64,000 bases of DNA from a virus, in IMG/VR virus record IMGVR_UViG_3300034093_001057, positions 26,121 through 90,120 of that record. The stretch is one strand, 5' to 3'. Positions 1-64,000 of this stretch are shown here, piece by piece (positions within the stretch are counted from its first letter, which is position 1; the number at the start of each line of letters is the position of its first letter). Position numbers and translations under genes: made by a program. A model generated the notes under the pieces. That model saw only the letters and a list, made by a program, of their open reading frames with translations, did no database searches and was not told the DNA's origin.

Positions 1-3000
1 GATTTATCAATGTGTTATTTGTTTCAGCACTAAAGAGTTGTGCATTCTGGATGCTATCAATGTTTACTATAGGCGCAGAATTTCTGTATATTGACCAGTC
101 TTTAATACCTGATTCATTTTCGTAAATAGTTACTTGACCGTCTACTGAGTCTGGTAAGAAGTTAGGTGTGCCTATCATTACTACATTGCTGTTGAAATCT
201 AAAGCAGTGCCATAAAGTGGATTGAAACCGTATACTATGTCTTTGCTGTTTACAGACTGTGCATAAACAAACTCACCGATATTAGTTAAGTTCTCGTTAT
301 AGTTTGAAATGTAATCAAACATATAAACTGCGCCGGCATTTGGTGCAGTATCTATAAACTGTGTAGCGTTGTTGTCAAAAATAGTATCGTTTGTAAAATC
401 TTCGTCATCAATAAAATCAAACGTAGTACCTTCATAACGAGTAGCTACTGGTGCGCTAATCACTACAGAATCATATTCGTTGAATTGAACTACTGATCCA
501 AACTGAGTAGGTCCAAATTCATGCGGGCAGTTAATAACTTGTGTGTTAGTATATATTTCAATACCTAGTTCAGTTAATGTAGTGGTATCAACCGCTGTTA
601 TTATTAGTTTCTGATTAACCTGAGTTAGATCAGTATTAATAACTTGAATCATTAGTTTATTATCTACAGTAGCCGCTGCTTGAATGTTAGTAATATTAGC
701 AGAATTAATAGCATTAGCTACAACTGTTGCGTTTCCTATTGGCACGTTAACAAAGTATCCGTTAATTAGTAAAGGACGAACAGCAGTAACATTACATTCG
801 TTTACTCCAGTTACTAAACCAAATTTTGCTCCAGCATTTGTAAATCTATAAACAGCACCTTCTTGGTTTTCGTCACTAATTTCAAAAGGAGATCCTATTA
901 ATATTTCAGAACCTGATTGAATAGTATCAAGTGAATAACCAAACTGAGTGCCTACTCTATTATTATAATTTGATGTAAAGGTCTGCGCGTAAGTAAACTT
1001 ACTATCGCTTACTGTGATAATATCACCTGCTGTCAATGTACCTGAGTAAACGAACGTACTACCTATCACACCATAGTTGTTATCTTGAACTATTACGCCG
1101 TTTCTAGATACGTATAATGGTGAGGTTTGCACGGTAGCAGTTACGTTAGAAACAGATCCTACGGTAGATATTGCCTCAGGAGTAATAGATGATCTTGAAG
1201 TTTTTATTGTTATATCAGATCCTGCAATACTTCTTATGTAGTAAACACTATTTCCTTGAATACCGGTACCAAGTAAACCAGTACCGCTAAAGATAATAGG
1301 ATCATTAACTGCTATTCCAGATACACTGTTTAATGTGATCAAGTTTCCTGTGGCATTAGTAGCACTTACTGTTCGTGATACTGTTATAGGTGTCCATGCT
1401 AATTGGAAAGTTTGTCCTATTGTATTAAACTGAACTTCAATATTTTGAACTGCTCTAGAAAATGCAAAAGCACTTCCCCAGTTAGCAATGTTGCCATCAT
1501 AGTCTTTATCAGGAGCGCCCACTACCATCACATCACCATAGTAGTTTGTAGTAATAGACTTGCTAAACTTATCAGTTGATGATACTAAGCTTAAAGCTAC
1601 TCCGTTGATTATTGTTGACGCTTTGTAAGTGATCTGAGTTGCTGCACCGGTGCCGGTACCTACTCCTGTTGCAACAAACGTGATACCTACTTTGCTTTCA
1701 ATCGCACCAATTAATGTAAAGTCAGTAGTACCTAAGTCAGTGATAACATAAGTTTGTCCGGAAACAAAATATCCTGCATTAAGCAATATGTTTTGTTTCT
1801 GATAAACATGTACCTTATCGTTTGCAATATCAGAAATATATAACCAATTTTGGTCTCCGGAAATAGCTAGTTCGCTACCCCAATCTGTTACTCCGCCGGG
1901 TGCAGCGATTGTTTGATAAAGAACAAAATCGTCTGACAACTGACTATCATTAATTACATATACATGAACTTCTGAAGCAGTAGTAGGTTCAGAAATTACA
2001 TAAGTGTTTCCTGCATAAACGATCTTAGAACCAAATGATGTTCCGCCGGTTAGTGTTTCTACGATAAAGTAATTGTTAGCAGAATCTTGAGCGTAACGAT
2101 AAACTTCGCCTGCACTAGCATCGCTTATTAAATACCCTGCTTGATCAGTGTACGCAACTGCGCTACCAAATGTAGTGCTGTTAGTTTTTGTTACTTCATT
2201 ATTATACTGATAGTTCAAACTCTTTCTATATACAGCCCAACTACCGTCAGTGCTTTCGTCTACCCATACAGTATTTTTTACAAACTCTGTATCCAGTAGC
2301 GGTAGGTTATTAATACTAGCAGGATTGCTTACTCTTTGTGATTGGAATGTTAAACCAATACCTTGACCAGTGCTTGCAATTTCAGTAGCTACCGGTAAGT
2401 TAATAATCACTTCATTCAAGTTAACTATGTTAGCTACTATGTAATATCCGTCTACGTTTGTTGCATAGTTTATAATAGACAGAGGTTGCAGTCTTACTAA
2501 ACCGTGAGGTTGAGCAAATGTTATTGTAGCAGTATTGTTTAGATTACTTCTTACTGCTATTACTCTACCAACAGATGTCCAAGCTAATACATCCCAGTTT
2601 CCTAGATAGTTAGCTAACCAAGCGTAGTCTCTTACATAAAAATCATTAATAAGTACAGGCTCATTATTTTTATCTCTTGCTACTGGTAACCCTGAATAGA
2701 AATAAGAAGACATTTTAACATCATCAAAGTTTACATATCCAGCATCAGGATATACTTGTGTTGGAGTAGAAGGATCAATAGTACTTAAAATATTAGGAGA
2801 GTCAATAGGTCTAGCATAATTGAACAAACTATATATAGGCACTTCTTGTTGAGAACCCGGAGTATAAACACCGTTAGTCAAGCTAACAATTGATGGATTA
2901 CCTGTTAGATATTGTTCGTTGATTTTAAAATCTACAAAGTTTTTGTTTAATAGTCCACCAAACTCACCGCTTTTAATAGCCCAGTTTTCATAGACTTCAT

Positions 3001-6000
3001 ATTCAATACCACCTTGCGGTAAGGTAGCTCCTCTAAATGCTTCTATCGCATTACGAGTACCTTTGTTTTTAATCAAGTTTTGATAAACGTTAATCTGAGT
3101 AATATCAGTTAAGTCTACTAATGCCATGTAGTCACGAGGTCTGTAACCTATCAGTGAGAATCCTAATAGGTCTGCATCGTTTTCTAAGTTAGCTTTGTTA
3201 GTGTCATAATATAACGCACTTTCATATGATCTAGTTGAAGAGTTAGGTAATAATCCTTTTTGAATTTGATCGTAATCGGTTTCTTTCCAATCTCTTTCAT
3301 TGAAAATATTGCTAGGCTCAATTACTTTTAATGCAGTCCAGTATTTGTTTTTATAAAGTACAATTGATCCTTTAGTGTACTTGACTGCTCTTGACCATTC
3401 TTTTATGTTGTCTTGATTTAATATAAATCCTGAAGCGGTAATAGTTCCGTTCCATTCAGCGGTTTTAGTTCCTCTTACATATATTCTGTTTTGTCTTAAC
3501 CCAGTAATTAAATTGTATATAGTATCATTAAACAATGTAGTATTATCAAATACCACAGCATGTTCAAAGTTACTTAAATTAAACTGTCCATAAGAAACAG
3601 TGTCACCTTGATTAAGTGCGGTAACACTAAACTCAGTACCGTTTCTAAACACGCTTAAGTCTTTTGCTTGTATTGGATACAAGTTTTGATTCAATACAAA
3701 ATTAGTATTTTGTACAGTAAGCGGTTGAACAATTGAACTTTCTTTGTCAATTTTCAATGTTTGAGCAGATGGATTTAATAAAAGAATACTTCCTACTTCC
3801 CAGCCAGTTTGTGACCAGTATAAGAATTCACTGATCATTTGATCCCAGTTAACTTCTATTCCACCTAAGACATCGTTGAATATCATACCTTGTGAAGTTA
3901 GATATGCACCGTAACTAGACAAGAACTGTGCTACTTCTTGTTCGCTATAAAACTTAGCACCATAAGGAATTAATAATTCGTTAGCAGTATAATCAACTGC
4001 AACTTTTACCTGAGCATCTTCAACTTGAATGTTATTGTATTTACCATTGTTTACTGGCTTCAATACTTTAAAGTATGCATTAGTTTGTGAATTACCAAAT
4101 ACAGTATAACCATCCTGTGTTATTTGTATTACAACTCCTGAGTATACAATTCTATCAAACGGTTGATTATCATAAAGAAGCAATGAATAACTTTCGTCTG
4201 GAATTAACAATGATGCGTTTCTACTGTTTGGAGTTCCTTTTTCTACATAGAACTTTAGCAAGTTTTTATCGCTATACCCAGCCAAACGATAAATTAATCT
4301 TACATCAAGGTTATCAAGTAAGTTAGTAATATTTTCAGTAGCATTTATTCCTATTTGCTTTTCGTAATCAACTATCCAGTTAATATAACTTGTTTTTGCA
4401 GTACCTGAACCATAGATTTCAACATCACTTATTACTAAATGACTTCTGTTGTTTACCAAGTATTGATTAAACTCTAAGTTATATTTGTAGTTGTCTACAT
4501 CTACTCCCAAGTTAAAGAAGTTAGCAGGTTTCATTAATGCAAATATTCTCATCAGATCAAAAGGATATGCTGAGCTTCTACGATAGCTTAATTCAACCGG
4601 GGCATCATCACCCACTTTCCAATCTCTTTGGAATGTATTAGGGTTGTAGTTTCCTACTATTGCAACAAACGGAGAAACTAAATTACCTGCACTGTCTACT
4701 GGAATGATATTAGTTAAGCCAGGACGAGCAACTGTTTCAACTGTAATAGGTACTCCGTCATTCCAAATTACACCCTGTTCTAAATCATTCCAAAGAATTA
4801 AGTTATCACTAGTATAAGGCGCAGGACCATATCTTTCTGTCCACCAAGTTGGTTGATCAGTAAAACCTAACATTTCCCATGGCGTAGCATTAGGGGTTGT
4901 AGTATCATAAAAGTATTGATACACACCTCTCCAATAACCTTGCTCAATCGGTGTATTAGTTAATTTGTTAGCTGCATTGGTGTAATTGTAAGTAAATTCA
5001 TTTACTTTAGAAAAAACCTGAGTTTTGTAATTTAATCTGTTTTGCCCTACCCAGTTTAAGAAACTTTCACTATACATTTGCAAGAATTCGCTATATGTAT
5101 AGTCGGTATCTCTAAAGAATCCCGGTAGCACTTCATATGTTTGAATAGGTACAGTGCTGCTTAATTTTAAGTTGTTATAAATTCTTGTTTCAAATTCTAA
5201 TAAGCCCTGATCTCTAAAGTCTTCTAGAACACCCAAATTAGTGTTATAAGATCCGTATAACTTATTATAAGAACCATCGTGTCCTTTAATAAAATATGTT
5301 GGTTGAGTATAAGCAGTGTCTAACACTACTTGAGGAGTATAAGCAGGATATAAACCTAATTTTGTTGGTGTGTTAGGAACATAACTACCATAAGTTTGAT
5401 TATATTCTTTAATAGTAATCTTGTCACCCGCAATCAAGTCTAACGTAACAGTTAGTGACGGGGCATCTTGACTTATAACATAGTCTTGATTAATAATCAA
5501 TTGTTTCTGTATAGTTACACCGCTTATTATTCTTGACAAATAAACAATAACACCATTATAGTTAGCAGTAGCAAAGTTATATGTTGTAGTTAAGGGATAA
5601 ATGCTTGTATCTAAATTGTTTGCAAAAGTATAAGTGTTGCTTCTTAATGGTGACTTAGCAGGTAACATGTCGCTCCAAAAGAACGCTTGTGACTCACTTT
5701 TAGCCGCAGTAATAATATCAATAGCTTGATCTAGTATTTCTGAAGGCGTGTATCGTTGTACATATTCTGCATTATTAATAGTATCTACTAATAGATTTTT
5801 AAACTTAGTGTATTCGTTGCTATTAAATTGTAACGCATCAAACAAGTTGTGATTTGTTTTACGCAAGAATGTGCCGGGTAATACTAAAGAAGCACTATTT
5901 TGAATTATGTTAGTTCCATATGGAACTAAGTTACCTAAGTCTCTATAATTGTTTGATCCAAATACTTGACCTAACATACCGGGAGCATTTACATAAATGT

Positions 6001-9000
6001 CTCTGTATTGTAATCTAATATCACCAACGTTAACTGTTTCTAAGTCTTGGTTAAATGGATTGTTACTTAAGTTAACAGGTATTGTATAATATGCTTGATT
6101 ACTAACTTGGTTACTTAATATTAAAACTTCAATTGGTGTATCACTATCCAATTCAGAAACGTCTAATAATTCAATGATCGTAGAATTTGCAGTAATAGTG
6201 TATGAATATTCACTTACGCACTGGCAAGCATTGTTTATGTACACCTGTACACTAGTCCAAGAATCTTGACCTTCTACTTCAGATATAGCAGCAATGTCGC
6301 ATACAAATGTTGTACTAGGATTATCCTTTAGATATGTAAATTGAAATACTTGATACTGCGCACTAGGTGCTACCGCGGTTTGCCAACCTAATTCTCTAGT
6401 ATATTCAGTTCTGTCATCATAATTAAACACATAACCTGTGTTAACTTTTTGAGTTATAGGAGTAGTTCCAGTAACATAATCAAATGTATCAGTGTTTAAC
6501 GAAACATCAAAACTAATATCACCTACATTATCAATAGCACTGTATCTTATAGGAAATCCTAAAATAGGATCATCGGTTCCAGAGCCTATGCCATAAGAAA
6601 ATAATGTACAGCCGGCAAAAGAAGTACCTTGATAAATTGTTGGATCGCTAAAACTTATACCGTTTTCATCAAATACATCAAATAACGGTGCTTGATTTAC
6701 AGTAACTTTTTCTTGTGCTGTGATCCAATTATCGTTACTAAAATAATAAGTATTACCTTGATTATTATATCCTCTAGTAATAACTGCTTGATCATTTTCT
6801 TCACACAAACCATCCTGAGCTTCAGTTAATGTAATAACCGGTACTGATGATGGGGATAATTGAGAAAGTGCAACAACATATATTTTATTGCGTACATTCA
6901 CATCCGTGTCTGCTGCAAATATAATTCTTGCTCCAGAGAATATAGAGTAATTATTAACTGTAGTGTCTGTTGCAATAACGGCTACACTAGTAGCTGAGCC
7001 AACAGATTGTGATACGGCCCAAGACACTGTTAATACAGTGTTATTACCTGCTATGGTTATATTTGTAATTTGTGTGTTGTTAGGTAAAATATCTAAGTAA
7101 TCACTAATATACTGCCCAACTTGGAACGTTCCTACAATATCAGCAGTAGGAATAGTAATAGTAGTTGATGTTCCTACAACAGATGCTATAGATACTGTAT
7201 TTTCTGTATATACTTCTACATCAGGAAAATAATTGTTTAATCCTGCAATTTGCGATAGTGCATCAGTTGTTCTTTGATCAATGAAATCTACTGCATCTTT
7301 GCCACGAGTACCTGAGTTGAATAATCCTAAATTAGGATAAAATTCAATAATAGGTCTTCTTGCTTTATTTTCTGCTTTAGCGAATTCAGTAACTATTGAT
7401 GGATTATTATTATAAATCGCAGTTTGATTAATTACTTGCGAATGAAACCATCTGTTGCTTCTAGACCAAGCATTTTTGTTTATTGCGTTTCTAGCAATAG
7501 TAATATAATCTAAATCTGTTGGTATAAACAAATCACTATCAAAGTTTGATAAATCAAACGGAGTAGTATCAAACGGGACAAAGGTACTTGTAGTAAAATC
7601 TTCAGGTGATACTAATGTTTCAACTGAAATTAGTTCTATTGCCGAACCTACACCTTCTACGTAATATTGTCCGGATAAGTATCTTGACGGGATAACGTCA
7701 CCGTCAAATTCTACTTTTAGTCCATTAGTAAACACAACACCATTTGTTGAAGTGTAATTCTTTTTACCTAAAATATCAGTTTCTACATTTATAGTATTCG
7801 TGGTATTATTTTCAATTATTCTAATAATACCTACTTTGTTTGCAGAAGTACCATCTTGATAGTAAAGCTGATCAAGCGGTGCAGTAATATAAGGTACTAA
7901 AGAAACAACACCTAGCGTATTTCTATAAAATTGTCTGTCAATCCAAGTTGAGCCGTACGTAGCTGTTATTTTTTGTTCAGTTGGTATTAAACCGTCTGGT
8001 ATTAATCTTATAATTGGATTTGTAGGATCTGAGGGATCTACTACATAAGTAATTCTGTAAAAGTTTTCACTAACTGTTGTATAGAACCCTTCTTCATACA
8101 ATCCTTGATTTGCGTTAGCGGTCATTGTTCCGCTATCAGTAGTAAGCGGAAAAGTTGCTCCACCTAATGTATCAGAAATAGTAAATTCCGTAGAACTGTC
8201 TACACTTTTAATATAATAAATTGTACCTGCTGTTACTCCACCAAATACTGGATTGTTAAATGTAATAGTATTGTTAACTACTAGCTGACTAGTATTTCCA
8301 GTTGATAAAGTAAATCTATCAGTTGATGAATTAGAACTTCCTATTGTAACTACTAAAGGAGCTACTAATGCATTATCATTCGTATCAAATGAAGTTTCAT
8401 CGTAGTATGCAGAAATATAACCAATCTCATTAACTACACCTGTGTCATAAAACATAACACGTAAGTTGTTCAATGAAGTAATACTATCAATTGACCCTAA
8501 TGCTGACAACGGAGCACCGTTGACATCTTCAAATGGTAGTGTGCTTATCACATCAACTAAGTTGTTACCGGGGAATATAAACTCATCTTGTGCATCTTTA
8601 CTAGGTACTGTAAAAGTAACTACACCCTGAGTAGCTCCGTTATTACTAACACCATATACATCTCGTACCGGCAAATTAGGTTGAGTAGGACTGAATCCTG
8701 ATACACCGGGTTCTCCTTGTATCCAAAACTGTGATGGCTGATTTACTGTAAATCTATACGAACCACCTCTTAATAAAGTGATAGTAGGATTGGTACTGCC
8801 AGCAGAAGCTCCCAGTTCTCTTATATTATAACCATTAGCTAAATCAGTAACTATATAATCATTGGTTGAATAGACTAGTGCAGAAGACACAGTTACTGCG
8901 GGAGGACCAGTAGGTATCCAGTAATATTGATTGTAATTTACTATTTTGTCAAAATCAGTAAATGAATCCCATGAATAAATCTGACTTTCAAACAGTCTTG

Positions 9001-9322
9001 AATTATTATTAGTAATTCCTCCCTGCAATTCTAGTGCATCTAAAATACCGGGATAGCTAATAAAATCTTGAGCAGTTGACTGATTAGTTTTTGTAAATAC
9101 AACACCGGGATCTAGTTGATAGTCTGTTCTTGTTTTATTTGGTTCTGTTACATAATAATCATTAGCATTAACACCATAACCTACTTTACTACCAATATAT
9201 CCTTGTATCTTTTTTGTGATAGGAGGATTTACTAGCTGGTCTAGTGTTGCTGACAAAAACTCAGTGTTGGTTTTTGTTTGAAAAATTTCGGGAAGAAAAT
9301 TAAGAGTTCTTATTCTTGTCAT
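1..9322 (-). CDS. Giant virion structural protein with FG-GAP/beta-propeller-like repeats (3' end outside window)
   Basis: An open frame starts at ATG 9322-9320 (MTRIRTLNFLPEIFQ) and is still open at base 2, so more than 3,100 residues are visible and the C-terminus lies outside the window. I read the frame directly at 1-720 and at several lines spread over the rest and found no stop; not every codon was checked. The start has the look of the large structural protein that follows gp6 in marine T4-like phages. In the left third, segments such as YYGDVMVVGAPDKDYDG, WGSELAISGDQNWLYISD and SFGSKIVYAGNTYVISEP recur; these are FG-GAP/integrin-type beta-propeller blades. It begins 10 bases after the gp6 stop and is presumably co-transcribed with it. 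Likely role: baseplate-peripheral or fibre-attachment component. The structural role is an inference from family resemblance and position. Confidence 0.75.
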   Translation of the reverse strand, partial: MTRIRTLNFLPEIFQTKTNTEFLSATLDQLVNPPITKKIQGYIGSKVGYGVNANDYYVTEPNKTRTDYQLDPGVVFTKTNQSTAQDFISYPGILDALELQGGITNNNSRLFESQIYSWDSFTDFDKIVNYNQYYWIPTGPPAVTVSSALVYSTNDYIVTDLANGYNIRELGASAGSTNPTITLLRGGSYRFTVNQPSQFWIQGEPGVSGFSPTQPNLPVRDVYGVSNNGATQGVVTFTVPSKDAQDEFIFPGNNLVDVISTLPFEDVNGAPLSALGSIDSITSLNNLRVMFYDTGVVNEIGYISAYYDETSFDTNDNALVAPLVVTIGSSNSSTDRFTLSTGNTSQLVVNNTITFNNPVFGGVTAGTIYYIKSVDSSTEFTISDTLGGATFPLTTDSGTMTANANQGLYEEGFYTTVSENFYRITYVVDPSDPTNPIIRLIPDGLIPTEQKITATYGSTWIDRQFYRNTLGVVSLVPYITAPLDQLYYQDGTSANKVGIIRIIENNTTNTINVETDILGKKNYTSTNGVVFTNGLKVEFDGDVIPSRYLSGQYYVEGVGSAIELISVETLVSPEDFTTSTFVPFDTTPFDLSNFDSDLFIPTDLDYITIARNAINKNAWSRSNRWFHSQVINQTAIYNNNPSIVTEFAKAENKARRPIIEFYPNLGLFNSGTRGKDAVDFIDQRTTDALSQIAGLNNYFPDVEVYTENTVSIASVVGTSTTITIPTADIVGTFQVGQYISDYLDILPNNTQITNITIAGNNTVLTVSWAVSQSVGSATSVAVIATDTTVNNYSIFSGARIIFAADTDVNVRNKIYVVALSQLSPSSVPVITLTEAQDGLCEENDQAVITRGYNNQGNTYYFSNDNWITAQEKVTVNQAPLFDVFDENGISFSDPTIYQGTSFAGCTLFSYGIGSGTDDPILGFPIRYSAIDNVGDISFDVSLNTDTFDYVTGTTPITQKVNTGYVFNYDDRTEYTRELGWQTAVAPSAQYQVFQFTYLKDNPSTTFVCDIAAISEVEGQDSWTSVQVYINNACQCVSEYSYTITANSTIIELLDVSELDSDTPIEVLILSNQVSNQAYYTIPVNLSNNPFNQDLETVNVGDIRLQYRDIYVNAPGMLGQVFGSNNYRDLGNLVPYGTNIIQNSASLVLPGTFLRKTNHNLFDALQFNSNEYTKFKNLLVDTINNAEYVQRYTPSEILDQAIDIITAAKSESQAFFWSDMLPAKSPLRSNTYTFANNLDTSIYPLTTTYNFATANYNGVIVYLSRIISGVTIQKQLIINQDYVISQDAPSLTVTLDLIAGDKITIKEYNQTYGSYVPNTPTKLGLYPAYTPQVVLDTAYTQPTYFIKGHDGSYNKLYGSYNTNLGVLEDFRDQGLLEFETRIYNNLKLSSTVPIQTYEVLPGFFRDTDYTYSEFLQMYSESFLNWVGQNRLNYKTQVFSKVNEFTYNYTNAANKLTNTPIEQGYWRGVYQYFYDTTTPNATPWEMLGFTDQPTWWTERYGPAPYTSDNLILWNDLEQGVIWNDGVPITVETVARPGLTNIIPVDSAGNLVSPFVAIVGNYNPNTFQRDWKVGDDAPVELSYRRSSAYPFDLMRIFALMKPANFFNLGVDVDNYKYNLEFNQYLVNNRSHLVISDVEIYGSGTAKTSYINWIVDYEKQIGINATENITNLLDNLDVRLIYRLAGYSDKNLLKFYVEKGTPNSRNASLLIPDESYSLLLYDNQPFDRIVYSGVVIQITQDGYTVFGNSQTNAYFKVLKPVNNGKYNNIQVEDAQVKVAVDYTANELLIPYGAKFYSEQEVAQFLSSYGAYLTSQGMIFNDVLGGIEVNWDQMISEFLYWSQTGWEVGSILLLNPSAQTLKIDKESSIVQPLTVQNTNFVLNQNLYPIQAKDLSVFRNGTEFSVTALNQGDTVSYGQFNLSNFEHAVVFDNTTLFNDTIYNLITGLRQNRIYVRGTKTAEWNGTITASGFILNQDNIKEWSRAVKYTKGSIVLYKNKYWTALKVIEPSNIFNERDWKETDYDQIQKGLLPNSSTRSYESALYYDTNKANLENDADLLGFSLIGYRPRDYMALVDLTDITQINVYQNLIKNKGTRNAIEAFRGATLPQGGIEYEVYENWAIKSGEFGGLLNKNFVDFKINEQYLTGNPSIVSLTNGVYTPGSQQEVPIYSLFNYARPIDSPNILSTIDPSTPTQVYPDAGYVNFDDVKMSSYFYSGLPVARDKNNEPVLINDFYVRDYAWLANYLGNWDVLAWTSVGRVIAVRSNLNNTATITFAQPHGLVRLQPLSIINYATNVDGYYIVANIVNLNEVIINLPVATEIASTGQGIGLTFQSQRVSNPASINNLPLLDTEFVKNTVWVDESTDGSWAVYRKSLNYQYNNEVTKTNSTTFGSAVAYTDQAGYLISDASAGEVYRYAQDSANNYFIVETLTGGTSFGSKIVYAGNTYVISEPTTASEVHVYVINDSQLSDDFVLYQTIAAPGGVTDWGSELAISGDQNWLYISDIANDKVHVYQKQNILLNAGYFVSGQTYVITDLGTTDFTLIGAIESKVGITFVATGVGTGTGAATQITYKASTIINGVALSLVSSTDKFSKSITTNYYGDVMVVGAPDKDYDGNIANWGSAFAFSRAVQNIEVQFNTIGQTFQLAWTPITVSRTVSATNATGNLITLNSVSGIAVNDPIIFSGTGLLGTGIQGNSVYYIRSIAGSDITIKTSRSSITPEAISTVGSVSNVTATVQTSPLYVSRNGVIVQDNNYGVIGSTFVYSGTLTAGDIITVSDSKFTYAQTFTSNYNNRVGTQFGYSLDTIQSGSEILIGSPFEISDENQEGAVYRFTNAGAKFGLVTGVNECNVTAVRPLLINGYFVNVPIGNATVVANAINSANITNIQAAATVDNKLMIQVINTDLTQVNQKLIITAVDTTTLTELGIEIYTNTQVINCPHEFGPTQFGSVVQFNEYDSVVISAPVATRYEGTTFDFIDDEDFTNDTIFDNNATQFIDTAPNAGAVYMFDYISNYNENLTNIGEFVYAQSVNSKDIVYGFNPLYGTALDFNSNVVMIGTPNFLPDSVDGQVTIYENESGIKDWSIYRNSAPIVNIDSIQNAQLFSAETNNTLIN

Positions 9323-9331
9323 TTTTAATGA

Positions 9332-12300
9332 TTACCTACCAATTTGTAACTCAGCGGGAGTTAATGCCGCTACTACCAATACATCATTTGCTACTGCCCC
9401 ATTTGCAAAAATCTCATAAGGCATGCACTTTATTTCGTATAAATCACCAAAACGCTTGCTAGGATCATTTGGTACTAATACAGCAGAACTTATTAATTCT
9501 CCGCATTCAGCATGTAGATATGCACTTAGTTCTGAGAAAAAGAACGTATCTCCAAAATTCCAATTGTTAATATTAAAATACTCATTCATTGCTGTTAATA
9601 CTGCACTTCTGATTTCACTATCACTAGCATTAGTTTTACTTTGTTTAATTACCTTTATTGTGGCTCTTAGCGCAGGTTCTGCTTTAGGACCAAATAACGG
9701 TTTGAATACAACACTATTTAACACCACAGAATCCGACAACATTTTGAAATTCTGAACTTGTGAGTACTCTTGATTTAGTTGATTGATCGTTGGCATATCT
9801 GGCATAGGTATTGTGTTAGTTGAATCTTGAATCCAATTTTGATACGCAGTATAATAAGATTGCGTAACTACATAAAGATCAATAATATTAGTAGTAGCTG
9901 GATCTATTCTAGTAGTATTATTAGAATTATGTCTGTATTGAAAAGACAATCCTTGTCTACCCGGTTTTACTGAGTATTCAAGTTGTTCTACTAATACATA
10001 TGAAGGTATAGTTACCGTTTGATCTTGTACTGATTTGTAAAACTTATTCTCTGTATATGCATAAAATAATTGTCCTAGAGGATAATCATATTTTACAACT
10101 TCTACTTGAGTTTTAGTAGCAAATTGATACACAACGTCAGTAGAAGGAACAATAACTTCTCTTGATAAATTAATAGCATCTTGAATTAATCTAAAGAAAA
10201 CATATATTCCTATATTTGAACCCGTATTATCGTAACCAGTAATTTGCTGAAAGAAATCTGGATTTAAGATTAACTGACTGTTATTAACATCAGTAGCCGC
10301 AATTTCAACTTGGAAATCATCTACATAACCGTCGGATTGAACAGTTTGTCCTAAAATATTAACTTTTACATCTTTACCTAAACTTTGTGAAGAATTAGGC
10401 TGAGAATTTACTTGTAAAACATTAATAAAGTCTTGAATAATTTTTCCAGTAAACGGATCGTATACTAACTCATCTCGTGCAAACGTAAATCTAGTATCCG
10501 CAACACTACCAAAGTAATAAGTTAATGACTTAAGTGTAACAGTATATCTACCTGATCCCATACTTTGAAATTTAACAAAATAATTCTCGTCGGTTATAGG
10601 TCTAATAGTCCATCTTTCTTGATTTATAGTAAGGGCGTTATTGAATACTAATGTAAAATTCTGTTCAAGTTCCATACGAACTACACACTCATTAATTAAA
10701 GTAGCAGATAATGAGTTGTCAAAAACAGGTATAACGCTAACTAATATTGATCCTGAAGGAACATATCCGTTTAGTGTTACGGGTCCTGTTCCATTAGCGA
10801 AACCACCTTCGCCGTTATTACTACCGTCTCCTATAACGTTTAATACAGTAGTCCAAATAAAATATTGTTCAGAATTTGCGGGGATCCCTGCTACCAATCT
10901 ATTGTTGGCATCATAGTAAAATCCTGACGGTGCACGAAATCTTAAAATTGATCCAGTAGTAACATACTTTGCATTAGTAGTAGTAAAGGTTCCCAACGAA
11001 GCGGGAGTATTATTACTACCAGATATGTTATAAAAATATCCTGATTCACTAGAAGCATCTACTGAACTAGTTTGCCAATATACCCAAGTGTTGTTAGGAG
11101 CTACTTGTGTATTTGTAATAGTATATCTAGGATAATTCTGAATGTAATACTGATTAGCTTTATTTTCTGCAAGAACAGACGCAAGTGTATTATTAAAGAA
11201 TGCAATAATATCACTTATGTTATCTATAGTAAGTTCTAAAAATCCGTCAGTATCGTTTTGATAAAGAGCACCATCTGAACCAAACGAATTAGTACTTGAA
11301 TATTTTCCTGTTGGGTCTAATAAGTCAAAGTTTTTAGAAATACCCACTGAACTACGATTAATTGCTTTACTTTTTATAATAGAACTATAAAGAGTATAAG
11401 GGAAGTTGTTGTAGTCTTCACCGTTTACCATTCTGTTTTGCGTGTAATAACGAGTAGGTGCTCGTTGTTTAATTTCTGATAAAGGCTCTCTAACTTGCGC
11501 GTTAGATACAGCAAGTGGTAACTCTAATCCCAATGTTAGTGTTTCATTTCTTCCTTGACGATTCACATAAGTAAACGCTACCGTAATGCCTTGCATTTCT
11601 GACGGGTCAATTACATATGTTTGAGCGTTACTAGAACGTACATATGCTCTAAATAATCCTACCGGTACTTCAGAAAATACGCCATCACCGAAAATATAAG
11701 TAACTTGATCGTTAAATCTAGAATTTACTGAAAATATTTTTTTGTCAGAAAACTCTGTTTGTAGGTATGCGTCTGCATAAACGTTGTCAACTTTTCTCCA
11801 AAGTGTTCTATCACCATTGTTATTGTTTAACTGATATAACCACGTGTCTGTATTATTAACACCTTGAATACTACCTATATCTACTGTTTGATTTGATATT
11901 TGTTGTTCTAAATTAAAATCAAAGTTTTGTAGTGTCCCTTGTTTGAAGTAGAAAAAGAATCCAGTTTCAGGACTACCGTATCCCAACTTGTCATTACGAT
12001 ATAAAATGTTAAATCTACTACTAGGGTCAGGTGGAATTTCGTATATATAATCTTCACCTAAACTAGTTACAGATACTAACTCAAAACTCATGTTCTGTCC
12101 ATCTACTGAAGAAGTAAACGGAGCAATGGGCAAACTATTATCAGGAATTTTTATTGAATATTCGTTTGTTGTTACATTCACTATGTCAGTAGAATTACCC
12201 GGTCTACCTATGCGTTGAGTATCAACTAGAGTAGCATTGATAATAGTGTTGAATTGTTCTAACCAATTTGGATTTGCTGGGTCATTCCAAAGTATAGGTA

Positions 12301-12718
12301 TATTATTTAAATTAACACCATTGATGTCTAAAAGATTTTGTGTAGTTTGGATACTAGTAACTTTCAAATAACCTTGAGCGGCTAAGTTTCTTTTAGGAGT
12401 ATAGCTTACTAAGTTTGCTAACTTGATTACTGAGTCTCTGCGTTCAGCAGTGTCAATAAAGTTTTCACGAGAGTTTAAGTCGTTTCTAAAAGCAAGACCC
12501 TGACCCATATAAGCCATAACGTCAAGCAGAGCAATAAACTCTGAACTTTCAATATAGTCGTTAAAAGTTTCAGGATAATATAATTGCAAATAGTCTATAA
12601 AACTCTTTCTAAGAGTTTCATAGTCATAGCTTCTAAAATCCGCTTCTCTGAATGTCTGGTAAATCTGCTTCCAGTCATTGACTCCAAAAAGTCCGCTTTG
12701 TCTAGATGATGTTGCCAT
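9332..12718 (-). CDS. gp6: Baseplate wedge subunit gp6
   Basis: Protein of 1128 residues. The N-terminal half is typical of T4-like gp6: DWKQIYQTFREADFRSYDY, then a segment on a local membrane-free fold (ALLDVMAYMGQGLAFRND) and REPLSEIKQRAPTRYYTQNR, the block shared with J-like baseplate proteins. T4 gp6 is about 660 residues, so this version is much longer; the additional sequence is beta-rich and lies mainly in the middle. gp6 dimers form the ring of the baseplate wedge that holds gp7, gp53 and gp25. It sits downstream of gp25 and upstream of the giant structural protein, as in marine T4-like phages. A late-promoter-like octamer lies 26 bases upstream of the ATG. Confidence 0.92.
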   Translation of the reverse strand: MATSSRQSGLFGVNDWKQIYQTFREADFRSYDYETLRKSFIDYLQLYYPETFNDYIESSEFIALLDVMAYMGQGLAFRNDLNSRENFIDTAERRDSVIKLANLVSYTPKRNLAAQGYLKVTSIQTTQNLLDINGVNLNNIPILWNDPANPNWLEQFNTIINATLVDTQRIGRPGNSTDIVNVTTNEYSIKIPDNSLPIAPFTSSVDGQNMSFELVSVTSLGEDYIYEIPPDPSSRFNILYRNDKLGYGSPETGFFFYFKQGTLQNFDFNLEQQISNQTVDIGSIQGVNNTDTWLYQLNNNNGDRTLWRKVDNVYADAYLQTEFSDKKIFSVNSRFNDQVTYIFGDGVFSEVPVGLFRAYVRSSNAQTYVIDPSEMQGITVAFTYVNRQGRNETLTLGLELPLAVSNAQVREPLSEIKQRAPTRYYTQNRMVNGEDYNNFPYTLYSSIIKSKAINRSSVGISKNFDLLDPTGKYSSTNSFGSDGALYQNDTDGFLELTIDNISDIIAFFNNTLASVLAENKANQYYIQNYPRYTITNTQVAPNNTWVYWQTSSVDASSESGYFYNISGSNNTPASLGTFTTTNAKYVTTGSILRFRAPSGFYYDANNRLVAGIPANSEQYFIWTTVLNVIGDGSNNGEGGFANGTGPVTLNGYVPSGSILVSVIPVFDNSLSATLINECVVRMELEQNFTLVFNNALTINQERWTIRPITDENYFVKFQSMGSGRYTVTLKSLTYYFGSVADTRFTFARDELVYDPFTGKIIQDFINVLQVNSQPNSSQSLGKDVKVNILGQTVQSDGYVDDFQVEIAATDVNNSQLILNPDFFQQITGYDNTGSNIGIYVFFRLIQDAINLSREVIVPSTDVVYQFATKTQVEVVKYDYPLGQLFYAYTENKFYKSVQDQTVTIPSYVLVEQLEYSVKPGRQGLSFQYRHNSNNTTRIDPATTNIIDLYVVTQSYYTAYQNWIQDSTNTIPMPDMPTINQLNQEYSQVQNFKMLSDSVVLNSVVFKPLFGPKAEPALRATIKVIKQSKTNASDSEIRSAVLTAMNEYFNINNWNFGDTFFFSELSAYLHAECGELISSAVLVPNDPSKRFGDLYEIKCMPYEIFANGAVANDVLVVAALTPAELQIGR

Positions 12719-12743
12719 AATAAGTCTCGGTTAATATATACTA

Positions 12744-12751
12744 TATTTATC
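12744..12751 (-). promoter_or_regulatory. Late-promoter-like octamer GATAAATA before gp6
   Basis: The minus strand reads GATAAATA, one base from the T4 late consensus TATAAATA, 26 bases upstream of the gp6 start and in the 63-base gap after gp25. It matches octamers before many other structural genes here, and the window encodes a gp55-type sigma factor. Confidence 0.5.
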
Positions 12752-12781
12752 ATTTTGAAAAACCGAGAGTTTTATGATTTA

Positions 12782-13231
12782 TTAAATTCTAGAGGCTACA
12801 CTAGTATCTTGATTAAAAAATACATTTAAAACTAATGCTTGATTGAATGGAGTTACTGCCATTTCTACTTCTATTAGTATACCGTTGTCACGAGGATAAA
12901 TATTTACATAGTTAAGTTGAAGTCTTGGATCTAAACTAGCAACTCTTCTGACTTCAGTTTCTAACTGCTGCTGCGTATCAAAATTATTAGGCTCAAATAC
13001 AAAACTCCAAAGAGTAGTTCCATATCCTGGTTGTCCTACTTTTTGTCCTAAGGGTATATTAAGTGCATTTATAAAGTCTTGAATAACTAGTTGACTATCC
13101 ACCATTCTAAACTTTTTACCAAATACGATAGGATCAGTTATACCGCCGGTGCCGGCATCACTACCGGGCCTAGCGTTAGTAGTTTTTGGTTTGTCTGCAT
13201 TTATTGTACTGAATCCGATGTATGTTGGCAT
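12782..13231 (-). CDS. gp25: Baseplate wedge subunit gp25 (lysozyme-like GPW/gp25 fold)
   Basis: Protein of 149 residues; T4 gp25 has 132. The GPW/gp25 hallmarks are visible: VIQDFINALNIPLGQKVGQP in the first half, YGTTLWSFVFEPN, ETEVRRVASLDPRLQLNYV, and a final beta strand IEVEMAV. The name lysozyme-like is historical; in known phages gp25 is structural, bridging wedge gp6 and the sheath-nucleating part of the baseplate. It lies between gp5 and gp6. The first 35 residues are Gly/Thr/Pro-rich and are an addition relative to T4. Confidence 0.92.
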   Translation of the reverse strand: MPTYIGFSTINADKPKTTNARPGSDAGTGGITDPIVFGKKFRMVDSQLVIQDFINALNIPLGQKVGQPGYGTTLWSFVFEPNNFDTQQQLETEVRRVASLDPRLQLNYVNIYPRDNGILIEVEMAVTPFNQALVLNVFFNQDTSVASRI

Positions 13232-13246
13232 GATGTATTTATTCTT

Positions 13247-16200
13247 TTATTGTTGGTTACTTATTGCGTCTATTCTTGCTTGATAGTCTCTTTTCTTAGC
13301 AAATAGTGCATCAAGTTTTGCTTGTACTTCATCTTTTTTACGTTTAACTTCGGGATCGCCGGCTGGAGAATTTTGCTCTTCTGTTAATACAGCTATACCC
13401 TCTGTTTGTTTTACCCTTAATATTTGTATATTTACACCCTGTATCTTTTCTCTAAGATCAATTATTTCTCTGTCCACTCGTCTTATATCAGTTAAGCTTT
13501 GTACAGCCTGTCTAGAAACTTCTCCAGTAAAAGTTGGATTAGGTATTCCTGGATCTCCTAACAATGAAACTGTTTTCTGATTGATAGATTCTCTGTTAGT
13601 AGTGTTTACTGCAACTGATAATGTTCTAGATTTTCCTTTGCCGCCAAACAATGATTTTACAGCAGAAATAGCAGACATTGCACCAGCAATAGATCCTATC
13701 GGCAATCCTGAAAGAGATTTTGCTAGTCCACCTGATAATCCACTAGTTATACCTCCTAGTCCACCTGTTAAGCTACTAGTTATACCTCCTAGTCCACCTG
13801 TTAAGCTACTAGTTATACCTCCTAATCCGCCTGTTAAGCTACCGGTTATACCGCCTAGTCCACCTGATAATCCGCTAGTTAAACTGCTCAAGTCACCTGG
13901 TAATTTTGGAAGAGGTAAATTATTCATTGCAGAGCTAAAAGATCCAGTGACTAATGACGATATTTGACCAGATCCGGGAATGCTAGTTAAATTTGGTAAT
14001 GCTTTATCAGTAAAAGATGCAATTGATTTCAATCCACCGGGCATATTGATTATCCCGCTAGCTATATTAGTAGATTCCAAGAGTGAAGTGCCAGTGAATC
14101 CCTGTAATGCTTGAGCACCTAACGAACTAACGGGATTTAATTTACTAATAACATCTGCGCTAGCTTGCCCTACTACATTAGAAAGTGAATCAGAAACTAT
14201 TTGCTGACTACTAACCGAAGTACCTAAATTAGTAGCTACTCCAGCTCTGAAAGAAGGGAATGACAAGTTTATTGCAGAAAATGTAGAGCCCACAATACCG
14301 GTATTACTTGCTATCGGGCCACTAATACTTGGTGATATAGACATCGCATTTACTGCTTGTGAAATTCCGCCGAAGCCTTCTATTGTGTTTGTTGCTTCTG
14401 TCACAGATGCGGTAGCTAAACCTATGTCTCTTAGTACAGAAGAATCAGTAGTATTTTTATTAACTACAGTTCTTACTGTAGTTACTGTGTTACTTAAACC
14501 AGAGTTAACACCTGAAAAAACCACTCCTGCTATTTGACCTGATGTTTCTCTTCCTGTAATTACACCCGTATTAGTTAACGCTGTTTGTGATTGTCGCAGT
14601 GTTGTAACAACCGTGTTAGTTTGAGATTGTATTTGTCTAGTATAGGTACTTAAATTCTCTGCACCAGAGTTACCAGTAAACAATGTACTTGGCATAGCCT
14701 GCGTAATATTAGCCCCTGAACTTACTAATGAATTAATTAGCCTATCTGATCCCGGTTTCAAGACACCAGCACTTGCTAGTTGCGCCGGGCTTTGTGCAAA
14801 TGCTCCTATCGCAGCGATTCTTGACGAACCCACATTTACTACGGATGCTCCTCGTTGTATAGCCGAAGATAGAGGTCCTGAAGCTGCTTGCTGAGCAGTA
14901 GCACCTATTAGTGCAGTAGTAGCTGAACTGTTTAAAGATTTGCTAATGGCTCCGGCAGTAGGCGAGGACAATGCAGTTGCTAGTCTTGCCGGCACAGCAC
15001 CTGTTCTAAGTCCTGCTTGTACTACATTAGATAAAGCTGAACTAGGACCCTGAGGTAGTTGTGAAGAAGAACTTAGATCAACCTTTATGTCTACTCCTTG
15101 ACCTGCATGAGCCCATGGCGCGTGAGCAGGTGCCCTAGATGTTACACTCATCAACTTACCAGGCGCTGCGGTAAATCCCTTTTGATTATCAAAAAGAGTA
15201 TCAGTGTGCGCTATTAAAGGAGTAGGTGCTGCATCTAAAGGAATAATAGGAGATTTACCTGTGTTTAAATTTATTAGTCCTCCGTTTATAAAAGTTAATG
15301 CAGTACTTGAGAATGAAGCTATACCGGTAGCTTGAAGACTCATTGCTCCTAAAACTTTAGTTGTAACCATTCCTAAAGCAGAAGTTATTAAGTTCATACC
15401 TATAGATTGTGTTAATGATTTATCAGTGGCTATATTCATGTTTTCTGCATGAATATTTAAATTTTTAGCCGCGTGTATATTCAAGTCATTGTCAGCGTGT
15501 AAATTTAGATCACCGTGAGTTCTTAAGTTAATGGAATTTGTAGAGTAAATGTCTACTGTACCTTCTTTACCTAATTCTATATACGATTGTCCGTTGGAGT
15601 GTAGAACCATTAATGTTTGTCCGTCATCACTCATAAGTATTTGATGACCTTTTGCTGTTCTTATTCGGACTAACTGATCTCTACCTATAACATCACCGTC
15701 ATCCATTACAATAGAATGTCCGCCGCGTCTAGATATCACTCGTAATTTTTGATCAATGTTTGTTGGGTTATTTTTTATATTTTCAGCAATTGTTTCATCA
15801 TCAAAACCTCCTTCATATATAGGTCTACCGGGTGTGCTTACTCCCCATCCCACTCTACTAGAAGTTTCTCGTTGTGCGCTTGATGATATCGGACCTCTCA
15901 CTGGATCTCTTATTATACCTTGCTGTTCCATGATAGCCGCTGTATAACTATGTACTGGTTTGGTTGCAGTTATAAAACCCGGCTTGTTAGATTCAGCTTG
16001 GTTATTTGTATTCATATTTGTAGTAGGTAGTCTGGGCGCCCCTCCGTAAGTAGAACCCTCGCTATCATTATTGAATGATACATTTTCTTGTTGATCGGTA
16101 AAAGTTGCACCAATAGCAGGAACCATATGTAAAGTTTCTGGGTCCGGTACGCACCCTATGTAAAAACCATAGTTTACATCCCCGTTAACAAAAACACAAA

Positions 16201-16525
16201 TTACAGTAGTTCCTATATCGGGAGGGGCGTGCCACTCACCATATGACGATGGATTGTGTTTAAAATCTCCAGAACCCTCACTACTTGAAGTTGGTCTAAC
16301 ACTTCCAAAAAAGTTAGTCATATATCTCACAGTTACCCAACCAGAAGAATTCTCTGGATCTAAACTGTTTAAACCGGATATGTAAACTTTAAGCCTACCT
16401 GCCCTGACAGGGTCAATATTATCTTTTACTATACCAAACACAGGAGAAGACCTGATAAATGCTCCACCTGAGTCAGGTTTATATGCGTTCAATGTTCCTC
16501 TAGGTTTGAATACGTTTTCAGCCAT
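13247..16525 (-). CDS. gp5: Baseplate central spike/hub subunit gp5-like, without a lysozyme domain
   Basis: Protein of 1092 residues. Residues about 25-140 form the gp5/VgrG OB-fold (VKDNIDPVRAGRLKVYISGL, then GEWHAPPDIGTTVICVFVNG, YGFYIGCVPD). Residues about 270-400 give the triple-stranded beta-helix needle, with short periodic units such as GDLNLHADNDLNIHAAKNLNIH. Between and after these I see no T4-lysozyme motif, unlike T4 gp5. The second half is low-complexity Ser/Ala/Gly/Thr, contains tandem 11-residue LTGGLGGITSS units, and ends in a charged coiled coil (DREIIDLREKIQGVNIQ to the C-terminus). Role: trimeric membrane-piercing spike under the hub; the PAAR protein at 60077 would be its tip. 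The missing lysozyme may be replaced by the domain on the tape measure protein. Confidence 0.88.
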   Translation of the reverse strand: MAENVFKPRGTLNAYKPDSGGAFIRSSPVFGIVKDNIDPVRAGRLKVYISGLNSLDPENSSGWVTVRYMTNFFGSVRPTSSSEGSGDFKHNPSSYGEWHAPPDIGTTVICVFVNGDVNYGFYIGCVPDPETLHMVPAIGATFTDQQENVSFNNDSEGSTYGGAPRLPTTNMNTNNQAESNKPGFITATKPVHSYTAAIMEQQGIIRDPVRGPISSSAQRETSSRVGWGVSTPGRPIYEGGFDDETIAENIKNNPTNIDQKLRVISRRGGHSIVMDDGDVIGRDQLVRIRTAKGHQILMSDDGQTLMVLHSNGQSYIELGKEGTVDIYSTNSINLRTHGDLNLHADNDLNIHAAKNLNIHAENMNIATDKSLTQSIGMNLITSALGMVTTKVLGAMSLQATGIASFSSTALTFINGGLINLNTGKSPIIPLDAAPTPLIAHTDTLFDNQKGFTAAPGKLMSVTSRAPAHAPWAHAGQGVDIKVDLSSSSQLPQGPSSALSNVVQAGLRTGAVPARLATALSSPTAGAISKSLNSSATTALIGATAQQAASGPLSSAIQRGASVVNVGSSRIAAIGAFAQSPAQLASAGVLKPGSDRLINSLVSSGANITQAMPSTLFTGNSGAENLSTYTRQIQSQTNTVVTTLRQSQTALTNTGVITGRETSGQIAGVVFSGVNSGLSNTVTTVRTVVNKNTTDSSVLRDIGLATASVTEATNTIEGFGGISQAVNAMSISPSISGPIASNTGIVGSTFSAINLSFPSFRAGVATNLGTSVSSQQIVSDSLSNVVGQASADVISKLNPVSSLGAQALQGFTGTSLLESTNIASGIINMPGGLKSIASFTDKALPNLTSIPGSGQISSLVTGSFSSAMNNLPLPKLPGDLSSLTSGLSGGLGGITGSLTGGLGGITSSLTGGLGGITSSLTGGLGGITSGLSGGLAKSLSGLPIGSIAGAMSAISAVKSLFGGKGKSRTLSVAVNTTNRESINQKTVSLLGDPGIPNPTFTGEVSRQAVQSLTDIRRVDREIIDLREKIQGVNIQILRVKQTEGIAVLTEEQNSPAGDPEVKRKKDEVQAKLDALFAKKRDYQARIDAISNQQ
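13745..13876 (-). repeat. Four tandem 33-bp units inside gp5
   Basis: Four head-to-tail 33-bp units start at 13745, 13778, 13811 and 13844. The first two are identical; the third and fourth carry a few substitutions. In frame, each encodes 11 residues of the type LTGGLGGITSS. The array keeps the reading frame whatever its copy number, so the length of this flexible segment could vary between relatives. Confidence 0.9.
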
Positions 16526-16536
16526 TTTTTTAACCT

Positions 16537-18657
16537 TTAATCATCTGTTGTTGATGTTGTACCGAGTCTAAACGGTATTTGTATAGTAGATTCAGCAGGA
16601 ACTGGATTAATTTGTGGTACTATATTAGTTACTAAGTTCTTAATAAATCCAGTATTGGACGTAGTTACATTACTGTTTGTTGTAGTGGGACCTGTTCCGG
16701 TAGTTTTAGGACCTATAGTAGAGTCAGTAAACTGGTAAGTCATTTTACATGTTAACACTTGTTTGAATACTCCTCCTGAAAAAGTACTGTCTACGTTTAC
16801 TACTTGATAACTTATTCCTTTAATATTAGCTGTTTCCGGATAGTTCCAAAATCTAATTTGATCATTAATAGAAAGAGTGCCTGTATTGTAATTATAATCT
16901 TTTGCTTCTCTAAAATCTAATTCTATAAAAACTTGTCCGCCGTTAGCACTAATAGTAAAGTTGTTTGCTCCATAAAATTGATTGTAAACTTGATTAGGGC
17001 TATCTATTGTGTCTTCCATTAAAAAGTCCGGGTCGCCTAATATTGTTATCTTTGCCTCAGCAAAACTTTTAGGATCAGATAAATCAGTTAATACACTGTT
17101 TTCAGCAGCAAGGTTCGTATCTGTAGGGGCCCCGGTGTTATCTCCATTAACCGATTGAGTACCAAGAATACGAGGAGTTTCTGGTGCTATACCTGGACCT
17201 GAATTTTCATTTATATCCGGAAGATTATTTGGATTAAATATTATCATAAAATAATTGTTATCCAATCGCTGTTCGTATTCAAGCACTTCAGAATTTTGAC
17301 CAGTATACCAGTATTCGTATCGTTTACTAGGTCCATAATATCCTATGCCAGGATTAGCTAACGGATTAATAATAACAGGGGTATCATACTTTTGTAGTAC
17401 GTATGTTATGATATAAGCATAGTCTTTTATTTTAGGATCCCATATACCACCAGAAACACGGGCGCTTAATGTATACCAAGAAAAGCTTTTACTAGAATTT
17501 GATATAATCCTTCTGTCGCGTTTAGTTGGATCAGGTTCAAGATCGGTAGTTTGTATTTGTCTTAACGCATCTGTCAGATAACTGCTTTGTTTTATTATTT
17601 GACTTATTCCTTGCATTATAGAAATTTTTTCAAAAGTAAACTCTTTTTTAGTAGGATCATATGCTGCTCCCTGGCGTTCATTTACCTGATTGACAGTCAG
17701 AGCACCACTACCTGATGTTCTAAGTTTCTCTATATCACTATCATTAACTATAGATGCTTTTGCTATAGGATTATCTGTTGAATTTGGTGAATCCGGAAAT
17801 CCATGGTATTCTAGCCTATAAAGAGTTGGCTTTATGTCATTATTATATTCTAATCTAAGTTGCTCATTATTAAGACCGTCTATTAGTTGTTGTAACGATT
17901 CCCCTACTGTACTTGCAGAAATAGAAACAGCATTATTTATAAATCCTTTTTTTGTGCCGAATCCGGTGTTTTGATCTATAGGGCTTGCTATAATATCATA
18001 AACAGTTGCTTTTCCGTCAATTTTAAATTTTATGTTTGTAATAGTTAAAAAGTAATACCTATTAAAAAGTCTGTTACTATCATTATTAAAATCTAGCGAT
18101 ACATCATCATATTGTTGATTACCCGACATTAAGTTTCCATTCTTATCATACCCTAAAAACCCAACACTTAACACAAAAGGCATTCGTGTGGGATTATTAG
18201 GAAATGAAGTAGCAACAGCAAAACTATCTCTAGCTTTTTTTAAATTGCTTATAAAAGAAAATCCATATGGTTCTATAATCTTAAATGAAATATTAGTTAC
18301 ATTAGTAAATGTATGATTTGTTGCACCGGTTTTATTTTTTATTACTAAGTCATCTATATAATAATCTAGTTCAAATCCCGGTGCTGTATTAGAAGTAGTA
18401 TTGTTTATGCCGCCGTTTTGTGCTACTAAGTAAGCGGTATTAGTGTCATTCAAAATAGTACCGTCTTTTGCATTAGTTGACCTAAACAAATCCATTCCGG
18501 TTGGTGTTACTAAGTATAAGCCAATTTGATAATTATAACTAGAATAATAACCTAAAGGATTTTTAGTTCTTCTACCTGGTTTATTTTCAATATTAGGAGG
18601 TGTAACATTATAAAATCTAAATTCATCAGATGAATCATCATTTACTGTATTTGTCAT
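16537..18657 (-). CDS. Virion structural protein, probable baseplate hub component
   Basis: Protein of 706 residues between gp53 and gp5, a location used for hub-like proteins in marine T4-like phages. Visible blocks are YNYQIGLYLVTPTGMDLFR, KATVYDIIASPIDQ followed by SISASTVGESLQQLIDGLN, ITILGDPDFLMED in the last third, and QVVNVDSTFSGGVFKQVLTC before a Thr/Asn-rich tail. The ILGDPDF and VTSTFSGG-type blocks recall the tube-like domains of gp27/gpD hub proteins, so it may fill the gp27 role, but I cannot confirm this by alignment. No enzymatic motif, signal peptide or membrane segment is apparent. It starts one base downstream of gp53 and precedes gp5 by 11 bases. Confidence 0.65.
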   Translation of the reverse strand: MTNTVNDDSSDEFRFYNVTPPNIENKPGRRTKNPLGYYSSYNYQIGLYLVTPTGMDLFRSTNAKDGTILNDTNTAYLVAQNGGINNTTSNTAPGFELDYYIDDLVIKNKTGATNHTFTNVTNISFKIIEPYGFSFISNLKKARDSFAVATSFPNNPTRMPFVLSVGFLGYDKNGNLMSGNQQYDDVSLDFNNDSNRLFNRYYFLTITNIKFKIDGKATVYDIIASPIDQNTGFGTKKGFINNAVSISASTVGESLQQLIDGLNNEQLRLEYNNDIKPTLYRLEYHGFPDSPNSTDNPIAKASIVNDSDIEKLRTSGSGALTVNQVNERQGAAYDPTKKEFTFEKISIMQGISQIIKQSSYLTDALRQIQTTDLEPDPTKRDRRIISNSSKSFSWYTLSARVSGGIWDPKIKDYAYIITYVLQKYDTPVIINPLANPGIGYYGPSKRYEYWYTGQNSEVLEYEQRLDNNYFMIIFNPNNLPDINENSGPGIAPETPRILGTQSVNGDNTGAPTDTNLAAENSVLTDLSDPKSFAEAKITILGDPDFLMEDTIDSPNQVYNQFYGANNFTISANGGQVFIELDFREAKDYNYNTGTLSINDQIRFWNYPETANIKGISYQVVNVDSTFSGGVFKQVLTCKMTYQFTDSTIGPKTTGTGPTTTNSNVTTSNTGFIKNLVTNIVPQINPVPAESTIQIPFRLGTTSTTDD

Positions 18658-18658
18658 C

Positions 18659-18970
18659 TTAAATGCCTAACACCTGTTTTAATGTGCTCATTTTAGGTAT
18701 ATAAATTGATATACCTGCAACAAAGTCAAAATATGGATCGTAACCTAGTTTGTTGGGATTGCGTTCAGCAAATACCCACCATAATCTAGAATCACTATAT
18801 AAGTCATAGGCTAGCATATCAGGCCTAAATTCATAAACTTGAGGTATAATATATAATACATCAGAAGCTAACTTAGGTATAGGTCTGTACCTCAATGTAT
18901 CTAGATACTTATCATCATTAATATCTGTCAGATAATAAGGACTTGTTGCAGGATATATACTATTTGACAT
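18659..18970 (-). CDS. gp53: Baseplate wedge subunit gp53
   Basis: About 103 residues, shorter than T4 gp53 (about 196) and similar to marine T4-like versions. Characteristic blocks: PYYLTDINDDKYLDTLRYRP, QVYEFRPDMLAYDLYSDSRLW, WWVFAERNPNKLGYDP and a final GISIYIPKMSTL, the short LysM-like core used in wedge assembly. Two in-frame ATGs exist. I prefer 18970, which overlaps the gp48 stop as TAATG and lies 9 bases after an AAAGG ribosome site; the ATG at 18976 is only 3 bases from that site. Confidence 0.85.
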   Translation of the reverse strand: MSNSIYPATSPYYLTDINDDKYLDTLRYRPIPKLASDVLYIIPQVYEFRPDMLAYDLYSDSRLWWVFAERNPNKLGYDPYFDFVAGISIYIPKMSTLKQVLGI

Positions 18971-19863
18971 TACCATATACCTTTTGTAGTTAAACTACCG
19001 TTAGCATATTGTTCTAAACTAAATTTGTCTCTGATGTCATTTCTAGAAACAACTGGATATGCTGTTAACTGTATTTGTATCTGTGTAGGAACATATGTTG
19101 CGTCAGTAAATTTACCCGGTCTCGGCGGAGAGAATACTGTAGGTGGTGCTTCTCCGCCGGGCAATAAAGTTAACCCTAGTCTGGCTATTCGCTGTATTAT
19201 TGTGGGCTCTTTTGCTTGTGTTCCTTCTTGAGCACCGGTTGGTGGCTCGTTATTTGGAACCGGGGACGGAGACTCAAGTTGCGCCCTTATATAATCTACT
19301 TTATCAGGTAGACTATAGTTAAAACTAGTAATTACTATAGGATGATTATTGAACTGATAAGTGCCTAACCCTGATAGAAAACACAACGGGGGAGGAGTAC
19401 CGTTCACTGGCATTTGATCTCGACCATAAAACATTTTAGTAACTGATTTAAAAAAGTGTATAACTGCTAACATATAGTTGGCTTCTTCAGTATCTTGCGC
19501 TGTAAAGGTAGCAGTTATTGAAATTTGATCTACACTACTGTTTCTGTACTGATAAATTTTATAATTAGAATGAACAGGTTCTGTAGGTTCATAGTTTGCA
19601 GCATAACTTACCTGAATTTGTGGTGTGTAAGGGAATATCACACCTTTAGTGCCGTTAAGGGGTTTAAGTATACCTGGCTTTGATGCTTTATATAAATATG
19701 TTGCATCCGGCGCTAGGCTTAGTCGCACTCTCCAGTCATTCTGCGCCTGTTCAAATTGATTGTTAGTTGCAGATTCTTGTGTGCGAGTTATATCCCCAGG
19801 CAAGCCGGCAAGCTTGCCAAGACCTTTTCTTATTAGACTTTGTGTAAACGGACTTATTGCCAT
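18970..19863 (-). CDS. gp48: Baseplate tail-tube cap protein gp48-like
   Basis: Protein of 297 residues, first gene of the minus-strand baseplate cluster. Typical blocks of the gp48/gp54 family in marine T4-like phages: GVIFPYTPQIQVSYAANYEP, VHSNYKIYQYRNSSVDQIS, ATFTAQDTEEANYMLAVIHF, PPPLCFLSGLGTYQFNNHPI and TSFNYSLPDKVDYIR. gp48 and the related gp54 cap the baseplate and start tail-tube polymerisation; the two are hard to separate by eye, so gp54 remains possible. A late-promoter-like octamer on the minus strand lies 34 bases upstream of the start. Confidence 0.75.
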   Translation of the reverse strand: MAISPFTQSLIRKGLGKLAGLPGDITRTQESATNNQFEQAQNDWRVRLSLAPDATYLYKASKPGILKPLNGTKGVIFPYTPQIQVSYAANYEPTEPVHSNYKIYQYRNSSVDQISITATFTAQDTEEANYMLAVIHFFKSVTKMFYGRDQMPVNGTPPPLCFLSGLGTYQFNNHPIVITSFNYSLPDKVDYIRAQLESPSPVPNNEPPTGAQEGTQAKEPTIIQRIARLGLTLLPGGEAPPTVFSPPRPGKFTDATYVPTQIQIQLTAYPVVSRNDIRDKFSLEQYANGSLTTKGIW

Positions 19864-19877
19864 TGATTAATTCCTAT

Positions 19878-19885
19878 GATAAATA
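19878..19885 (+). promoter_or_regulatory. Late-promoter-like octamer GATAAATA (plus arm of a divergent pair)
   Basis: GATAAATA on the plus strand faces the gp55 operon, 108 bases before its ATG. With the mirrored octamer at 19897-19904 it forms an inverted pair separated by 11 bases, so transcription could start outward in both directions. Confidence 0.4.
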
Positions 19886-19896
19886 GTATCTCATTG

Positions 19897-19904
19897 TATT
19901 TATC
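19897..19904 (-). promoter_or_regulatory. Late-promoter-like octamer GATAAATA before gp48
   Basis: The minus strand reads GATAAATA 34 bases upstream of the gp48 ATG, the distance expected for a -10 element plus leader. It probably drives the whole baseplate cluster gp48-gp53-hub-gp5-gp25. Confidence 0.55.
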
Positions 19905-19936
19905 ATTCAAAAAATCGCCAAATTTTCCCTTTGTAC

Positions 19937-19965
19937 TTGATATAAGTGCATGATTTGTATATAGT
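19937..19965 (+). promoter_or_regulatory. Sigma70-like early promoter before the gp55 operon
   Basis: TTGATA, a 17-base spacer and TATAGT, close to the host sigma70 consensus (TTGACA-17-TATAAT), 29 bases upstream of the gp55 ATG at 19994. It would allow the late sigma factor and the recombination genes to be made by host polymerase before the late phase. Confidence 0.55.
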
Positions 19966-19993
19966 TTAACTTCTACAATTACTAAGAGGTATT

Positions 19994-20899
19994 ATGATTA
20001 CAACTATAACAGCTACACCAAAGAAAGTTAATTATTTAAATAACAAAGATATTTTAAAACAAATACACGAAAGCAAAACATCATATTGCGCATTTACAAA
20101 CAAAGACTATCATAGATATGATTTGATTATTGACAAACCCACAGAAAGCATAGAACAAAGTTTAGATCATGCTTATTTACCTGAACAAATTCAACAAGCA
20201 AAAGAAGTTAGAGCAGCAAGACTATCACATGAGCTAGGTGAAAAGATTCTTCCTGAAAGTATACAACAAACTGATCTCGTATTTAGAGTTATGACTTGGG
20301 ATCATATTCCTGTTGCAGTTAAACAACCTAGAAAAACAGTAGTAAAAAAATCAGCCAAAGACTTAATTTTGTTTGACGATCATGAAGGTTTAGACGCTTT
20401 TGCTGACTTAGAAGATCCGGTAACAAAAGTTGAAGTAGACGATATGGTACATGTAAAGGTAAACTTTCCCCCATTTCAGCATTTTAAATTAGATGAAAAC
20501 AACAGCTTTATATGCGTGGGCAAGTCGCATTGGAAAGGTGACTTACAAACCGGAGAGTTTTCCAAAGAGCACGGAAAGATTACTGACAAGTTAGCTAGAA
20601 TGTATATTATGCTTTGCGAAAAGTATGCTATGAAGTTTAACTGGCGCGGATATACTTATAATGATGAAATGCGTGGTGCAGCCATTTTACAACTAACTTA
20701 TGTTGGCTTAAGATTCAATGAAGCGAAATCAGCTAATCCATTTGCTTATTACACTGCTGCTATTACCAATTCTTTTTGTAGAGTTTTAAATACCGAAAAA
20801 CGAGTACAACACATTAGAGATGATATATTAGAAGCTAATGGGTTAGCCCCAAGTTGGACTAGACAGGGTGAAAACTCTGATAAAGATTATCAAGGGTAA
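19994..20899 (+). CDS. gp55: gp55-type sigma factor for late transcription, with long N-terminal extension
   Basis: Protein of 301 residues. The C-terminal part from about residue 195 matches the gp55 family: ITDKLARMYIMLCEKYAMKF, NWRGYTYNDEMRGAAILQ, then NPFAYYTAAITNSFCRVLNTEK and a basic helix. This is the minimal sigma-2-like core that binds RNA polymerase and reads the TATAAATA element. T4 gp55 is 185 residues; here about 180 residues precede the core, including KQPRKTVVKKSAKDLILFDD and an acidic DAFADLEDPVTKVEVDD stretch. I do not recognise the N-terminal part. The ribosome site AAGAGGT precedes the ATG by 5 bases. It is the first gene of an operon with gp47 and gp46. Confidence 0.82.
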   Translation: MITTITATPKKVNYLNNKDILKQIHESKTSYCAFTNKDYHRYDLIIDKPTESIEQSLDHAYLPEQIQQAKEVRAARLSHELGEKILPESIQQTDLVFRVMTWDHIPVAVKQPRKTVVKKSAKDLILFDDHEGLDAFADLEDPVTKVEVDDMVHVKVNFPPFQHFKLDENNSFICVGKSHWKGDLQTGEFSKEHGKITDKLARMYIMLCEKYAMKFNWRGYTYNDEMRGAAILQLTYVGLRFNEAKSANPFAYYTAAITNSFCRVLNTEKRVQHIRDDILEANGLAPSWTRQGENSDKDYQG

Positions 20900-20949
20900 T
20901 ATTACCTTTCTAGTTGATCTCTTTCTATTAACATACTATACTACGGTTT

Positions 20950-21969
20950 ATGACTAATAATTTATTTAAAAAAGCAGCAGTTTTTACCGATATTCACTTT
21001 GGAAATAAGAGCAACAGCACAATTCACAATCAAGATTGTTTAGACTTTGTTGAATGGTTCATTCAAAAAGCTAAGCAAGAGGGTTGTGAAACTTGTTTTT
21101 TCTTGGGTGATTGGAATCATCATAGAGCAAGTATCAACATTCAAACGCTACAGTTTGGCTTAAAAGCATTAGAGAAAATGAACGATGCGTTTGAAAAAGT
21201 CTACTTTATTCCAGGCAACCACGATTTATACTACAGAGATCGTAGAGATATTAGCTCAGTAGAATGGGCTAAACATCTACCCAATATTATAATTGTTAAC
21301 GATTGGTTCAAGCATGAAGATGTTGTTATTGCTCCTTGGTTGATCGGAGATGACTTTAAAAAGCTTTCTAAAATGAAGGGCAAGTATTTGTTTGGACATT
21401 TTGAACTACCCAACTTTTTTATGAATGCGGCCGTGCTGATGCCAGATCACGGAGAAGTTAGTGATACTCATGTAAGTGGGTTTGAAAAAGTATTCTCAGG
21501 GCATTTTCACAAGCGACAAGCTAGAAAAAACATTTGGTATATTGGAAATGCATTCCCTCACAACTATGCAGATGCTGGTGATGATGCTAGGGGAATGATG
21601 ATTCTAGAATGGGATCAAGAACCTGAGTTTCATGCTTGGCCTAAACAACCTACATTTAGAGTGTATAAGCTAAGTGAAATCTTAGATAACCCTGATGGTT
21701 TGCTATTATCTCGCTCACATGTTAGAGTACATCTTGATATTGATATTTCATATGAAGAAGCTAACTTTATCAGAGAAACATTGATTCCTCAATATAATTT
21801 AAGAGAAATGACTTTGATCCCAATGAAGGGTGACAGTGTTTCACAAGACAATGCGCAAACTGAACTAAAATTTGAGTCAGTGGATCAAATTATTTTACAA
21901 GAAATCACTAACATTGAAAGTGATTTTTATGATACAAAGACCCTATTAGAGTTATACAAAAATCTATGA
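20950..21969 (+). CDS. gp47: Recombination endonuclease subunit gp47 (Mre11/SbcD family)
   Basis: Protein of 339 residues, the length of T4 gp47. The calcineurin-like phosphoesterase metal motifs are all visible: FTDIHFGN (D14, H16), FFLGDWNHH, PGNHDLYY, then GHFE and FSGHFHKRQ. With gp46 it forms the phage Mre11-Rad50-type complex that resects DNA ends for recombination-dependent replication. The stop overlaps the gp46 ATG by four bases (ATGA), which implies coupled translation. No strong ribosome site precedes the ATG at 20950. Confidence 0.93.
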   Translation: MTNNLFKKAAVFTDIHFGNKSNSTIHNQDCLDFVEWFIQKAKQEGCETCFFLGDWNHHRASINIQTLQFGLKALEKMNDAFEKVYFIPGNHDLYYRDRRDISSVEWAKHLPNIIIVNDWFKHEDVVIAPWLIGDDFKKLSKMKGKYLFGHFELPNFFMNAAVLMPDHGEVSDTHVSGFEKVFSGHFHKRQARKNIWYIGNAFPHNYADAGDDARGMMILEWDQEPEFHAWPKQPTFRVYKLSEILDNPDGLLLSRSHVRVHLDIDISYEEANFIRETLIPQYNLREMTLIPMKGDSVSQDNAQTELKFESVDQIILQEITNIESDFYDTKTLLELYKNL

Positions 21970-24041
21970 TCGTACTAAAGAATTTAACAATTAGAAATTT
22001 TCTTTCTGTTGGAAATGTTACCCAAGCAGTAAACTTTGATAACAAAGACTTAACACTTATTCTGGGCGAAAACTTAGACTTAGGGGGCGATGGTGCCAGA
22101 AATGGTGTTGGTAAAACAACAATGATTCAAGCAGTATCTTACGCAATGTTTGGTTCTCCAATTAATAACATCAGAAAAGATAATTTAATTAACCGTACAA
22201 ATGGAAAGGGTATGTTAGTTACTCTTGACTTTAATGTTAATGGTACTGAGTATAAAATAGAGCGCGGTAGAAAGCCCAATCTTTTGAAATTTTACATAGG
22301 CGGAGAAGCAGTAAAAGACAGTGAAGACTCTGCACAGGGTGAAAATAAAGAAACTCAGGTACAAATAGAAAAAATTATAGGTATGAGCAATGATATGTTT
22401 AAACATATTATTGCTTTGAATACTTATACTGAACCGTTTTTGTCTATGAAAGCAGCAGATCAGCGTGACATTATTGAACAGTTAATGGGTATCACACTGC
22501 TATCCGAAAAAGCTGAAAAGCTAAAAATCTTGGCTAAAGAAACAAAAGATCAAGTACAGTTAGAAGAATTTAAAGTAAAAGCTATTGAAGAAGCCAATAA
22601 GCGTGTACAAGAACAAATAGACAGTTTGATACGCAGACAAAAACTTTGGACAGCTAAGCATGATGAAGATGTAACTAATTTGGCTGTTACATATGATGAT
22701 CTTAGTAAAATCAATATTGAGCAAGAATTACTAACCCATAAAGAATTGGCTTTGTATTTTGAGCGTAAGAAAAAACAAGATGCTTATGAAGCATTACTTG
22801 CTAGACAAACTGCTTGGAAAGAAAAGAACGAAAGTGAAATTGCTGTTCTTTTAAAATCCTACGACCAACTAAGTCATATTGATATTAGTGCTGAACTACA
22901 AGCACACAAAGATTTAACTAGCCATCAAAAGAAAAAAGCAGAACTAGCTCTTTTAAACAAAACAATTGTTTCATTACAAACTACACTAGCCAAAGAAGAA
23001 AAGCTAGTAGACAAACTATTAAAAGAAGTTGAAACTCTTAAAGATCATAAATGCTATGCTTGTGGACAAGATTTACATGATACAAAGCATGATGAAGTTT
23101 TAGGTCAGAAAGAAGCTTTGTTAGCATCAGCACAAGGAGATGTTGCCCAAACCCAAAATGAATTAGAAAAAAATAAAAATTCTATTTTTGAATTGGGTTT
23201 GGAACCTAACACTTATTACGATACTGAAGCAGAAGCGTTTAAGCATAACTCTGAACTAGAAAGTATCTTAAACATGATTCAAGCTAAGCAAAATGAAACT
23301 GATCCATATCAAGAACAAGTTAGTGAACATGTTGTTGAAACTTTAGGTACTATGCCCAAAACTCATTACGATACTGAACAAGAAGCTATTGAGCATAAAA
23401 GTAAAGTTAGCAATTTGCTAGAACAATTAGAAAAGAAAGCTAACGAAATTGACCCTTATATTGATCAAATTGCAGACATGAAAAAAGATGCACTACAAGA
23501 AATCAAATTTGATACGATCAATGAACTTAGTAAAAAAGCTGATCATTTGAAGTTCTTGGTTGAATTGTTAACCAGTAAAGACTCATTTGTTCGTAAAAAG
23601 ATTATTGATCAGAACTTGTCGTATCTTAACAGCAGATTGACACATTATCTTGACAAGATTGGATTGCCTCATCAAGTTGTGTTCAAAAATGACTTGAGTG
23701 TAGAGATTACTGAACTTGGTAGAGAGTTAGATTTTCATAATCTTAGCCGCGGAGAAATGAACAGACTGATATTAGCATTGTCTTGGGCGTTCCGCGATGT
23801 ATGGGAAAACTTGTACTCTCCAATCAATGTATTGTTTATTGACGAATTGTTAGACAACGGTACTGATAGTGTTGGTGTTGAAAACTCATTGTCAGTATTA
23901 AAAGATATGAACAGAACTAGAAATAAATCTATTTGGTTGATTAGTCATAAAGATGATCTAGTCAATCGTGTAACTAGCGTACTGCGAGTAGTTAAAGAAA
24001 ACGGATTTACAACCTTTGCTACTAGCAGTGAAGATGTATGA
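21966..24041 (+). CDS. gp46: Recombination endonuclease subunit gp46 (Rad50/SbcC-type ATPase)
   Basis: Protein of 691 residues with full Rad50 architecture. Walker A is GARNGVGKT at residues 43-51. Two long coiled-coil arms (about 170-340 and 380-530) flank a zinc hook CYACG near residue 360. The ABC signature LSRGEMNRLILALSWAF and Walker B VLFIDELLDN are in the last quarter, followed by an SHKDDL switch histidine. It is longer than T4 gp46 (560), mainly in the coiled coils; there a motif pair of the type TMPKTHYDTEQEA / LEPNTYYDTEAEA is duplicated about 45 residues apart. Partner of gp47. Confidence 0.94.
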   Translation: MIVLKNLTIRNFLSVGNVTQAVNFDNKDLTLILGENLDLGGDGARNGVGKTTMIQAVSYAMFGSPINNIRKDNLINRTNGKGMLVTLDFNVNGTEYKIERGRKPNLLKFYIGGEAVKDSEDSAQGENKETQVQIEKIIGMSNDMFKHIIALNTYTEPFLSMKAADQRDIIEQLMGITLLSEKAEKLKILAKETKDQVQLEEFKVKAIEEANKRVQEQIDSLIRRQKLWTAKHDEDVTNLAVTYDDLSKINIEQELLTHKELALYFERKKKQDAYEALLARQTAWKEKNESEIAVLLKSYDQLSHIDISAELQAHKDLTSHQKKKAELALLNKTIVSLQTTLAKEEKLVDKLLKEVETLKDHKCYACGQDLHDTKHDEVLGQKEALLASAQGDVAQTQNELEKNKNSIFELGLEPNTYYDTEAEAFKHNSELESILNMIQAKQNETDPYQEQVSEHVVETLGTMPKTHYDTEQEAIEHKSKVSNLLEQLEKKANEIDPYIDQIADMKKDALQEIKFDTINELSKKADHLKFLVELLTSKDSFVRKKIIDQNLSYLNSRLTHYLDKIGLPHQVVFKNDLSVEITELGRELDFHNLSRGEMNRLILALSWAFRDVWENLYSPINVLFIDELLDNGTDSVGVENSLSVLKDMNRTRNKSIWLISHKDDLVNRVTSVLRVVKENGFTTFATSSEDV

Positions 24042-24079
24042 AAATAAATTGGACAGTTTGAAACACGATAATTAATGAT

Positions 24080-24613
24080 ATGACATCACCACAAAAAGCA
24101 AAAGGTAATTCTTGGGAAAGAACAGTCGCTATATATCTTAGCGACTTATATCAATCCAGCTTTCATAGAATCCCTAATTCAGGAGCTTATGTTGGTGGAA
24201 AGAATTCTGTAAGAAAAGAATCTCTTGACACGAACCAAGTAAAGTCTTTTAAAGGTGATATAGCTGCTCCAGATTCATGGGTTAACTTCAATTGTGAATG
24301 TAAATCTTATGGAGACTTCCCGTTTCATCAAGTTCTAGCAGGTAGCTGTAAACAACTTGATGGATGGTTAGAACAGTTAATGGCAGTAGCAGATAAAGAC
24401 GATCTAAACATTTTGTTTGTTAAGATCAATCGCAAAGGTAAGTTTATCGCTGTTCAAACTAAGTACACATGGGTTACTGACCAGTTTATGTACTATACAT
24501 CTAAAAATCAGGGTGATTGGATTCTCGTTGACTTTGATCATTTTTTTAATCATAATAAAGACCTTCTTAAAGTATATTCAAACTCTAATTCTCAACCCGA
24601 CACCAAGTCATAA
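24080..24613 (+). CDS. PD-(D/E)XK nuclease, Holliday-junction-resolvase-like
   Basis: Protein of 177 residues. The catalytic pattern of small RecB/Hjc-type nucleases is present: a glutamate in KGNSWERTVAIYLSDLY, a conserved RIPNSGAYVGGKN loop, GDI as the acidic first metal ligand, and NCECKSYGDF as the E-x-K pair. Such genes in tailed phages cut branched DNA during recombination or packaging. It follows gp46 by 38 bases, which supports a role with the recombination complex; T4 uses the unrelated gp49 for this job. The exact substrate is unknown. The last 20 residues are polar and probably disordered. The plus-strand structured RNA starts right after it. Confidence 0.65.
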   Translation: MTSPQKAKGNSWERTVAIYLSDLYQSSFHRIPNSGAYVGGKNSVRKESLDTNQVKSFKGDIAAPDSWVNFNCECKSYGDFPFHQVLAGSCKQLDGWLEQLMAVADKDDLNILFVKINRKGKFIAVQTKYTWVTDQFMYYTSKNQGDWILVDFDHFFNHNKDLLKVYSNSNSQPDTKS

Positions 24614-24923
24614 TTATTAACAATTCGTTTAGTCGGGATAGCCCGACTCTCCTTGAGACTGCTAGCATAGTGCTATTGCCGTTGGATTCTGGAGTAAGCG
24701 TACAATCTAGTAGTAATTGATTGTACGGAACACCGACAGGGCTCTCGTTATGTGTGCGAACCCTGAATGAGTCTATATTTTATTCTATCTTGCGGATATA
24801 GAACATGCGTTGCTGAAGCGATAGTGATTTGTTCACTATTAGTCTTCAACTACAGTCCCAGCAAACCTTACAGAGCAACCGGTGGCGTTAGGTAGCTAAA
24901 CGGCTAACTCTAACGGGGAACAG

Positions 24924-24956
24924 ATGGCAAAGGCGAGAGGCCGCAAGGAATCTTAA
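24924..24956 (+). other. Ten-codon mini-ORF inside the structured RNA
   Basis: ATG at 24924 follows a GGGGAA ribosome-site-like motif by 4 bases and encodes the basic decapeptide MAKARGRKES before TAA. It precedes the 10-bp hairpin at 24961. It could be a leader or tag-like peptide, or chance; the decapeptide does not end like a tmRNA tag. Confidence 0.15.
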
Positions 24957-25079
24957 CCAGTGGTAGTGCTGTTTAGCACTACCATGGCTTCAAGACTGCA
25001 ATGATTTAAACCCCAGATATAATTTAATCAATATGATACCGAAATGAGTATGAGCAAAGCGAATACGAATGAGTGTATC

Positions 25080-25103
25080 AGTTGTCCGTAAGGACAACTT
25101 TTA
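25080..25103 (+). terminator. Intrinsic terminator at the end of the structured RNA
   Basis: AGTTGTCC, loop GTAA, GGACAACT, then TTTTAATAT. The 8-bp stem with a stable tetraloop and T-run works only on the plus strand; the opposite strand lacks a T-run. It defines the 3' end of a plus-strand transcript where no plus-strand protein gene ends nearby. Confidence 0.75.
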
Positions 25104-25110
25104 ATATAGA

Positions 25111-25338
25111 TTAAAAGAATGGAAGTTTAGATTTCTTTGTTGTTTCTAAGTTGGATTCAATTAGTTCACTTACTAATTTTCTTTCCGGTGCAGATAAATT
25201 AAGGGCGTCTGTATATGACAGTCCGCCCCTAGAATACCATGAAAAAGAAAGTGCTTGTCTTTTTATCTCAATACATTCTTTTTCTAGCTGGTCAATCAGG
25301 CTCTTTATATCCTCAGGGGCTAAACTAAGGAGCCTCAT
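25111..25338 (-). CDS. Small conserved protein paired with gp26 (tail/baseplate assembly, unassigned)
   Basis: Protein of 75 residues. It has an N-terminal helix rich in Leu/Glu, then SFSWYSRGGLSYTDALNLS, PERKLVSELIESNLETTKKS and a hydrophobic end LPFF. The WYxRGG...ALxLSxxER pattern is shared with small proteins found beside gp26-type genes in marine T4-like phages and with some tail-assembly chaperones. Its ATG overlaps the gp26 stop by four bases (ATGA), so the two are translated together. A hub-assembly or chaperone role is an inference; no catalytic motif is visible. Confidence 0.65.
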   Translation of the reverse strand: MRLLSLAPEDIKSLIDQLEKECIEIKRQALSFSWYSRGGLSYTDALNLSAPERKLVSELIESNLETTKKSKLPFF

Positions 25339-26168
25339 CCGAAAAAATCGGATACATTCAACGTAAATGGTTGTTGATATTGGTGATTACATTCACCGCA
25401 TTGTAATGCCAAAGGTTTTAAGTTAGTTTTTTCTTTTAAGTTAGCGTTATGCTCTTTGATTGCATTAAAAGTATCTCTAGAACAGTTTCTTAAAAAGTCT
25501 TCAATAAACTCTTTATTATCTACTCTATGCCCATCAGGAGTTTCAACATATTCTATAGTTTTAGCTATAAGTTTAATTGATAACTCTGTAATAGTTTTTA
25601 ACCCTTCTTGAGATTTTTGTTCTTTTATTGAAGCATCTTTTTCTTGTTCAACGGACAATAGCAACCTTTGTAAATCAAATTGTGCTAAATTAGCTTGATT
25701 GATGTCATTATAATCCAAAGGATTAAACTTTAACTTTAGTTCAAGAACTTCTAATTTTTCTTCATAGTCAGGTGACGTTAGCCCACTTAGTACAAAATTT
25801 AGATCAATTGCATAAGTTGCTTTATTCTGGCAAGCAGGGCACTGTGAATCTAGTTCTAAACTATTTCCAGTAGAAGCTACTTTGATTCCAATCAATATAG
25901 TGTCTAAATCAATATTGTTTATTTTCCATGGATCTTTGATATCAGGTATACAACTTTTTATAAGATCAACTATTACATTACCGTTAAACAATGCATCGGG
26001 TGTTTTTGTAGTAATTTCATCAATCGCTGTCATAGGATAAACAGGTATTTCTTCTGTTTCTGGATAATTTAAAACATCAGGAGTATAATATTTACCCTTG
26101 GATGGTAGCTTGATATAGATAGCTGGTCTTCTAAAGTATTGCTTTAGTGGGTTATTAGATGTACTCAT
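25335..26168 (-). CDS. gp26: Baseplate hub protein gp26-like (T4 baseplate family)
   Basis: Protein of 277 residues. The N-terminus has the family pattern RRPAIYIKLPSKGKYY, VYPMTAIDEITTKTPDALFN and DLIKSCIPDI seen in T4 gp26/gp28-type baseplate hub proteins. Two CxxC pairs, CPAC near residue 110 and CGEC near residue 260, could form a zinc site that brings both ends together; the pairs are visible, the zinc is inferred. It shares a divergent intergenic region with the tape measure gene. T4 gp26 is 208 residues; this one has a longer helical C-terminal half. Confidence 0.8.
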   Translation of the reverse strand: MSTSNNPLKQYFRRPAIYIKLPSKGKYYTPDVLNYPETEEIPVYPMTAIDEITTKTPDALFNGNVIVDLIKSCIPDIKDPWKINNIDLDTILIGIKVASTGNSLELDSQCPACQNKATYAIDLNFVLSGLTSPDYEEKLEVLELKLKFNPLDYNDINQANLAQFDLQRLLLSVEQEKDASIKEQKSQEGLKTITELSIKLIAKTIEYVETPDGHRVDNKEFIEDFLRNCSRDTFNAIKEHNANLKEKTNLKPLALQCGECNHQYQQPFTLNVSDFFG

Positions 26169-26199
26169 TTGATATCCTCATATTTTGGAGTTATTCATT

Positions 26200-26227
26200 A
26201 ACACTAAATAGTGTTAGTATATTTATG
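26200..26227. promoter_or_regulatory. Divergent late-promoter-like octamers with palindrome
   Basis: The plus strand has ACTAAATA (26203-26210) and the minus strand CATAAATA (26220-26227). The plus copy sits inside the palindrome AACACTAAATAGTGTT (26200-26215). They face the tape measure gene (ATG 26254) and gp26 (ATG 26168) respectively, so both operons can start from the same 85-base gap. Confidence 0.45.
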
Positions 26228-26253
26228 TACCAAAAATAACCGGAATAAAAAAA

Positions 26254-29200
26254 ATGGCTTTAAATTTAGATGAATTACAAGATCAAATTAATGAATTTAC
26301 TCAACAATTAGCCGATGCTAATATAAAAAGAGTTCAAGAGATCCGTACAACTGGCCAAGTATCCACCCAGCTTGATGACCAAATTAAAGATTTAACTGTT
26401 AAATTAAAAAATCTTACTGATACTCAAAAAAAGCTGGATGAGCTAACAAAAACTCTTACTACTAGCTTCATGAGTCTTGGATCCACGTTATTAAACGTGT
26501 CAAACGATATAACTAAATTTTCTCCTGTAGTTAAGGGTGTAGTAAGTGGCGCCGGCACATTAGCGTCAGGTTTAGCCAGTGCGTCAAATGCGTCGCCTAT
26601 ATTTGTTAAGTCCATTGAATTTGCTACCAAAGCAGCAGAAATATTTGCAGATAGCTTAGTAAAGTACACTGGAACTATCATAAAAACATTTGATTCTGTT
26701 GCTACTATAGGGGGAGCAGCAGGATTAACAGCCACTGAGCTAGAGCGTTTAGGAAGAGAATCAAGATTTTCAGGTGATGATTTACAAGTTTTTGGTGATA
26801 TAGTAAAAAAGCAAGGTAGCACCTTAGTAGCACTTGGTGGAGGAGTTGCGGGAGGTGTAGAAGCTTTTGCTAGTTTTGTTCATGTAGGAGAAGATCAACT
26901 TAAAAAGTATAGAATGTTGGGTATATCTCAAACACAACTAGCTGAATATCAAGGTCATTATGCTAGTAGTTTGTTACGAAGTGGTATATCTTTGGATAGA
27001 AGTGAGAGCGGACAAAAAAAATTACAAGAAGCCTCACTTCAATATAGAGATGTTTTGTATGCTTTAAGTACTTTATCAGGAGATACGTTAGAGCAGCAAC
27101 AAAAAGCTATGGAATTTCAACAACAACATGCTAACTTTCAAGCGTTAATGACAGATAGAGATATAGAACTAATAAGAATGGAGGAGGAGTTATCAGCAAA
27201 AAAATCTACATTAAGTCAGGAAGAAATAGCAACAAGAGAAGCTGACATCAATCGTATGAAACTTGTGAATCAAGTATTAATGATAACAGCAACTAGTATT
27301 AGTCCTGAAAAAATGGGTGTCAAACAAGCTGCTGATGCGATGACATCCTTAGCAACACAAGGCATGGCTTTTACTGAAGGTATAGCTTCTATAGAAATGG
27401 GTTTTAATCAAGCTGGATTGTCATTTGTGGGAAATGTTCGTGAGTTATTTAACTTTGAGGGATCGTTAGAAGAAGCTGCGGTACTTGTTGCAAATTTCAC
27501 AAAAGATTTACAAGTTTCATCCGATGCAATAGTAGACAATAGTAACGGTCTTGCAGCACTTTTAGGACCAGAATATTTAGAAGTATATGGAAGTTCAGTT
27601 GAAAGATTGGGAGCATCTGCTGTAACTAGAAGACAAACTGAAGAAGAAAGATTAGCTTTGATTACGGCAGCATTCGCAAAGATAACAGAATCAGCAGATG
27701 GCACAACAGATCCAGTAATGAATTTGCAATCAGAATTGGAAGAATTGGGTAGAAACTTTAGAGAAGTAGTATCTACTATTAGTGCAAATGTACTTCCAAG
27801 TCTGACTAACTTTGCATCAAAAACACTTGAAACAGGTAATGCTCTTTATGAGATAATAACAGGTGTATCTAAAGAAGAACGCAATAATGAAGTATCAGGT
27901 GCGGGTATTTCTGGATTAGGAGCAGCAGTAATTGGAGCCTTAGGTGTAATCTTAGCACCAAAAATAGTAACTAGTCTTGCGAGACGAGTGTTAGGGGGAA
28001 CACCCGCCGGTACTGCTGCCGCCGGTACTGCTGCTGCTGCCGGTACTGCTGCTGCTGCCGGTACTTCAACCAGTTCTACAATTCGTCAACAAGTAATGAG
28101 ATCGGGACAAATAAGACCTACATGGCAAACTGTGTCTAATTCAAATTATACTCCGCCATCAACACCAAGTCCGACACAGGCAGGATCCTCAAGATTCAGT
28201 CAATTCCTTCAAAAGGTAAGCACTAAATTAGGACCTAGAGTAGCTGGAAAATTGGCTTTGTCAGCAGGTTTACTAGTTGTGCCGGGCCCTGGTTGGATTA
28301 TGGCGTTAATTAACTTAGGTCTTAATGCATCTACAGCCTGGGCTGTATACCAAATTTGGAAAGAATTTAGCGGAAGTAGTGATACTGAAACTCAAGAAGA
28401 AGAAGCAGTTACCGGAAACATATCTTCTGCTTTTGGTACCGCGACACAGGATTTAGCTCAATCATTATCTCAATTAACCGGTGATGATACAACTGTAGGT
28501 AAAATACCTACACTAACAAACTCGTTTGATGATTTAGTATCTACTACTGATTTACTAATAGAAGCATTTGGATCATTAAGTATAGCAGTTAGATCACCTG
28601 ACTCTGAAAATACAAATTCTCAAACTACACCTGCTCCGCAAGTTAGTACAGCAACAGATACAGGAATAACTTCTACTACACCTGCTCCGCAAGTTAGTAC
28701 AACAACAGATACAGGAATAACTTCTTCTACATCTGCTCCTCAGGTTAGTATAGCAAGAAATACAGGAACTAATGTATCTGACCAACAAGCAAAAGATTTT
28801 ATAATAAACAATGAAGGTATAAGATATGAACCATATCAAGATACTTTAGGTAATTGGACTGTTGGAGTGGGGCATTTAATCGGTAGTAATTTGCCGCCTG
28901 AAATGAACAGAAGATTTAGTCATGATGAAGTAATGGATATGTTTGATCAAGATTACATGCATCATAAAACGGCGGCACAGAGCATACCTAGATTTAATCA
29001 GTTAGATGGATTAGGGCAAACAGCATTAACAGACTTAACATTTAATATGGGTCCAAATTGGCTAAGTGGGTGGCCTAACTTATCTAACCAACTTAATGAA
29101 GGAGATATAGGTTCTGCTGCTGATAATTTACGAAATAGTAGATGGTATGATCAGGTAGGCGGAAGAGGGCCAAGAGTTACAAACATGTTAGACTCAGCAA

Positions 29201-29496
29201 CGATATCAGCAGCTACCGGCGGTATAGCATCAGGCCCTGAAACCGGATACTTAGGAAAGTTACATGGAACTGAGTTAATACAACCTATTAATTCGGACTC
29301 AATACTTTCTAGATTAGCTACTACTCCGGACAATCAACCAACTGAAATTAACAATGACTCACAATCAAGATTAGCCGACTTGTACAGATCAAACATGTTA
29401 TTAGTAGAAACATTAAATTCTAAATTAGACAACATGATTTCTAAATTGGGTGAAAGTAATTATATTCAAGAAAGAATATTAAGTAATACTGTATAA
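26254..29496 (+). CDS. Tail tape measure protein with C-terminal T4-type lysozyme domain
   Basis: Protein of 1080 residues. The first 540 are helical and coiled coil, typical of a tape measure. Two hydrophobic segments follow (about 550-566 and 668-692), separated by an Ala/Gly/Thr tract of triplet-like repeats. Three 17-residue units of the type TPAPQVSTATDTGITST (residues about 790-840) form a linker. Residues about 845-985 are a GH24 lysozyme: E854, D863 and T869 in NEGIRYEPYQDTLGNWT keep the exact spacing of the T4 catalytic triad (E11-D20-T26), followed by VGVGHLIG and ALTDLTFNMG. In T4 the lysozyme is on gp5, which lacks it here. The protein would span the tail tube and carry a murein-cutting head through the envelope. 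The tape measure role is inferred from size, composition and position before gp20. Confidence 0.8.
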   Translation: MALNLDELQDQINEFTQQLADANIKRVQEIRTTGQVSTQLDDQIKDLTVKLKNLTDTQKKLDELTKTLTTSFMSLGSTLLNVSNDITKFSPVVKGVVSGAGTLASGLASASNASPIFVKSIEFATKAAEIFADSLVKYTGTIIKTFDSVATIGGAAGLTATELERLGRESRFSGDDLQVFGDIVKKQGSTLVALGGGVAGGVEAFASFVHVGEDQLKKYRMLGISQTQLAEYQGHYASSLLRSGISLDRSESGQKKLQEASLQYRDVLYALSTLSGDTLEQQQKAMEFQQQHANFQALMTDRDIELIRMEEELSAKKSTLSQEEIATREADINRMKLVNQVLMITATSISPEKMGVKQAADAMTSLATQGMAFTEGIASIEMGFNQAGLSFVGNVRELFNFEGSLEEAAVLVANFTKDLQVSSDAIVDNSNGLAALLGPEYLEVYGSSVERLGASAVTRRQTEEERLALITAAFAKITESADGTTDPVMNLQSELEELGRNFREVVSTISANVLPSLTNFASKTLETGNALYEIITGVSKEERNNEVSGAGISGLGAAVIGALGVILAPKIVTSLARRVLGGTPAGTAAAGTAAAAGTAAAAGTSTSSTIRQQVMRSGQIRPTWQTVSNSNYTPPSTPSPTQAGSSRFSQFLQKVSTKLGPRVAGKLALSAGLLVVPGPGWIMALINLGLNASTAWAVYQIWKEFSGSSDTETQEEEAVTGNISSAFGTATQDLAQSLSQLTGDDTTVGKIPTLTNSFDDLVSTTDLLIEAFGSLSIAVRSPDSENTNSQTTPAPQVSTATDTGITSTTPAPQVSTTTDTGITSSTSAPQVSIARNTGTNVSDQQAKDFIINNEGIRYEPYQDTLGNWTVGVGHLIGSNLPPEMNRRFSHDEVMDMFDQDYMHHKTAAQSIPRFNQLDGLGQTALTDLTFNMGPNWLSGWPNLSNQLNEGDIGSAADNLRNSRWYDQVGGRGPRVTNMLDSATISAATGGIASGPETGYLGKLHGTELIQPINSDSILSRLATTPDNQPTEINNDSQSRLADLYRSNMLLVETLNSKLDNMISKLGESNYIQERILSNTV
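28628..28780 (+). repeat. Three 51-bp repeats in the tape measure linker
   Basis: A 51-bp unit recurs with starts near 28631, 28682 and 28733; the first two copies are nearly identical and the third is diverged. It encodes 17 residues rich in Thr/Pro/Ser and forms the linker between the tape part and the lysozyme domain. Confidence 0.85.
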
Positions 29497-29499
29497 TAA

Positions 29500-29507
29500 A
29501 CTAAATA
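29500..29507 (+). promoter_or_regulatory. Late-promoter-like octamer ACTAAATA before gp20
   Basis: ACTAAATA lies 24 bases upstream of the gp20 ATG, just after the stop of the tape measure gene. Same motif family as the other octamers in the window. Confidence 0.5.
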
Positions 29508-29531
29508 CACTATTAACTAAGTAGATTAATT

Positions 29532-31313
29532 ATGTCATATAAAAAGAAATTTTTAAACAAAAGCGGTATATCTAGTCCGATTTCTGGTGTGAATAGCAAT
29601 CTAGGCGCCTGGAATGGTTCACCTGGACAAAACGGATCATCTACCGGCGGGTGGAATAATCATGACATGGGCTATAAAAACTACATGTCAAGATTACCTG
29701 AAGTATATACTGGACATCCAAATAGAATAGAACGTTACAATCAATATGAAATGATGGATGTTGATGCTGAAGTTAACGCATGTTTAGATATCATTTCAGA
29801 GTTTTCTACTCAACGTAATGAACACAATAAAACTCCTTTTGATGTAGAATTTACTGAAGAACCCACACCGCACGAAATAGAAATGATTAAAACTCAGTTA
29901 CAACAATGGTGTAAACTTAATCAATTTGATACTAGAATATTTAAGATTTTTAGAAACACGCTAAAATACGGTGATCAAGTATTTGTAAGAGATCCAGAAA
30001 ACTTTAAGCTTTATTGGATAGACATGACTAAAGTAGTCAAAGTTATTGTAAACGAAAGTGAAGGTAAACAACCAGAACAATATGTAATCAAAGATATTAA
30101 TATCAATTTACAAAACTTAACCGTAGCCCAAAAGACTAATACAGACTTTGCTGCTAATCCTGCTACTGGATCGGGAGGAACAGGTGGCGGTGGTGCTGGA
30201 GGAGGATATACGGTTCCTGCAATGCCTTACAATACTACTGGTTCAAGATTTACTTTAGGACAAAGTGAAAGTGCTATTGATGCTAAACATATTGTACATC
30301 TTAGCTTAACTGAGGGATTAGACAGATTTTGGCCTTTTGGTCAATCAATTTTAGAAAACATTTTTAAAGTCTACAAGCAAAAAGAATTGCTTGAAGATGC
30401 GGTTCTTATCTATCGTGTTCAACGCGCTCCTGAACGTAGAATGTTCAAAATTGACGTTGGTAATATGCCAAGTCATTTGGCTATGGCTTTTGTAGAAAGA
30501 ATTAAAAATGAAATTCATCAACGAAGAATCCCTTCAGCACACGGTGGAGGATCAGTAGTAGATGCTACATATAATCCACTAAGTATGAACGAGGATTACT
30601 TCTTTCCGGTAACTGCTGATGGTAGAGGTTCTTCAGTTGAAGTATTACCTGGTGGACAAAACTTAGGTGAAATTGATGACTTGCGTTATTTTAATAACAG
30701 ACTTGCTCGTGGTTTAAGAGTACCAAGTTCATATCTACCAACTGGTCCTGATGATAATACTACTCCATTAAGTGATGGTAGAGTAGGTACTGCAATGATT
30801 CAAGAATTTAGATTCAATCAGTACTGTGAAAGATTACAAAATTACATGTCAATGAATCTTGATGAAGAATTTAAACTGTTCATGAGATGGAGAGGTTTCA
30901 ACATTGACTCAGGATTATTCACGTTAAGATTCAATCCACCTCAGAACTTTGCTGCTTATCGTCAAAGTGAACTAGACTCAGCTAGAGTTAGTACATTTAC
31001 TACAATGGAAGCAGTGCCTTATATATCTAAGCGTTTTGCATTAGAAAGATTCTTGGGCTTGAGTGAAGAAGAAATTGCTAAAAACGAAAAGCTTTGGGAA
31101 GAAGAAAATCAAGAAGAAGTATATAGCGATCCTGCAGGTAGTGACTTACGTAACGTGGGTGTTTCAACCGGAGACTTTCAAACTGATCAAACTACTGCCG
31201 ATTCAATAGAAGCAGGTGAAGAAGCAGGCGCCGAATTGGGACCTGAGGTAGCTGGTCCGGTAGGTGGAGGAGAAGCTGGTGGAATACTACCAACAACTCC
31301 TCCGGCGGGCTAA
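29532..31313 (+). CDS. gp20: Portal vertex protein gp20
   Basis: Protein of 593 residues; T4 gp20 has 524. Diagnostic blocks: YNQYEMMDVDAEVNACLDII near residue 75, FRNTLKYGDQVFVRDPENF, AVLIYRVQRAPERRMFKIDV, and LPGGQNLGEIDDLRYFNNRL. It forms the dodecameric ring through which DNA enters the head and on which the prohead is built. An Asn/Gly-rich leader (residues 15-45), a Gly-rich insertion GSGGTGGGGAGGG near residue 220 and an acidic Gly/Pro-rich tail are additions relative to T4. First gene of the head module gp20-core-gp21-gp22-gp23. Confidence 0.95.
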   Translation: MSYKKKFLNKSGISSPISGVNSNLGAWNGSPGQNGSSTGGWNNHDMGYKNYMSRLPEVYTGHPNRIERYNQYEMMDVDAEVNACLDIISEFSTQRNEHNKTPFDVEFTEEPTPHEIEMIKTQLQQWCKLNQFDTRIFKIFRNTLKYGDQVFVRDPENFKLYWIDMTKVVKVIVNESEGKQPEQYVIKDININLQNLTVAQKTNTDFAANPATGSGGTGGGGAGGGYTVPAMPYNTTGSRFTLGQSESAIDAKHIVHLSLTEGLDRFWPFGQSILENIFKVYKQKELLEDAVLIYRVQRAPERRMFKIDVGNMPSHLAMAFVERIKNEIHQRRIPSAHGGGSVVDATYNPLSMNEDYFFPVTADGRGSSVEVLPGGQNLGEIDDLRYFNNRLARGLRVPSSYLPTGPDDNTTPLSDGRVGTAMIQEFRFNQYCERLQNYMSMNLDEEFKLFMRWRGFNIDSGLFTLRFNPPQNFAAYRQSELDSARVSTFTTMEAVPYISKRFALERFLGLSEEEIAKNEKLWEEENQEEVYSDPAGSDLRNVGVSTGDFQTDQTTADSIEAGEEAGAELGPEVAGPVGGGEAGGILPTTPPAG

Positions 31314-31315
31314 AA

Positions 31316-31323
31316 GATAAATA
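31316..31323 (+). promoter_or_regulatory. Late-promoter-like octamer GATAAATA
   Basis: GATAAATA begins 3 bases after the gp20 stop and ends 19 bases before the next ATG (31343), with AAGGA as ribosome site in between. Confidence 0.45.
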
Positions 31324-31342
31324 GCATATAAAGGAAATTCTA

Positions 31343-31570
31343 ATGAAGTTACTAGAAATGTTTGATACGCCCGTTGCGGGAATGCAAGATGTTGATCAAG
31401 ACAACTCTAAACCTACCTGGAAAGCTTCTAGAAAAACTAAATTAACACTTAAACAAATCAGAAAATTACGTAAAATGCTTGACGTTAGACAGTATGAACG
31501 CCAACAACATTTGAAAAAAGTAAGAAAGCAGTATGGAGCAAAAGCAGAAGATGGTGTTCCAAGTATCTAA
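31343..31570 (+). CDS. Small basic protein after gp20 (gp67 position)
   Basis: Protein of 75 residues, strongly basic, with one amphipathic helix: KTKLTLKQIRKLRKMLDVRQ followed by YERQQHLKKVRKQYG. Small proteins with this LxQIxKLRxMxDxRxYE pattern occur directly after gp20 in marine T4-like phages. T4 has the prohead core protein gp67 there, but gp67 is acidic, so equivalence is by position only. A prohead core or DNA-contact role is possible. Clear AAGGA ribosome site. Confidence 0.6.
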   Translation: MKLLEMFDTPVAGMQDVDQDNSKPTWKASRKTKLTLKQIRKLRKMLDVRQYERQQHLKKVRKQYGAKAEDGVPSI

Positions 31571-31647
31571 TAAGATTGTGAATTTTTCATAAATCTTGTC
31601 AAAAATGTAAAAAATACACACTTAATGACTAGTTTTTTATACTATAG

Positions 31648-31655
31648 TCTAAATA
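31648..31655 (+). promoter_or_regulatory. Late-promoter-like octamer TCTAAATA
   Basis: TCTAAATA in the 122-base gap before the acidic core protein, 37 bases upstream of its ATG. It is framed by the inverted repeat ACTATAGTCTAAATAACTATA-like bases; the rest of the gap is AT-rich without other signals. Confidence 0.4.
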
Positions 31656-31692
31656 ACTATAAGACAAAGCCATTCTATTCAGGAGACTAATA

Positions 31693-32448
31693 ATGGATAA
31701 CAAAAAATTTGAAAAGTTGATTGATCTTATCATCAACGAAAATACAGAACAAGCTAGTGATTTATTTCATGATATCGTAGTAGAAAAATCCCGCGAAATT
31801 TATGAATCTATCATGGAAGAAGAAATGATGGATGACGACATGTATGACGAAGGCATGGGCGGTGAAGTAGGTGATCTTTTAGACGAAATTCAATCTGAAG
31901 AACATGGTATGATGGAAGATGAAGAAGATGTAGAAGCAATGGACGATGAAATGGACATGGCTGACGCTGATGACTCTTTTGACTTAAACGATGAGGATTT
32001 CGGTGACGAAGAATCAGGTGAAGAAGTAGAAGATGCTGTAATCAGAATTGAAGACAAACTAGACCAGCTAATGGCAGAATTTGAATCAATCATGGGCGGC
32101 GACGCTGACATGGATGATGCTGAAGAAGTAGAAGTAGATGCTGAAGAAGATTCTGAAGAAGTTATGGAAGCAGTACAACTTCAAAAAGTATCTGTAACTC
32201 ACGGTGACAATGGTGTACAAACTAAGTCAACTGTAGCTGCAAACTCAGGTCAGCGCGGAATGGCAAGTAAGCCAGTAGCAGCAAGTACTACTACTGAAAC
32301 AGGTCGTACAGCACCAACTACTAAAGATTTAAAAGGCGCAGGAAGTTTTAAAAATGCTCCTGGACAGAAAAAGCAAGATTTGAGTGCTGCTCCTAAGCCA
32401 GTAACTAAAGACGGTTCATCAAACGACCGTAGTCCAGTTGCTAAGTAA
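31693..32448 (+). CDS. Acidic prohead core (scaffold) protein
   Basis: Protein of 251 residues. The N-terminus FEKLIDLIINENTEQASDLF followed by HDIVVEKSREIYESI is the recognisable block of small T4-like prohead core proteins. Residues about 45-165 are extremely acidic (Asp/Glu/Met runs), and the last 85 residues are Ala/Thr/Lys-rich and disordered. It would be part of the internal core around which gp23 assembles, with fragments left in the head after gp21 cleavage. It lies between the gp67-position protein and gp21, where T4 encodes gp68. Ribosome site AGGAG, 8 bases before the ATG. Confidence 0.65.
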   Translation: MDNKKFEKLIDLIINENTEQASDLFHDIVVEKSREIYESIMEEEMMDDDMYDEGMGGEVGDLLDEIQSEEHGMMEDEEDVEAMDDEMDMADADDSFDLNDEDFGDEESGEEVEDAVIRIEDKLDQLMAEFESIMGGDADMDDAEEVEVDAEEDSEEVMEAVQLQKVSVTHGDNGVQTKSTVAANSGQRGMASKPVAASTTTETGRTAPTTKDLKGAGSFKNAPGQKKQDLSAAPKPVTKDGSSNDRSPVAK

Positions 32449-32474
32449 AAAATCTGAGACAAATGGCTTTGTTA

Positions 32475-32520
32475 CTCAGTAACAGCAAAAAAGGGGATCG
32501 TAAGGTCCCCTTAAACTGAG
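32475..32520 (+). promoter_or_regulatory. Nested RNA hairpins reaching the gp21 ribosome site
   Basis: An outer stem CTCAGT (32475-32480) / ACTGAG (32515-32520) encloses AAGGGGA/TCCCCTT (32491-32497/32506-32512). The 3' arm takes half of GAGAAG (32518-32523), the only ribosome-site candidate before the gp21 ATG at 32530. It could tune translation of the prohead protease or act as a partial terminator; the T-run needed for termination is absent on this strand. Confidence 0.45.
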
Positions 32521-32529
32521 AAGTATAAT

Positions 32530-33183
32530 ATGCATAATAAATCAGTACTACAAGAATATTTAAACCCTTCACTAGCTAAAACTAATGTTATGCTAGAAGA
32601 AGGTACAGATGCATTTGGAAACAAAGCTAAAAATATGTACATGGAAGGTATATTCATCCAAGGCGATGTAAGAAACGCAAATGGAAGAGTATATCCAAAG
32701 AATGAAATATACAAAGCAGTACAAACTATACAAGAACAACTTAAAAGCGGTATTTCTATTTGCGGAGAAGTTGATCATCCAGATGATTTAAAAATCAACT
32801 TAGATCGTGTTAGTCATTGTATTACTAGTATGAATGTAGATGGTTCTAACGGTACTGGTAAATTAAAGATTCTTCCTACTCCAATGGGTCAGCTTATTAA
32901 AACTATGCTAGAAGCAGGAGTAAAGTTAGGTGTATCATCAAGAGGTTCAGGCAACGTTAACGATATGAATGGTCATGTTAGTGACTTTGAAATCATTACT
33001 GTAGATATCGTAGCACAACCTTCAGCACCTGATGCTTATCCAAAAGCTATTTACGAATCATTAATGAATTATAAGAACGGTAGTTACATCAAAGAAGGTT
33101 TACAAGAGTCGTTAGAAGTAAAGAAGTTTCGTGCTTCTTTGCAAAAAGATATTACAAAGTTTATTAAAAACTTAAAATTATAA
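32530..33183 (+). CDS. gp21: Prohead core protease gp21
   Basis: Protein of 217 residues, length as in T4 (212). The herpesvirus-assemblin-type serine protease motifs are visible: H83 in GEVDHPDD, S136/S137 in LGVSSRGSG, and an aspartate in TVDIVAQPSAPDA. It cleaves the scaffold, core proteins and gp23 after (I/L)xE sites during head maturation. It sits between the core protein and gp22 scaffold, flanked by hairpins on both sides. Confidence 0.95.
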   Translation: MHNKSVLQEYLNPSLAKTNVMLEEGTDAFGNKAKNMYMEGIFIQGDVRNANGRVYPKNEIYKAVQTIQEQLKSGISICGEVDHPDDLKINLDRVSHCITSMNVDGSNGTGKLKILPTPMGQLIKTMLEAGVKLGVSSRGSGNVNDMNGHVSDFEIITVDIVAQPSAPDAYPKAIYESLMNYKNGSYIKEGLQESLEVKKFRASLQKDITKFIKNLKL

Positions 33184-33192
33184 AGAATTTAT

Positions 33193-33214
33193 CAAAGTAG
33201 GAATTCCTACTTTG
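33193..33214 (+). promoter_or_regulatory. Perfect hairpin between gp21 and gp22
   Basis: CAAAGTAGG, loop AATT, CCTACTTTG: a perfect 9-bp stem 10 bases after the gp21 stop. It is followed by TGTTAACTC, not a T-run, so it is more likely an RNA processing or stability element, or a weak terminator that sets the gp21:gp22 ratio. Confidence 0.5.
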
Positions 33215-33266
33215 TGTTAACTCAAGCACTAGAGTATAAACAGGCAATAAGAGAAGGGGAATAGAT

Positions 33267-34370
33267 ATGCTAGACGCTATCAAACCATTGTTAGAAAGCG
33301 GATTAATTAACGAAGATATTGGGCAGCAGATTAATGAAGCCTGGGAAGCTAAGTTACATGAAGCCAAAGAACAAGTACGCGCAGAACTTAGAGATGAGTT
33401 TGCAAACAAGTATGAACACGATAGAAGTGTTATGGTTGAAGCCCTTGATAAAATGGTAACTGAAAGTCTTTCTGAAGAAATTAAAGAATTCTATCAAGAA
33501 AGACAAGCAATGAACGAAGACCGCGTTAAAGCCAGACAGCAACTAAGCGAATCTGCACAAAAATTCAATAACTTTATGGTTCAAAAATTGGCTGAAGAGT
33601 TAAAAGAATTAAGAACAGATCGTAAAGTGCAAATGGAAAATCAACAAAAGATTGAAAAGTTTATTGTACATGCTCTTGCTAAAGAAATTAAAGAGTTTGC
33701 ACAAGACAAGCAATCAGTTGTTGAAGCTAAGGTTAAGTTGGTTGCAGAAGGTCGTGCTCAATTAGAAAAACTTAAAGCTAAGTTTGTTGCTGAAAGTGCT
33801 AAGAAAATTAACGCGATTGTTACTACACACATCAAAGGTGAAATGTCACAACTTAAAGAAGACATTAAACTTGCCAAAGAAAATAACTTTGGTAGAAAAA
33901 TTTATGAAGCATTTGCTGGCGAGTTCTCTGTAACTTATCTTAACGATAAAGTAGAAACTAAAAAGCTTATGAATTCATTGATTGAAAAGGATACAAAATT
34001 AGCCGAGTCTTTTGAAAAACTTCAACAAGCACAAAAACTAATTGAAACAAGGGATCGTGAAGTTCGCATTATCAAAGAATCTACTCAACGTTCTAAAGTA
34101 CTAGATGATTTAGTATCTACTTTAAACGAAGAAAAGGCTCAAGTAATGAAATCTTTACTAGAAAGCGTACAAACATCAAAATTGAAAGTCGCTTTCGACA
34201 AATATTTACCCGCAGTACTGAACACAGGTAATCAGTCAAGAACAGGGAAATCTGTAATTACTGAAAGTCTAGTAGAAGTAACAGGTAATAAATCTGCCAA
34301 AAACAATAAAGAAGTTGATATGTCTGATAAAGACAATGTTATTGACATCAAGCGTTTGGCAGGGCTTTAA
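33267..34370 (+). CDS. gp22: Prohead core scaffold protein gp22
   Basis: Protein of 367 residues; T4 gp22 has 269. It opens LDAIKPLLESGLINEDIGQQ, the conserved gp22 start, followed by long charged coiled coils rich in Glu/Lys/Gln. Several LxE sites (for example LAEE, VAEG, LVAE) are potential gp21 cut sites. It is the main internal scaffold for gp23 assembly and is degraded on maturation. A strong AAGGGG ribosome site precedes the ATG by 6 bases. Confidence 0.9.
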   Translation: MLDAIKPLLESGLINEDIGQQINEAWEAKLHEAKEQVRAELRDEFANKYEHDRSVMVEALDKMVTESLSEEIKEFYQERQAMNEDRVKARQQLSESAQKFNNFMVQKLAEELKELRTDRKVQMENQQKIEKFIVHALAKEIKEFAQDKQSVVEAKVKLVAEGRAQLEKLKAKFVAESAKKINAIVTTHIKGEMSQLKEDIKLAKENNFGRKIYEAFAGEFSVTYLNDKVETKKLMNSLIEKDTKLAESFEKLQQAQKLIETRDREVRIIKESTQRSKVLDDLVSTLNEEKAQVMKSLLESVQTSKLKVAFDKYLPAVLNTGNQSRTGKSVITESLVEVTGNKSAKNNKEVDMSDKDNVIDIKRLAGL

Positions 34371-34397
34371 TAGACATAGATCAGGAGAAAATATCAC

Positions 34398-35594
34398 ATG
34401 TCAAAAATACTCTTAGAAAGCCGTTGGGACGAGACCAAAGAGGCCCTGTTAGAAGGCTTGAAAGGCACTCGCAAATCAACAATGGGTGTTATCTTAGAAA
34501 ACACCAAGAAGCAACTACTTGCTGAATCTTCAGCTGGTACAACAACTGCAGGCAACATTGCTACTCTTAACCGCGTAATTCTACCGGTTATCCGTCGTGT
34601 AATGCCAACTGTTATTGCTAACGAACTAGTTGGTGTACAACCAATGACTGGTCCCGTTGGTCAGATCCACACGTTACGTGTACGTTACGCTCAGTCATTG
34701 ACTGATACTTCAGCAGCATCAACTTCTGTTACTGCTGGTGAAGAAGCACTAAGCCCGTTCAAAATTGCACAGGCTTATTCTCGTGTAACTAATGCTGCAA
34801 CTACTACTGATCAGTACACTGGTGCTAACACTGCTACTTTAGAAGGTAACGGCGGTAAGCAAATTTCCGTGCAAATCTTAAGACAAGCTGTTGAAGCTAA
34901 GTCACGTAAGTTGCAAGCACGTTGGACTTTTGAAGCTGCTCAGGACGCACAGTCACAGCATGGTATTGATGTAGAAGCAGAGATCATGGCTGCTCTTGCA
35001 CAAGAAATCACCGCTGAAATAGATCAGGAAATTCTATTGTCATTGCGTACTCTTGCTTCAACTGAGTTCACTTACAACCAAGCTACTGTATCAGGTACTG
35101 CTACTTACGTTGGTGACGAACACGCTGCTTTAGCTGTGTTGATCAACCGCGTTGCAAACTTGATTGCACAGCGTACCCGTCGTGGTGCTGGTAACTGGGC
35201 TGTTGTATCTTCAGCAGCATTGACTGTTCTACAGTCTGCAACTACTTCAGCATTCGCACGTACTACTGAAGGAACTTTTGAAGCTCCAACTAACACTAAG
35301 TTTGTTGGTACTTTAAACGGTGCAATGCGCGTATTCGTTGACTCTTATGCTCCAGACACTACTCCGGTATTGGTTGGATATAAAGGTTCAAGCGAAACTG
35401 ACGCAGCAGCATTCTACTGCCCATACATTCCATTGATGAGCAGCGGTGTTGTACTTGATCCAAGTACTTTCGAACCAGTAGTTAGCTTTATGACCAGATA
35501 TGGTTATATTGAATTGACGAACACTGCATCCTCGTTTGGTAATGCGGCGGATTACGTTGGGGAAATTGCGGTCCAGAACTTAACATTCCAATAA
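34398..35594 (+). CDS. gp23: Major capsid protein gp23
   Basis: Protein of 398 residues, shorter than T4 gp23 (521) and similar to marine T4-like versions. The HK97 fold is announced by NRVILPVIRRVMPTVIANEL and VQPMTGPVGQIHTLRVRYA, with EIDQEILLSLRTLA, RRGAGNWAVVSS and SFMTRYGYIEL further on. The expected gp21 cleavage is after LLAE43, before SSAGTT, removing a helical propeptide. Codon use is less AT-rich than in neighbouring genes, with more GCT/GCA/CGT, as expected of a highly expressed gene. Ribosome site AGGAG; two terminators follow. Confidence 0.96.
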   Translation: MSKILLESRWDETKEALLEGLKGTRKSTMGVILENTKKQLLAESSAGTTTAGNIATLNRVILPVIRRVMPTVIANELVGVQPMTGPVGQIHTLRVRYAQSLTDTSAASTSVTAGEEALSPFKIAQAYSRVTNAATTTDQYTGANTATLEGNGGKQISVQILRQAVEAKSRKLQARWTFEAAQDAQSQHGIDVEAEIMAALAQEITAEIDQEILLSLRTLASTEFTYNQATVSGTATYVGDEHAALAVLINRVANLIAQRTRRGAGNWAVVSSAALTVLQSATTSAFARTTEGTFEAPTNTKFVGTLNGAMRVFVDSYAPDTTPVLVGYKGSSETDAAAFYCPYIPLMSSGVVLDPSTFEPVVSFMTRYGYIELTNTASSFGNAADYVGEIAVQNLTFQ

Positions 35595-35598
35595 AATC

Positions 35599-35618
35599 TC
35601 ACTTTTCAGTGATTTTTT
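35599..35618 (+). terminator. Weak terminator after gp23
   Basis: TCACT, loop TTTC, AGTGA, then six Ts. The stem is only 5 bp, so it is a minor candidate, but it lies 5 bases past the gp23 stop and just ahead of the stronger hairpin. Confidence 0.35.
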
Positions 35619-35636
35619 GAATGTAATTCAAAAACA

Positions 35637-35660
35637 GAAAGGGCGCTTAGGCGCCCTTTC
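35637..35660 (+). terminator. Strong terminator after gp23
   Basis: GAAAGGGCGC, loop TTAG, GCGCCCTTTC: a perfect 10-bp stem, with T-rich TTATTGCTTTTTATC after it. It closes the head operon, a common arrangement after the major capsid gene. Confidence 0.75.
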
Positions 35661-35682
35661 TTATTGCTTTTTATCTAGGTAT

Positions 35683-35690
35683 GATAAATA
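35683..35690 (+). promoter_or_regulatory. Late-promoter-like octamer GATAAATA before the HNH gene
   Basis: GATAAATA, 21 bases before the ATG at 35712 and just after the gp23 terminator, restarts late transcription. Confidence 0.5.
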
Positions 35691-35711
35691 ATATCACTGA
35701 AAGGTGAAATT

Positions 35712-36482
35712 ATGTTCAACAACACAAAATATACAAAGCTTTACTATCAAATCATAACACCAACTCTGAACAGAGAGTTGAATACATATAAAGAACTACA
35801 TCATATTATTCCACGATCATTGGGTGGAACCGATGACAAAGATAATCTTACATATCTAACCGCTAGAGAACATTTTATCTGTCATTGGCTTTTGGTAAAG
35901 ATGACTGAAGGACAAGCTAGAAGTAAAATGATCTATGCGCTACAAGGTATGAGAGCACAAAATGATAGTCAGCAGCGTTACGAAACAAAGATAACCTCTA
36001 GAGTATATGAACACTATAGAATAGAACACGCTAGAATACATTCTGAAACAATGAAAGGAAAACCTGCTTGGAACAAAGGCAGAAAACTAGAAGGCGATGA
36101 ACTAGAAAGACAAAGAGAAAGAACTAGAAATAGAAAGATAGACCCTGTCAAACAAGCAGAAGGTCAGCTAAAGAGAATTGCGAAAGTTACTGGAAGAAAA
36201 GATTCTGAAGAGACTAGGTTAAAGAAAAGTACCGCACATAAAGGTAAATCAAACGGTCCTATGAGCGAAGAAGAGAAGTTAAAACGATCAGTTGCTAATA
36301 AAGGAAAATCTAAACCGGAAGGATTTGGTGATAAAGTTGCTGAAAGAATGAGAGAAGAGTTTTCTTACAATAATCCTAATAGAAGAGCCGACCTTAAGAA
36401 AGTTTGTGAGCATTGTGGAATTAAAACTGGACCTAGTAATTATACACGCTGGCACGGAAACAACTGTAAAGAAAAAACCTAG
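35712..36482 (+). CDS. HNH homing-type endonuclease with NUMOD3-like repeats
   Basis: Protein of 256 residues. The N-terminal HNH domain shows YKELHHIIPRSLGGTDDKDN and LTAREHFICHWLL, keeping the two adjacent histidines and the asparagine. The middle is basic and carries repeats of the NUMOD3 DNA-binding type (AWNKGRKL, AHKGKSNGPMSEEEKLKRS, ANKGKSKPEG). A possible zinc finger CEHCGIKTGPSNYTRWHGNNC ends the protein. It stands alone between the gp23 terminator and the next operon with no intron detectable around it, so it is probably a free-standing homing endonuclease of the kind common in T4-like genomes. Confidence 0.85.
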   Translation: MFNNTKYTKLYYQIITPTLNRELNTYKELHHIIPRSLGGTDDKDNLTYLTAREHFICHWLLVKMTEGQARSKMIYALQGMRAQNDSQQRYETKITSRVYEHYRIEHARIHSETMKGKPAWNKGRKLEGDELERQRERTRNRKIDPVKQAEGQLKRIAKVTGRKDSEETRLKKSTAHKGKSNGPMSEEEKLKRSVANKGKSKPEGFGDKVAERMREEFSYNNPNRRADLKKVCEHCGIKTGPSNYTRWHGNNCKEKT

Positions 36483-36489
36483 CTAAATA
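36482..36489 (+). promoter_or_regulatory. Late-promoter-like octamer GCTAAATA
   Basis: GCTAAATA overlaps the last base of the HNH stop codon and lies 20 bases before the ATG at 36510, with a GAGGT ribosome site between. Confidence 0.4.
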
Positions 36490-36509
36490 ATAGAGAAGAG
36501 GTACTCGTT

Positions 36510-36803
36510 ATGATAGCTAAAGACAGTCAAGTAGTTGAAGTATTAGAAGATGGCACTTTTTATGCATTTGACTTAGAAGTGTGTGATCGTGAAGCAGAAA
36601 AAGCATTAAAAAACTTACTGAAAAAAGAAGGCAAACTGTTTAACTATGATTATGGTATGACAGTGTTTACTCTATTTGTGTATTGTGTTCATATCTTGCG
36701 TGAAGCGGGTTGGGAAACAGAAGAACTAGTTAACGAAGTATTAGATCATACTGCAATATATGACGGTACTGATGATGACGATGACGAAGATAACGAAGAA
36801 TGA
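36510..36803 (+). CDS. Conserved acidic protein of unknown function
   Basis: Protein of 97 residues. Not assigned to a family with known function. Visible: a helical core FDLEVCDREAEKALKNLLKK, then NYDYGMTVFTLFVYCVHILR and EAGWETEELVNEVLDH, and an Asp/Glu tail. It overlaps the QueC-like gene by four bases (ATGA), suggesting co-translation and maybe a linked role. No signal peptide; the hydrophobic helix is probably buried rather than membrane-spanning. Confidence 0.6.
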   Translation: MIAKDSQVVEVLEDGTFYAFDLEVCDREAEKALKNLLKKEGKLFNYDYGMTVFTLFVYCVHILREAGWETEELVNEVLDHTAIYDGTDDDDDEDNEE

Positions 36804-37495
36804 AATTATTATTAGGTCCTGAAAATTTACAAACTGAACTTGACTTCACTCTTTTTAAAAAGAAGGGTCCATTTTATATAGTTAATAATACAATATCTGC
36901 TCATGTAAAAAGAATTGGTGTTTACGTATCAGGTGGATTAGATTCTACTGCTCTTTTGTGTTTGATATTAAGTGAGTTGAAAAGTATTGACAAGTTACAT
37001 GAAATAGAAGTAGTTTGTTTTACTATAGAAAAAAGCGATGGTCCAACTTATTATGCAACACAAGTTATTGAACAAGTAGAAAAGCATTTTAATGTTAAGC
37101 TAACACATATTAACAACATAAAAAATGATCCTATTCCAGACTTAACTGGAAATATTGGACCAACGCCTATAAAAGAAATTAGAGATTACGATCCCAACAA
37201 TATGATTATATTCATGGGTATTAATCGTATGGCTCCTCCTGAATTAAAAACTTATACTTATCCATTGAAAATAGATTATGGATATCAAACTCAAGGGTAT
37301 CATTATAATTCACCATTTTTGTTCTTACATAAACCACAAATACTAGATATCTATTATAAGTTAGGTTGTGAAAATATTATACCCTATACGCATACCTGTA
37401 CTCAACTTGAAGTGGGCCAATGCGGTATTTGTTACTCTTGTGAAGAAAGAGCTTGGGGTTTTGAAATGCTCGGTAAACAATATGTTATATCCTAA
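36800..37495 (+). CDS. QueC-like PP-loop enzyme (7-cyano-7-deazaguanine synthase family)
   Basis: Protein of 231 residues, the same length as E. coli QueC. The PP-loop SGGLDST is at residues 44-50 and binds ATP. C200, C208, C211 and C214 have exactly the C-x7-C-x2-C-x2-C spacing of the QueC zinc site, followed by EERAWGF, compared with the RRxGF end of QueC. QueC converts carboxy-deazaguanine to preQ0 with ammonia and ATP. Phages use preQ0-type bases to modify their DNA. No QueD, QueE, FolE or transglycosylase is visible in this window, so the substrate is uncertain; a different amide- or nitrile-forming PP-loop reaction is possible. It lies just downstream of the capsid genes. Confidence 0.7.
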   Translation: MKLLLGPENLQTELDFTLFKKKGPFYIVNNTISAHVKRIGVYVSGGLDSTALLCLILSELKSIDKLHEIEVVCFTIEKSDGPTYYATQVIEQVEKHFNVKLTHINNIKNDPIPDLTGNIGPTPIKEIRDYDPNNMIIFMGINRMAPPELKTYTYPLKIDYGYQTQGYHYNSPFLFLHKPQILDIYYKLGCENIIPYTHTCTQLEVGQCGICYSCEERAWGFEMLGKQYVIS

Positions 37496-37853
37496 AGCTA
37501 TCACTGTCTACTGTAACATTTAATATAGATTTTTTATCTGATTTTGATTGTTTTCTATGTAATCTGCTGCAATTAGCGCATAGTGTTAATAAATTGGTTG
37601 TATCTTTGTTATTTTTATCTGCGTCTTTGTAAACCAAATCAAGTTGACATTTATCTTTTGCTACGAATCCGCAATGCTCACAAATTAGTTTTTTATCTAA
37701 TATATGTTTGTATTTGTCGTTATAAATTGCTTTAGCACAATCACTACAAAATTTGTGCCATAGTTGAAATCCATACTTACTTTTGCCATTTTTTTTAGCT
37801 AAAGATAGCTTACAATGTTTGCATCTGGGGCGGGGTTTTTGTTTTGTTAACAT
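37485..37853 (-). CDS. Zinc-finger protein with a degenerate HNH-like domain
   Basis: Protein of 122 residues on the opposite strand, its 3' end overlapping that of the QueC-like gene by 11 bases. It has two zinc-ribbon halves: CKHC with CSDC in the first 40 residues, and CEHCGFVAKDKCQLDLVYKD with LLTLCANCSRLH. The second half aligns with small HNH nucleases, but the usual His of the LD(L/V)(D/H)H motif is replaced (LDLVYKD), so nuclease activity is doubtful and DNA binding is more likely. A GATAAATA octamer lies 5 bases before its ATG, too close for a normal leader. Confidence 0.6.
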   Translation of the reverse strand: MLTKQKPRPRCKHCKLSLAKKNGKSKYGFQLWHKFCSDCAKAIYNDKYKHILDKKLICEHCGFVAKDKCQLDLVYKDADKNNKDTTNLLTLCANCSRLHRKQSKSDKKSILNVTVDSDSFRI

Positions 37854-37918
37854 CTTTTATTTATCAATAAAAAAGATATTTAGGGTGCTTAATTAGAGCA
37901 CTCAGAATAAAAGTTTTA

Positions 37919-37926
37919 GATAAATA
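37919..37926 (+). promoter_or_regulatory. Late-promoter-like octamer GATAAATA before the fibre module
   Basis: GATAAATA lies 25 bases upstream of the first fibre gene (ATG 37952). Confidence 0.5.
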
Positions 37927-37951
37927 CTATATCAGATAATGGAATATTTTC

Positions 37952-39838
37952 ATGGCATCAGAACTTTTTAATTCAATAAGCGGATATTCAACAGGAATAC
38001 CGCCTAAACAGGTTATAGATTCTACTGGCAACGTAGTAACTAACGTAAATGCCCCTACTTCAAACGTTACTGCAAACACAGTTTATGCTAATACGTACAG
38101 ATATGCTAATGGTGTTTTATTTTCTTCCAATGCCGGCGGAAATAATACTCAGTTACAGTTCAATAATAACGGAGCTTTTGGTGGAATACCCAATGTTACT
38201 TGGAATGGTAATATTTTATCTTTGGGTAATGTTAATACTGTTTCTATTACTGGCGGAGAAAACGGATACTTTTTACAAACAGACGGTAGCGGTGGATTAA
38301 CTTGGTCTCCTGCACAAGGTGGTAATGGAGGCAACGGCAACCCAGGTGGTGCTAACTCACAAGTCCAGTTTAATGATGCTGGTGTTTTCGGTGGTGATTC
38401 AGGTTTTACTTATAATAAAGTTACTAATACTCTTACTGTAGACACTGTATCATCAGCAAATGCAAACATAACTAATGTTTCTGCTGAAACCGTTACTGCT
38501 AACTTCTTTATAGGCGACGGATCGCAGTTAACAGGTATATTACCTAACAATGCTAACTTTGTTATACAGCCAACGCAATCTAATATAACACAAGTGGGGA
38601 CATTAACTCAGTTAACTGTGTCGGGCAATGCAGGTTTTCAATCTAATGTAAATTTAGGGTCAGTATCAAATATACAAATAAGTGGTGGAATTCCCGGGTA
38701 TGTTTTAACTACTGACGGTACCGGAAATGTTTCTTGGCAAATTCCCGGAGCTGGTGCCGGCGCCCCCGGTGGATCCAATACAAGTATTCAGTTCAACAAT
38801 AATGGAAATTTTTCAGGCACTACTGCGTTTACATTTAACAATGTGTCAAATGCAGTTAACTTAACTGGAAACTTGGCTATACAAAATTTAACTGCAAACA
38901 ATGCAACCAATTATGGTAATATCATTGCAACAGGAAATATAACTGCTAATGGATTATTTTTTGGAGATGGTAGTTACCTAACAAACGTACAAGCTAATGT
39001 AGCAAACACCGTAGCAGTTTCAGCACAGCCTAATATTACCTCAGTTGGAACATTAGTAAATTTATCAGTAACAGGAAACATAGCAACATCACAAACAGTA
39101 AGTGCAAGCGGGTTTCAAACTTCAGGTAATGCTAATGTCGGTATTTTGCGTGTATCAAATACTGCTACTATAACAGGAAATTTAACTGCTAACGGAAATG
39201 TGAATTTTTCTAATTCTGCAAACATTAATTTGGGATCAGTAGCTAATATACGAATTTCCGGGGGACTAAACGGATACGTACTATCAACAGACGGATTGGG
39301 TATTTTATCATGGGTGCCCCAAGGCGGCGGTGGAAACACATCATCTCCCGGTGGCGCTAATACAAATATTCAGTATAATAAAAATAACGAGTTTGCGGGT
39401 AATGCATTCTTTACTTACAATGATACAACTAACACAGTGCAAATAGGCGGTCTGATGATTGCTAACACTTTCCAAGTTGGTTCAGGTGCTTACAAGTTCG
39501 GTACTTCATCAGTATATTTTGCAGTAACAGCATCACCGATTAAACAAGTGTTGTATTCTATTCCGGTGTCAGAAGTTTCTGGTGTAGATTTTGAAATTAT
39601 AGGAACAGACTCAGTAGGACAAAAAAGACAAGCAGTAAAGATTTCGTCTGTTTATTATGCAGGCATTGTTCAATATAACGAATATGCCGGACTATATGTT
39701 AACGGAGGAGTCGGGACTTTTATTGTTGAATATAATCCAGGAGATGTAATAAATCCGCCATCTTTAGATTTAAGTGTAACGCCTGATACTTCAAACAATA
39801 CGGTATATAAAATGTTAATCACGATATTAGCACCGTGA
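37952..39838 (+). CDS. Beaded fibre protein 1 (tail fibre/appendage)
   Basis: Protein of 628 residues, rich in Asn, Thr, Gly and Val with almost no charge. The N-terminus LFNSISGYSTGIPP is shared with the next two fibre genes and is probably the attachment end. Four copies of a bead of the type NTQLQFNNNGAFGG...FTYNxxTNTLTV alternate with segments like LGNVNTVSITGGENGYFLQTDG. The C-terminal 110 residues form a distinct beta domain (VSGVDFEIIGTDSVGQKRQ onwards) related to the end of fibre 2. This is the repeat style of trimeric phage fibres in marine T4-like phages. No chaperone or enzyme motif is seen. Ribosome site GGAA. Confidence 0.75.
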   Translation: MASELFNSISGYSTGIPPKQVIDSTGNVVTNVNAPTSNVTANTVYANTYRYANGVLFSSNAGGNNTQLQFNNNGAFGGIPNVTWNGNILSLGNVNTVSITGGENGYFLQTDGSGGLTWSPAQGGNGGNGNPGGANSQVQFNDAGVFGGDSGFTYNKVTNTLTVDTVSSANANITNVSAETVTANFFIGDGSQLTGILPNNANFVIQPTQSNITQVGTLTQLTVSGNAGFQSNVNLGSVSNIQISGGIPGYVLTTDGTGNVSWQIPGAGAGAPGGSNTSIQFNNNGNFSGTTAFTFNNVSNAVNLTGNLAIQNLTANNATNYGNIIATGNITANGLFFGDGSYLTNVQANVANTVAVSAQPNITSVGTLVNLSVTGNIATSQTVSASGFQTSGNANVGILRVSNTATITGNLTANGNVNFSNSANINLGSVANIRISGGLNGYVLSTDGLGILSWVPQGGGGNTSSPGGANTNIQYNKNNEFAGNAFFTYNDTTNTVQIGGLMIANTFQVGSGAYKFGTSSVYFAVTASPIKQVLYSIPVSEVSGVDFEIIGTDSVGQKRQAVKISSVYYAGIVQYNEYAGLYVNGGVGTFIVEYNPGDVINPPSLDLSVTPDTSNNTVYKMLITILAP

Positions 39839-39867
39839 TATTATAAGGAATAAAATAGGAAAATACT

Positions 39868-42800
39868 ATGGCATTAAAACCATTTAATTCAGTAGCCGGG
39901 TTTTCAGTAGGCGAAATACCCGCACTTAATATAATATTAGCAAACGGTGATATCACTGCGTCTAATGCTACTCTTACTGGCAATTTGGTTATATCAAATG
40001 CTAACGCTAGTTGGGGCGTACTAACAAATAATCTTTATTACGCCAATGGTGTACCGTGGGATTTACAAGAAGCAGCAGGCTCAAATAATCAAATTCAGTT
40101 TAACAATAATAACAATTTTAGTGCTAGTGCTAACCTAACATTTGACCCAGCTACTAACTTACTTACTGTAGCAGGAAACTTAAACGCTACCGGAGTGACT
40201 GCAAGCACATTAACATCAAATGTTGCAGTAGGTACTGCACCAATAACAGTTACATCCACAACTAAAGTAACAAACTTAAACGCTGACTTGCTTGATGGTT
40301 ATGATTCTTCTACAAGTAATACTGCTAATACAGTAGCAGTGCGTAACGCTGATGGTAATTTAACTGCAAATTATTTTATAGGTAACGGATCACAGCTAAC
40401 TGGCATTGATGCTACTAGCATTCAAAATGGAAATAGTAACGTAAAAGTAGCAGCTAACGGTAATGTTTCTATTAGCGTTACGGGAACTTCTAACGTAGTT
40501 ATTGTTACTGATACCGGTATGAACGTAGCAGGCTACATAAATTCAACCGGCAATGTTACTGTCAACTTAGAATTTCAGGCTAATACTGCAAACTTTGATG
40601 GCAATGTTACAATGGATAGTTGGTTATCGGTTGCAAACACAGCCAACGTTGGTAATTTACGTACTGATAATCTATTGTATGCAAACGGCGTGCCATGGGA
40701 CATGCAAGAAGCTGCAGGCAGCAACAATGAAATTCAATTCAATATCAATGATAATTTTGCAGCAAGTGCAAATCTAACTTATAATGATACTACACAACAG
40801 TTTACTGTTTTGGGTAATAGTCAGTTTAATAATGCAAATTTAGGCAACATAGCAACTGCTAATTTTGCTAACATTGCAAGTAATGTAACTACAAGTAATG
40901 CAACAGTTAACTTAGAACTTGCAGGTAATACAGCAAACTTTACAGGTAACATAGCTGCTTTAAACACAAATGCAGGCAATTTATTAACTGCAAACTTTGC
41001 AAACTTTGCAAGTAATGTAACTACAAGTAATATAACGGTTAACTTAGAACTTGCTGGTAATACAGCAAACTTCAGTGGTAATGTTATTGCCGCAAACTTT
41101 ACGGGTGCTTTAGCTAACGGCAATAGTAACGTAAAAGTATACAGCAACTCAAACGTAGAAATCAGTACAAACGGTGTCGCAAACGTTGCAACATTCTCTG
41201 GTAATACATTATTAGTTGTAGGTAATATACAATCAACATCAGGCAACATGCTTGCTAATGGTAACATAAGCGCAAATGGTTTCTTGAATGGCGGAAATGC
41301 AAATGTAACCGGTGAAGCAAAACTAGGTAGTGTATTGACATCAAATATCACTTCAAACGGTAGTTTGACAATCACTGCATCTGGCACAAATGAAAATATC
41401 ATTCTTGTACCTGCGGGCACTGGTACAATCAATGTTAGTTTAAAGAACATCACACAAGTTGCTGCTCCAGTCAATCCAAATGACGCAGCAACTAAAGAAT
41501 ATGTTGATAGCACAGCACAAGGTTTAACAATACACACAGCAGTTCGTACAACAAGCGTAACTAACCTGAACGCTACTTACGCAAACGGTGGCAGCGTATT
41601 GACTACAATCGCAATTACCGGCGGCACAACAATACAGTTTAGTGCTGCTCACGGTTTGAGTGTAGATGACGAACTTGCATGGGATAACAGTTTCAATGGT
41701 ATAATCAACAACGATTCATACTTTGTATTCAGCATACCAGCACCCGACACTATCACAGTGAAAGCAGGATATTTCGGTGCTGAAGTCACAACATTGACTA
41801 ACGGCACTGGCTTATCACAAACTGCAAGAGCAAACACTGGTGTTGGTGCAACATTAACAAACGCTGGCGCGAATGCGGCAATCAGTATTGATAGCATCGC
41901 ACTAGCATCAACAAATAGAGTTCTTGTTCAAGGCCAAACAAACCAGTCTGAAAACGGCGTCTATACTGTAACAACTGTGGGCGATGGTTCAACAGCGTGG
42001 GTACTAACAAGAGCAACAGCCGAAGATACATATAGCCCAGTAGACACATCGGCACTAGGTTATGGAGACTACTTCTTTGTTCAACAAGGTACTAGTTATG
42101 CCGGTAGTTCTTATGTACTAACTACACCGGTTAGTGAGATACTATTTGGTTACACAAATATATTATTCAGTCAGTTTAGCGCAGCAGGTAGTTTCACTGC
42201 GGGTAACGGTATTGCTATTACTGGTACAATTATCAGTGCAAACGTTGACGGAGTAACAACAGACATTGTTGGCGGCAATATTGTTGTTAAATCAAGTGCA
42301 AACTTGACTACACCAAATTTGGGCGATGCAACATTTAGCAGTTTGTCATGGAATAATCAAAGCAACGGTAATGTCACAGCTAATAACTTGAGTATTGGTA
42401 ACATTGCAAATATTACTCTTGATTTAACAGTAGGCGGTAATGTTCAGGTCAGTGGTAACATTGACAGTAATGCTAACATCTATAGCAATAATTCAGATGT
42501 AAGTAACTTCTTGACTGTCGGCGGAAACACAACGTCAAACAACATTACATCCAACAATTGGTTGAACACAGCAAATGCAAATGTAAGTGCTAACCTCATT
42601 ACAAGTAATGCAACAGTTAACTTAGAACTTGCAGGTAATACAGCAAACTTTACAGGTAACATAGCTGCTTTAAACACAAATGCAGGCAATTTATTAACTG
42701 CAAACTTTGCAAACTTTGCAAGTAATGTTGTAACAAGTAACTTAACTGTTAACTTAGCTTTATCTGGTAATACAGCTAATTTTACTGGAAATATTATAGT

Positions 42801-43383
42801 CGCTAACGCGAACTTAGGTAACTTAGCAACTGCGAACTTCTTTACCGGTGTATTGATAAATGGCACAAGTAATGTAACGGTTGATAATAACAGTAATGTT
42901 AATTTAACCGCTAATGGTAACACTACACTTGTAGTAACTAGCACCGGTGCTAATATTACTGGATATGCAAACATCACGGGTAGTGTGACTGCAAATAACG
43001 TTACTATAACAAATAACTTATCTGCTAGCATTGCTAATATCGCTACTAGAATAGATTTAGGTAATACTGATATAGGATGGGATACTGTAACAACAACATC
43101 AATATCAGCCAATCAGACTATTTCTACTTACGCAGTTTCAGGAATTACTGGAATAGAATTCTTAGTAAAAGGGGTAGATGCTACCGGAGGTAAATATAGT
43201 GTAGCTACTGTTCAAGCAGTTTCAAACGGAACAAGTGTTGATTATGCAACATTTGCTACTGTAAACTTAGGCGGATTAACCGGTGTATTAGCTGTCAACA
43301 TTGTAGGTAGTAACGTAGCACTTCAAGTTTCACCTAGTAGTGCTAATTCAACGATATGGACAACACAATATAGGACTATCTAA
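39868..43383 (+). CDS. Beaded fibre protein 2 with internal duplication
   Basis: Protein of 1171 residues. It starts PFNSVAGFSVGEIPAL like its neighbours and carries two QFNNNNNFSASANLTF-type beads plus many short NANFTGN/NLELAGN repeats. Residues about 530-830 form an unlike central domain beginning NDAATKEYVD, a common phage-fibre motif, and including NQSENGVYTV; codon use there is more varied than in the flanking repeats, which hints at an acquired module. A 129-bp stretch on each side of that domain is identical. The C-terminus (ITGIEFLVKGVDATGGKYSV) matches the fibre 1 end. Role: trimeric tail fibre or baseplate appendage contacting the host. Confidence 0.75.
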   Translation: MALKPFNSVAGFSVGEIPALNIILANGDITASNATLTGNLVISNANASWGVLTNNLYYANGVPWDLQEAAGSNNQIQFNNNNNFSASANLTFDPATNLLTVAGNLNATGVTASTLTSNVAVGTAPITVTSTTKVTNLNADLLDGYDSSTSNTANTVAVRNADGNLTANYFIGNGSQLTGIDATSIQNGNSNVKVAANGNVSISVTGTSNVVIVTDTGMNVAGYINSTGNVTVNLEFQANTANFDGNVTMDSWLSVANTANVGNLRTDNLLYANGVPWDMQEAAGSNNEIQFNINDNFAASANLTYNDTTQQFTVLGNSQFNNANLGNIATANFANIASNVTTSNATVNLELAGNTANFTGNIAALNTNAGNLLTANFANFASNVTTSNITVNLELAGNTANFSGNVIAANFTGALANGNSNVKVYSNSNVEISTNGVANVATFSGNTLLVVGNIQSTSGNMLANGNISANGFLNGGNANVTGEAKLGSVLTSNITSNGSLTITASGTNENIILVPAGTGTINVSLKNITQVAAPVNPNDAATKEYVDSTAQGLTIHTAVRTTSVTNLNATYANGGSVLTTIAITGGTTIQFSAAHGLSVDDELAWDNSFNGIINNDSYFVFSIPAPDTITVKAGYFGAEVTTLTNGTGLSQTARANTGVGATLTNAGANAAISIDSIALASTNRVLVQGQTNQSENGVYTVTTVGDGSTAWVLTRATAEDTYSPVDTSALGYGDYFFVQQGTSYAGSSYVLTTPVSEILFGYTNILFSQFSAAGSFTAGNGIAITGTIISANVDGVTTDIVGGNIVVKSSANLTTPNLGDATFSSLSWNNQSNGNVTANNLSIGNIANITLDLTVGGNVQVSGNIDSNANIYSNNSDVSNFLTVGGNTTSNNITSNNWLNTANANVSANLITSNATVNLELAGNTANFTGNIAALNTNAGNLLTANFANFASNVVTSNLTVNLALSGNTANFTGNIIVANANLGNLATANFFTGVLINGTSNVTVDNNSNVNLTANGNTTLVVTSTGANITGYANITGSVTANNVTITNNLSASIANIATRIDLGNTDIGWDTVTTTSISANQTISTYAVSGITGIEFLVKGVDATGGKYSVATVQAVSNGTSVDYATFATVNLGGLTGVLAVNIVGSNVALQVSPSSANSTIWTTQYRTI
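40890..41018 (+). repeat. 129-bp perfect direct repeat, copy 1
   Basis: Identical to 42600-42728. The copies are 1710 bp apart, exactly 570 codons, so recombination between them would remove the central domain of fibre protein 2 in frame. Confidence 0.95.
42600..42728 (+). repeat. 129-bp perfect direct repeat, copy 2
   Basis: Second copy of the repeat at 40890-41018; flanking bases differ on both sides. A shorter, diverged third relative lies at about 41020-41090. Confidence 0.95.
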
Positions 43384-43450
43384 TGATAGCTTATGTGTTA
43401 AAATATGTGATTGCGAAGTACGTATTAAATATGGCTAAGGTATGGAGTAA

Positions 43451-45448
43451 ATGGCAGAAACAAAATTAAATTCTATACAAGGCTTCTCGGTAGGACCTAA
43501 TAGCGTAGCTGTAATAGATATAAATTCTAATGTAGCGGCAGCTGCTATTACTGCCAATGGGAATGTTACCTTTACTGGATCAAATGTATCTTTAGGTAAT
43601 GTTTCTAATCTTCATATATTAGGCGGTAATGCTAATCAAGTTTTATCTACAAATGGATCAGGTAACTTATCGTGGGTTGATCCAACCGCCGGAGGTGGAA
43701 ATGCTATTGTTACGATCAGTACTACTCCTCCCGGATCTCCGGTTAATGGGCTACTTTGGTGGGATAGCGAGGATGGTAATAGCTACATAAGATATGATGA
43801 CGGTAATTCAACGCAGTGGGTTTTATTTGCTAGTTTAACTGCTACAATAGGCGCTACTGGTATAACAGGTGCTACTGGTATAACAGGTGCTACTGGTGCC
43901 TCGGGTGCTACAGGTATTACTGGTGCTACTGGATCAGGCGCAACTGGTGCTACTGGCTTAACAGGTGAAGTAGGTGCCTCGGGTGCTACAGGCCCAACTG
44001 GTGCCACTGGATCAGGCGCAACCGGTGCTACTGGCTTAACAGGTGAAGTAGGTGCCTCGGGTGCTACAGGCCCAACTGGTGCTACTGGATCAGGCGCAAC
44101 TGGTGCTACCGGATTAATAGGTGCTACCGGCATTCAAGGAACTCCAGGAGGTGCTACCGGGGCTACCGGCGTAGGTGCCACTGGTGCTACCGGTGTTCAA
44201 GGAGAAACAGGTGCCACTGGAACAGGCGCTACTGGTGCTACTGGCTTAACAGGTGAAGTAGGTGCCTCGGGTGCTACCGGCGTAGGTGCCACTGGTGCTA
44301 CCGGTGCTACCGGCATAGGTGCCACTGGTGCTACCGGTGTTCAAGGAGAAACAGGTGCCACCGGATCAGGCGCTACTGGTGCTACTGGCTTAACAGGTGA
44401 AGTAGGTGCCTCGGGTGCTACAGGTATTACTGGTGCTACCGGTGTGGGTGCCACTGGTGCTACCGGATTAATAGGTGCTACCGGCATTCAAGGAACTCCG
44501 GGAGGTGCTACCGGTGCAACTGGACTCAATGGAGTAGACGGAGCTACCGGCGCTAGCGGACCTGCAGGTAGCCCCGGCGGGGCTACAGGTGCTACCGGTG
44601 CAACTGGACTCAATGGAGTAGACGGAGCTACCGGCGCTACTGGATTATCCGGATCCAGGACGTATAATGTAACAAATAGTGGAGCTAGTGCATTTACAAT
44701 TGATGGTTCAAATAACCCTGCACTGTATTTGTTACGAGGATTTACATATGTATTTTCGGTAAATGCAAGCGGTCATCCATTTTGGATAAAAACTACACCA
44801 GTTACTGGTACAGGCAATGCTTATTCTAACGGAGTAACAAATAACGGCACTGCTGTCGGAACTATAACGTTTGCAGTTCCTTATGATGCACCTAGCACTT
44901 TATATTATATATGTCAATTTCACTCAGCAATGCAGGGTGTAATTAACATTAGTGACGTAGGACCAACCGGAGCAACAGGTGCTACTGGACCGATAGCGGG
45001 TAGCAACACTCAAATAGTGTTCAATGATGCCAGCACTGCAAATGGTAGTGCTAATTTAACTTTCAACAAAACAACTTCAGTATTAACGGTTACAGGCAAT
45101 ATTAGCGTTGCAAATATAACATCTTCTTCTTATTCTATTGCATCAGTGGGAACAGGAATTTCAGCGGCAGGCACTGTACAATCAAATGCAACCGGGCTTA
45201 CAACACAATTTAATGTAGTATCAACTGTAGCTTCAAGTGAAGGAGTTAGATTACCAAACGCTATTGCCGGCATGAGAATAACAATCTTAAATACGAGTGC
45301 TAATTCGTTATTAGTTTATCCAGAATCCGGCGGTATAATAAATTCACAATCAGCTAATGCTGCGTACTCTCAACCAGCCGGCGCAAGACTAGATTTTATA
45401 TCTACTACTACTACTCAATGGTATACTTTGAATGCTACATATAGTTGA
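43451..45448 (+). CDS. Collagen-like fibre protein with cupredoxin-like domain
   Basis: Protein of 665 residues. The N-terminus [15 protein letters not shown] is shared with the two preceding fibres. Residues about 133-400 are collagen-like Gly-X-Y repeats, mostly GAT, GIT and GAS. Residues about 400-505 form a beta domain ([38 protein letters not shown]) with H442, C488, H491 and M494 in the order of a type-1 copper site; this is the cupredoxin-like module found in some marine phage fibres. One [20 protein letters not shown] bead and a C-terminal beta domain follow. It would be a trimeric rod with head domains for host binding. Copper binding is an inference. Confidence 0.75.
43850..44645 (+). 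repeat. Collagen-like Gly-X-Y coding repeats
   Basis: About 265 consecutive Gly-X-Y triplets' worth of sequence (roughly 88 triplets of residues) built from GGTGCTACTGG-type 9-bp words. Longer blocks of 90-100 bp, for example at 43960-44060, recur nearly unchanged, so the array is prone to expansion and contraction. Confidence 0.85.
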
Positions 45449-45454
45449 TAAATA
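45447..45454 (+). promoter_or_regulatory. Late-promoter-like octamer GATAAATA
   Basis: Overlaps the stop of the collagen-like gene and lies 24 bases before the ATG at 45479. Confidence 0.45.
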
Positions 45455-45478
45455 TAAAGACAAAGAGAGACTCTTATT

Positions 45479-45817
45479 ATGGCGTTAAATTTTCCAGACA
45501 ATCCTACAGTAGGGCAACAATATATAGATCCTAACGGAAACACATGGGAATATACCGGTGTCGTTTGGAACATATTAATTAGTATTGAACCCGGCGCTAC
45601 CGGACCAACTGGTGCTACTGGACCAACTGGTGCTACTGGATTAACAGGGGCAACTGGCCCAGCACCTACTTTTGATTTAGATCCTATTACGGCTGCAATC
45701 GTTTTTGGTGGTGGAGGATTAGATGAAGCAGGATTAAATCGGTCATCTCAGCGAGTTGCTGAATTGGAAGAACAAATAAGGGCATTAGTAGCACAACTAG
45801 GAAATACACAATATTAG
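45479..45817 (+). CDS. Short collagen-like fibre protein
   Basis: Protein of 112 residues. The N-terminal NFPDNPTVGQQYIDPNGNTW, with YTGVVWN, is a small beta module common at the start of phage fibre and appendage proteins. Seven GPTGAT-type triplets follow (residues about 38-62), then a short loop and a C-terminal helix SQRVAELEEQIRALVAQLG that could form a trimeric coiled coil. It is probably a minor whisker or a connector between larger fibres. No similarity to the FNSxxGFSxG anchor. Confidence 0.65.
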   Translation: MALNFPDNPTVGQQYIDPNGNTWEYTGVVWNILISIEPGATGPTGATGPTGATGLTGATGPAPTFDLDPITAAIVFGGGGLDEAGLNRSSQRVAELEEQIRALVAQLGNTQY

Positions 45818-45861
45818 TGATATAAAATTTTATAAAACTCACTAACGAATTAGAGATGTAA

Positions 45862-45879
45862 GATAAATAAAGATAAATA
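45862..45879 (+). promoter_or_regulatory. Tandem late-promoter-like octamers
   Basis: GATAAATA occurs at 45862-45869 and again at 45872-45879, ten bases apart, 34 bases before the ATG at 45914. The doubled motif suggests strong or flexible initiation for the large adhesin operon. Confidence 0.5.
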
Positions 45880-45913
45880 AATAATAGATATAAGTAACAT
45901 TTGAGAAACAAAT

Positions 45914-46234
45914 ATGCCAACAACATTCACTAATGCAATAGCAAACAACGTAGGTACAACCGACGTAGAAGTTTATACTGCACCATCTAAATCAATCGTA
46001 ATAGGATGTAGTGTTAGCAATTTATTATCTAGTACTGTACCTATTACAATAAAAACACGCAGAGCATCAACTGATACTTTTATATACAAAGATAATCGTA
46101 TAGAAGCAGGTGACCCCTCTGCATTAATGCAAGGCAACAAATTAGTGTTATTAACCGGTGATAAGTTAGTAGTATCAGCGAAGGTAGCGGCTAGTATTGA
46201 TGTGATGTTTTCAATTTTACAAGGAGTATCATAA
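45914..46234 (+). CDS. Small virion-associated protein, conserved in marine T4-like phages
   Basis: Protein of 106 residues made of beta strands: NAIANNVGTTDVEVYTAPSK, SIVIGCSVSNLLSSTVPIT, VLLTGDKLVVSAK. The pattern is that of small head-tail or appendage beta-sandwich proteins, and no catalytic motif is seen. Its stop overlaps the next start (TAATG). Exact role unknown; its place in front of the large adhesin suggests a connector or decoration function. Confidence 0.55.
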   Translation: MPTTFTNAIANNVGTTDVEVYTAPSKSIVIGCSVSNLLSSTVPITIKTRRASTDTFIYKDNRIEAGDPSALMQGNKLVLLTGDKLVVSAKVAASIDVMFSILQGVS

Positions 46235-46464
46235 TGGGCGGATTTTATACCGGTACTGACTTAGCCGATAAAGTATTTTACGGTTTCAGGCTTACACCAG
46301 ACGACGGAAATTTAGATATAGAAGTGTTGGACGGTGATCTTCCAGTTTCATTACCAGTACCTTACATAATTGATAAAAATGATTATAAACAATGGATTTG
46401 GTCTAAAGATACTATTGAGTTTCTTTGGGGTACTAACGGTCATTTACTTATGAGGTTAGTGTAA
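46234..46464 (+). CDS. Conserved small protein of unknown function in the adhesin operon
   Basis: Protein of 76 residues: GFYTGTDLADKVFYGFRLTP, DIEVLDGDLPVSLP, DYKQWIWSKDTIEFLWG. Acidic and aromatic-rich, no signal peptide or membrane helix. It overlaps the previous gene by one base, has a good AAGGAG ribosome site, and precedes the adhesin gene by one base, so the three are translated as a unit. I do not recognise its family. Confidence 0.55.
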   Translation: MGGFYTGTDLADKVFYGFRLTPDDGNLDIEVLDGDLPVSLPVPYIIDKNDYKQWIWSKDTIEFLWGTNGHLLMRLV

Positions 46465-46465
46465 T

Positions 46466-49400
46466 ATGAGTCAACTAATTGATTTAGGAAAATTACGATT
46501 TTATTGGGCCGGTACATATAGCTCTGTAACTCAGTATGAATTAAATGACGTAGTGCGCTACGGCGGTAATGTTTATGTTTATATAAATGTTGTAAAAACT
46601 AACGGCAACGAGCCTACTGATCCAGCCTACTGGGCTTTAATGGTAGAAGGTATTAACTTTCTTGGTACTTGGAACAGTGCAACACAATATTACATTGGCG
46701 ATGCAGTTGCATATGGTTCTACTGTATATGTTGCTCTTGATGACAACCTTAACAAACAGCCAGATTTGTTCCCGCTTGTTTGGTCTCAATTCGTTGAAGG
46801 CATTCAATTTGAGGGGGAATACAGCAGTGTCACAACTTATCAAGCAAATGACGTAGTTACTTACGGTCCCTCAACATATATTGCTAAAGGTACTACTAAT
46901 AATAACTTACCAACAAACGCAACATATTGGGATCCTTTTGTTGAGGGTATTTCTCCTGAAGGCGTATATAATGGCGCTACAGCTTATGTCCCGGGCAATA
47001 TTGTAGCATATGGTGCAAATCTTTATGTTGCTATAGCCAACACTACTGGTAATATACCAACAAATGCAACTTATTGGACTCTATTTATAGAATCGTTTGA
47101 TAACAGAGGTGCATGGGCAACCGCAACTCTTTATTATGTAAATGATTTAGTACAGTTTGGTGCTAATAGCTATGCATGTGAAATACAAAACACTTCAGGG
47201 GTGTTTGCAACTGACTTAGCTGCCGGTAAATGGTCTTTGTTTGTTTCAGGTTTACGCAATCGCGGCCCCTGGACTACTGCAACATTATATCTTCCTTATG
47301 ATATTGTTGTATACGGCGGAAATACTTACTCATGCTTAATACAAAATAATTCAGGAGTGTTTGCAACTGATTTAGCTGCTGGTAAATGGGAAATATTTAA
47401 CGGCGGTATTCGCTGGAGAAATGAATGGACTTCTGCTACTCCATATTTGACTAATGATATTGTTCGCAATGTAGGATCATCTTATATTGCTACAGAAGAT
47501 TTTACTTCTGGAGGTAACTTTAATACTGAATTTGTTGCTGGCAAATGGGAGTTCTTTGCACAAGGTGCTGATGATGTACTTCCTATCATAGGTGTAGGTG
47601 AAGAAGGATATTCTTTAACAGTAAATGCTGATGGTGCCACAATTGACTGGATCAATGCTACTGGATCACCTAATGTATTTTATGTTTCTCCGGACGGAAA
47701 TGATAGTAACCCAGGTACTAGTTTAGCATTACCGTTTGCTAGTATACAAGCTGCTGTTGCCGCTGTTACTGTTGGACAAATGTCTACAATCTTTGTCAAG
47801 ACTGGTACATACCAAGAAGCTGCGCTTCCTATTGTTGTACCTCCTAACACTGCTATTGTAGGTGATAATCAACGTACTGTTATTGTTACTCCAGCAGCTG
47901 GTTTAGCTGCTGACGGAGTTACACCAAACAATCAATCCATGATGTGGCAAATGTCTAATGCGTCTATATTAAACTGCATGACATTTACTGGTATGACCGG
48001 CTGGGTTGCTGGATCTACACCAGCTGACATTACTACTTCTGTTATTAAAGGGGTGTTTGTTGGATTTAATCCTGCGTCCCCGGTTACTAGTAAGTCACCT
48101 TACATTGTAGAATGCTCTGCAATATCCCCCGGCGGTGTTGGTGGTTATGTAGACGGATCTGCTCATGCATCCGGTAACAAGTCAATGCTTTTCCATGCAT
48201 TTACTATTATTAATGATTTGGGTATAGGATATTATGTTAGAAATCAAGGTAAAGCTGAAATAGTTTCTTGCTTTACATATTTTTGTTATTTTGGATACGC
48301 TACATCGGGCGGCGGAATTATACGAGCACTAAATGGTAATAACTCATACGGTGTTTGGGGTGTCGCTGCTCGCGGGTTTGATACTACTGAAGTACCTCTG
48401 TTAGGTGCTCTTTATGGTACACAACTTACTGTTACTACTGACCCTATCACTACAGGGTTCACGGCGGGATTAACAGCCACTGGAGTAACATCCGGCGCCA
48501 CTGCAATTATCACTAATAGACAGGCTAACGCCGCTAAACTTTATATAAAATATACAGGTGGATCACCTGTATTTGTGCAAGGAGAAGATATTACTGACGG
48601 AACAGGGAATACTCTAACTATTGTTAATAACGCTAGCGGTGTTACTGGTCAAAAAGGTGTATTACTCGTAATGAACGGTCTAAGTGCTGAACCATTACCG
48701 GGAGCAAGTATACAATTAACAGGCGATGCGTTTTCATATGTTATTCAGTCAGTATCCGGTACTTATGTTAATAGCTCAAGCATTATGATTATAGCATTAG
48801 CTCAAGAAAAACCAGATGCGTCTCCAGACGGCACAGTAGTAACAATACGCTATAAGTATTCACAGATCCGATTAACAGGACACGACTTTTTAAGCATAGG
48901 AACGGGCGGTATAGCTACTACTAACTATCCTAACACTCCACTTCAACCGCCTGCCCAAGGTCAAGAGGTTGAAGAAATATTCCCGGGTCGTGTTTATTAT
49001 GTATCTACAGACCAAGACGGTAACTTTAGAGTAGGTGAATACTTTACAGTTGATCAGGGTACGGGTACAGCAACACTAAACGCAAATGCGTTCAATTTAT
49101 CAGGATTAACATCGTTACAACTTGGTTCTATCGGTGCTCAGTTAGGGGAAACAATTAATGAGTTTTCTTCTGATGTTACTATGGGCGGCGCCTCCCCAAC
49201 TAACTTAGCCGTTCCCACTGAGTTTGCGGTTTCAGGTTTCGTGCAAGCAGAAATAGCAACACAACAAGCATATGTTGATAACCGAGTTCCGCAAGCTATT
49301 CCAACGGCAGTAGGTGAAACTGGTAAGTACCTGCTTAGTAATGGTTCTATTCCTACATGGTCCGCTCTTAGTTTAAATGAGATTGTTGGAGCCAGTTCAA

Positions 49401-50812
49401 CATTTGCAAGAACGGGTACGGCTGCTACATATAGTTATTCTATTTTTTCAAACACGATTCTAACTCCTGCGACTTGGTCGCTATCTGGCACAGTTCCTTC
49501 TGGTATATCAATAAACTCCTCTACTGGTGTACTGACTATAGGTTCATCCGTATCAACCGGGTCATACTCGTATACTATTAATGCAGTTGGTGCTGAGAGT
49601 ACTGGTACTCTCACTGAAACTATTTCAACAGTTGTCAATCCTGCTTATCCAGTGTTTAGTTCAACTGTTTTGCCTTCAGCAGTTACTCCGTCTTCAGCTT
49701 TTACATCTACTGCTACACAAGCAACGGCATCATCCGGTACGGTAGTACATACGCTCACTGGAGGAACTCTTCCATCATGGGCGTCACTAAGCTCTGCTGG
49801 AGTGCTTTCAGGAACTGCCCCGGCAAGTCCTACAGGATTTGCCGGTCCGTATACCTTTACAGTAACAGCTACTAACGGAATTTATGTTGCTGTTAAGGCC
49901 TTTACTTGGACTTATTACTTAGGGTTGATTCAAGGTCAAAACTTATATAACTCTTCTGGTACTTACTCATGGACAGCACCAACATCAGTTACTTCTGTTT
50001 CTGTAGTAGCTATAGGTGGCGGCGGAGCCGGCCAAGACAACTGGGCTAATCCAGCTGGCGGCGGAGCTGGATTAGGATGGAAAAACAATATTACAGTTGT
50101 TCCCGGTACTGCGTACACTGTAGTAGTTGGCGGAAGGGGAATTAGTACTAGTAGTAGTGGCGCTACACAACTGAAAGGCGGTGACTCTTACTTTATCTCT
50201 TTAGCTACTGTTTCAGGATACGGTGGCGGTAACAATTCTGGCTCTGGTAGTTATGCTACCGGCCCTAATGTTCGAGGTAATACCGGCGGTGGTTATGTAG
50301 GTGACGGAGGCGGACCAGGTGGACAGGCTAACAGTTCCTGGTCAGGTGGCGGCGGCGCCGGGGGATATTCTGGAAGAGGCGGTGATGTTAATGAGACTTG
50401 GAATTACCCTACAGTTCGCGGCGCTTATGGCGGATCCTCTTATAGTTCTACTTACGGTACTGGCTCAGGCGGAGGAACAGGCGTTCTAGGCGAAACCAGT
50501 TATCCTAGTTCAGGTAATGCATTCTACAATCCGTTTACTGGCTACACCAACGTAAGTAGTTACGGAAGCGGCGGCACGGGCTTTAGTGGTGGCGGTAACG
50601 GAATGTATGGTGAAAATCCATTCAGCGGCTCGGGACAAAGTTCAGACAACATTCAAGGCGGAGATTACGGTGGTGGCGGTGGCGGTCCGGGCACTAGTTG
50701 GCCATCTTCATCTGGAAATGGCGGACTAGGCGCAGTACGTATTATATGGGGATCCGGCCGAGCATTCCCTAGTACAAATACCGCAGACGTTACACCTAGC
50801 GGCCCGGCTTAA
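46466..50812 (+). CDS. Large tail adhesin: sugar-binding-like repeats, beta-helix, Ig-like domains, Gly-rich tip
   Basis: Protein of 1448 residues with four regions. Residues about 8-370: seven repeats of 45-50 residues with the pattern GxWxxATxYxxNDxVxYGxxxYxxxxxN, similar to carbohydrate-binding modules of the CBM5/12 type. Residues about 405-800: a right-handed beta-helix start, FYVSPDGNDSNPGTSLALPF, as in pectate-lyase-like phage proteins. Residues about 975-1150: Ig-like repeats (LPSWASLSSAGVLSGTAP). Residues 1160-1438: a Gly-rich tip with GGGGAG, GGRGIST and GGGGGGPG runs ending GAVRIIWGSGRAFPSTN. Poly-Gly tips resemble the receptor-binding gp38-type adhesins of T-even phages. It is the best candidate for the host-range protein. 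Confidence 0.75.
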   Translation: MSQLIDLGKLRFYWAGTYSSVTQYELNDVVRYGGNVYVYINVVKTNGNEPTDPAYWALMVEGINFLGTWNSATQYYIGDAVAYGSTVYVALDDNLNKQPDLFPLVWSQFVEGIQFEGEYSSVTTYQANDVVTYGPSTYIAKGTTNNNLPTNATYWDPFVEGISPEGVYNGATAYVPGNIVAYGANLYVAIANTTGNIPTNATYWTLFIESFDNRGAWATATLYYVNDLVQFGANSYACEIQNTSGVFATDLAAGKWSLFVSGLRNRGPWTTATLYLPYDIVVYGGNTYSCLIQNNSGVFATDLAAGKWEIFNGGIRWRNEWTSATPYLTNDIVRNVGSSYIATEDFTSGGNFNTEFVAGKWEFFAQGADDVLPIIGVGEEGYSLTVNADGATIDWINATGSPNVFYVSPDGNDSNPGTSLALPFASIQAAVAAVTVGQMSTIFVKTGTYQEAALPIVVPPNTAIVGDNQRTVIVTPAAGLAADGVTPNNQSMMWQMSNASILNCMTFTGMTGWVAGSTPADITTSVIKGVFVGFNPASPVTSKSPYIVECSAISPGGVGGYVDGSAHASGNKSMLFHAFTIINDLGIGYYVRNQGKAEIVSCFTYFCYFGYATSGGGIIRALNGNNSYGVWGVAARGFDTTEVPLLGALYGTQLTVTTDPITTGFTAGLTATGVTSGATAIITNRQANAAKLYIKYTGGSPVFVQGEDITDGTGNTLTIVNNASGVTGQKGVLLVMNGLSAEPLPGASIQLTGDAFSYVIQSVSGTYVNSSSIMIIALAQEKPDASPDGTVVTIRYKYSQIRLTGHDFLSIGTGGIATTNYPNTPLQPPAQGQEVEEIFPGRVYYVSTDQDGNFRVGEYFTVDQGTGTATLNANAFNLSGLTSLQLGSIGAQLGETINEFSSDVTMGGASPTNLAVPTEFAVSGFVQAEIATQQAYVDNRVPQAIPTAVGETGKYLLSNGSIPTWSALSLNEIVGASSTFARTGTAATYSYSIFSNTILTPATWSLSGTVPSGISINSSTGVLTIGSSVSTGSYSYTINAVGAESTGTLTETISTVVNPAYPVFSSTVLPSAVTPSSAFTSTATQATASSGTVVHTLTGGTLPSWASLSSAGVLSGTAPASPTGFAGPYTFTVTATNGIYVAVKAFTWTYYLGLIQGQNLYNSSGTYSWTAPTSVTSVSVVAIGGGGAGQDNWANPAGGGAGLGWKNNITVVPGTAYTVVVGGRGISTSSSGATQLKGGDSYFISLATVSGYGGGNNSGSGSYATGPNVRGNTGGGYVGDGGGPGGQANSSWSGGGGAGGYSGRGGDVNETWNYPTVRGAYGGSSYSSTYGTGSGGGTGVLGETSYPSSGNAFYNPFTGYTNVSSYGSGGTGFSGGGNGMYGENPFSGSGQSSDNIQGGDYGGGGGGPGTSWPSSSGNGGLGAVRIIWGSGRAFPSTNTADVTPSGPA

Positions 50813-50826
50813 TTTAGGAGAGTTAA

Positions 50827-51282
50827 ATGTTTTATATTAAATTAGATGAAAATAATAATCCAATGAATCATCCAATGTCAGGAGACAATCTCAAAGACGT
50901 ACTGGAAGTAGCTTATTTGGACGATAATGTTTTAAAAGAATTTGGATATGCAAAATTTGAACGTTTCAAAGACGCACCAAATGCAGTGACCATTCACACA
51001 ACTGATTATTACATGGATACAGACGGAGTAGTCAGAAATCGGGCGTCTGTTCGTGAGTTTACACAAGAAGAGCTTATTGATCAGTTTATTAGAAGGCGCC
51101 GCAGTTATTTACTAGCAGCATGTGACTGGACTCTAGCAGTAGATAGTCCTTTATCTGCGGAGAAAAAAGAAGAATGGGCAAATTACCGTCAAGCTTTGCG
51201 AGACCTTACATCGGTTTATAGCACAGCACAGTCGGACAGTGATGTTATTTGGCCTACTGAACCAACCAAGGGTAATTCATGA
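50827..51282 (+). CDS. Tail fibre assembly chaperone-like protein
   Basis: Protein of 151 residues. The C-terminal half FIRRRRSYLLAACDWTLAVD and KKEEWANYRQALRDL is the pattern of small phage tail-assembly chaperones (RxxLLxxxDWTxxxDxxL...WxxYRQxLRDL). The N-terminus YIKLDENNNPMNHPMSGDNL is a short beta module. It follows the adhesin gene by 14 bases with an AGGAG site, the usual place for a fibre chaperone, and overlaps the oxygenase start by four bases. Confidence 0.7.
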   Translation: MFYIKLDENNNPMNHPMSGDNLKDVLEVAYLDDNVLKEFGYAKFERFKDAPNAVTIHTTDYYMDTDGVVRNRASVREFTQEELIDQFIRRRRSYLLAACDWTLAVDSPLSAEKKEEWANYRQALRDLTSVYSTAQSDSDVIWPTEPTKGNS

Positions 51283-51923
51283 GTACTTTTTTAAGTGGAA
51301 TTTTTGCAACACCACTACTTATTGGAAATAGTCACGATATTGATATTCGTGAAAAAATTTGTGCGCTGGCGTTACAGTTTAGAGAGAATGCACACGATGC
51401 AAAACTAGTGTCTGAAGGATGGAATTACGGAAGATCATCTTCTTCTCAGGAAGATTTTAATCAATACGGAGTTACATCTTTTAGTTCACAGTCTCTTTTG
51501 GACGATCCTGACTGGAAAGATGTAATGACTTTTTTATATGACTTTGCTAATGCAATGATCGCCAGTGTAAATAATACAACCGGTGTTATGTCGTTTGTTA
51601 ATAGCTGGGTTACGATATATCCACCGGGCACGTATATACCAGAGCATATTCATTCAAATTCAATGTTGAGTGGAGTGTTTTATGCAAAAGTACCTGAGAA
51701 AGCGGGTAACCTTTTATTTAAAGATCCTTCTGCTGTGGCTAAAACTATGTACACTCGTCACTATAATGATTTTCCTACAGTGCCTACTATACACACTCAT
51801 GTAGTGGAAGAAGGGCAAATGATTATTTTTCCTTCTTGGCTTCCTCATATGACTGAGATCAACAAGTCCCAGGATAATCGGATTATGGTAAGTTTTAACA
51901 TTAATATGATTGATCCTGAGTAA
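51279..51923 (+). CDS. 2OG-Fe(II) oxygenase, phage/marine type
   Basis: Protein of 214 residues. Blocks YIPEHIHSNSMLSGVFYAK, GNLLFKDP, GQMIIFPSWLPHMTEINK and NRIMVSFNINM fit the 2OG-Fe(II) oxygenase family common in marine phages. Candidate iron ligands are H123 or H125 and H190, and R201 would hold 2-oxoglutarate. Start overlaps the preceding chaperone-like gene by four bases. Substrate unknown; location at the end of the fibre operon suggests hydroxylation of a fibre protein or a host surface component. Confidence 0.75.
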   Translation: MSTFLSGIFATPLLIGNSHDIDIREKICALALQFRENAHDAKLVSEGWNYGRSSSSQEDFNQYGVTSFSSQSLLDDPDWKDVMTFLYDFANAMIASVNNTTGVMSFVNSWVTIYPPGTYIPEHIHSNSMLSGVFYAKVPEKAGNLLFKDPSAVAKTMYTRHYNDFPTVPTIHTHVVEEGQMIIFPSWLPHMTEINKSQDNRIMVSFNINMIDPE

Positions 51924-51950
51924 TAAAAATTAAATCACGGTTTCATTATT

Positions 51951-51958
51951 ACTAAATA
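51951..51958 (+). promoter_or_regulatory. Late-promoter-like octamer ACTAAATA
   Basis: ACTAAATA in the 97-base gap between the two oxygenase genes, 62 bases before the second ATG. A GTTTGGTTG segment with AACAATCAAC upstream could form a short hairpin in the leader. Confidence 0.35.
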
Positions 51959-52020
51959 AAAAACAATCAACTAGTGTTTGGTTGTTTAACTAAGACGTAA
52001 CTTTTTACCGGAGATTTTAA

Positions 52021-52566
52021 ATGTTTAACGATGCTTACTGGGCATGGGACGGTGTATTAGACAAAGCTTTTTGCGAGTATGCACTTAACCGGCTTGACTG
52101 GGATAAAGCTGACGAAGCACGAGTACGAGAGACCGGAGTCCCGGCAGATCCTTCAGTCCGAATCACGCAAGTTTTATGGGAAGAATACACTTCTCCTATT
52201 GCAGCAGTTGCTTTTTACTATACTCATCTTGCTAATAAACTAGCAGGTTGGAAATTTCAAATTGATTACCCTCAACAAGTGCAAATAGGACGGTACGCAA
52301 AAGATGGTCACTATGACTGGCATATTGACGCTCAATTACCTGATACTGAGGGGTTTCAACGTAAGCTAAGTTGTTCTATTCTATTAAATGATGCTTCAGA
52401 ATACGAAGGAGGAGATTTGGAGATTAGAGGAGTTAAAATAGCACCACCTAAAACACGCGGCACAGTTATTGTATTTCCGTCTATACTAGAACATCGTGTT
52501 CTTCCAGTGACGGAAGGTGTTAGGTATTCTGCTGTTTGTTGGACTATGGGGCCTGCTTTTACGTAA
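52021..52566 (+). CDS. 2OG-Fe(II) oxygenase, prolyl-4-hydroxylase type
   Basis: Protein of 181 residues. The double-stranded beta-helix iron site is complete: H101 and D103 in GHYDWHIDAQ, H158 in PSILEHRVLPV, and R168 in GVRYSAVCW for 2-oxoglutarate. EYEGGDLEIRG and GTVIVFPS are further P4H/PiuC-family blocks. In phages such enzymes are proposed to hydroxylate fibre or tail proteins; the collagen-like Gly-X-Y fibre upstream is a possible target, although its triplets contain little proline. Unrelated at the primary level to the preceding oxygenase. Confidence 0.82.
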   Translation: MFNDAYWAWDGVLDKAFCEYALNRLDWDKADEARVRETGVPADPSVRITQVLWEEYTSPIAAVAFYYTHLANKLAGWKFQIDYPQQVQIGRYAKDGHYDWHIDAQLPDTEGFQRKLSCSILLNDASEYEGGDLEIRGVKIAPPKTRGTVIVFPSILEHRVLPVTEGVRYSAVCWTMGPAFT

Positions 52567-52672
52567 CAGACTCTAGCTATAAGTATTAGGGCACTAGAAA
52601 AGAAAGTATCAAACGATATACGAAGATAACTATACGAAAAGAACACTGAAAATACATAGAGAAAAATGTAAC

Positions 52673-53212
52673 ATGACGTTAAAAGAACAAACTAAAGATT
52701 TACACGAAATAGCAGAAAAAAATCCATTTGCTCAACGACTTCTTTCAGGTAATATATCTAACACCGAATATGCATGTTACTTAACTAACCTAGAACCTAT
52801 TTATAATGCAATTGAAAATTTAGCAGAAAACAGTGGCATACTTATTGATGGCATAGTTCATATAAAGAGAACAGAACTAATTCGTGAAGATTTAGCAGAA
52901 TTAAAGCAACTAGGAGCAAATCATTACGTAATATTTGAATCTACTTGCAGGTATGTTGATTATCTTAATCAACTTGATAAAGGTAAGATACTTGCTCACT
53001 TATATACCAGACACTTTGGTGATTTATACGGCGGGCAAATTTTAAAAACTAAAGTTCCGGGTAAGGGAAAAATGTACGAGTTTGTTGAGCGAAAAGCATT
53101 GATTGATAAAACACGTATGATGCTTAGCGATGATCTTGGACCCGAAGCACGAATAGCATTTCAATATGCGATATATCTTTTTGAGGAACTTACTAATGAG
53201 TTTAATATTTGA
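52673..53212 (+). CDS. hemO: Heme oxygenase
   Basis: Protein of 179 residues, shorter than cyanobacterial Ho1 (about 240). The proximal helix holds H11 in LKEQTKDLHEIAEKNPFAQR, and the distal helix has YTRHFGDLYGGQILK, the conserved GDxxGGQ of heme oxygenases. It opens heme to biliverdin IX-alpha, CO and iron using reduced ferredoxin. Its end overlaps the bilin reductase start by 17 bases, so the two act as a unit. Comparable pairs are known from cyanophages (ho1-pebS) and from uncultured marine phages (hemO-pcyX). The 106-base gap before it has no octamer that I can name. Confidence 0.85.
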   Translation: MTLKEQTKDLHEIAEKNPFAQRLLSGNISNTEYACYLTNLEPIYNAIENLAENSGILIDGIVHIKRTELIREDLAELKQLGANHYVIFESTCRYVDYLNQLDKGKILAHLYTRHFGDLYGGQILKTKVPGKGKMYEFVERKALIDKTRMMLSDDLGPEARIAFQYAIYLFEELTNEFNI

Positions 53213-53864
53213 TAAATTGTTACAACACGCAAGTGAATTTCAAACTATACTAAATACATTAGACCGATCTGACGAAGTACATGAGTTTCCTTGGGACAAT
53301 TTGGTTTATACTTCTAAGTATATTAGGCGGGCCCACTTAGACATAGTAGACAAACGAGAAGATCGTAAATTGCTAATGATGCATTTATGTGTTTTTCCTC
53401 ATACTGACTCAGATGCACCTATATACGGGTTTGATCTAATTGCGGGTCCTAATAAAGTTACAGGAGCATTTCATGACTTTAGTCCTTGTACTAATAACAA
53501 CTCTTCTCATCCTCTTAGTGAATTATTTGCTGGAGAAGTAAAAAAATATTCATGGTCAAAACAGCGTGAACTGCCTGAATGGGCTAAAAAAATATTTAGT
53601 CCTTGGATGGTTGCAGCAGGTAATATTAAAGATATTGACGAACTTTCTGAAGTACTTGAGCTATCTAAAAATAATTTGATTTCATATATTGAATGGATGA
53701 AAACTAACTATGCTACAAGTGATCAAGACTATACACAACAACAAAACAATTATTGTATTAATCAAAAGCAAAATCCGCATACTCCTCGTGTAATGGAAAG
53801 TTTAGGTTATGATCCAGATACTGTCCAAAAGTTTATACAAAATTGCCTTTTTCCGGAAGTTTAA
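53196..53864 (+). CDS. pcyX: Ferredoxin-dependent bilin reductase, PcyX-like
   Basis: Protein of 222 residues from ATG 53196, chosen because GAGGAA lies 7 bases upstream; an in-frame ATG at 53166 lacks a site. H63 in LMMHLCVFP and D80 in PIYGFDLIAG have the 17-residue spacing of the PcyA catalytic pair H88/D105. The last 40 residues (YCINQKQNPHTPRVMESLGY) align with the PcyA end rather than with PebS. The position of PcyA E76 is V51 here, which argues against phycocyanobilin formation. This fits the PcyX group, which reduces biliverdin to phycoerythrobilin. Subfamily assignment is by eye. It needs host ferredoxin; none is encoded in the window. Confidence 0.8.
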   Translation: MSLIFDKLLQHASEFQTILNTLDRSDEVHEFPWDNLVYTSKYIRRAHLDIVDKREDRKLLMMHLCVFPHTDSDAPIYGFDLIAGPNKVTGAFHDFSPCTNNNSSHPLSELFAGEVKKYSWSKQRELPEWAKKIFSPWMVAAGNIKDIDELSEVLELSKNNLISYIEWMKTNYATSDQDYTQQQNNYCINQKQNPHTPRVMESLGYDPDTVQKFIQNCLFPEV

Positions 53865-53921
53865 CAATCAGCATAAACACTTCTTATATAGGGTAACTTA
53901 TATCAAGATAAGTAATATGAT

Positions 53922-54365
53922 ATGAATGCTTTTCAACTTGAATTTTACACTAGACTTAGAGCTTGGAACAACCTAAGAACTGACCTAATACATTTGCCAC
54001 TGCACGAAAAATGTGTTGAAGTAGATAAGTTTTGGCAACAGTGTCCAGAAACAACACATTATTTACATCCAGCAGATATAAAATCATGGCCTGATCCATG
54101 GCAGTTATTAGATGATAATATGTATTGCCCATATGCTAGAGCATTGGGCATAATTTATACTTTAATTTTATTGGGAATAACCGACATTGACTTAGTAGAT
54201 GCTATTGATTATAATAGTGTATCTGTGGTATTAGTCATGGTTGATAGCGCAAAATATGTACTTAATTACTGGCCCGGCACTGTAGTAAATAATAAACTCA
54301 GCGACTTCACTGTAGTTAGACACTATGACATAACACCCATCATTCAAAAAACAGGAACACTATGA
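53922..54365 (+). CDS. Conserved protein of unknown function before nrdA
   Basis: Protein of 147 residues. I do not recognise a functional family. It has aromatic, Pro-rich blocks LHPADIKSWPDPWQLLDDN, then YCPYARALGIIYTLILLGI, and a beta-rich end VLNYWPGTVVNNK. Single Cys residues near 37, 55 and 69 do not form a clear metal motif. The gene overlaps nrdA by four bases (ATGA), so it is translated with it; marine T4-like phages often carry similar small genes near nrdA. Confidence 0.55.
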   Translation: MNAFQLEFYTRLRAWNNLRTDLIHLPLHEKCVEVDKFWQQCPETTHYLHPADIKSWPDPWQLLDDNMYCPYARALGIIYTLILLGITDIDLVDAIDYNSVSVVLVMVDSAKYVLNYWPGTVVNNKLSDFTVVRHYDITPIIQKTGTL

Positions 54366-56680
54366 AGATTTACGTTACTAAAAGATCAGGGAACACAGAG
54401 CCCTTGACCATTGAAAAATGGCAACAGCAAATAGCTACTATATGCAAAGGAACAGCAGATGTAAGTCAATCAATGATTGAAATCAAAGCGCAGCCGCACT
54501 TTTTTGATGGTATTACAACAAGCGACATTGATGAAATAACACTAAGAGCTATCGTAGACTTAATTGATGTAGAAAATAACCCAGACGTTGGGCACACAAA
54601 CTATCAGTATGTAGCTGGTAAGCAACGTTTATCAATGCTAAGAAAAGATGTTTTTGGTCAATATCAACCTCCCCACCTTTTTGAAATTGTAAAAAAGAAT
54701 GTAGCCACTGGGTTGTATACACCAGAATTATTAGAATGGTATACAGAAGATGATTGGAATAAGATGAATGATATTATTGATCATGAGAAAGATGAACAGT
54801 ATTCTTATGCCGCCATTGAACAATTGATTGAAAAGTACTTAGTAAAAAACCGCGCTACAAAAGAAATATACGAAACACCTCAGATCAGATACATGATCGC
54901 AGCAGCTACAGTATTTCACAAAGAAGAACCCAACTCAGCAAGAATGCGATACATTCGTGAATACTATAACGCTTCTAGTGACGGCTTGTTTACACTAGCT
55001 ACTCCAGTATTAGCAGGATTAGGCACTCCAACTAAGCAGTTTAGTAGTTGCGTATTGATTAAAACAGACGATGATCTTGACAGTATTTTTGCTTCTGGTG
55101 AAATGATGGCCAAGTATGCTAGCAAACGCGCAGGCATTGGGTTAGAAATTGGTAGACTTAGACCTTTAGGTTCTCCGATCAGAGGAGGTGAAGTCATGCA
55201 CACTGGTATGATTCCTTTCTTGAAAAAATGGTTTGGTGATCTTAGATCCTGTTCACAGGGAGGAATCAGAAATGCTTCCGCCACTATCACATATCCGATT
55301 TGGCACTATCAGTTTGACGATCTTATTGTACTGAAAAACAATCAAGGCACAGAAGAAACTCGCGTAAGACACATGGATTACAATGTAGTCTTATCAGCAT
55401 TCTTTTGGAGACGATTTAAGAACAAAGAAAATATTACATTCTTTGACCCCAACGAAGTACCTGATCTTTATGAAACTTTTTACAGCGATACTAAAAAGTT
55501 TGAAGAACTGTATGTAACGTATGAAAAGCGTAAAGACTTGCGTAAAAAAACAATGAATGCTGAAGATGTATTCAAAAGTGGTATTCTTAAAGAACGCACA
55601 GACACTGGTAGAATTTATTTAACCTTTATTGACAACGTACAAAATCAAGGACCGTTTGATACCAGTTATCATACGATTTATCAATCTAATCTTTGTCAAG
55701 AAATCTTGTTGCCTACTAAGTCATTTAAACGATTAGATGATGATAAGGGCCGAATCGCCTTATGCACCTTGGGCTCAATTAATTGGGGAGCATTTAGAAA
55801 TCCAGAAGATATGCGCAGAGCATGTAGAATTCTTCAGCGTAGTTTATGTAATATTCTTGACTATCAGGATTTCTTGTCTATTCAGTCTAAATTAAGCAAT
55901 GATGAAATTCAACCTCTTGGTATTGGTGTTACTAATTTAGCATATTGGCACGCTAAACGTAGTTTTAATTATGGTGAACAAGACTCTTTACAAGAAGTTA
56001 AAAGCTGGATGGAACATCAAGCATTTTATCTAACTGAAGCAACTGTAGAACTTGCTAAAGAACGAGGCAAGTGTGTAGATTCAGATAAAACTTGGTATGG
56101 TCAAGGTATATTTCCCTGGGAACGTAGAGCTAAAGGTGTTAACGAATTAGCAGACTTTACTCCCGAATTAGATTGGGAAGCACTTAGAGAACAAATGAAA
56201 ACATATGGTGTTAGAAATGCTACTCTAATGGCAATTGCTCCAGTAGAAAGTTCGTCTGTTGTAATCAATAGTACTAATGGTATTGAAATGCCCATGAGTT
56301 TGATTACAGTAAAAGAATCTAAAGCAGGTAGTTTTATTCAAGTTGTTCCAGAATATCACAGATTGAAAAACAAGTATCAGTTAATGTGGGATCAAACTAA
56401 TTGCGTTGACTACTTAAAAACAGCAGCAGTCTTACAAGCTTATGTGGATCAAAGCATAAGTACTAACACGTTTTATAACCCAGCACACTTTGCAGACAGA
56501 AAAGTACCTACAACAATGATTGCTGCAAACTTGATGTTGTTTTATTACTGGGGCGGAAAGACACTTTATTACAGCTTGATTAATAAAGCAGGATCTAAAG
56601 CTGATGCAGAAGAATTACCCCAGATGTTAGAACCCGTTAATTACGATGAAGAAAGTGATTGCGAATCATGCAAATTATAA
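54362..56680 (+). CDS. nrdA: Ribonucleoside-diphosphate reductase, large subunit (class I)
   Basis: Protein of 772 residues; T4 NrdA has 754. The active-site cysteines C230 (FSSCVL) and C468 (ALCTLGS), the radical triad N443, C445, E447 in SNLCQEIL, and the tail pair C767/C770 (CESCKL) that shuttles reducing power are all present. Residues 1-90 include an ATP-cone-like region KRSGNTEPLTIEKWQQQIAT. The enzyme makes deoxynucleoside diphosphates for phage DNA synthesis with NrdB, reduced by the glutaredoxin at 59531. No intron or intein interrupts it. Confidence 0.96.
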   Translation: MKIYVTKRSGNTEPLTIEKWQQQIATICKGTADVSQSMIEIKAQPHFFDGITTSDIDEITLRAIVDLIDVENNPDVGHTNYQYVAGKQRLSMLRKDVFGQYQPPHLFEIVKKNVATGLYTPELLEWYTEDDWNKMNDIIDHEKDEQYSYAAIEQLIEKYLVKNRATKEIYETPQIRYMIAAATVFHKEEPNSARMRYIREYYNASSDGLFTLATPVLAGLGTPTKQFSSCVLIKTDDDLDSIFASGEMMAKYASKRAGIGLEIGRLRPLGSPIRGGEVMHTGMIPFLKKWFGDLRSCSQGGIRNASATITYPIWHYQFDDLIVLKNNQGTEETRVRHMDYNVVLSAFFWRRFKNKENITFFDPNEVPDLYETFYSDTKKFEELYVTYEKRKDLRKKTMNAEDVFKSGILKERTDTGRIYLTFIDNVQNQGPFDTSYHTIYQSNLCQEILLPTKSFKRLDDDKGRIALCTLGSINWGAFRNPEDMRRACRILQRSLCNILDYQDFLSIQSKLSNDEIQPLGIGVTNLAYWHAKRSFNYGEQDSLQEVKSWMEHQAFYLTEATVELAKERGKCVDSDKTWYGQGIFPWERRAKGVNELADFTPELDWEALREQMKTYGVRNATLMAIAPVESSSVVINSTNGIEMPMSLITVKESKAGSFIQVVPEYHRLKNKYQLMWDQTNCVDYLKTAAVLQAYVDQSISTNTFYNPAHFADRKVPTTMIAANLMLFYYWGGKTLYYSLINKAGSKADAEELPQMLEPVNYDEESDCESCKL

Positions 56681-56690
56681 GGATTATTAA

Positions 56691-56894
56691 ATGAAACAGA
56701 AAATTTTAAAAGCACTAGAAGCACATTTTGTAGGACATATTGAAAAGCATAAAATGAATATAGAGATTATGTTAGCTAATCCTTTAGCTATTCACGATCA
56801 CACTGATCTTATGAGTGCTATTGAAAAAGAAATTCAACAATTAGTAGAATATCAAGACAAACTTGACGCACTTAAACAACATTTCGGGGATTGA
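56691..56894 (+). CDS. Small helical protein between nrdA and nrdB
   Basis: Protein of 67 residues, nearly all helix: ALEAHFVGHIEKHKMNIEIM, then AIHDHTDLMSAIEKEIQQL and EYQDKLDALKQHFGD. It has several His but no defined metal motif. Genes of this kind sit between nrdA and nrdB in other marine T4-like phages. It begins 10 bases after nrdA and ends 3 bases before nrdB. Role unknown; an NrdA/NrdB-associated or simple conserved filler is conceivable. Confidence 0.6.
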   Translation: MKQKILKALEAHFVGHIEKHKMNIEIMLANPLAIHDHTDLMSAIEKEIQQLVEYQDKLDALKQHFGD

Positions 56895-56897
56895 TAA

Positions 56898-57998
56898 ATG
56901 TCAAAACAACAGTATAACTTAGAAACAAAAACAGATTACTTGTCAAGAAAGATGTTTTTAGATCCCGCAGGTCCGGTAACTATTCAAAGATTTGAAGAAT
57001 TTAAGTATCCCAAAATTGCCAAGCTGGAAGAAACTGCTAGAGGCTTCTTTTGGATCCCCGAAGAAGTTTCACTAACGAAAGATGCACAAGATTTCAAAGA
57101 TGCCAGTGACGCGGTCAAACATATTTTTACTAGCAATGTTTTAAGACAAACTGCACTTGATAGTTTACAAGGCAGAGGACCCAGTCAAATCTTTACTCCT
57201 GTTATTTCACTACCTGAACTAGAAGCATTAGTTTACAATTGGACTTTTTTTGAGACAAATATTCATAGCAGAAGTTATAGTCATATTATTCGTAATATTT
57301 ACAATGTACCAAAAGACGTTTTTAACACTATTCATGACACGCAAGAAATTATTGATATGGCGTCAAGCGTAGGTCAATACTATGACAAGCTACATGTGCT
57401 TAACTGTAAAAAAGAGCTAGGTCACAAGATTGACGAAAAAGAACATATCAAAGCTATTTGGATGGCACTAAACGCCAGCTATGCATTAGAAGCATTTAGA
57501 TTTATGGTATCTTTTGCTACTTCATTAGCAATGGTTGAGAACAAGATTTTTATTGGTAATGGAAACATTATTAGCTTGATCTTACAAGATGAAATTTTAC
57601 ACAAAGATTGGACTGCTTATATCATTAACCAAGTAGTAAAAGAAGATCCAAGATTTGCTCAAGCTAAACAAGAATGCGAACAAGAAGTTTATGCTCTTTA
57701 TATGGATGTGATCAGAGAAGAAAAAGCATGGGCGGATTACTTGTTTAAGAAAGGCCCGGTTATTGGCCTCAATGCTAATATTTTAAAAGAGTTCGTAGAT
57801 TATACTGCTATGAATGCGTTAAAAGAAATAGGTATTAAGTATCAGTCTAGTGCTCCTAAGTCTACTCCAATTCCTTGGTTTAATAAGCACTCGTCAACAA
57901 GTAACAAACAAACTGCACTACAAGAAAACGAAAGCACAAACTATGTTATAGGAATTATGTCTAATGACGTAAACTATGATGAATTACCCGATTTATAA
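56898..57998 (+). CDS. nrdB: Ribonucleoside-diphosphate reductase, small subunit (class I)
   Basis: Protein of 366 residues. Iron ligands and the radical tyrosine are visible: D88 (ALDSLQGRGP), E119, H123 and Y127 in WTFFETNIHSRSYSHI, then the second half with DEILHKDW. The E-to-H spacing is one residue longer than in E. coli (D84/E115/H118/Y122); D88 to E119 keeps the E. coli distance, so a single Asn is inserted between E and H. The C-terminal NDVNYDELPDL is the NrdA-docking peptide. Coupled operon with nrdA. Confidence 0.94.
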   Translation: MSKQQYNLETKTDYLSRKMFLDPAGPVTIQRFEEFKYPKIAKLEETARGFFWIPEEVSLTKDAQDFKDASDAVKHIFTSNVLRQTALDSLQGRGPSQIFTPVISLPELEALVYNWTFFETNIHSRSYSHIIRNIYNVPKDVFNTIHDTQEIIDMASSVGQYYDKLHVLNCKKELGHKIDEKEHIKAIWMALNASYALEAFRFMVSFATSLAMVENKIFIGNGNIISLILQDEILHKDWTAYIINQVVKEDPRFAQAKQECEQEVYALYMDVIREEKAWADYLFKKGPVIGLNANILKEFVDYTAMNALKEIGIKYQSSAPKSTPIPWFNKHSSTSNKQTALQENESTNYVIGIMSNDVNYDELPDL

Positions 57999-58010
57999 AA
58001 GGAAAATATA

Positions 58011-58940
58011 ATGAATAAAATGTTAGTTATGTTAGGCATCACGGCAGTATTAGTAGCCTGTCAGCCAAACTCGTTAGAACAAAGTACTGGTCCAAAAACT
58101 GAAACACCCACATTTGACTTAGATTACAGTCAGAGTTGCACTGATAAAGGTGAACCCACTATTAGTGGTAACTCTGTATTTTTTGGATCAGGAGATCAAT
58201 GTCAAGCAGGTAGAGTAGTATCTACGCAAAGTTATGCTAATATTACTGAATTTAGAGCCACTGTGGATTTGAGCAATCTGACAAATGATTATGTAAATGC
58301 GTCTGTATACTTTATACAAAATCCAAACGATCCACAAACACAGCCTAAAGCAACCGCAGATCATACTGGATCATATTGTGACGCTGGTACAGGTGCCGAT
58401 TCGCATCCTGAACGAAATTGCAGAGAAATTGATCTTATGGAAACAAACGGCAACAAGTTGTTTCAAACAACATTGCATTTAGGCAATGGTGGAAGTTCAG
58501 CTCCTGAGCGTTTTGAATATGCATATGCAGCGCCTGCGTTAACTGATTCTAACTTTAATGCTGCAAATATGAAGAATAGTCCTACAGTAGGATTACATGA
58601 TATTACTAGTATTGATATGTCTAAGCCATTTGATATTATTGCAACTTTTACATATGATATACCTAGAATGGTTATGACCTATGAACAAGGTTCTATTAGT
58701 ATCGTAGTATATGATACCGGTGATGGCTATGGCGCTAATGGCAGTCAAACACCTGATCTGTCTGATTTAGTTACTACTATGCAAAACGGTTACTGGATTG
58801 AGATTTCGTTTTGGCAAGGGTACAGTCCAGAAGGCCCTGGTAATAGTCCATGGTGGAATGGTTCTGATGGCTGGGGTGCATTGTGTAATAACACTGGCTC
58901 ATACTGGAACATACGCAATATCCAAGTAACAACACTATAA
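58011..58940 (+). CDS. Phage lipoprotein with ExDxxE motif (clan GH-B-like)
   Basis: Protein of 309 residues. The N-terminus has a lipoprotein signal with lipobox LVAC ending at C17, so it is expected in the host envelope. The rest looks like a jelly-roll: TISGNSVFFGS, AGRVVSTQSYANITEFRATV and YWIEISFWQGYSPEG. E139, D141 and E144 in REIDLMETNG match the ExDxxE catalytic signature of GH16 and GH7, and cysteines around it (YCDAGTG, RNC, LCNNTG) recall the disulfide-rich GH7. It could cleave or bind a beta-glucan or exopolysaccharide, or act in surface exclusion; only the motif and the signal are seen. It follows nrdB by 12 bases with an AAGGA site. Confidence 0.55.
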   Translation: MNKMLVMLGITAVLVACQPNSLEQSTGPKTETPTFDLDYSQSCTDKGEPTISGNSVFFGSGDQCQAGRVVSTQSYANITEFRATVDLSNLTNDYVNASVYFIQNPNDPQTQPKATADHTGSYCDAGTGADSHPERNCREIDLMETNGNKLFQTTLHLGNGGSSAPERFEYAYAAPALTDSNFNAANMKNSPTVGLHDITSIDMSKPFDIIATFTYDIPRMVMTYEQGSISIVVYDTGDGYGANGSQTPDLSDLVTTMQNGYWIEISFWQGYSPEGPGNSPWWNGSDGWGALCNNTGSYWNIRNIQVTTL

Positions 58941-58943
58941 ATA
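58936..58943 (+). promoter_or_regulatory. Perfect T4 late promoter octamer TATAAATA
   Basis: The exact T4 consensus TATAAATA overlaps the stop of the lipoprotein gene and lies 28 bases before the ATG at 58972, so the secreted protein and following genes may be late. Confidence 0.5.
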
Positions 58944-58971
58944 CAAGTATCACACTTAACCGGAGATTTAA

Positions 58972-59520
58972 ATGAAAAAACAACTTATGATTTTATTTTT
59001 AATATTTTTTAGCGTAACTGCACAAGCCGCTAGATACGAAGTATGTACAGGACAATTTGCGTTCTGCGGAGCTTCAGGTGCTACCCCGACAGGAAAAACT
59101 ATTACAGTAAATACACCTACTGGTACGGCTGAGTTTAATGAAGCTGTAGCTCAATGTCCAGTAATGACCGGATCTGCTGTTGCAGATGTACTCGGTGGTA
59201 ATATGCAGGGTTCATGCGAACCTTTAGAATCAGGACATGTATGGTCTTTGTTTGCCCCGCTCGGTCAAGTTCCCATGGCCCCTACTTGGAGTGTACAAAC
59301 AGCTACTCCAAGATTATACATTAGTAGCAAAGAAGCAAATAGCAGTAATATGTTTTCAATGGATTGTGTTTTAGGTAAAGTAATCAATGGAGTTCAGATT
59401 GCCGATTGTTATGGTCCTATCAATGAAAATCTTAGAGGCGGGTCTATTCCTGACGGTACTACTATGTTAACTGAAGCTCCTCTCGATGTGACATTCCCGG
59501 TATCTGGCCCGTTGCCTTAA
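58972..59520 (+). CDS. Secreted (signal-peptide) protein of unknown function
   Basis: Protein of 182 residues. A classic signal peptide, KKQLMILFLIFFSVTAQAA, is expected to be cut after AQA, giving a mature periplasmic or outer-surface protein. It contains five or six Cys (VCTG, FCGAS, QCPV, SCEPLES, DCVLG, DCYGP), suggesting disulfides. I do not recognise the family. It follows the GH-B-like lipoprotein and both are exported, which suggests a joint envelope role. Ribosome site GGAG. Confidence 0.6.
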   Translation: MKKQLMILFLIFFSVTAQAARYEVCTGQFAFCGASGATPTGKTITVNTPTGTAEFNEAVAQCPVMTGSAVADVLGGNMQGSCEPLESGHVWSLFAPLGQVPMAPTWSVQTATPRLYISSKEANSSNMFSMDCVLGKVINGVQIADCYGPINENLRGGSIPDGTTMLTEAPLDVTFPVSGPLP

Positions 59521-59530
59521 GGATATCATA

Positions 59531-59758
59531 ATGCAAAAAGCAATTATATGGAGTAAGTCAAACTGTAGTTATTGCGATCAAGCAAAGCAGTTACTAACCA
59601 TGAAGGGAATAGTATTTGAAGAAAGAAAGATAGGTGCTGAATGGACTAAAGAACAACTGTTAGAAGCAGTTCCTACAGCAAGAGCAGTCCCACAGATTTT
59701 TCTAGACGATCAATATGTGGGCGGATTTACTGAACTAAGACAAAAACTTAACAACTAA
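59531..59758 (+). CDS. Glutaredoxin
   Basis: Protein of 75 residues with the dithiol active site C12-S-Y-C15, the cis-proline block RAVPQIFLDD and the GGFTELR glutathione-binding end. It reduces the NrdA C-terminal cysteines, as T4 NrdC (thioredoxin/glutaredoxin-like) does, and lies 1.5 kb downstream of nrdB in the same strand. Confidence 0.92.
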   Translation: MQKAIIWSKSNCSYCDQAKQLLTMKGIVFEERKIGAEWTKEQLLEAVPTARAVPQIFLDDQYVGGFTELRQKLNN

Positions 59759-59766
59759 GGAAATTT

Positions 59767-60066
59767 ATGAATATTAAAGAAAATGAGATTTTTTCAATCA
59801 AGTTAAACTCAGGAGAAGAATTGATTACTAGAGTTAAAAAAGTAACACCTGAATATCTGATCATTTCAGAGCCAGTATCGGTAGCACCCGGGCCTCAGGG
59901 TATGGGATTAGTACCTAGTGTGTTTACTGCAAATCCAAGCGGAGAATTTACGCTAAATAGAAATAGCATTGCAATTATATGCGAAACAGAATATAATATT
60001 AAAACCAAATATTCAGAAGCAGTTTCTGGAATAAAAGTACCAGAAAAGAAAATTTTAGTAGGATAA
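59767..60066 (+). CDS. Small Sm-like beta-barrel protein, unknown function
   Basis: Protein of 99 residues. The first 50 residues (IFSIKLNSGEELITRVKKVT, YLIISEPVSVAPGP) read like an Sm/Hfq-type strand set, LNSGEEL then a Gly- and Val-rich turn; such proteins are common near late genes of marine T4-like phages. Whether it binds RNA is not shown: key Sm2 residues are not obvious. It lies between glutaredoxin and the PAAR gene. Confidence 0.5.
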   Translation: MNIKENEIFSIKLNSGEELITRVKKVTPEYLIISEPVSVAPGPQGMGLVPSVFTANPSGEFTLNRNSIAIICETEYNIKTKYSEAVSGIKVPEKKILVG

Positions 60067-60076
60067 GGATTACGTT

Positions 60077-60346
60077 ATGAAACCGATTTGCAAAATGGGT
60101 GATATAAATACAGGTTTAGGAAAAGTTATAGCAACCTCTAGAACAGTGTATGTTAATTTTTTACCAGTAGCACTCATGGGTAATATGCTTACACCTCATA
60201 TTAAGGGGCCCAGACATGCTGTATCAAAAATAATTACCGGTAGTCCAACAGTATTTGTTGAAGGTAGACCTGTAGCAAGATTAGGCTCAATATCTTCTTG
60301 TGGTCACAAAATGATTACTGGTAGCCCTAACGTACTTACATCATGA
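60077..60346 (+). CDS. PAAR-domain spike tip (gp5.4-like)
   Basis: Protein of 89 residues with PAAR repeats: VIATSRTVYVNFLPVALMGN, then IITGSPTVFVEGRPVARLGS and SCGHKMITGSPNVLTS. His/Cys residues (H50, H57, C84-H86 region) fit the Zn-binding tip of PAAR proteins. In T4 gp5.4 sharpens the gp5 needle; here it would cap gp5 at 13247. The stop overlaps the next gene by four bases. Confidence 0.85.
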   Translation: MKPICKMGDINTGLGKVIATSRTVYVNFLPVALMGNMLTPHIKGPRHAVSKIITGSPTVFVEGRPVARLGSISSCGHKMITGSPNVLTS

Positions 60347-63300
60347 GTTTAACAGGAAAACAAAGTCCGTTAGGGGTAAATCTTCAGGGTGCTATACTGA
60401 ACAATCAGGGCATGGGCATAAACTCTGTTGTTACCAATGTAGCAGGAATTTCTAAAACAAATAATGATTATGTTTTTGGGAATTTAGTACAAGACACTGT
60501 ACTAAGATTACACACTTGGGGGATTAATGATGCTTATGTGCGAAATTTGGTTAGTAGAACATCATCAACTGATACTTATGATAACCTAATAAACGTAGGA
60601 GCAAACTCTATTCCTTCGTTAGCCAACACTAAACCACCAACATATGAAGTAGAAGACCCTTCAGGCACTTGGACTACTCTAGCAGAAAACTATGGAGCAC
60701 AAAAAGGAGTAGCACCTTCTTTGCCTGGGCCCGCTAACAGTGGATATGCATTAACCGGCAACACTGGTCAAGGACAACAAGCATCATGGTTACCGTATAC
60801 TGGTGTAGCCGCTACCAATCCAAATACATCTATAACACAATGGGGTCACGTTAGATTATATACACTACAAGCATGGAATGAATTTAATTGGAATGGCGGA
60901 GTAGTTAATCAAACTACTCCTGAATATAAAGAATTTTTAACTTCTTTTCTAAGTGCTCAAGCGTTTATGGAAAGTACTAACAAAAGTATATATGCTATGC
61001 ACAACTCTAAAACTTTCTTAGAGGGAGTATATAGCAATATGAACGACCTTATCACGGCTGAAATCGCAGGAGTTAGTTTAGCTACAAAAGACTTTGGAGC
61101 AGACTTAGTTAATTTAGGAAAAGCTATAGACCTAAACACAATAGATGCTTTTGGATTACCATCAAATTTATTGCAAGTTTTATGTAACAACAGCGCACTT
61201 AATGAAGAATTAGTATATGCTTTGCTATCAGTAGGATTGTCAAGCACTGAAATAAACAATATAGCATTCGGGGAAGTAGATACGATATCATTAAGAACTC
61301 AACAATTAATATACGGCAGTTTTTTATTGATAACTGATGAGCCGTTGAGAGATGTATTAGCATTACTACAGTGCGTCACACCAGGAATTCAAACTTTAGC
61401 TGATTTACTAAGCGTTAAAAAATTGTTTCCGAATAGCTATGAAACATTAACTGTTCCCGTTTATAATATTAGCCCCGGACCTACTAATAGTAAAACTTAT
61501 TATTTGTTATACGCAAATCAAGGTTTAAATGCACAATTAACTTCTCCTGCTATCATAGAACAAATAGGAACGCAGCTTCCGTTAAGTATCGCTATAATCA
61601 ATGAAACTTTAGTTGAAGGTACTAACTATACAGCACCTTCGGAAGGTTTCGGTTCGTACTTATATAATATTATACCCCAAGCAGATGCAGTAGCAGCAGG
61701 TGCGTTCGCATACTCAATGCAACAAATAAGAAATATCCGATTTTGTGATTTTCAAACCTTTGCCCAGGCGGTTAGATCGTTAGAAATTGACACTGGTTTA
61801 CAGCAAGTGAATGGTACTAACAAACCCACAGATGAAACTTTAGCAGATGCAGGGTTATTACGAACAGCTTTAGGAAGTGGAGTACACGGTACTTACACTA
61901 TGTCTGACTTTTTTGGGTGCATGACGGGACTTCCTTATCCCGGGTCTCTAGTAAGAAACAGAATTGATCAATTACAAACTACTAAACTACAAAACATTTA
62001 CCGAGAAAACTTTTTAGCTATAACATGGGAAGGTGCTCAAGTAACTGTTCAGTATTCTACATCAGTAGTTGAGGATCCACCTGGCATATTCACAACTTAC
62101 TACACTGTTACTGGAGTTACTCTTACCGGAGACGGTGGCGGCTATGGAAGAGGTAGTGCACCTGCTCCTGCTATAACTATTTCAGGCGGATCAGGAGCAA
62201 CGGCTGTGTGTACTATCGGCACTAACGATAGTGACGCAGGCTCTAACGGTACAGGAACATTTGGTCGTGTTACATCAATAACATTAACATCCGCAGGTTC
62301 TTCTTCAGTAACTATACCTACTATTACGATTGAATATCCACCTACTGCTACGTTAGCAGTACAAGCAAACGGAAGTGTGGCAACCGGTGGAACTAACACT
62401 GCCTCAGGCACGACAGGTTGGCCGTCGCCTATGAACGGTGTGGTACAAGCGTATATTGATCAAGCAAATACTGAAATAGAAGCGATACAAGCATCTAATC
62501 CCATAGAAAGTAGAATTCTCAACACGTACTGGAACATCTGCGGTGATCAACTGGCTAGAGAGCAACGTGCTAGATATATAGCAATCCCGCCGGTAGAAGT
62601 AATAGAGCCTGATTCAAGCAGCGTAGTACGCAAAGATTACTTTGCTAATCCGTATCCAGGAACTCAATCTGCGTTTACTGATTCGGTTCCGGAATTCGCA
62701 CAAGATACTAGACCGCACATGACAGCGCAATCATTGGAAGCTATAGCAAATCTTTGTACTGCTGGTGGACAAAGTTTGATAGCATTAATGCGAGAAAGTA
62801 GAAATAATGTAAGACTACAACTAGCGGGAATCACGTTAGATAATACTATACCTGATGCTATGTCAGATGAACAACTAAAACAGTTGACCACGAATGGTGT
62901 TCTTCCTAATCCCGGAATAGGCCCAGTATCTACTACTATACCAGCATGGGCTAACACAATAGATTGTCAGACCGGAGAACTGATATATCCTATACCAAAT
63001 GGTGTATTTGCTAATGGTCAATTTAATCAAACTAATGAAGTTGCGTTCGGTGATATTATTCCTATAATAGAAAATCAACTCAATCCCGTAGTAAGTACGT
63101 TAGTACCTGTAGGTCCTCAAATACAGCCCTCTATTGGAGGAGTTGGTATCGGAGGAACTGGTATCGGAGGAACTTCTATTTCAGGAGAAGGAGTACCCAT
63201 TTCTGAACCATATATAATTGCAGTCCCTATACAAGTTAACCCAGCTATTCCTCCGCAATTAGACACCCAGTATACAAGCAGCACGATGCTGCCAGCTAGT

Positions 63301-63363
63301 CCAACTATCCAAGAAGCAATTGATAAAGTAATAGAATGCAATTGTGACTGTTGGGTAAATTAA
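60343..63363 (+). CDS. Large virion structural protein downstream of PAAR
   Basis: Protein of 1006 residues. The N-terminus SLTGKQSPLGVNLQGAILNN and VLRLHTWGINDAYVRNLVSR is a recognisable block of a large structural protein of marine T4-like phages. Residues about 60-560 are helical; about 570-690 beta/Gly-rich (VTLTGDGGGYGRGSAPAPAI-like), and about 920-960 contains GGVGIGGTGIGGTSISG. The C-terminus CNCDCWVN is cysteine-rich and could bind metal or form disulfides. It starts inside the PAAR stop codon, so it is a probable baseplate partner of the spike. Role inferred from position. Confidence 0.65.
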   Translation: MSLTGKQSPLGVNLQGAILNNQGMGINSVVTNVAGISKTNNDYVFGNLVQDTVLRLHTWGINDAYVRNLVSRTSSTDTYDNLINVGANSIPSLANTKPPTYEVEDPSGTWTTLAENYGAQKGVAPSLPGPANSGYALTGNTGQGQQASWLPYTGVAATNPNTSITQWGHVRLYTLQAWNEFNWNGGVVNQTTPEYKEFLTSFLSAQAFMESTNKSIYAMHNSKTFLEGVYSNMNDLITAEIAGVSLATKDFGADLVNLGKAIDLNTIDAFGLPSNLLQVLCNNSALNEELVYALLSVGLSSTEINNIAFGEVDTISLRTQQLIYGSFLLITDEPLRDVLALLQCVTPGIQTLADLLSVKKLFPNSYETLTVPVYNISPGPTNSKTYYLLYANQGLNAQLTSPAIIEQIGTQLPLSIAIINETLVEGTNYTAPSEGFGSYLYNIIPQADAVAAGAFAYSMQQIRNIRFCDFQTFAQAVRSLEIDTGLQQVNGTNKPTDETLADAGLLRTALGSGVHGTYTMSDFFGCMTGLPYPGSLVRNRIDQLQTTKLQNIYRENFLAITWEGAQVTVQYSTSVVEDPPGIFTTYYTVTGVTLTGDGGGYGRGSAPAPAITISGGSGATAVCTIGTNDSDAGSNGTGTFGRVTSITLTSAGSSSVTIPTITIEYPPTATLAVQANGSVATGGTNTASGTTGWPSPMNGVVQAYIDQANTEIEAIQASNPIESRILNTYWNICGDQLAREQRARYIAIPPVEVIEPDSSSVVRKDYFANPYPGTQSAFTDSVPEFAQDTRPHMTAQSLEAIANLCTAGGQSLIALMRESRNNVRLQLAGITLDNTIPDAMSDEQLKQLTTNGVLPNPGIGPVSTTIPAWANTIDCQTGELIYPIPNGVFANGQFNQTNEVAFGDIIPIIENQLNPVVSTLVPVGPQIQPSIGGVGIGGTGIGGTSISGEGVPISEPYIIAVPIQVNPAIPPQLDTQYTSSTMLPASPTIQEAIDKVIECNCDCWVN

Positions 63364-63438
63364 TAATCCTTTTTTATTGATTTTGATAAGTATTAATGAT
63401 AATGTATAAATGTATTAACTCATAACATGGAGATTAAC

Positions 63439-63987
63439 ATGGAAAATGTATTAAGAGCACTATCAAGCGTATTGGGTATTATCCTAGCTTGTATATTTGT
63501 GGCTAGTATTAGCAATTTCAAAATAAACGAATACAAGACCCAAGTAAGCACTTTATCTGAATATGATCACCCTACCGCAGGGCATATAGAAGAAGAGCTA
63601 GCCTGTATGGCTTTGAATATCTACAGAGAAGCAAGAGGCGAGCCTTTTGAAGGAAAAGTGGCTGTAGCACAAGTTACTATGAACAGAGTAGCACATGAGG
63701 ATTTCCCTGATACAGTGTGTGCTGTGGTACATGAAAAAAACATTTTTATGAAACAAGTAGTTTGTCAGTTTAGCTGGTATTGTTCTAGTAGAAATCATGT
63801 AACACCTACTAACTCAGTAGCTTATGCTGAAAGTTTTGAAGTGGCTAAAAAAGTAATGTTAGAAGATTTTAGACTAGACAGCGTAAAAGATGCTATTTAC
63901 TTTCATGCTGACACTATATCACCTAATTGGCGTTATCAGCAAGTAGCTAAAATAGGTGCCCATGTATTTTATCAGGATCGTAGCTAA
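63439..63987 (+). CDS. SleB/CwlJ-type cell-wall hydrolase with N-terminal membrane anchor
   Basis: Protein of about 182 residues. I choose ATG 63439 because GGAG lies 6 bases before it; the upstream ATG at 63427 contains that site. Residues about 8-27 (LSSVLGIILACIFVASISNF) form one membrane helix, then the hydrolase_2 domain: ELACMALNIYREARGEPFEG with the catalytic Glu in EARGE, KVAVAQVTMNRV, CQFSWYCSS and DAIYFHADT. SleB-type domains cut peptidoglycan in spores and phages. It may be a signal-anchor-release endolysin, needing no holin, or a membrane-tethered lysis enzyme. It overlaps the next gene by one base. Confidence 0.8.
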   Translation: MENVLRALSSVLGIILACIFVASISNFKINEYKTQVSTLSEYDHPTAGHIEEELACMALNIYREARGEPFEGKVAVAQVTMNRVAHEDFPDTVCAVVHEKNIFMKQVVCQFSWYCSSRNHVTPTNSVAYAESFEVAKKVMLEDFRLDSVKDAIYFHADTISPNWRYQQVAKIGAHVFYQDRS

Positions 63988-64000
63988 TGGAAAATAATAC
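63987..64000 (+). CDS. Start of next gene (cut by the window edge)
   Basis: The ATG overlaps the preceding stop as TAATG and opens MENNT before the edge. The arrangement fits a translationally coupled gene, for example an accessory lysis protein, but only five codons are visible. Confidence 0.3.

Follow-up and report, generated by a model that had tools for sequence, protein, structure and literature searches.

The question raised by this locus is what occupies a gap between two converging genes of a phage. The window analysed here is the whole stretch of 64,000 nucleotides, taken from a viral record of 90,120 bases. An earlier note, made from the sequence alone, had described 497 bp free of protein genes in an otherwise packed genome, and both points are confirmed: the gap (24614-25110) extends from the stop of a nuclease gene (24613) to the end of a minus-strand ORF (25111), and no other stretch of at least 200 bp in the window lacks an ORF of at least 65 aa, positions 1-9331 excepted. 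The latter region, with more than 9 kb devoid of a closed ORF of at least 90 aa, is probably a single giant minus-strand gene that is open at the window edge and has its stop outside the window. The GC content of the gap is indeed raised (42.5% vs. 36.7% for the window). The features of the locus are as follows:

21966..24041, plus strand: neighbouring gp46 / SbcC-like gene (phrog_77, 356.7 bits)
24080..24613, plus strand: gene for a PDDEXK_15 / RusA-like Holliday-junction resolvase of 177 aa (PF24608, 88.8 bits; phrog_244)
24624..25103, ends within about 10 nt, plus strand: type-A jumbo-phage large structured RNA (nhmmer and covariance-model homologues in more than 200 loci, covariation)
25080..25103, plus strand: intrinsic terminator, an 8-bp stem (25080-25099) and a U tract; the stem covaries, with 3 significant pairs
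25111-25338, minus strand: neighbouring convergent small ORF (orf75), 75 aa, of no family
25111..26168, minus strand: orf75 together with a gp26-like baseplate hub gene (gp26: PF12322, phrog_150), by synteny

The nuclease gene lies directly 5' of the RNA and outside it, its stop about 10 nt before the RNA start, and the RNA itself is about 470-480 nt long. The annotated relatives of gp26 belong to the jumbo phages Phosso, Atu_ph07, and PA5oct (32-34% identity). Further along the window, 43451-45448 encodes a protein of 665 aa that has a long, collagen-like GATGATG repeat and adjoins a repetitive protein of 1171 aa (39868-43383).

A coding function of the gap is rejected, as the ORFs of homologues are not longer than those in shuffled sequence; in 77 homologues, the median length of the longest plus-strand ORF starting with ATG is 32 aa, vs. 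36 aa after shuffling. A protein gene in the corresponding slot of relatives, which had been named beforehand as contrary evidence, is not found. Homologues were collected by three scans of viral contigs, using flanking proteins and a 24-mer, and by one scan with the pattern of a hairpin termed P10, which is present in at least 119 viral stretches. Among the matches listed, 231 loci were gathered, and a profile search finds the RNA in 224 of them; 197 RNA loci among the matches listed are full length and 128 are distinct, with 78 sequences retained at less than 90% identity (mean pairwise identity 63%). RNA-bearing contigs reach 524, 352, 349, and 333 kb, and many of the homologue contigs are fragments.

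The earlier note had proposed a search between gp46/nuclease and gp26 in related phages, and it is in that slot that the homologues were found. The usual order, nuclease/gp46 (plus), RNA (plus), and orf75/gp26 (minus), is seen in nearly every locus with flanks present and is complete in 120+32 loci. In two loci gp26 has no adjoining RNA: in L070 the RNA is elsewhere in the contig, still behind gp46 and the nuclease, and L075 ends inside gp26. In G014, gp26 is elsewhere and the RNA is still behind the nuclease. The type-A RNA is conserved as a locus in a clade of jumbo T4-like aquatic phages. No homologue was found by blastn against named phages, where 27-nt matches fall in a variable hairpin (P8a), and the covariance model detected no type-A RNA in Atu_ph07, Phosso, or PA5oct; an unfiltered covariance-model search of the Phosso and Paride slots gave nothing convincing. 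The exact P10 pattern has 0 matches in 84,980 bacterial species genomes, and a literature search retrieved no publication describing the type-A RNA. Weak matches to its core at 40931 and 42641 of the window are chance hits in coding repeats of a tail-like protein.

Covariation in these homologues carries the case for a structured RNA. The core alignment comprises 36 sequences over about 200 bp and 49 pairs; 97.5% of the pair cells are standard, and two-sided changes occur in 41/49 pairs (308 two-sided cells), with the alignments being plain MAFFT output that is not fitted to structure and the structure being derived from the same alignments. This level of pairing was reached by 0/500 shuffles and fell to 30-39% when partners were slid, and the outcome for the 5' domain is like that for the core. 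A phylogenetic test was performed with our own script modelled on R-scape (G-test with average-product correction, the null being obtained by reshuffling substitutions along the tree). Among 101,926 column pairs, 25 are significant at E<0.05: 22 standard base pairs, two that lie diagonally next to such a pair, and 24814/24874, which is 73% paired. Thus, 24624-25103 on the plus strand encodes a structured RNA kept by evolution, and we regard its structure as certain. The elements are:

24631-24637 x 24642-24648, plus strand: P1, hairpin of the 5' domain; 91% of cells paired, two-sided changes in 5/5 counted pairs
24649-24652 (CUCC) x 24691-24694 (GGAG), plus GA/UC, plus strand: P2; 100% paired, common to the type-B RNAs described below
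24661-24679, plus strand: P3, variable hairpin enclosed by P2; covaries
24699-24707 x 24719-24727, plus strand: P4, variable hairpin; covaries, one pair significant in the phylogenetic null
24731-24735 x 24880-24884, plus strand: P5, long-range closing helix; 96% paired, 3 pairs with two-sided changes
24737-24741 x 24761-24765, plus strand: P6; 100% paired, covarying
24745-24747 x 24757-24759, plus strand: P6a; 99% paired, covarying
24767-24769 x 24804-24806 and 24772-24779 x 24795-24802, plus strand: P7, whose loop enters PK1; two-sided changes in 11/11 pairs
24785-24790 (P7 loop) x 24922-24927, plus strand: pseudoknot PK1; 100% paired in alignment A2, two-sided changes in 5/6 pairs, 2 pairs significant in the phylogenetic null
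24809-24813 (GUUGC) x 24875-24879 (GCAAC), plus strand: P8; 100% paired
24815-24847, plus strand: P8a, variable hairpin in P8, from the window sequence
24856-24859 x 24916-24919, plus strand: pseudoknot PK2; 97.8% paired, two-sided changes in 4/4 pairs
24887-24896 x 24904-24914, plus strand: P9, hairpin; two-sided changes in 10/10 pairs
24961..24984, plus strand: P10, hairpin UGGUAGUGCU/AGCACUACCA, then UGG; nearly invariant in sequence

The four hairpins listed in the earlier note (24631, 24699, 24886, and 24961) are all present. Its expectation that they would covary is borne out at the first three, as well as at the terminator, and fails at 24961, which is kept almost letter for letter. The P10 stem UGGUAGUGCU/AGCACUACCA is almost fixed in sequence while the other helices vary freely, and this invariance suggests sequence-specific recognition.

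As to the strand, the gap folds well below shuffled sequence in both orientations (plus strand z = -3.8, minus strand z = -5.7), so folding energy alone shows neither strand nor function. The paired cells contain 58 G-U/U-G and only 8 C-A/A-C combinations, the latter being the wobbles of a minus-strand RNA. The predicted terminator (25080-25103) is present, with its stem at 25080-25099; it is the sole terminator-like site within 24300-25400 and is found on the plus strand only. Together, the wobble asymmetry and the terminator assign the RNA to the plus strand. A promoter scan for the RNA was no better than chance. An origin or recombination site made of palindromes, acting at the level of DNA, would account for a nearly invariant inverted repeat such as P10 beside a Holliday-junction-resolvase-like gene; because the wobble asymmetry (58 vs. 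8), the nested long-range and pseudoknotted covariation, and the plus-strand terminator require an RNA, we consider such a site highly improbable.

The fold also bears on whether the RNA could be an intron. The earlier note had given CAGTC at 24853 two possible distant partners and taken these for a tertiary or switching core. Neither pairing is conserved: the word at 24657 pairs in 68% of cells and that at 24994 in 53%, and the same strand pairs instead with GGGA at 24916-24919 (94%, covarying). What stands of that proposal is a pseudoknotted core, tied by PK1 and PK2 in place of the GACTG/CAGTC pairing. An intron-like ribozyme of group I, possibly permuted, would have drawn on the superficial R/S-like words at 24657, 24853, and 24994. 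These failed the pairing test for the P7 R/S interaction (GACTG/CAGTC), as CAGUCCC pairs with GGGGA instead, which led to rejection of the permuted form; moreover, there is no Rfam intron match and the RNA is not inside a gene, so the chance that it is such an intron is close to negligible.

Invariant single-stranded strands in the core (ACUACA, UUUACAG, GCGAAC, and AAUACCGA) raise the question of catalysis. Covariation links column 24884 (A/G) to both 24731 (U/C) and 24867 (U/C), and the three may form a base triple or a switch. The main rival to the reading favoured below is a ribozyme in which these strands and the two pseudoknots form an active site, for example for phage RNA processing. 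Highly conserved unpaired core nucleotides, the double pseudoknot, and the possible triple 24731/24867/24884 are all consistent with this, but no Rfam ribozyme matches even at E <= 10, no cleavage-site signature is known, and the core model finds no counterpart in the type-B RNAs of that slot, which leaves a ribozyme unlikely.

How does this RNA compare to known families? With Rfam 15, the window has no match at gathering score and none that is credible at E <= 10, the one weak match, to Dicty class I, being a chance hit to the reverse-strand terminator hairpin; ten divergent homologue loci likewise have no match at gathering score. Covariance models of RNase P, ribozymes, introns, and other Rfam families do not match the window, nor is there any tRNA or tmRNA (ARAGORN, Rfam; 0 tRNAs in 64 kb), and the GOLLD, ROOL, and OLE models match neither the window nor the ten divergent loci. 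GOLLD and ROOL are phage-borne, large, and pseudoknotted and have no known protein partner or function (PMC12286853), and the window RNA resembles them in these respects. However, it is about 480 nt long whereas they measure 659 to more than 800 nt, it has no tRNA island in the window whereas many GOLLD and ROOL loci are near phage tRNA islands, and it is linked to gp46, the nuclease, and gp26. OLE, a large ornate RNA of unknown mechanism (PMC12286853), belongs to extremophile Gram-positive bacteria, in contrast to the phage-borne type-A RNA, which has no Rfam match. We judge the type-A RNA to be a new family of large ornate phage RNA, a kind that is only loosely defined.

Loci with a related nuclease and no type-A match contain, in the same slot, another structured RNA of about 400 nt, here called type B. 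It has its own covarying helices, as assessed without a tree-based null. The type-B 5' domain matches the covariance model of the type-A 5' domain in the slot at up to 56 bits (E 2e-10, the E-values of our own models being rough), and nhmmer matches to the type-A profile are found at the type-B 3' end and also at the 5' end. With the core model of type A, no significant match is obtained in the type-B locus L278; the P8 strands (GUUG.../...CAACCG) are alike between the two cores by eye only. Types A and B look modular, with a common 5' domain and terminator and an exchangeable core.

A different subset of type-B RNAs has a 5' part that matches the Rfam family Polynucleobacter-1 (RF01718) at 106-116 bits (loci L103, L105, L277, L335, L397, and L403). 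RF01718 has a length of 141 nt and is listed for Burkholderiales and fresh water, with the motif-table marks "y, y, ?" (Weinberg et al., 2010; PMC2864571), which likely denote a cis-regulatory element. The model finds nothing in the window at E <= 10 (its threshold is 37 bits), and the exact Polynucleobacter-1 pattern has 0 matches in the 84,980 bacterial species genomes. In related phages, Polynucleobacter-1 shares the slot of the window RNA, immediately after the same nuclease gene, but it lacks the type-A core. In all ten loci checked, the type-B core words come about 240 nt after it, and from this arrangement of sequences we conclude that in some type-B members Polynucleobacter-1 forms the 5' third of a larger phage RNA. 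The earlier suggestion of an undescribed RNA class therefore holds in that no Rfam family matches, and is qualified in that a sister branch contains the orphan Polynucleobacter-1 as its 5' part; its broader reading, a large structured RNA of T4-like aquatic phages, is upheld by homologues in the slot and covarying helices. Locus L397 also contains, at 14865-14940, the freshwater-2 cis-regulatory RNA of Rfam (RF02980, 56 bits), about 11 kb from its Polynucleobacter-1/type-B RNA.

The mode of action is more speculative. A single strong RNA match is seen in most of the other jumbo records tested, and one contig of 103 kb (G009) contains two divergent copies separated by about 38 kb, one near gp26 and the other with neither nuclease nor gp26 recognised nearby; PF24608 has no match in this fragment. 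The 5'-domain matches of G009 lie several hundred bases upstream of both cores, which suggests that the RNA is split or carries an insertion. The coordinates for this contig are L199 6945-7013 and 6087-6271 (-) and L244 2113-2180 (-). Two copies, one of them apparently far from the usual genes, favour a trans-acting RNA over a cis element, G009 as the main case being a fragment with divergent copies, and the RNA of G014, which stays behind the nuclease despite gp26 being elsewhere, was also counted for trans action.

An alternative possibility is an element in the 3' UTR or at the operon end that acts in cis on the gp46-nuclease mRNA, as a stabiliser or regulator. Such an element would fit the constant position after gp46/nuclease: in the window the RNA begins about 10 nt past the nuclease stop, and most relatives have it in the same place. 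It is nevertheless far too complex for a stabiliser, and G009, where PF24608 has no match, contains two copies, of which one is apparently remote from the usual neighbours; we give this possibility slightly less weight than the ribozyme. The RNA might instead belong to an RNP with the PDDEXK nuclease or another phage protein, as a guide, decoy, or anti-defence RNA. Exactly one PF24608 gene is present in 12/13 RNA- or slot-bearing records tested, and it adjoins the RNA in most loci, but members of the nuclease family are also present in cultured phages that have no detectable RNA, no nuclease match accompanies the RNA in G009, and no variable guide-like segment was noticed, all of which makes this proposal improbable, a shade more so than the cis element.

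On balance, we favour a free-standing, trans-acting RNA of about 480 nt that would serve as a structural RNA or RNP scaffold like GOLLD and ROOL, the functional half of this reading being inferred. Transcription would run to the right and end at the RNA's own terminator, starting either at a promoter close to where the nuclease gene ends or as read-through of the gp46-nuclease operon. The RNA folds into three parts: a 5' domain (P1, P2/P3, and P4), a compact core in which P5 closes P6, P7, and P8, tied by PK1 and PK2 and followed by P9, and a 3' part of P10 and the terminator. During infection it may act in an RNA-only assembly or as an RNP scaffold, where P10 and the core strands, being invariant, would provide docking sites, and it would not regulate a neighbouring gene in cis.

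In Sinorhizobium phage Phosso (L232), about 1 kb without an annotated gene (8230-9243) lies between ribonuclease HI and a Holliday-junction resolvase; it folds far below shuffles (z -7.7), has no Rfam match, and is perhaps another large RNA, here of a cultured jumbo phage. In Pseudomonas phage Paride (L425), about 1.5 kb between gp26 and the resolvase (2479-3991) has only tiny annotated ORFs (30-50 aa), and the same slot of PA5oct (L234) folds at z -2.4; the RNA models do not match the Paride/PA5oct slot.

Large structured RNAs of bacteria and phages are rare, and each known class (GOLLD, ROOL, and OLE) has opened a line of research. The type-A RNA is widespread in aquatic jumbo phages, has very strong covariation, and is absent from Rfam, and the long-orphan Polynucleobacter-1 motif can now be placed as a fragment of a larger phage RNA. 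It is conceivable, if somewhat doubtful, that the type-A RNA founds a functional class of its own: a natural ribozyme or RNA machine of jumbo phages, kept by a clade of giant T4-like phages, whose double-pseudoknot core is exchangeable on a common 5' domain. In either case, the alignment and a secondary structure with two pseudoknots are ready for the design of mutants.

Follow-up and report, generated by a model that had tools for sequence, protein, structure and literature searches.

The window analysed here comprises 64 kb of a 90-kb viral record; the same sequence recurs, at 100% identity, within a 267-kb contig (G001). It contains two overlapping genes, hemO and pcyX, which encode a predicted heme oxygenase and a ferredoxin-dependent bilin reductase (Table 1). 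Both reading frames are intact, and the 17-bp overlap named in the original prediction was found. A GAGG sequence lies inside hemO, shortly 5' of the pcyX ATG. The overlap probably couples the translation of the two genes, and the second enzyme would be made beside the first. Between pairs of relatives, the dS of pcyX is 0.35-1.3 and the dN 0.02-0.13; this excess of synonymous over replacement changes indicates strong purifying selection.

Table 1. Features of the window around the hemO-pcyX pair, with the capsid gene.
Feature	Position	Strand	Match or basis
T4-like major capsid protein	34398..35594	+	phrog_138, E 7e-99
2OG-Fe(II) oxygenase	51279..51923	+	phrog_81
2OG-Fe(II) oxygenase, directly upstream of hemO	52021..52566	+	phrog_61
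hemO, heme oxygenase, 179 aa	52673..53212	+	PF01126 (Heme_oxygenase), E 1.8e-18
hemO/pcyX frame overlap, 17 bp (pcyX ATG at 53196, hemO stop ending at 53212)	53196..53212	+	sequence
pcyX, ferredoxin-dependent bilin reductase, 222 aa	53196..53864	+	PF05996 (Fe_bilin_red), E 6.8e-24
147-aa protein, predicted ORF between pcyX and nrdA	53922..54365	+	also accompanies the pair in L006
nrdA, class Ia ribonucleotide reductase large subunit	54362..56680	+	phrog_84, E 2.1e-266
nrdB, ribonucleotide reductase small subunit	56898..57998	+	phrog_86, E 9.1e-114

Gene neighbourhood

The closest isolate by nrdA is the Xanthomonas phage X1 (60%). In the locus of one near-identical relative (L006), the pcyX protein is 99% identical to that of the window, and the 147-aa gene and nrdA are also common to both. 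The homology between this locus and the window begins at hemO codon 4 (window 52673-52682), and the upstream oxygenases are gone. Such a break suggests that the tail-fibre and oxygenase module upstream of hemO may have been exchanged as a block in this locus. We rejected the idea that the pair depends on the adjacent 2OG oxygenases, since L006 does without them.

Several other features of the window were observed. A collagen-like tail-fibre protein with internal repeats (43451-45448) is encoded near the two 2OG-Fe(II) oxygenases (51279-52566), which might hydroxylate it. A structural-looking ORF of more than 3100 aa (2-9322, minus strand) runs off the window. A homing endonuclease and a weak QueC-like match follow the capsid gene (35712-36482 and 36800-37495). 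The motif GATAAATA, near the T4 late promoter TATAAATA, occurs at 11 sites in the window, including 31316, 35683, 37919, 45447, 45862, and 45872, and for several genes it lies no more than about 60 bp upstream. The count is twice that expected by chance, and was reached by 6 of 100 shuffles. No late-promoter-like motif was found upstream of hemO.

The heme oxygenase and the bilin reductase

HemO matched heme oxygenases among the PDB sequences, from an E-value of 1.3e-9. The proximal His11 and the distal-helix GDLYGGQ motif (residues 116-122), both noted in the original prediction, are present and conserved. The AlphaFold model of HemO, built with an alignment of its relatives, has a pLDDT of 93.8. 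Its best fold match is the Synechocystis HO-1 (1we1; TM 0.81 by query), and its significant fold matches are heme oxygenases. The protein thus has the fold, the proximal His, and the GDxxGG distal helix of the HemO/HO-1 heme oxygenases.

The closest solved sequence to the reductase is PcyX_EBK42635 (PDB 5owg; E 1.5e-56), which beats PcyA (E 2.6e-14) by about 42 orders of magnitude. In a phylogenetic tree of 48 rows, the reductase fell in one clade with a further 40 PcyX-like rows, 5owg and the protein of Pelagibacter phage Mosig among them. This clade was separated from the PcyA enzymes of cyanobacteria and cyanophages with a support of 100/100, as expected for the PcyX-like enzyme that had been predicted. 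The PebS enzymes are so divergent that they fell on a very long branch without a reliable position, and the tree was built without them. Its nearest neighbours in the tree are viral contigs, with at most 69% identity. Closest to PcyX among the PcyA enzymes of alphaproteobacteria is the AX clade (PMC10151467), which is absent from this tree; the border proposed here between PcyX and the AX-clade PcyA rests on residues. The AlphaFold model of the reductase (alignment of relatives; pLDDT 91.9) has significant fold matches only to bilin reductases and the related red chlorophyll catabolite reductases.

The residues compared in the reductase are Asp49, Asp52, His63, and Asp80. His63 and Asp80 sit at the positions of PcyA His88 and Asp105, and are common to PcyA and PcyX. 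The original prediction had aligned Val51 with PcyA Glu76. This assignment is wrong: Glu76 (HLE) aligns with Asp49 (HLD), and the mistake came from counting back from the histidine across two extra residues in PcyX. The equivalent of Asp49 in 5owg is chain position 63; allowing for an 8-residue tag on the chain, this would be the published Asp55. With this assumed tag subtracted, Asp49/His63/Asp80 correspond to Asp55/His69/Asp86 of PcyX_EBK42635. Asp55 is the PcyX-specific catalytic residue, which the phycocyanobilin-producing CB_2 enzyme lacks (PMC11480375). The presence of Asp49 therefore supports phycoerythrobilin as the product. Assignment of the protein to PcyA was rejected, because Asp49 occupies the Glu76 position and the protein lies outside the PcyA clade.

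The active site was also compared among 97 distinct relatives. Position 49 is Asp in 95 of them, Cys in one, and Glu in one. Asp52 and His63 are kept in all 97, and Asp80 in all 96 scored, with one gap; neither His63 nor Asp80, the two residues first predicted, was lost in any relative scored. Sequence, structure, and tree support both enzyme identities and the intact active sites. Two PcyX-like proteins that differ at position 49, with the PcyA-like Glu (L055:2389-3048) and Cys (L045:3753-4400), are candidates for a different bilin product.

Carrier phage and distribution

The T4-like structural genes predicted to share one sequence with the pair were found. The portal, protease, capsid, late sigma factor, and recombination genes are all T4-like. 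In the capsid tree, the window protein formed a clade with Phosso, Vibrio phage 2.275.O, and PA5oct (100/100). This clade lies far from Mosig, the cyanophages, and four further PcyX carriers, across a very long branch. Its capsid and portal are closest to those of phages of Vibrio, Pseudomonas, Sinorhizobium, and Agrobacterium. Judged from these sequences, the carrier is a jumbo T4-like phage of the PA5oct/Phosso lineage, with a contig of 267 kb or more. Either the cassette was transferred between deep T4-like lineages, or it was lost many times.

The hemO-pcyX cassettes are already published and common. A single-sequence scan of IMG/VR recovered 59 loci, and a profile scan recovered at least 548 stretches with such cassettes. 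hemO precedes pcyX in 96 of the 97 distinct loci; the remaining one is cut at a contig end. The two frames overlap in about 82 of the 97, most often by 17 or 20 bp; the start codons were chosen by alignment, and a few overlap lengths are uncertain. This order and overlap indicate that the pairing is not due to chance. Genes for tail fibres or sugar modification usually precede the cassette, and neck and terminase genes follow it in about a third of the loci. hemO and pcyX are separated in some loci by another gene, such as a 2OG-Fe(II) oxygenase (L100, L108), a gene for a 286-aa protein (L041, L044), or a nitrilase-like gene named by eye from its sequence (L078, L079). Hsp20 and ClpS-like genes are also present in the last two loci, which are MAG contigs labelled Neomarinimicrobiota and Rickettsiales and are probably phage contigs binned into MAGs. 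The search for cellular PcyX returned only two marine MAG contigs, both phage-like. Among 385 genomes sampled from the class to which the Rickettsiales MAG belongs, no PcyX or PcyA was found beyond that MAG contig; one genome with two clear matches contained distant reductase homologues. The plasmid search gave no match.

The window pair was compared with known systems. The PcyX_EBK42635 cassette has the same family, active site, and directly upstream hemO; however, the two reductases lie on separate branches within the PcyX clade, and the window phage belongs to another T4-like lineage. Mosig (EXVC030M, MT647606) also has an overlapping pair (14 bp), located behind 2OG-Fe(II) oxygenases and downstream of tail-fibre genes. 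Its PcyX shows 45% identity to that of the window, and its HemO only 31%. Mosig is a 141-kb SAR11 phage in which neck and terminase genes follow the pair, whereas in the window's jumbo phage nrdA and nrdB lie downstream. The freshwater phage CB_2 has a similar combination of hemO and bilin reductase (vHemO and vPcyA), and its proposed host is non-photosynthetic (PMC11480375). CB_2 contains alaS and makes phycocyanobilin; in contrast, alaS (TIGR01821) gave no match in the 20 carriers searched, including the 90-kb and 267-kb contigs of the window. The pair was not assigned to the valaS-hemO-pcyA/X cassettes, as no alaS lies in or near it. The cyanophage PebS (P-SSM2) and PcyA share the superfamily and fold of the window reductase, but they lie on separate tree branches, in phages with cyanobacterial hosts and photosystem genes.

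The original prediction had described such pairs as coming from uncultured marine phages. The hemO-pcyX pair is indeed known, but the cultured SAR11 phage Mosig carries it (PMC11480375), and hemO-pcyX or pcyA cassettes have been reported from freshwater too. As Mosig already carries the pair, its link with T4-like structural genes is not itself new. The novelty lies mainly in the type of carrier phage and in the hint of a non-photosynthetic host. All the contigs retrieved in the earlier study clustered with pelagiphages by gp13 (PMC11480375). A PA5oct/Phosso-type carrier looks like an addition to those known; none was found reported in a search with most subscription papers outside its range. 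The range of hemO-pcyX now extends beyond pelagiphage-type phages to jumbo phages of a T4-like lineage; the closest relatives in culture infect ordinary proteobacteria. Culturable phage-host systems might answer what phycoerythrobilin does in a non-photosynthetic cell.

Predicted reaction, host, and benefit

We interpret the pair as an auxiliary metabolic cassette of two genes in a T4-like jumbo phage. HemO would convert heme to biliverdin IXalpha, CO, and Fe2+. PcyX would then reduce biliverdin to phycoerythrobilin, a pink pigment, via 15,16-dihydrobiliverdin, with electrons from the host ferredoxin. Phycoerythrobilin is proposed as the product by analogy with the characterised PcyX. We regard the two enzymes and this heme-to-phycoerythrobilin reaction as highly probable, a judgement that excludes the benefit. 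The reductase might instead make phycocyanobilin. This pigment was demonstrated as the product of the freshwater phage CB_2 (PMC11480375), which has hemO and a pcyA/X gene whose enzyme is placed between the PcyX and PcyA groups, and His63 and Asp80 do not distinguish PcyX from PcyA. However, the CB_2 enzyme is without Asp55, whereas the window has the equivalent Asp49, and both the closest solved sequence and the clade are those of PcyX. This makes phycocyanobilin a very unlikely product.

The 267-kb contig contains a permuted tmRNA with the tag ANDEFALEDIRLAA (168987-169409, which is L070:8987-9409, minus strand). It scores above the Rfam cut-off for tmRNA_permuted, and its best score in the clan is beta_tmRNA, though under that model's own cut-off. 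Permuted tmRNAs of alpha or beta type were also found in five other PcyX carriers. Among the control phages, Mosig and Phosso, which infect alphaproteobacteria, have alpha-scoring tmRNAs, and the Xanthomonas phage X1 has a beta-scoring one; no permuted tmRNA was found in six cyanophages. The OM43 phage Melnitz has an alpha-like tmRNA, so tmRNA type and host can differ (PMC9004378). The X1 and Melnitz results weaken the tmRNA as a firm host marker, and its beta type is a moderate hint. These observations weakly favour a non-photosynthetic proteobacterium, perhaps a betaproteobacterium, as host. No photosystem reaction-centre gene was found, in line with the predicted absence of photosystem genes: the 267-kb contig gave no match to PF00124 (photosystem), CpeT, phytochrome PHY, or Fer2 ([2Fe-2S] ferredoxin), although fragments cannot prove absence, and psbA was recovered in both cyanophage controls. 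This argues against light harvesting and for the use of a host ferredoxin. A cyanobacterial host, in which the pair would sustain the phycobilisome pigment during infection, would match the accepted role of the cyanophage pebS and pcyA, also carried by T4-like phages. It is highly improbable given the relatives of the capsid and portal, the missing psbA and CpeT, and the beta-scoring tmRNA.

For the benefit, our first guess is that host heme is turned over, which would free iron and dispose of biliverdin. This guess is weakly held, and falls somewhat short of an even chance. Iron supply has also been discussed for such phages (PMC11480375). The iron-using neighbours count against this reading, as the upstream oxygenases are not obligate. 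Moreover, iron release needs hemO alone, yet the full PcyX active site is kept, which suggests that the bilin itself matters. The pair may feed a light-related target, such as a host bacteriophytochrome or other bilin-binding protein that gains or loses its chromophore in infection. This proposal concerns the benefit, and is compatible with the predicted reaction. Among 97 relatives, 95 retain the bilin-making active site, beyond the need of iron release, and the CB_2 enzymes can load a phytochrome (PMC11480375). However, no phytochrome PHY domain was found among 12 carriers, and a light-related target is considered unlikely. A bolder reading, and quite an unlikely one, is that phycoerythrobilin acts on host regulation in a non-photosynthetic cell, perhaps by supplying a bilin-binding protein such as a bacteriophytochrome with chromophore or by depriving it; the bilin would then be a molecule of host takeover instead of a pigment for light harvesting. 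The implied horizontal transfer between deep phage lineages might suggest that the genes are nonfunctional, either decayed or carried by accident. This is scarcely credible, being contradicted by the intact frames, the invariant active sites, and the strong purifying selection.
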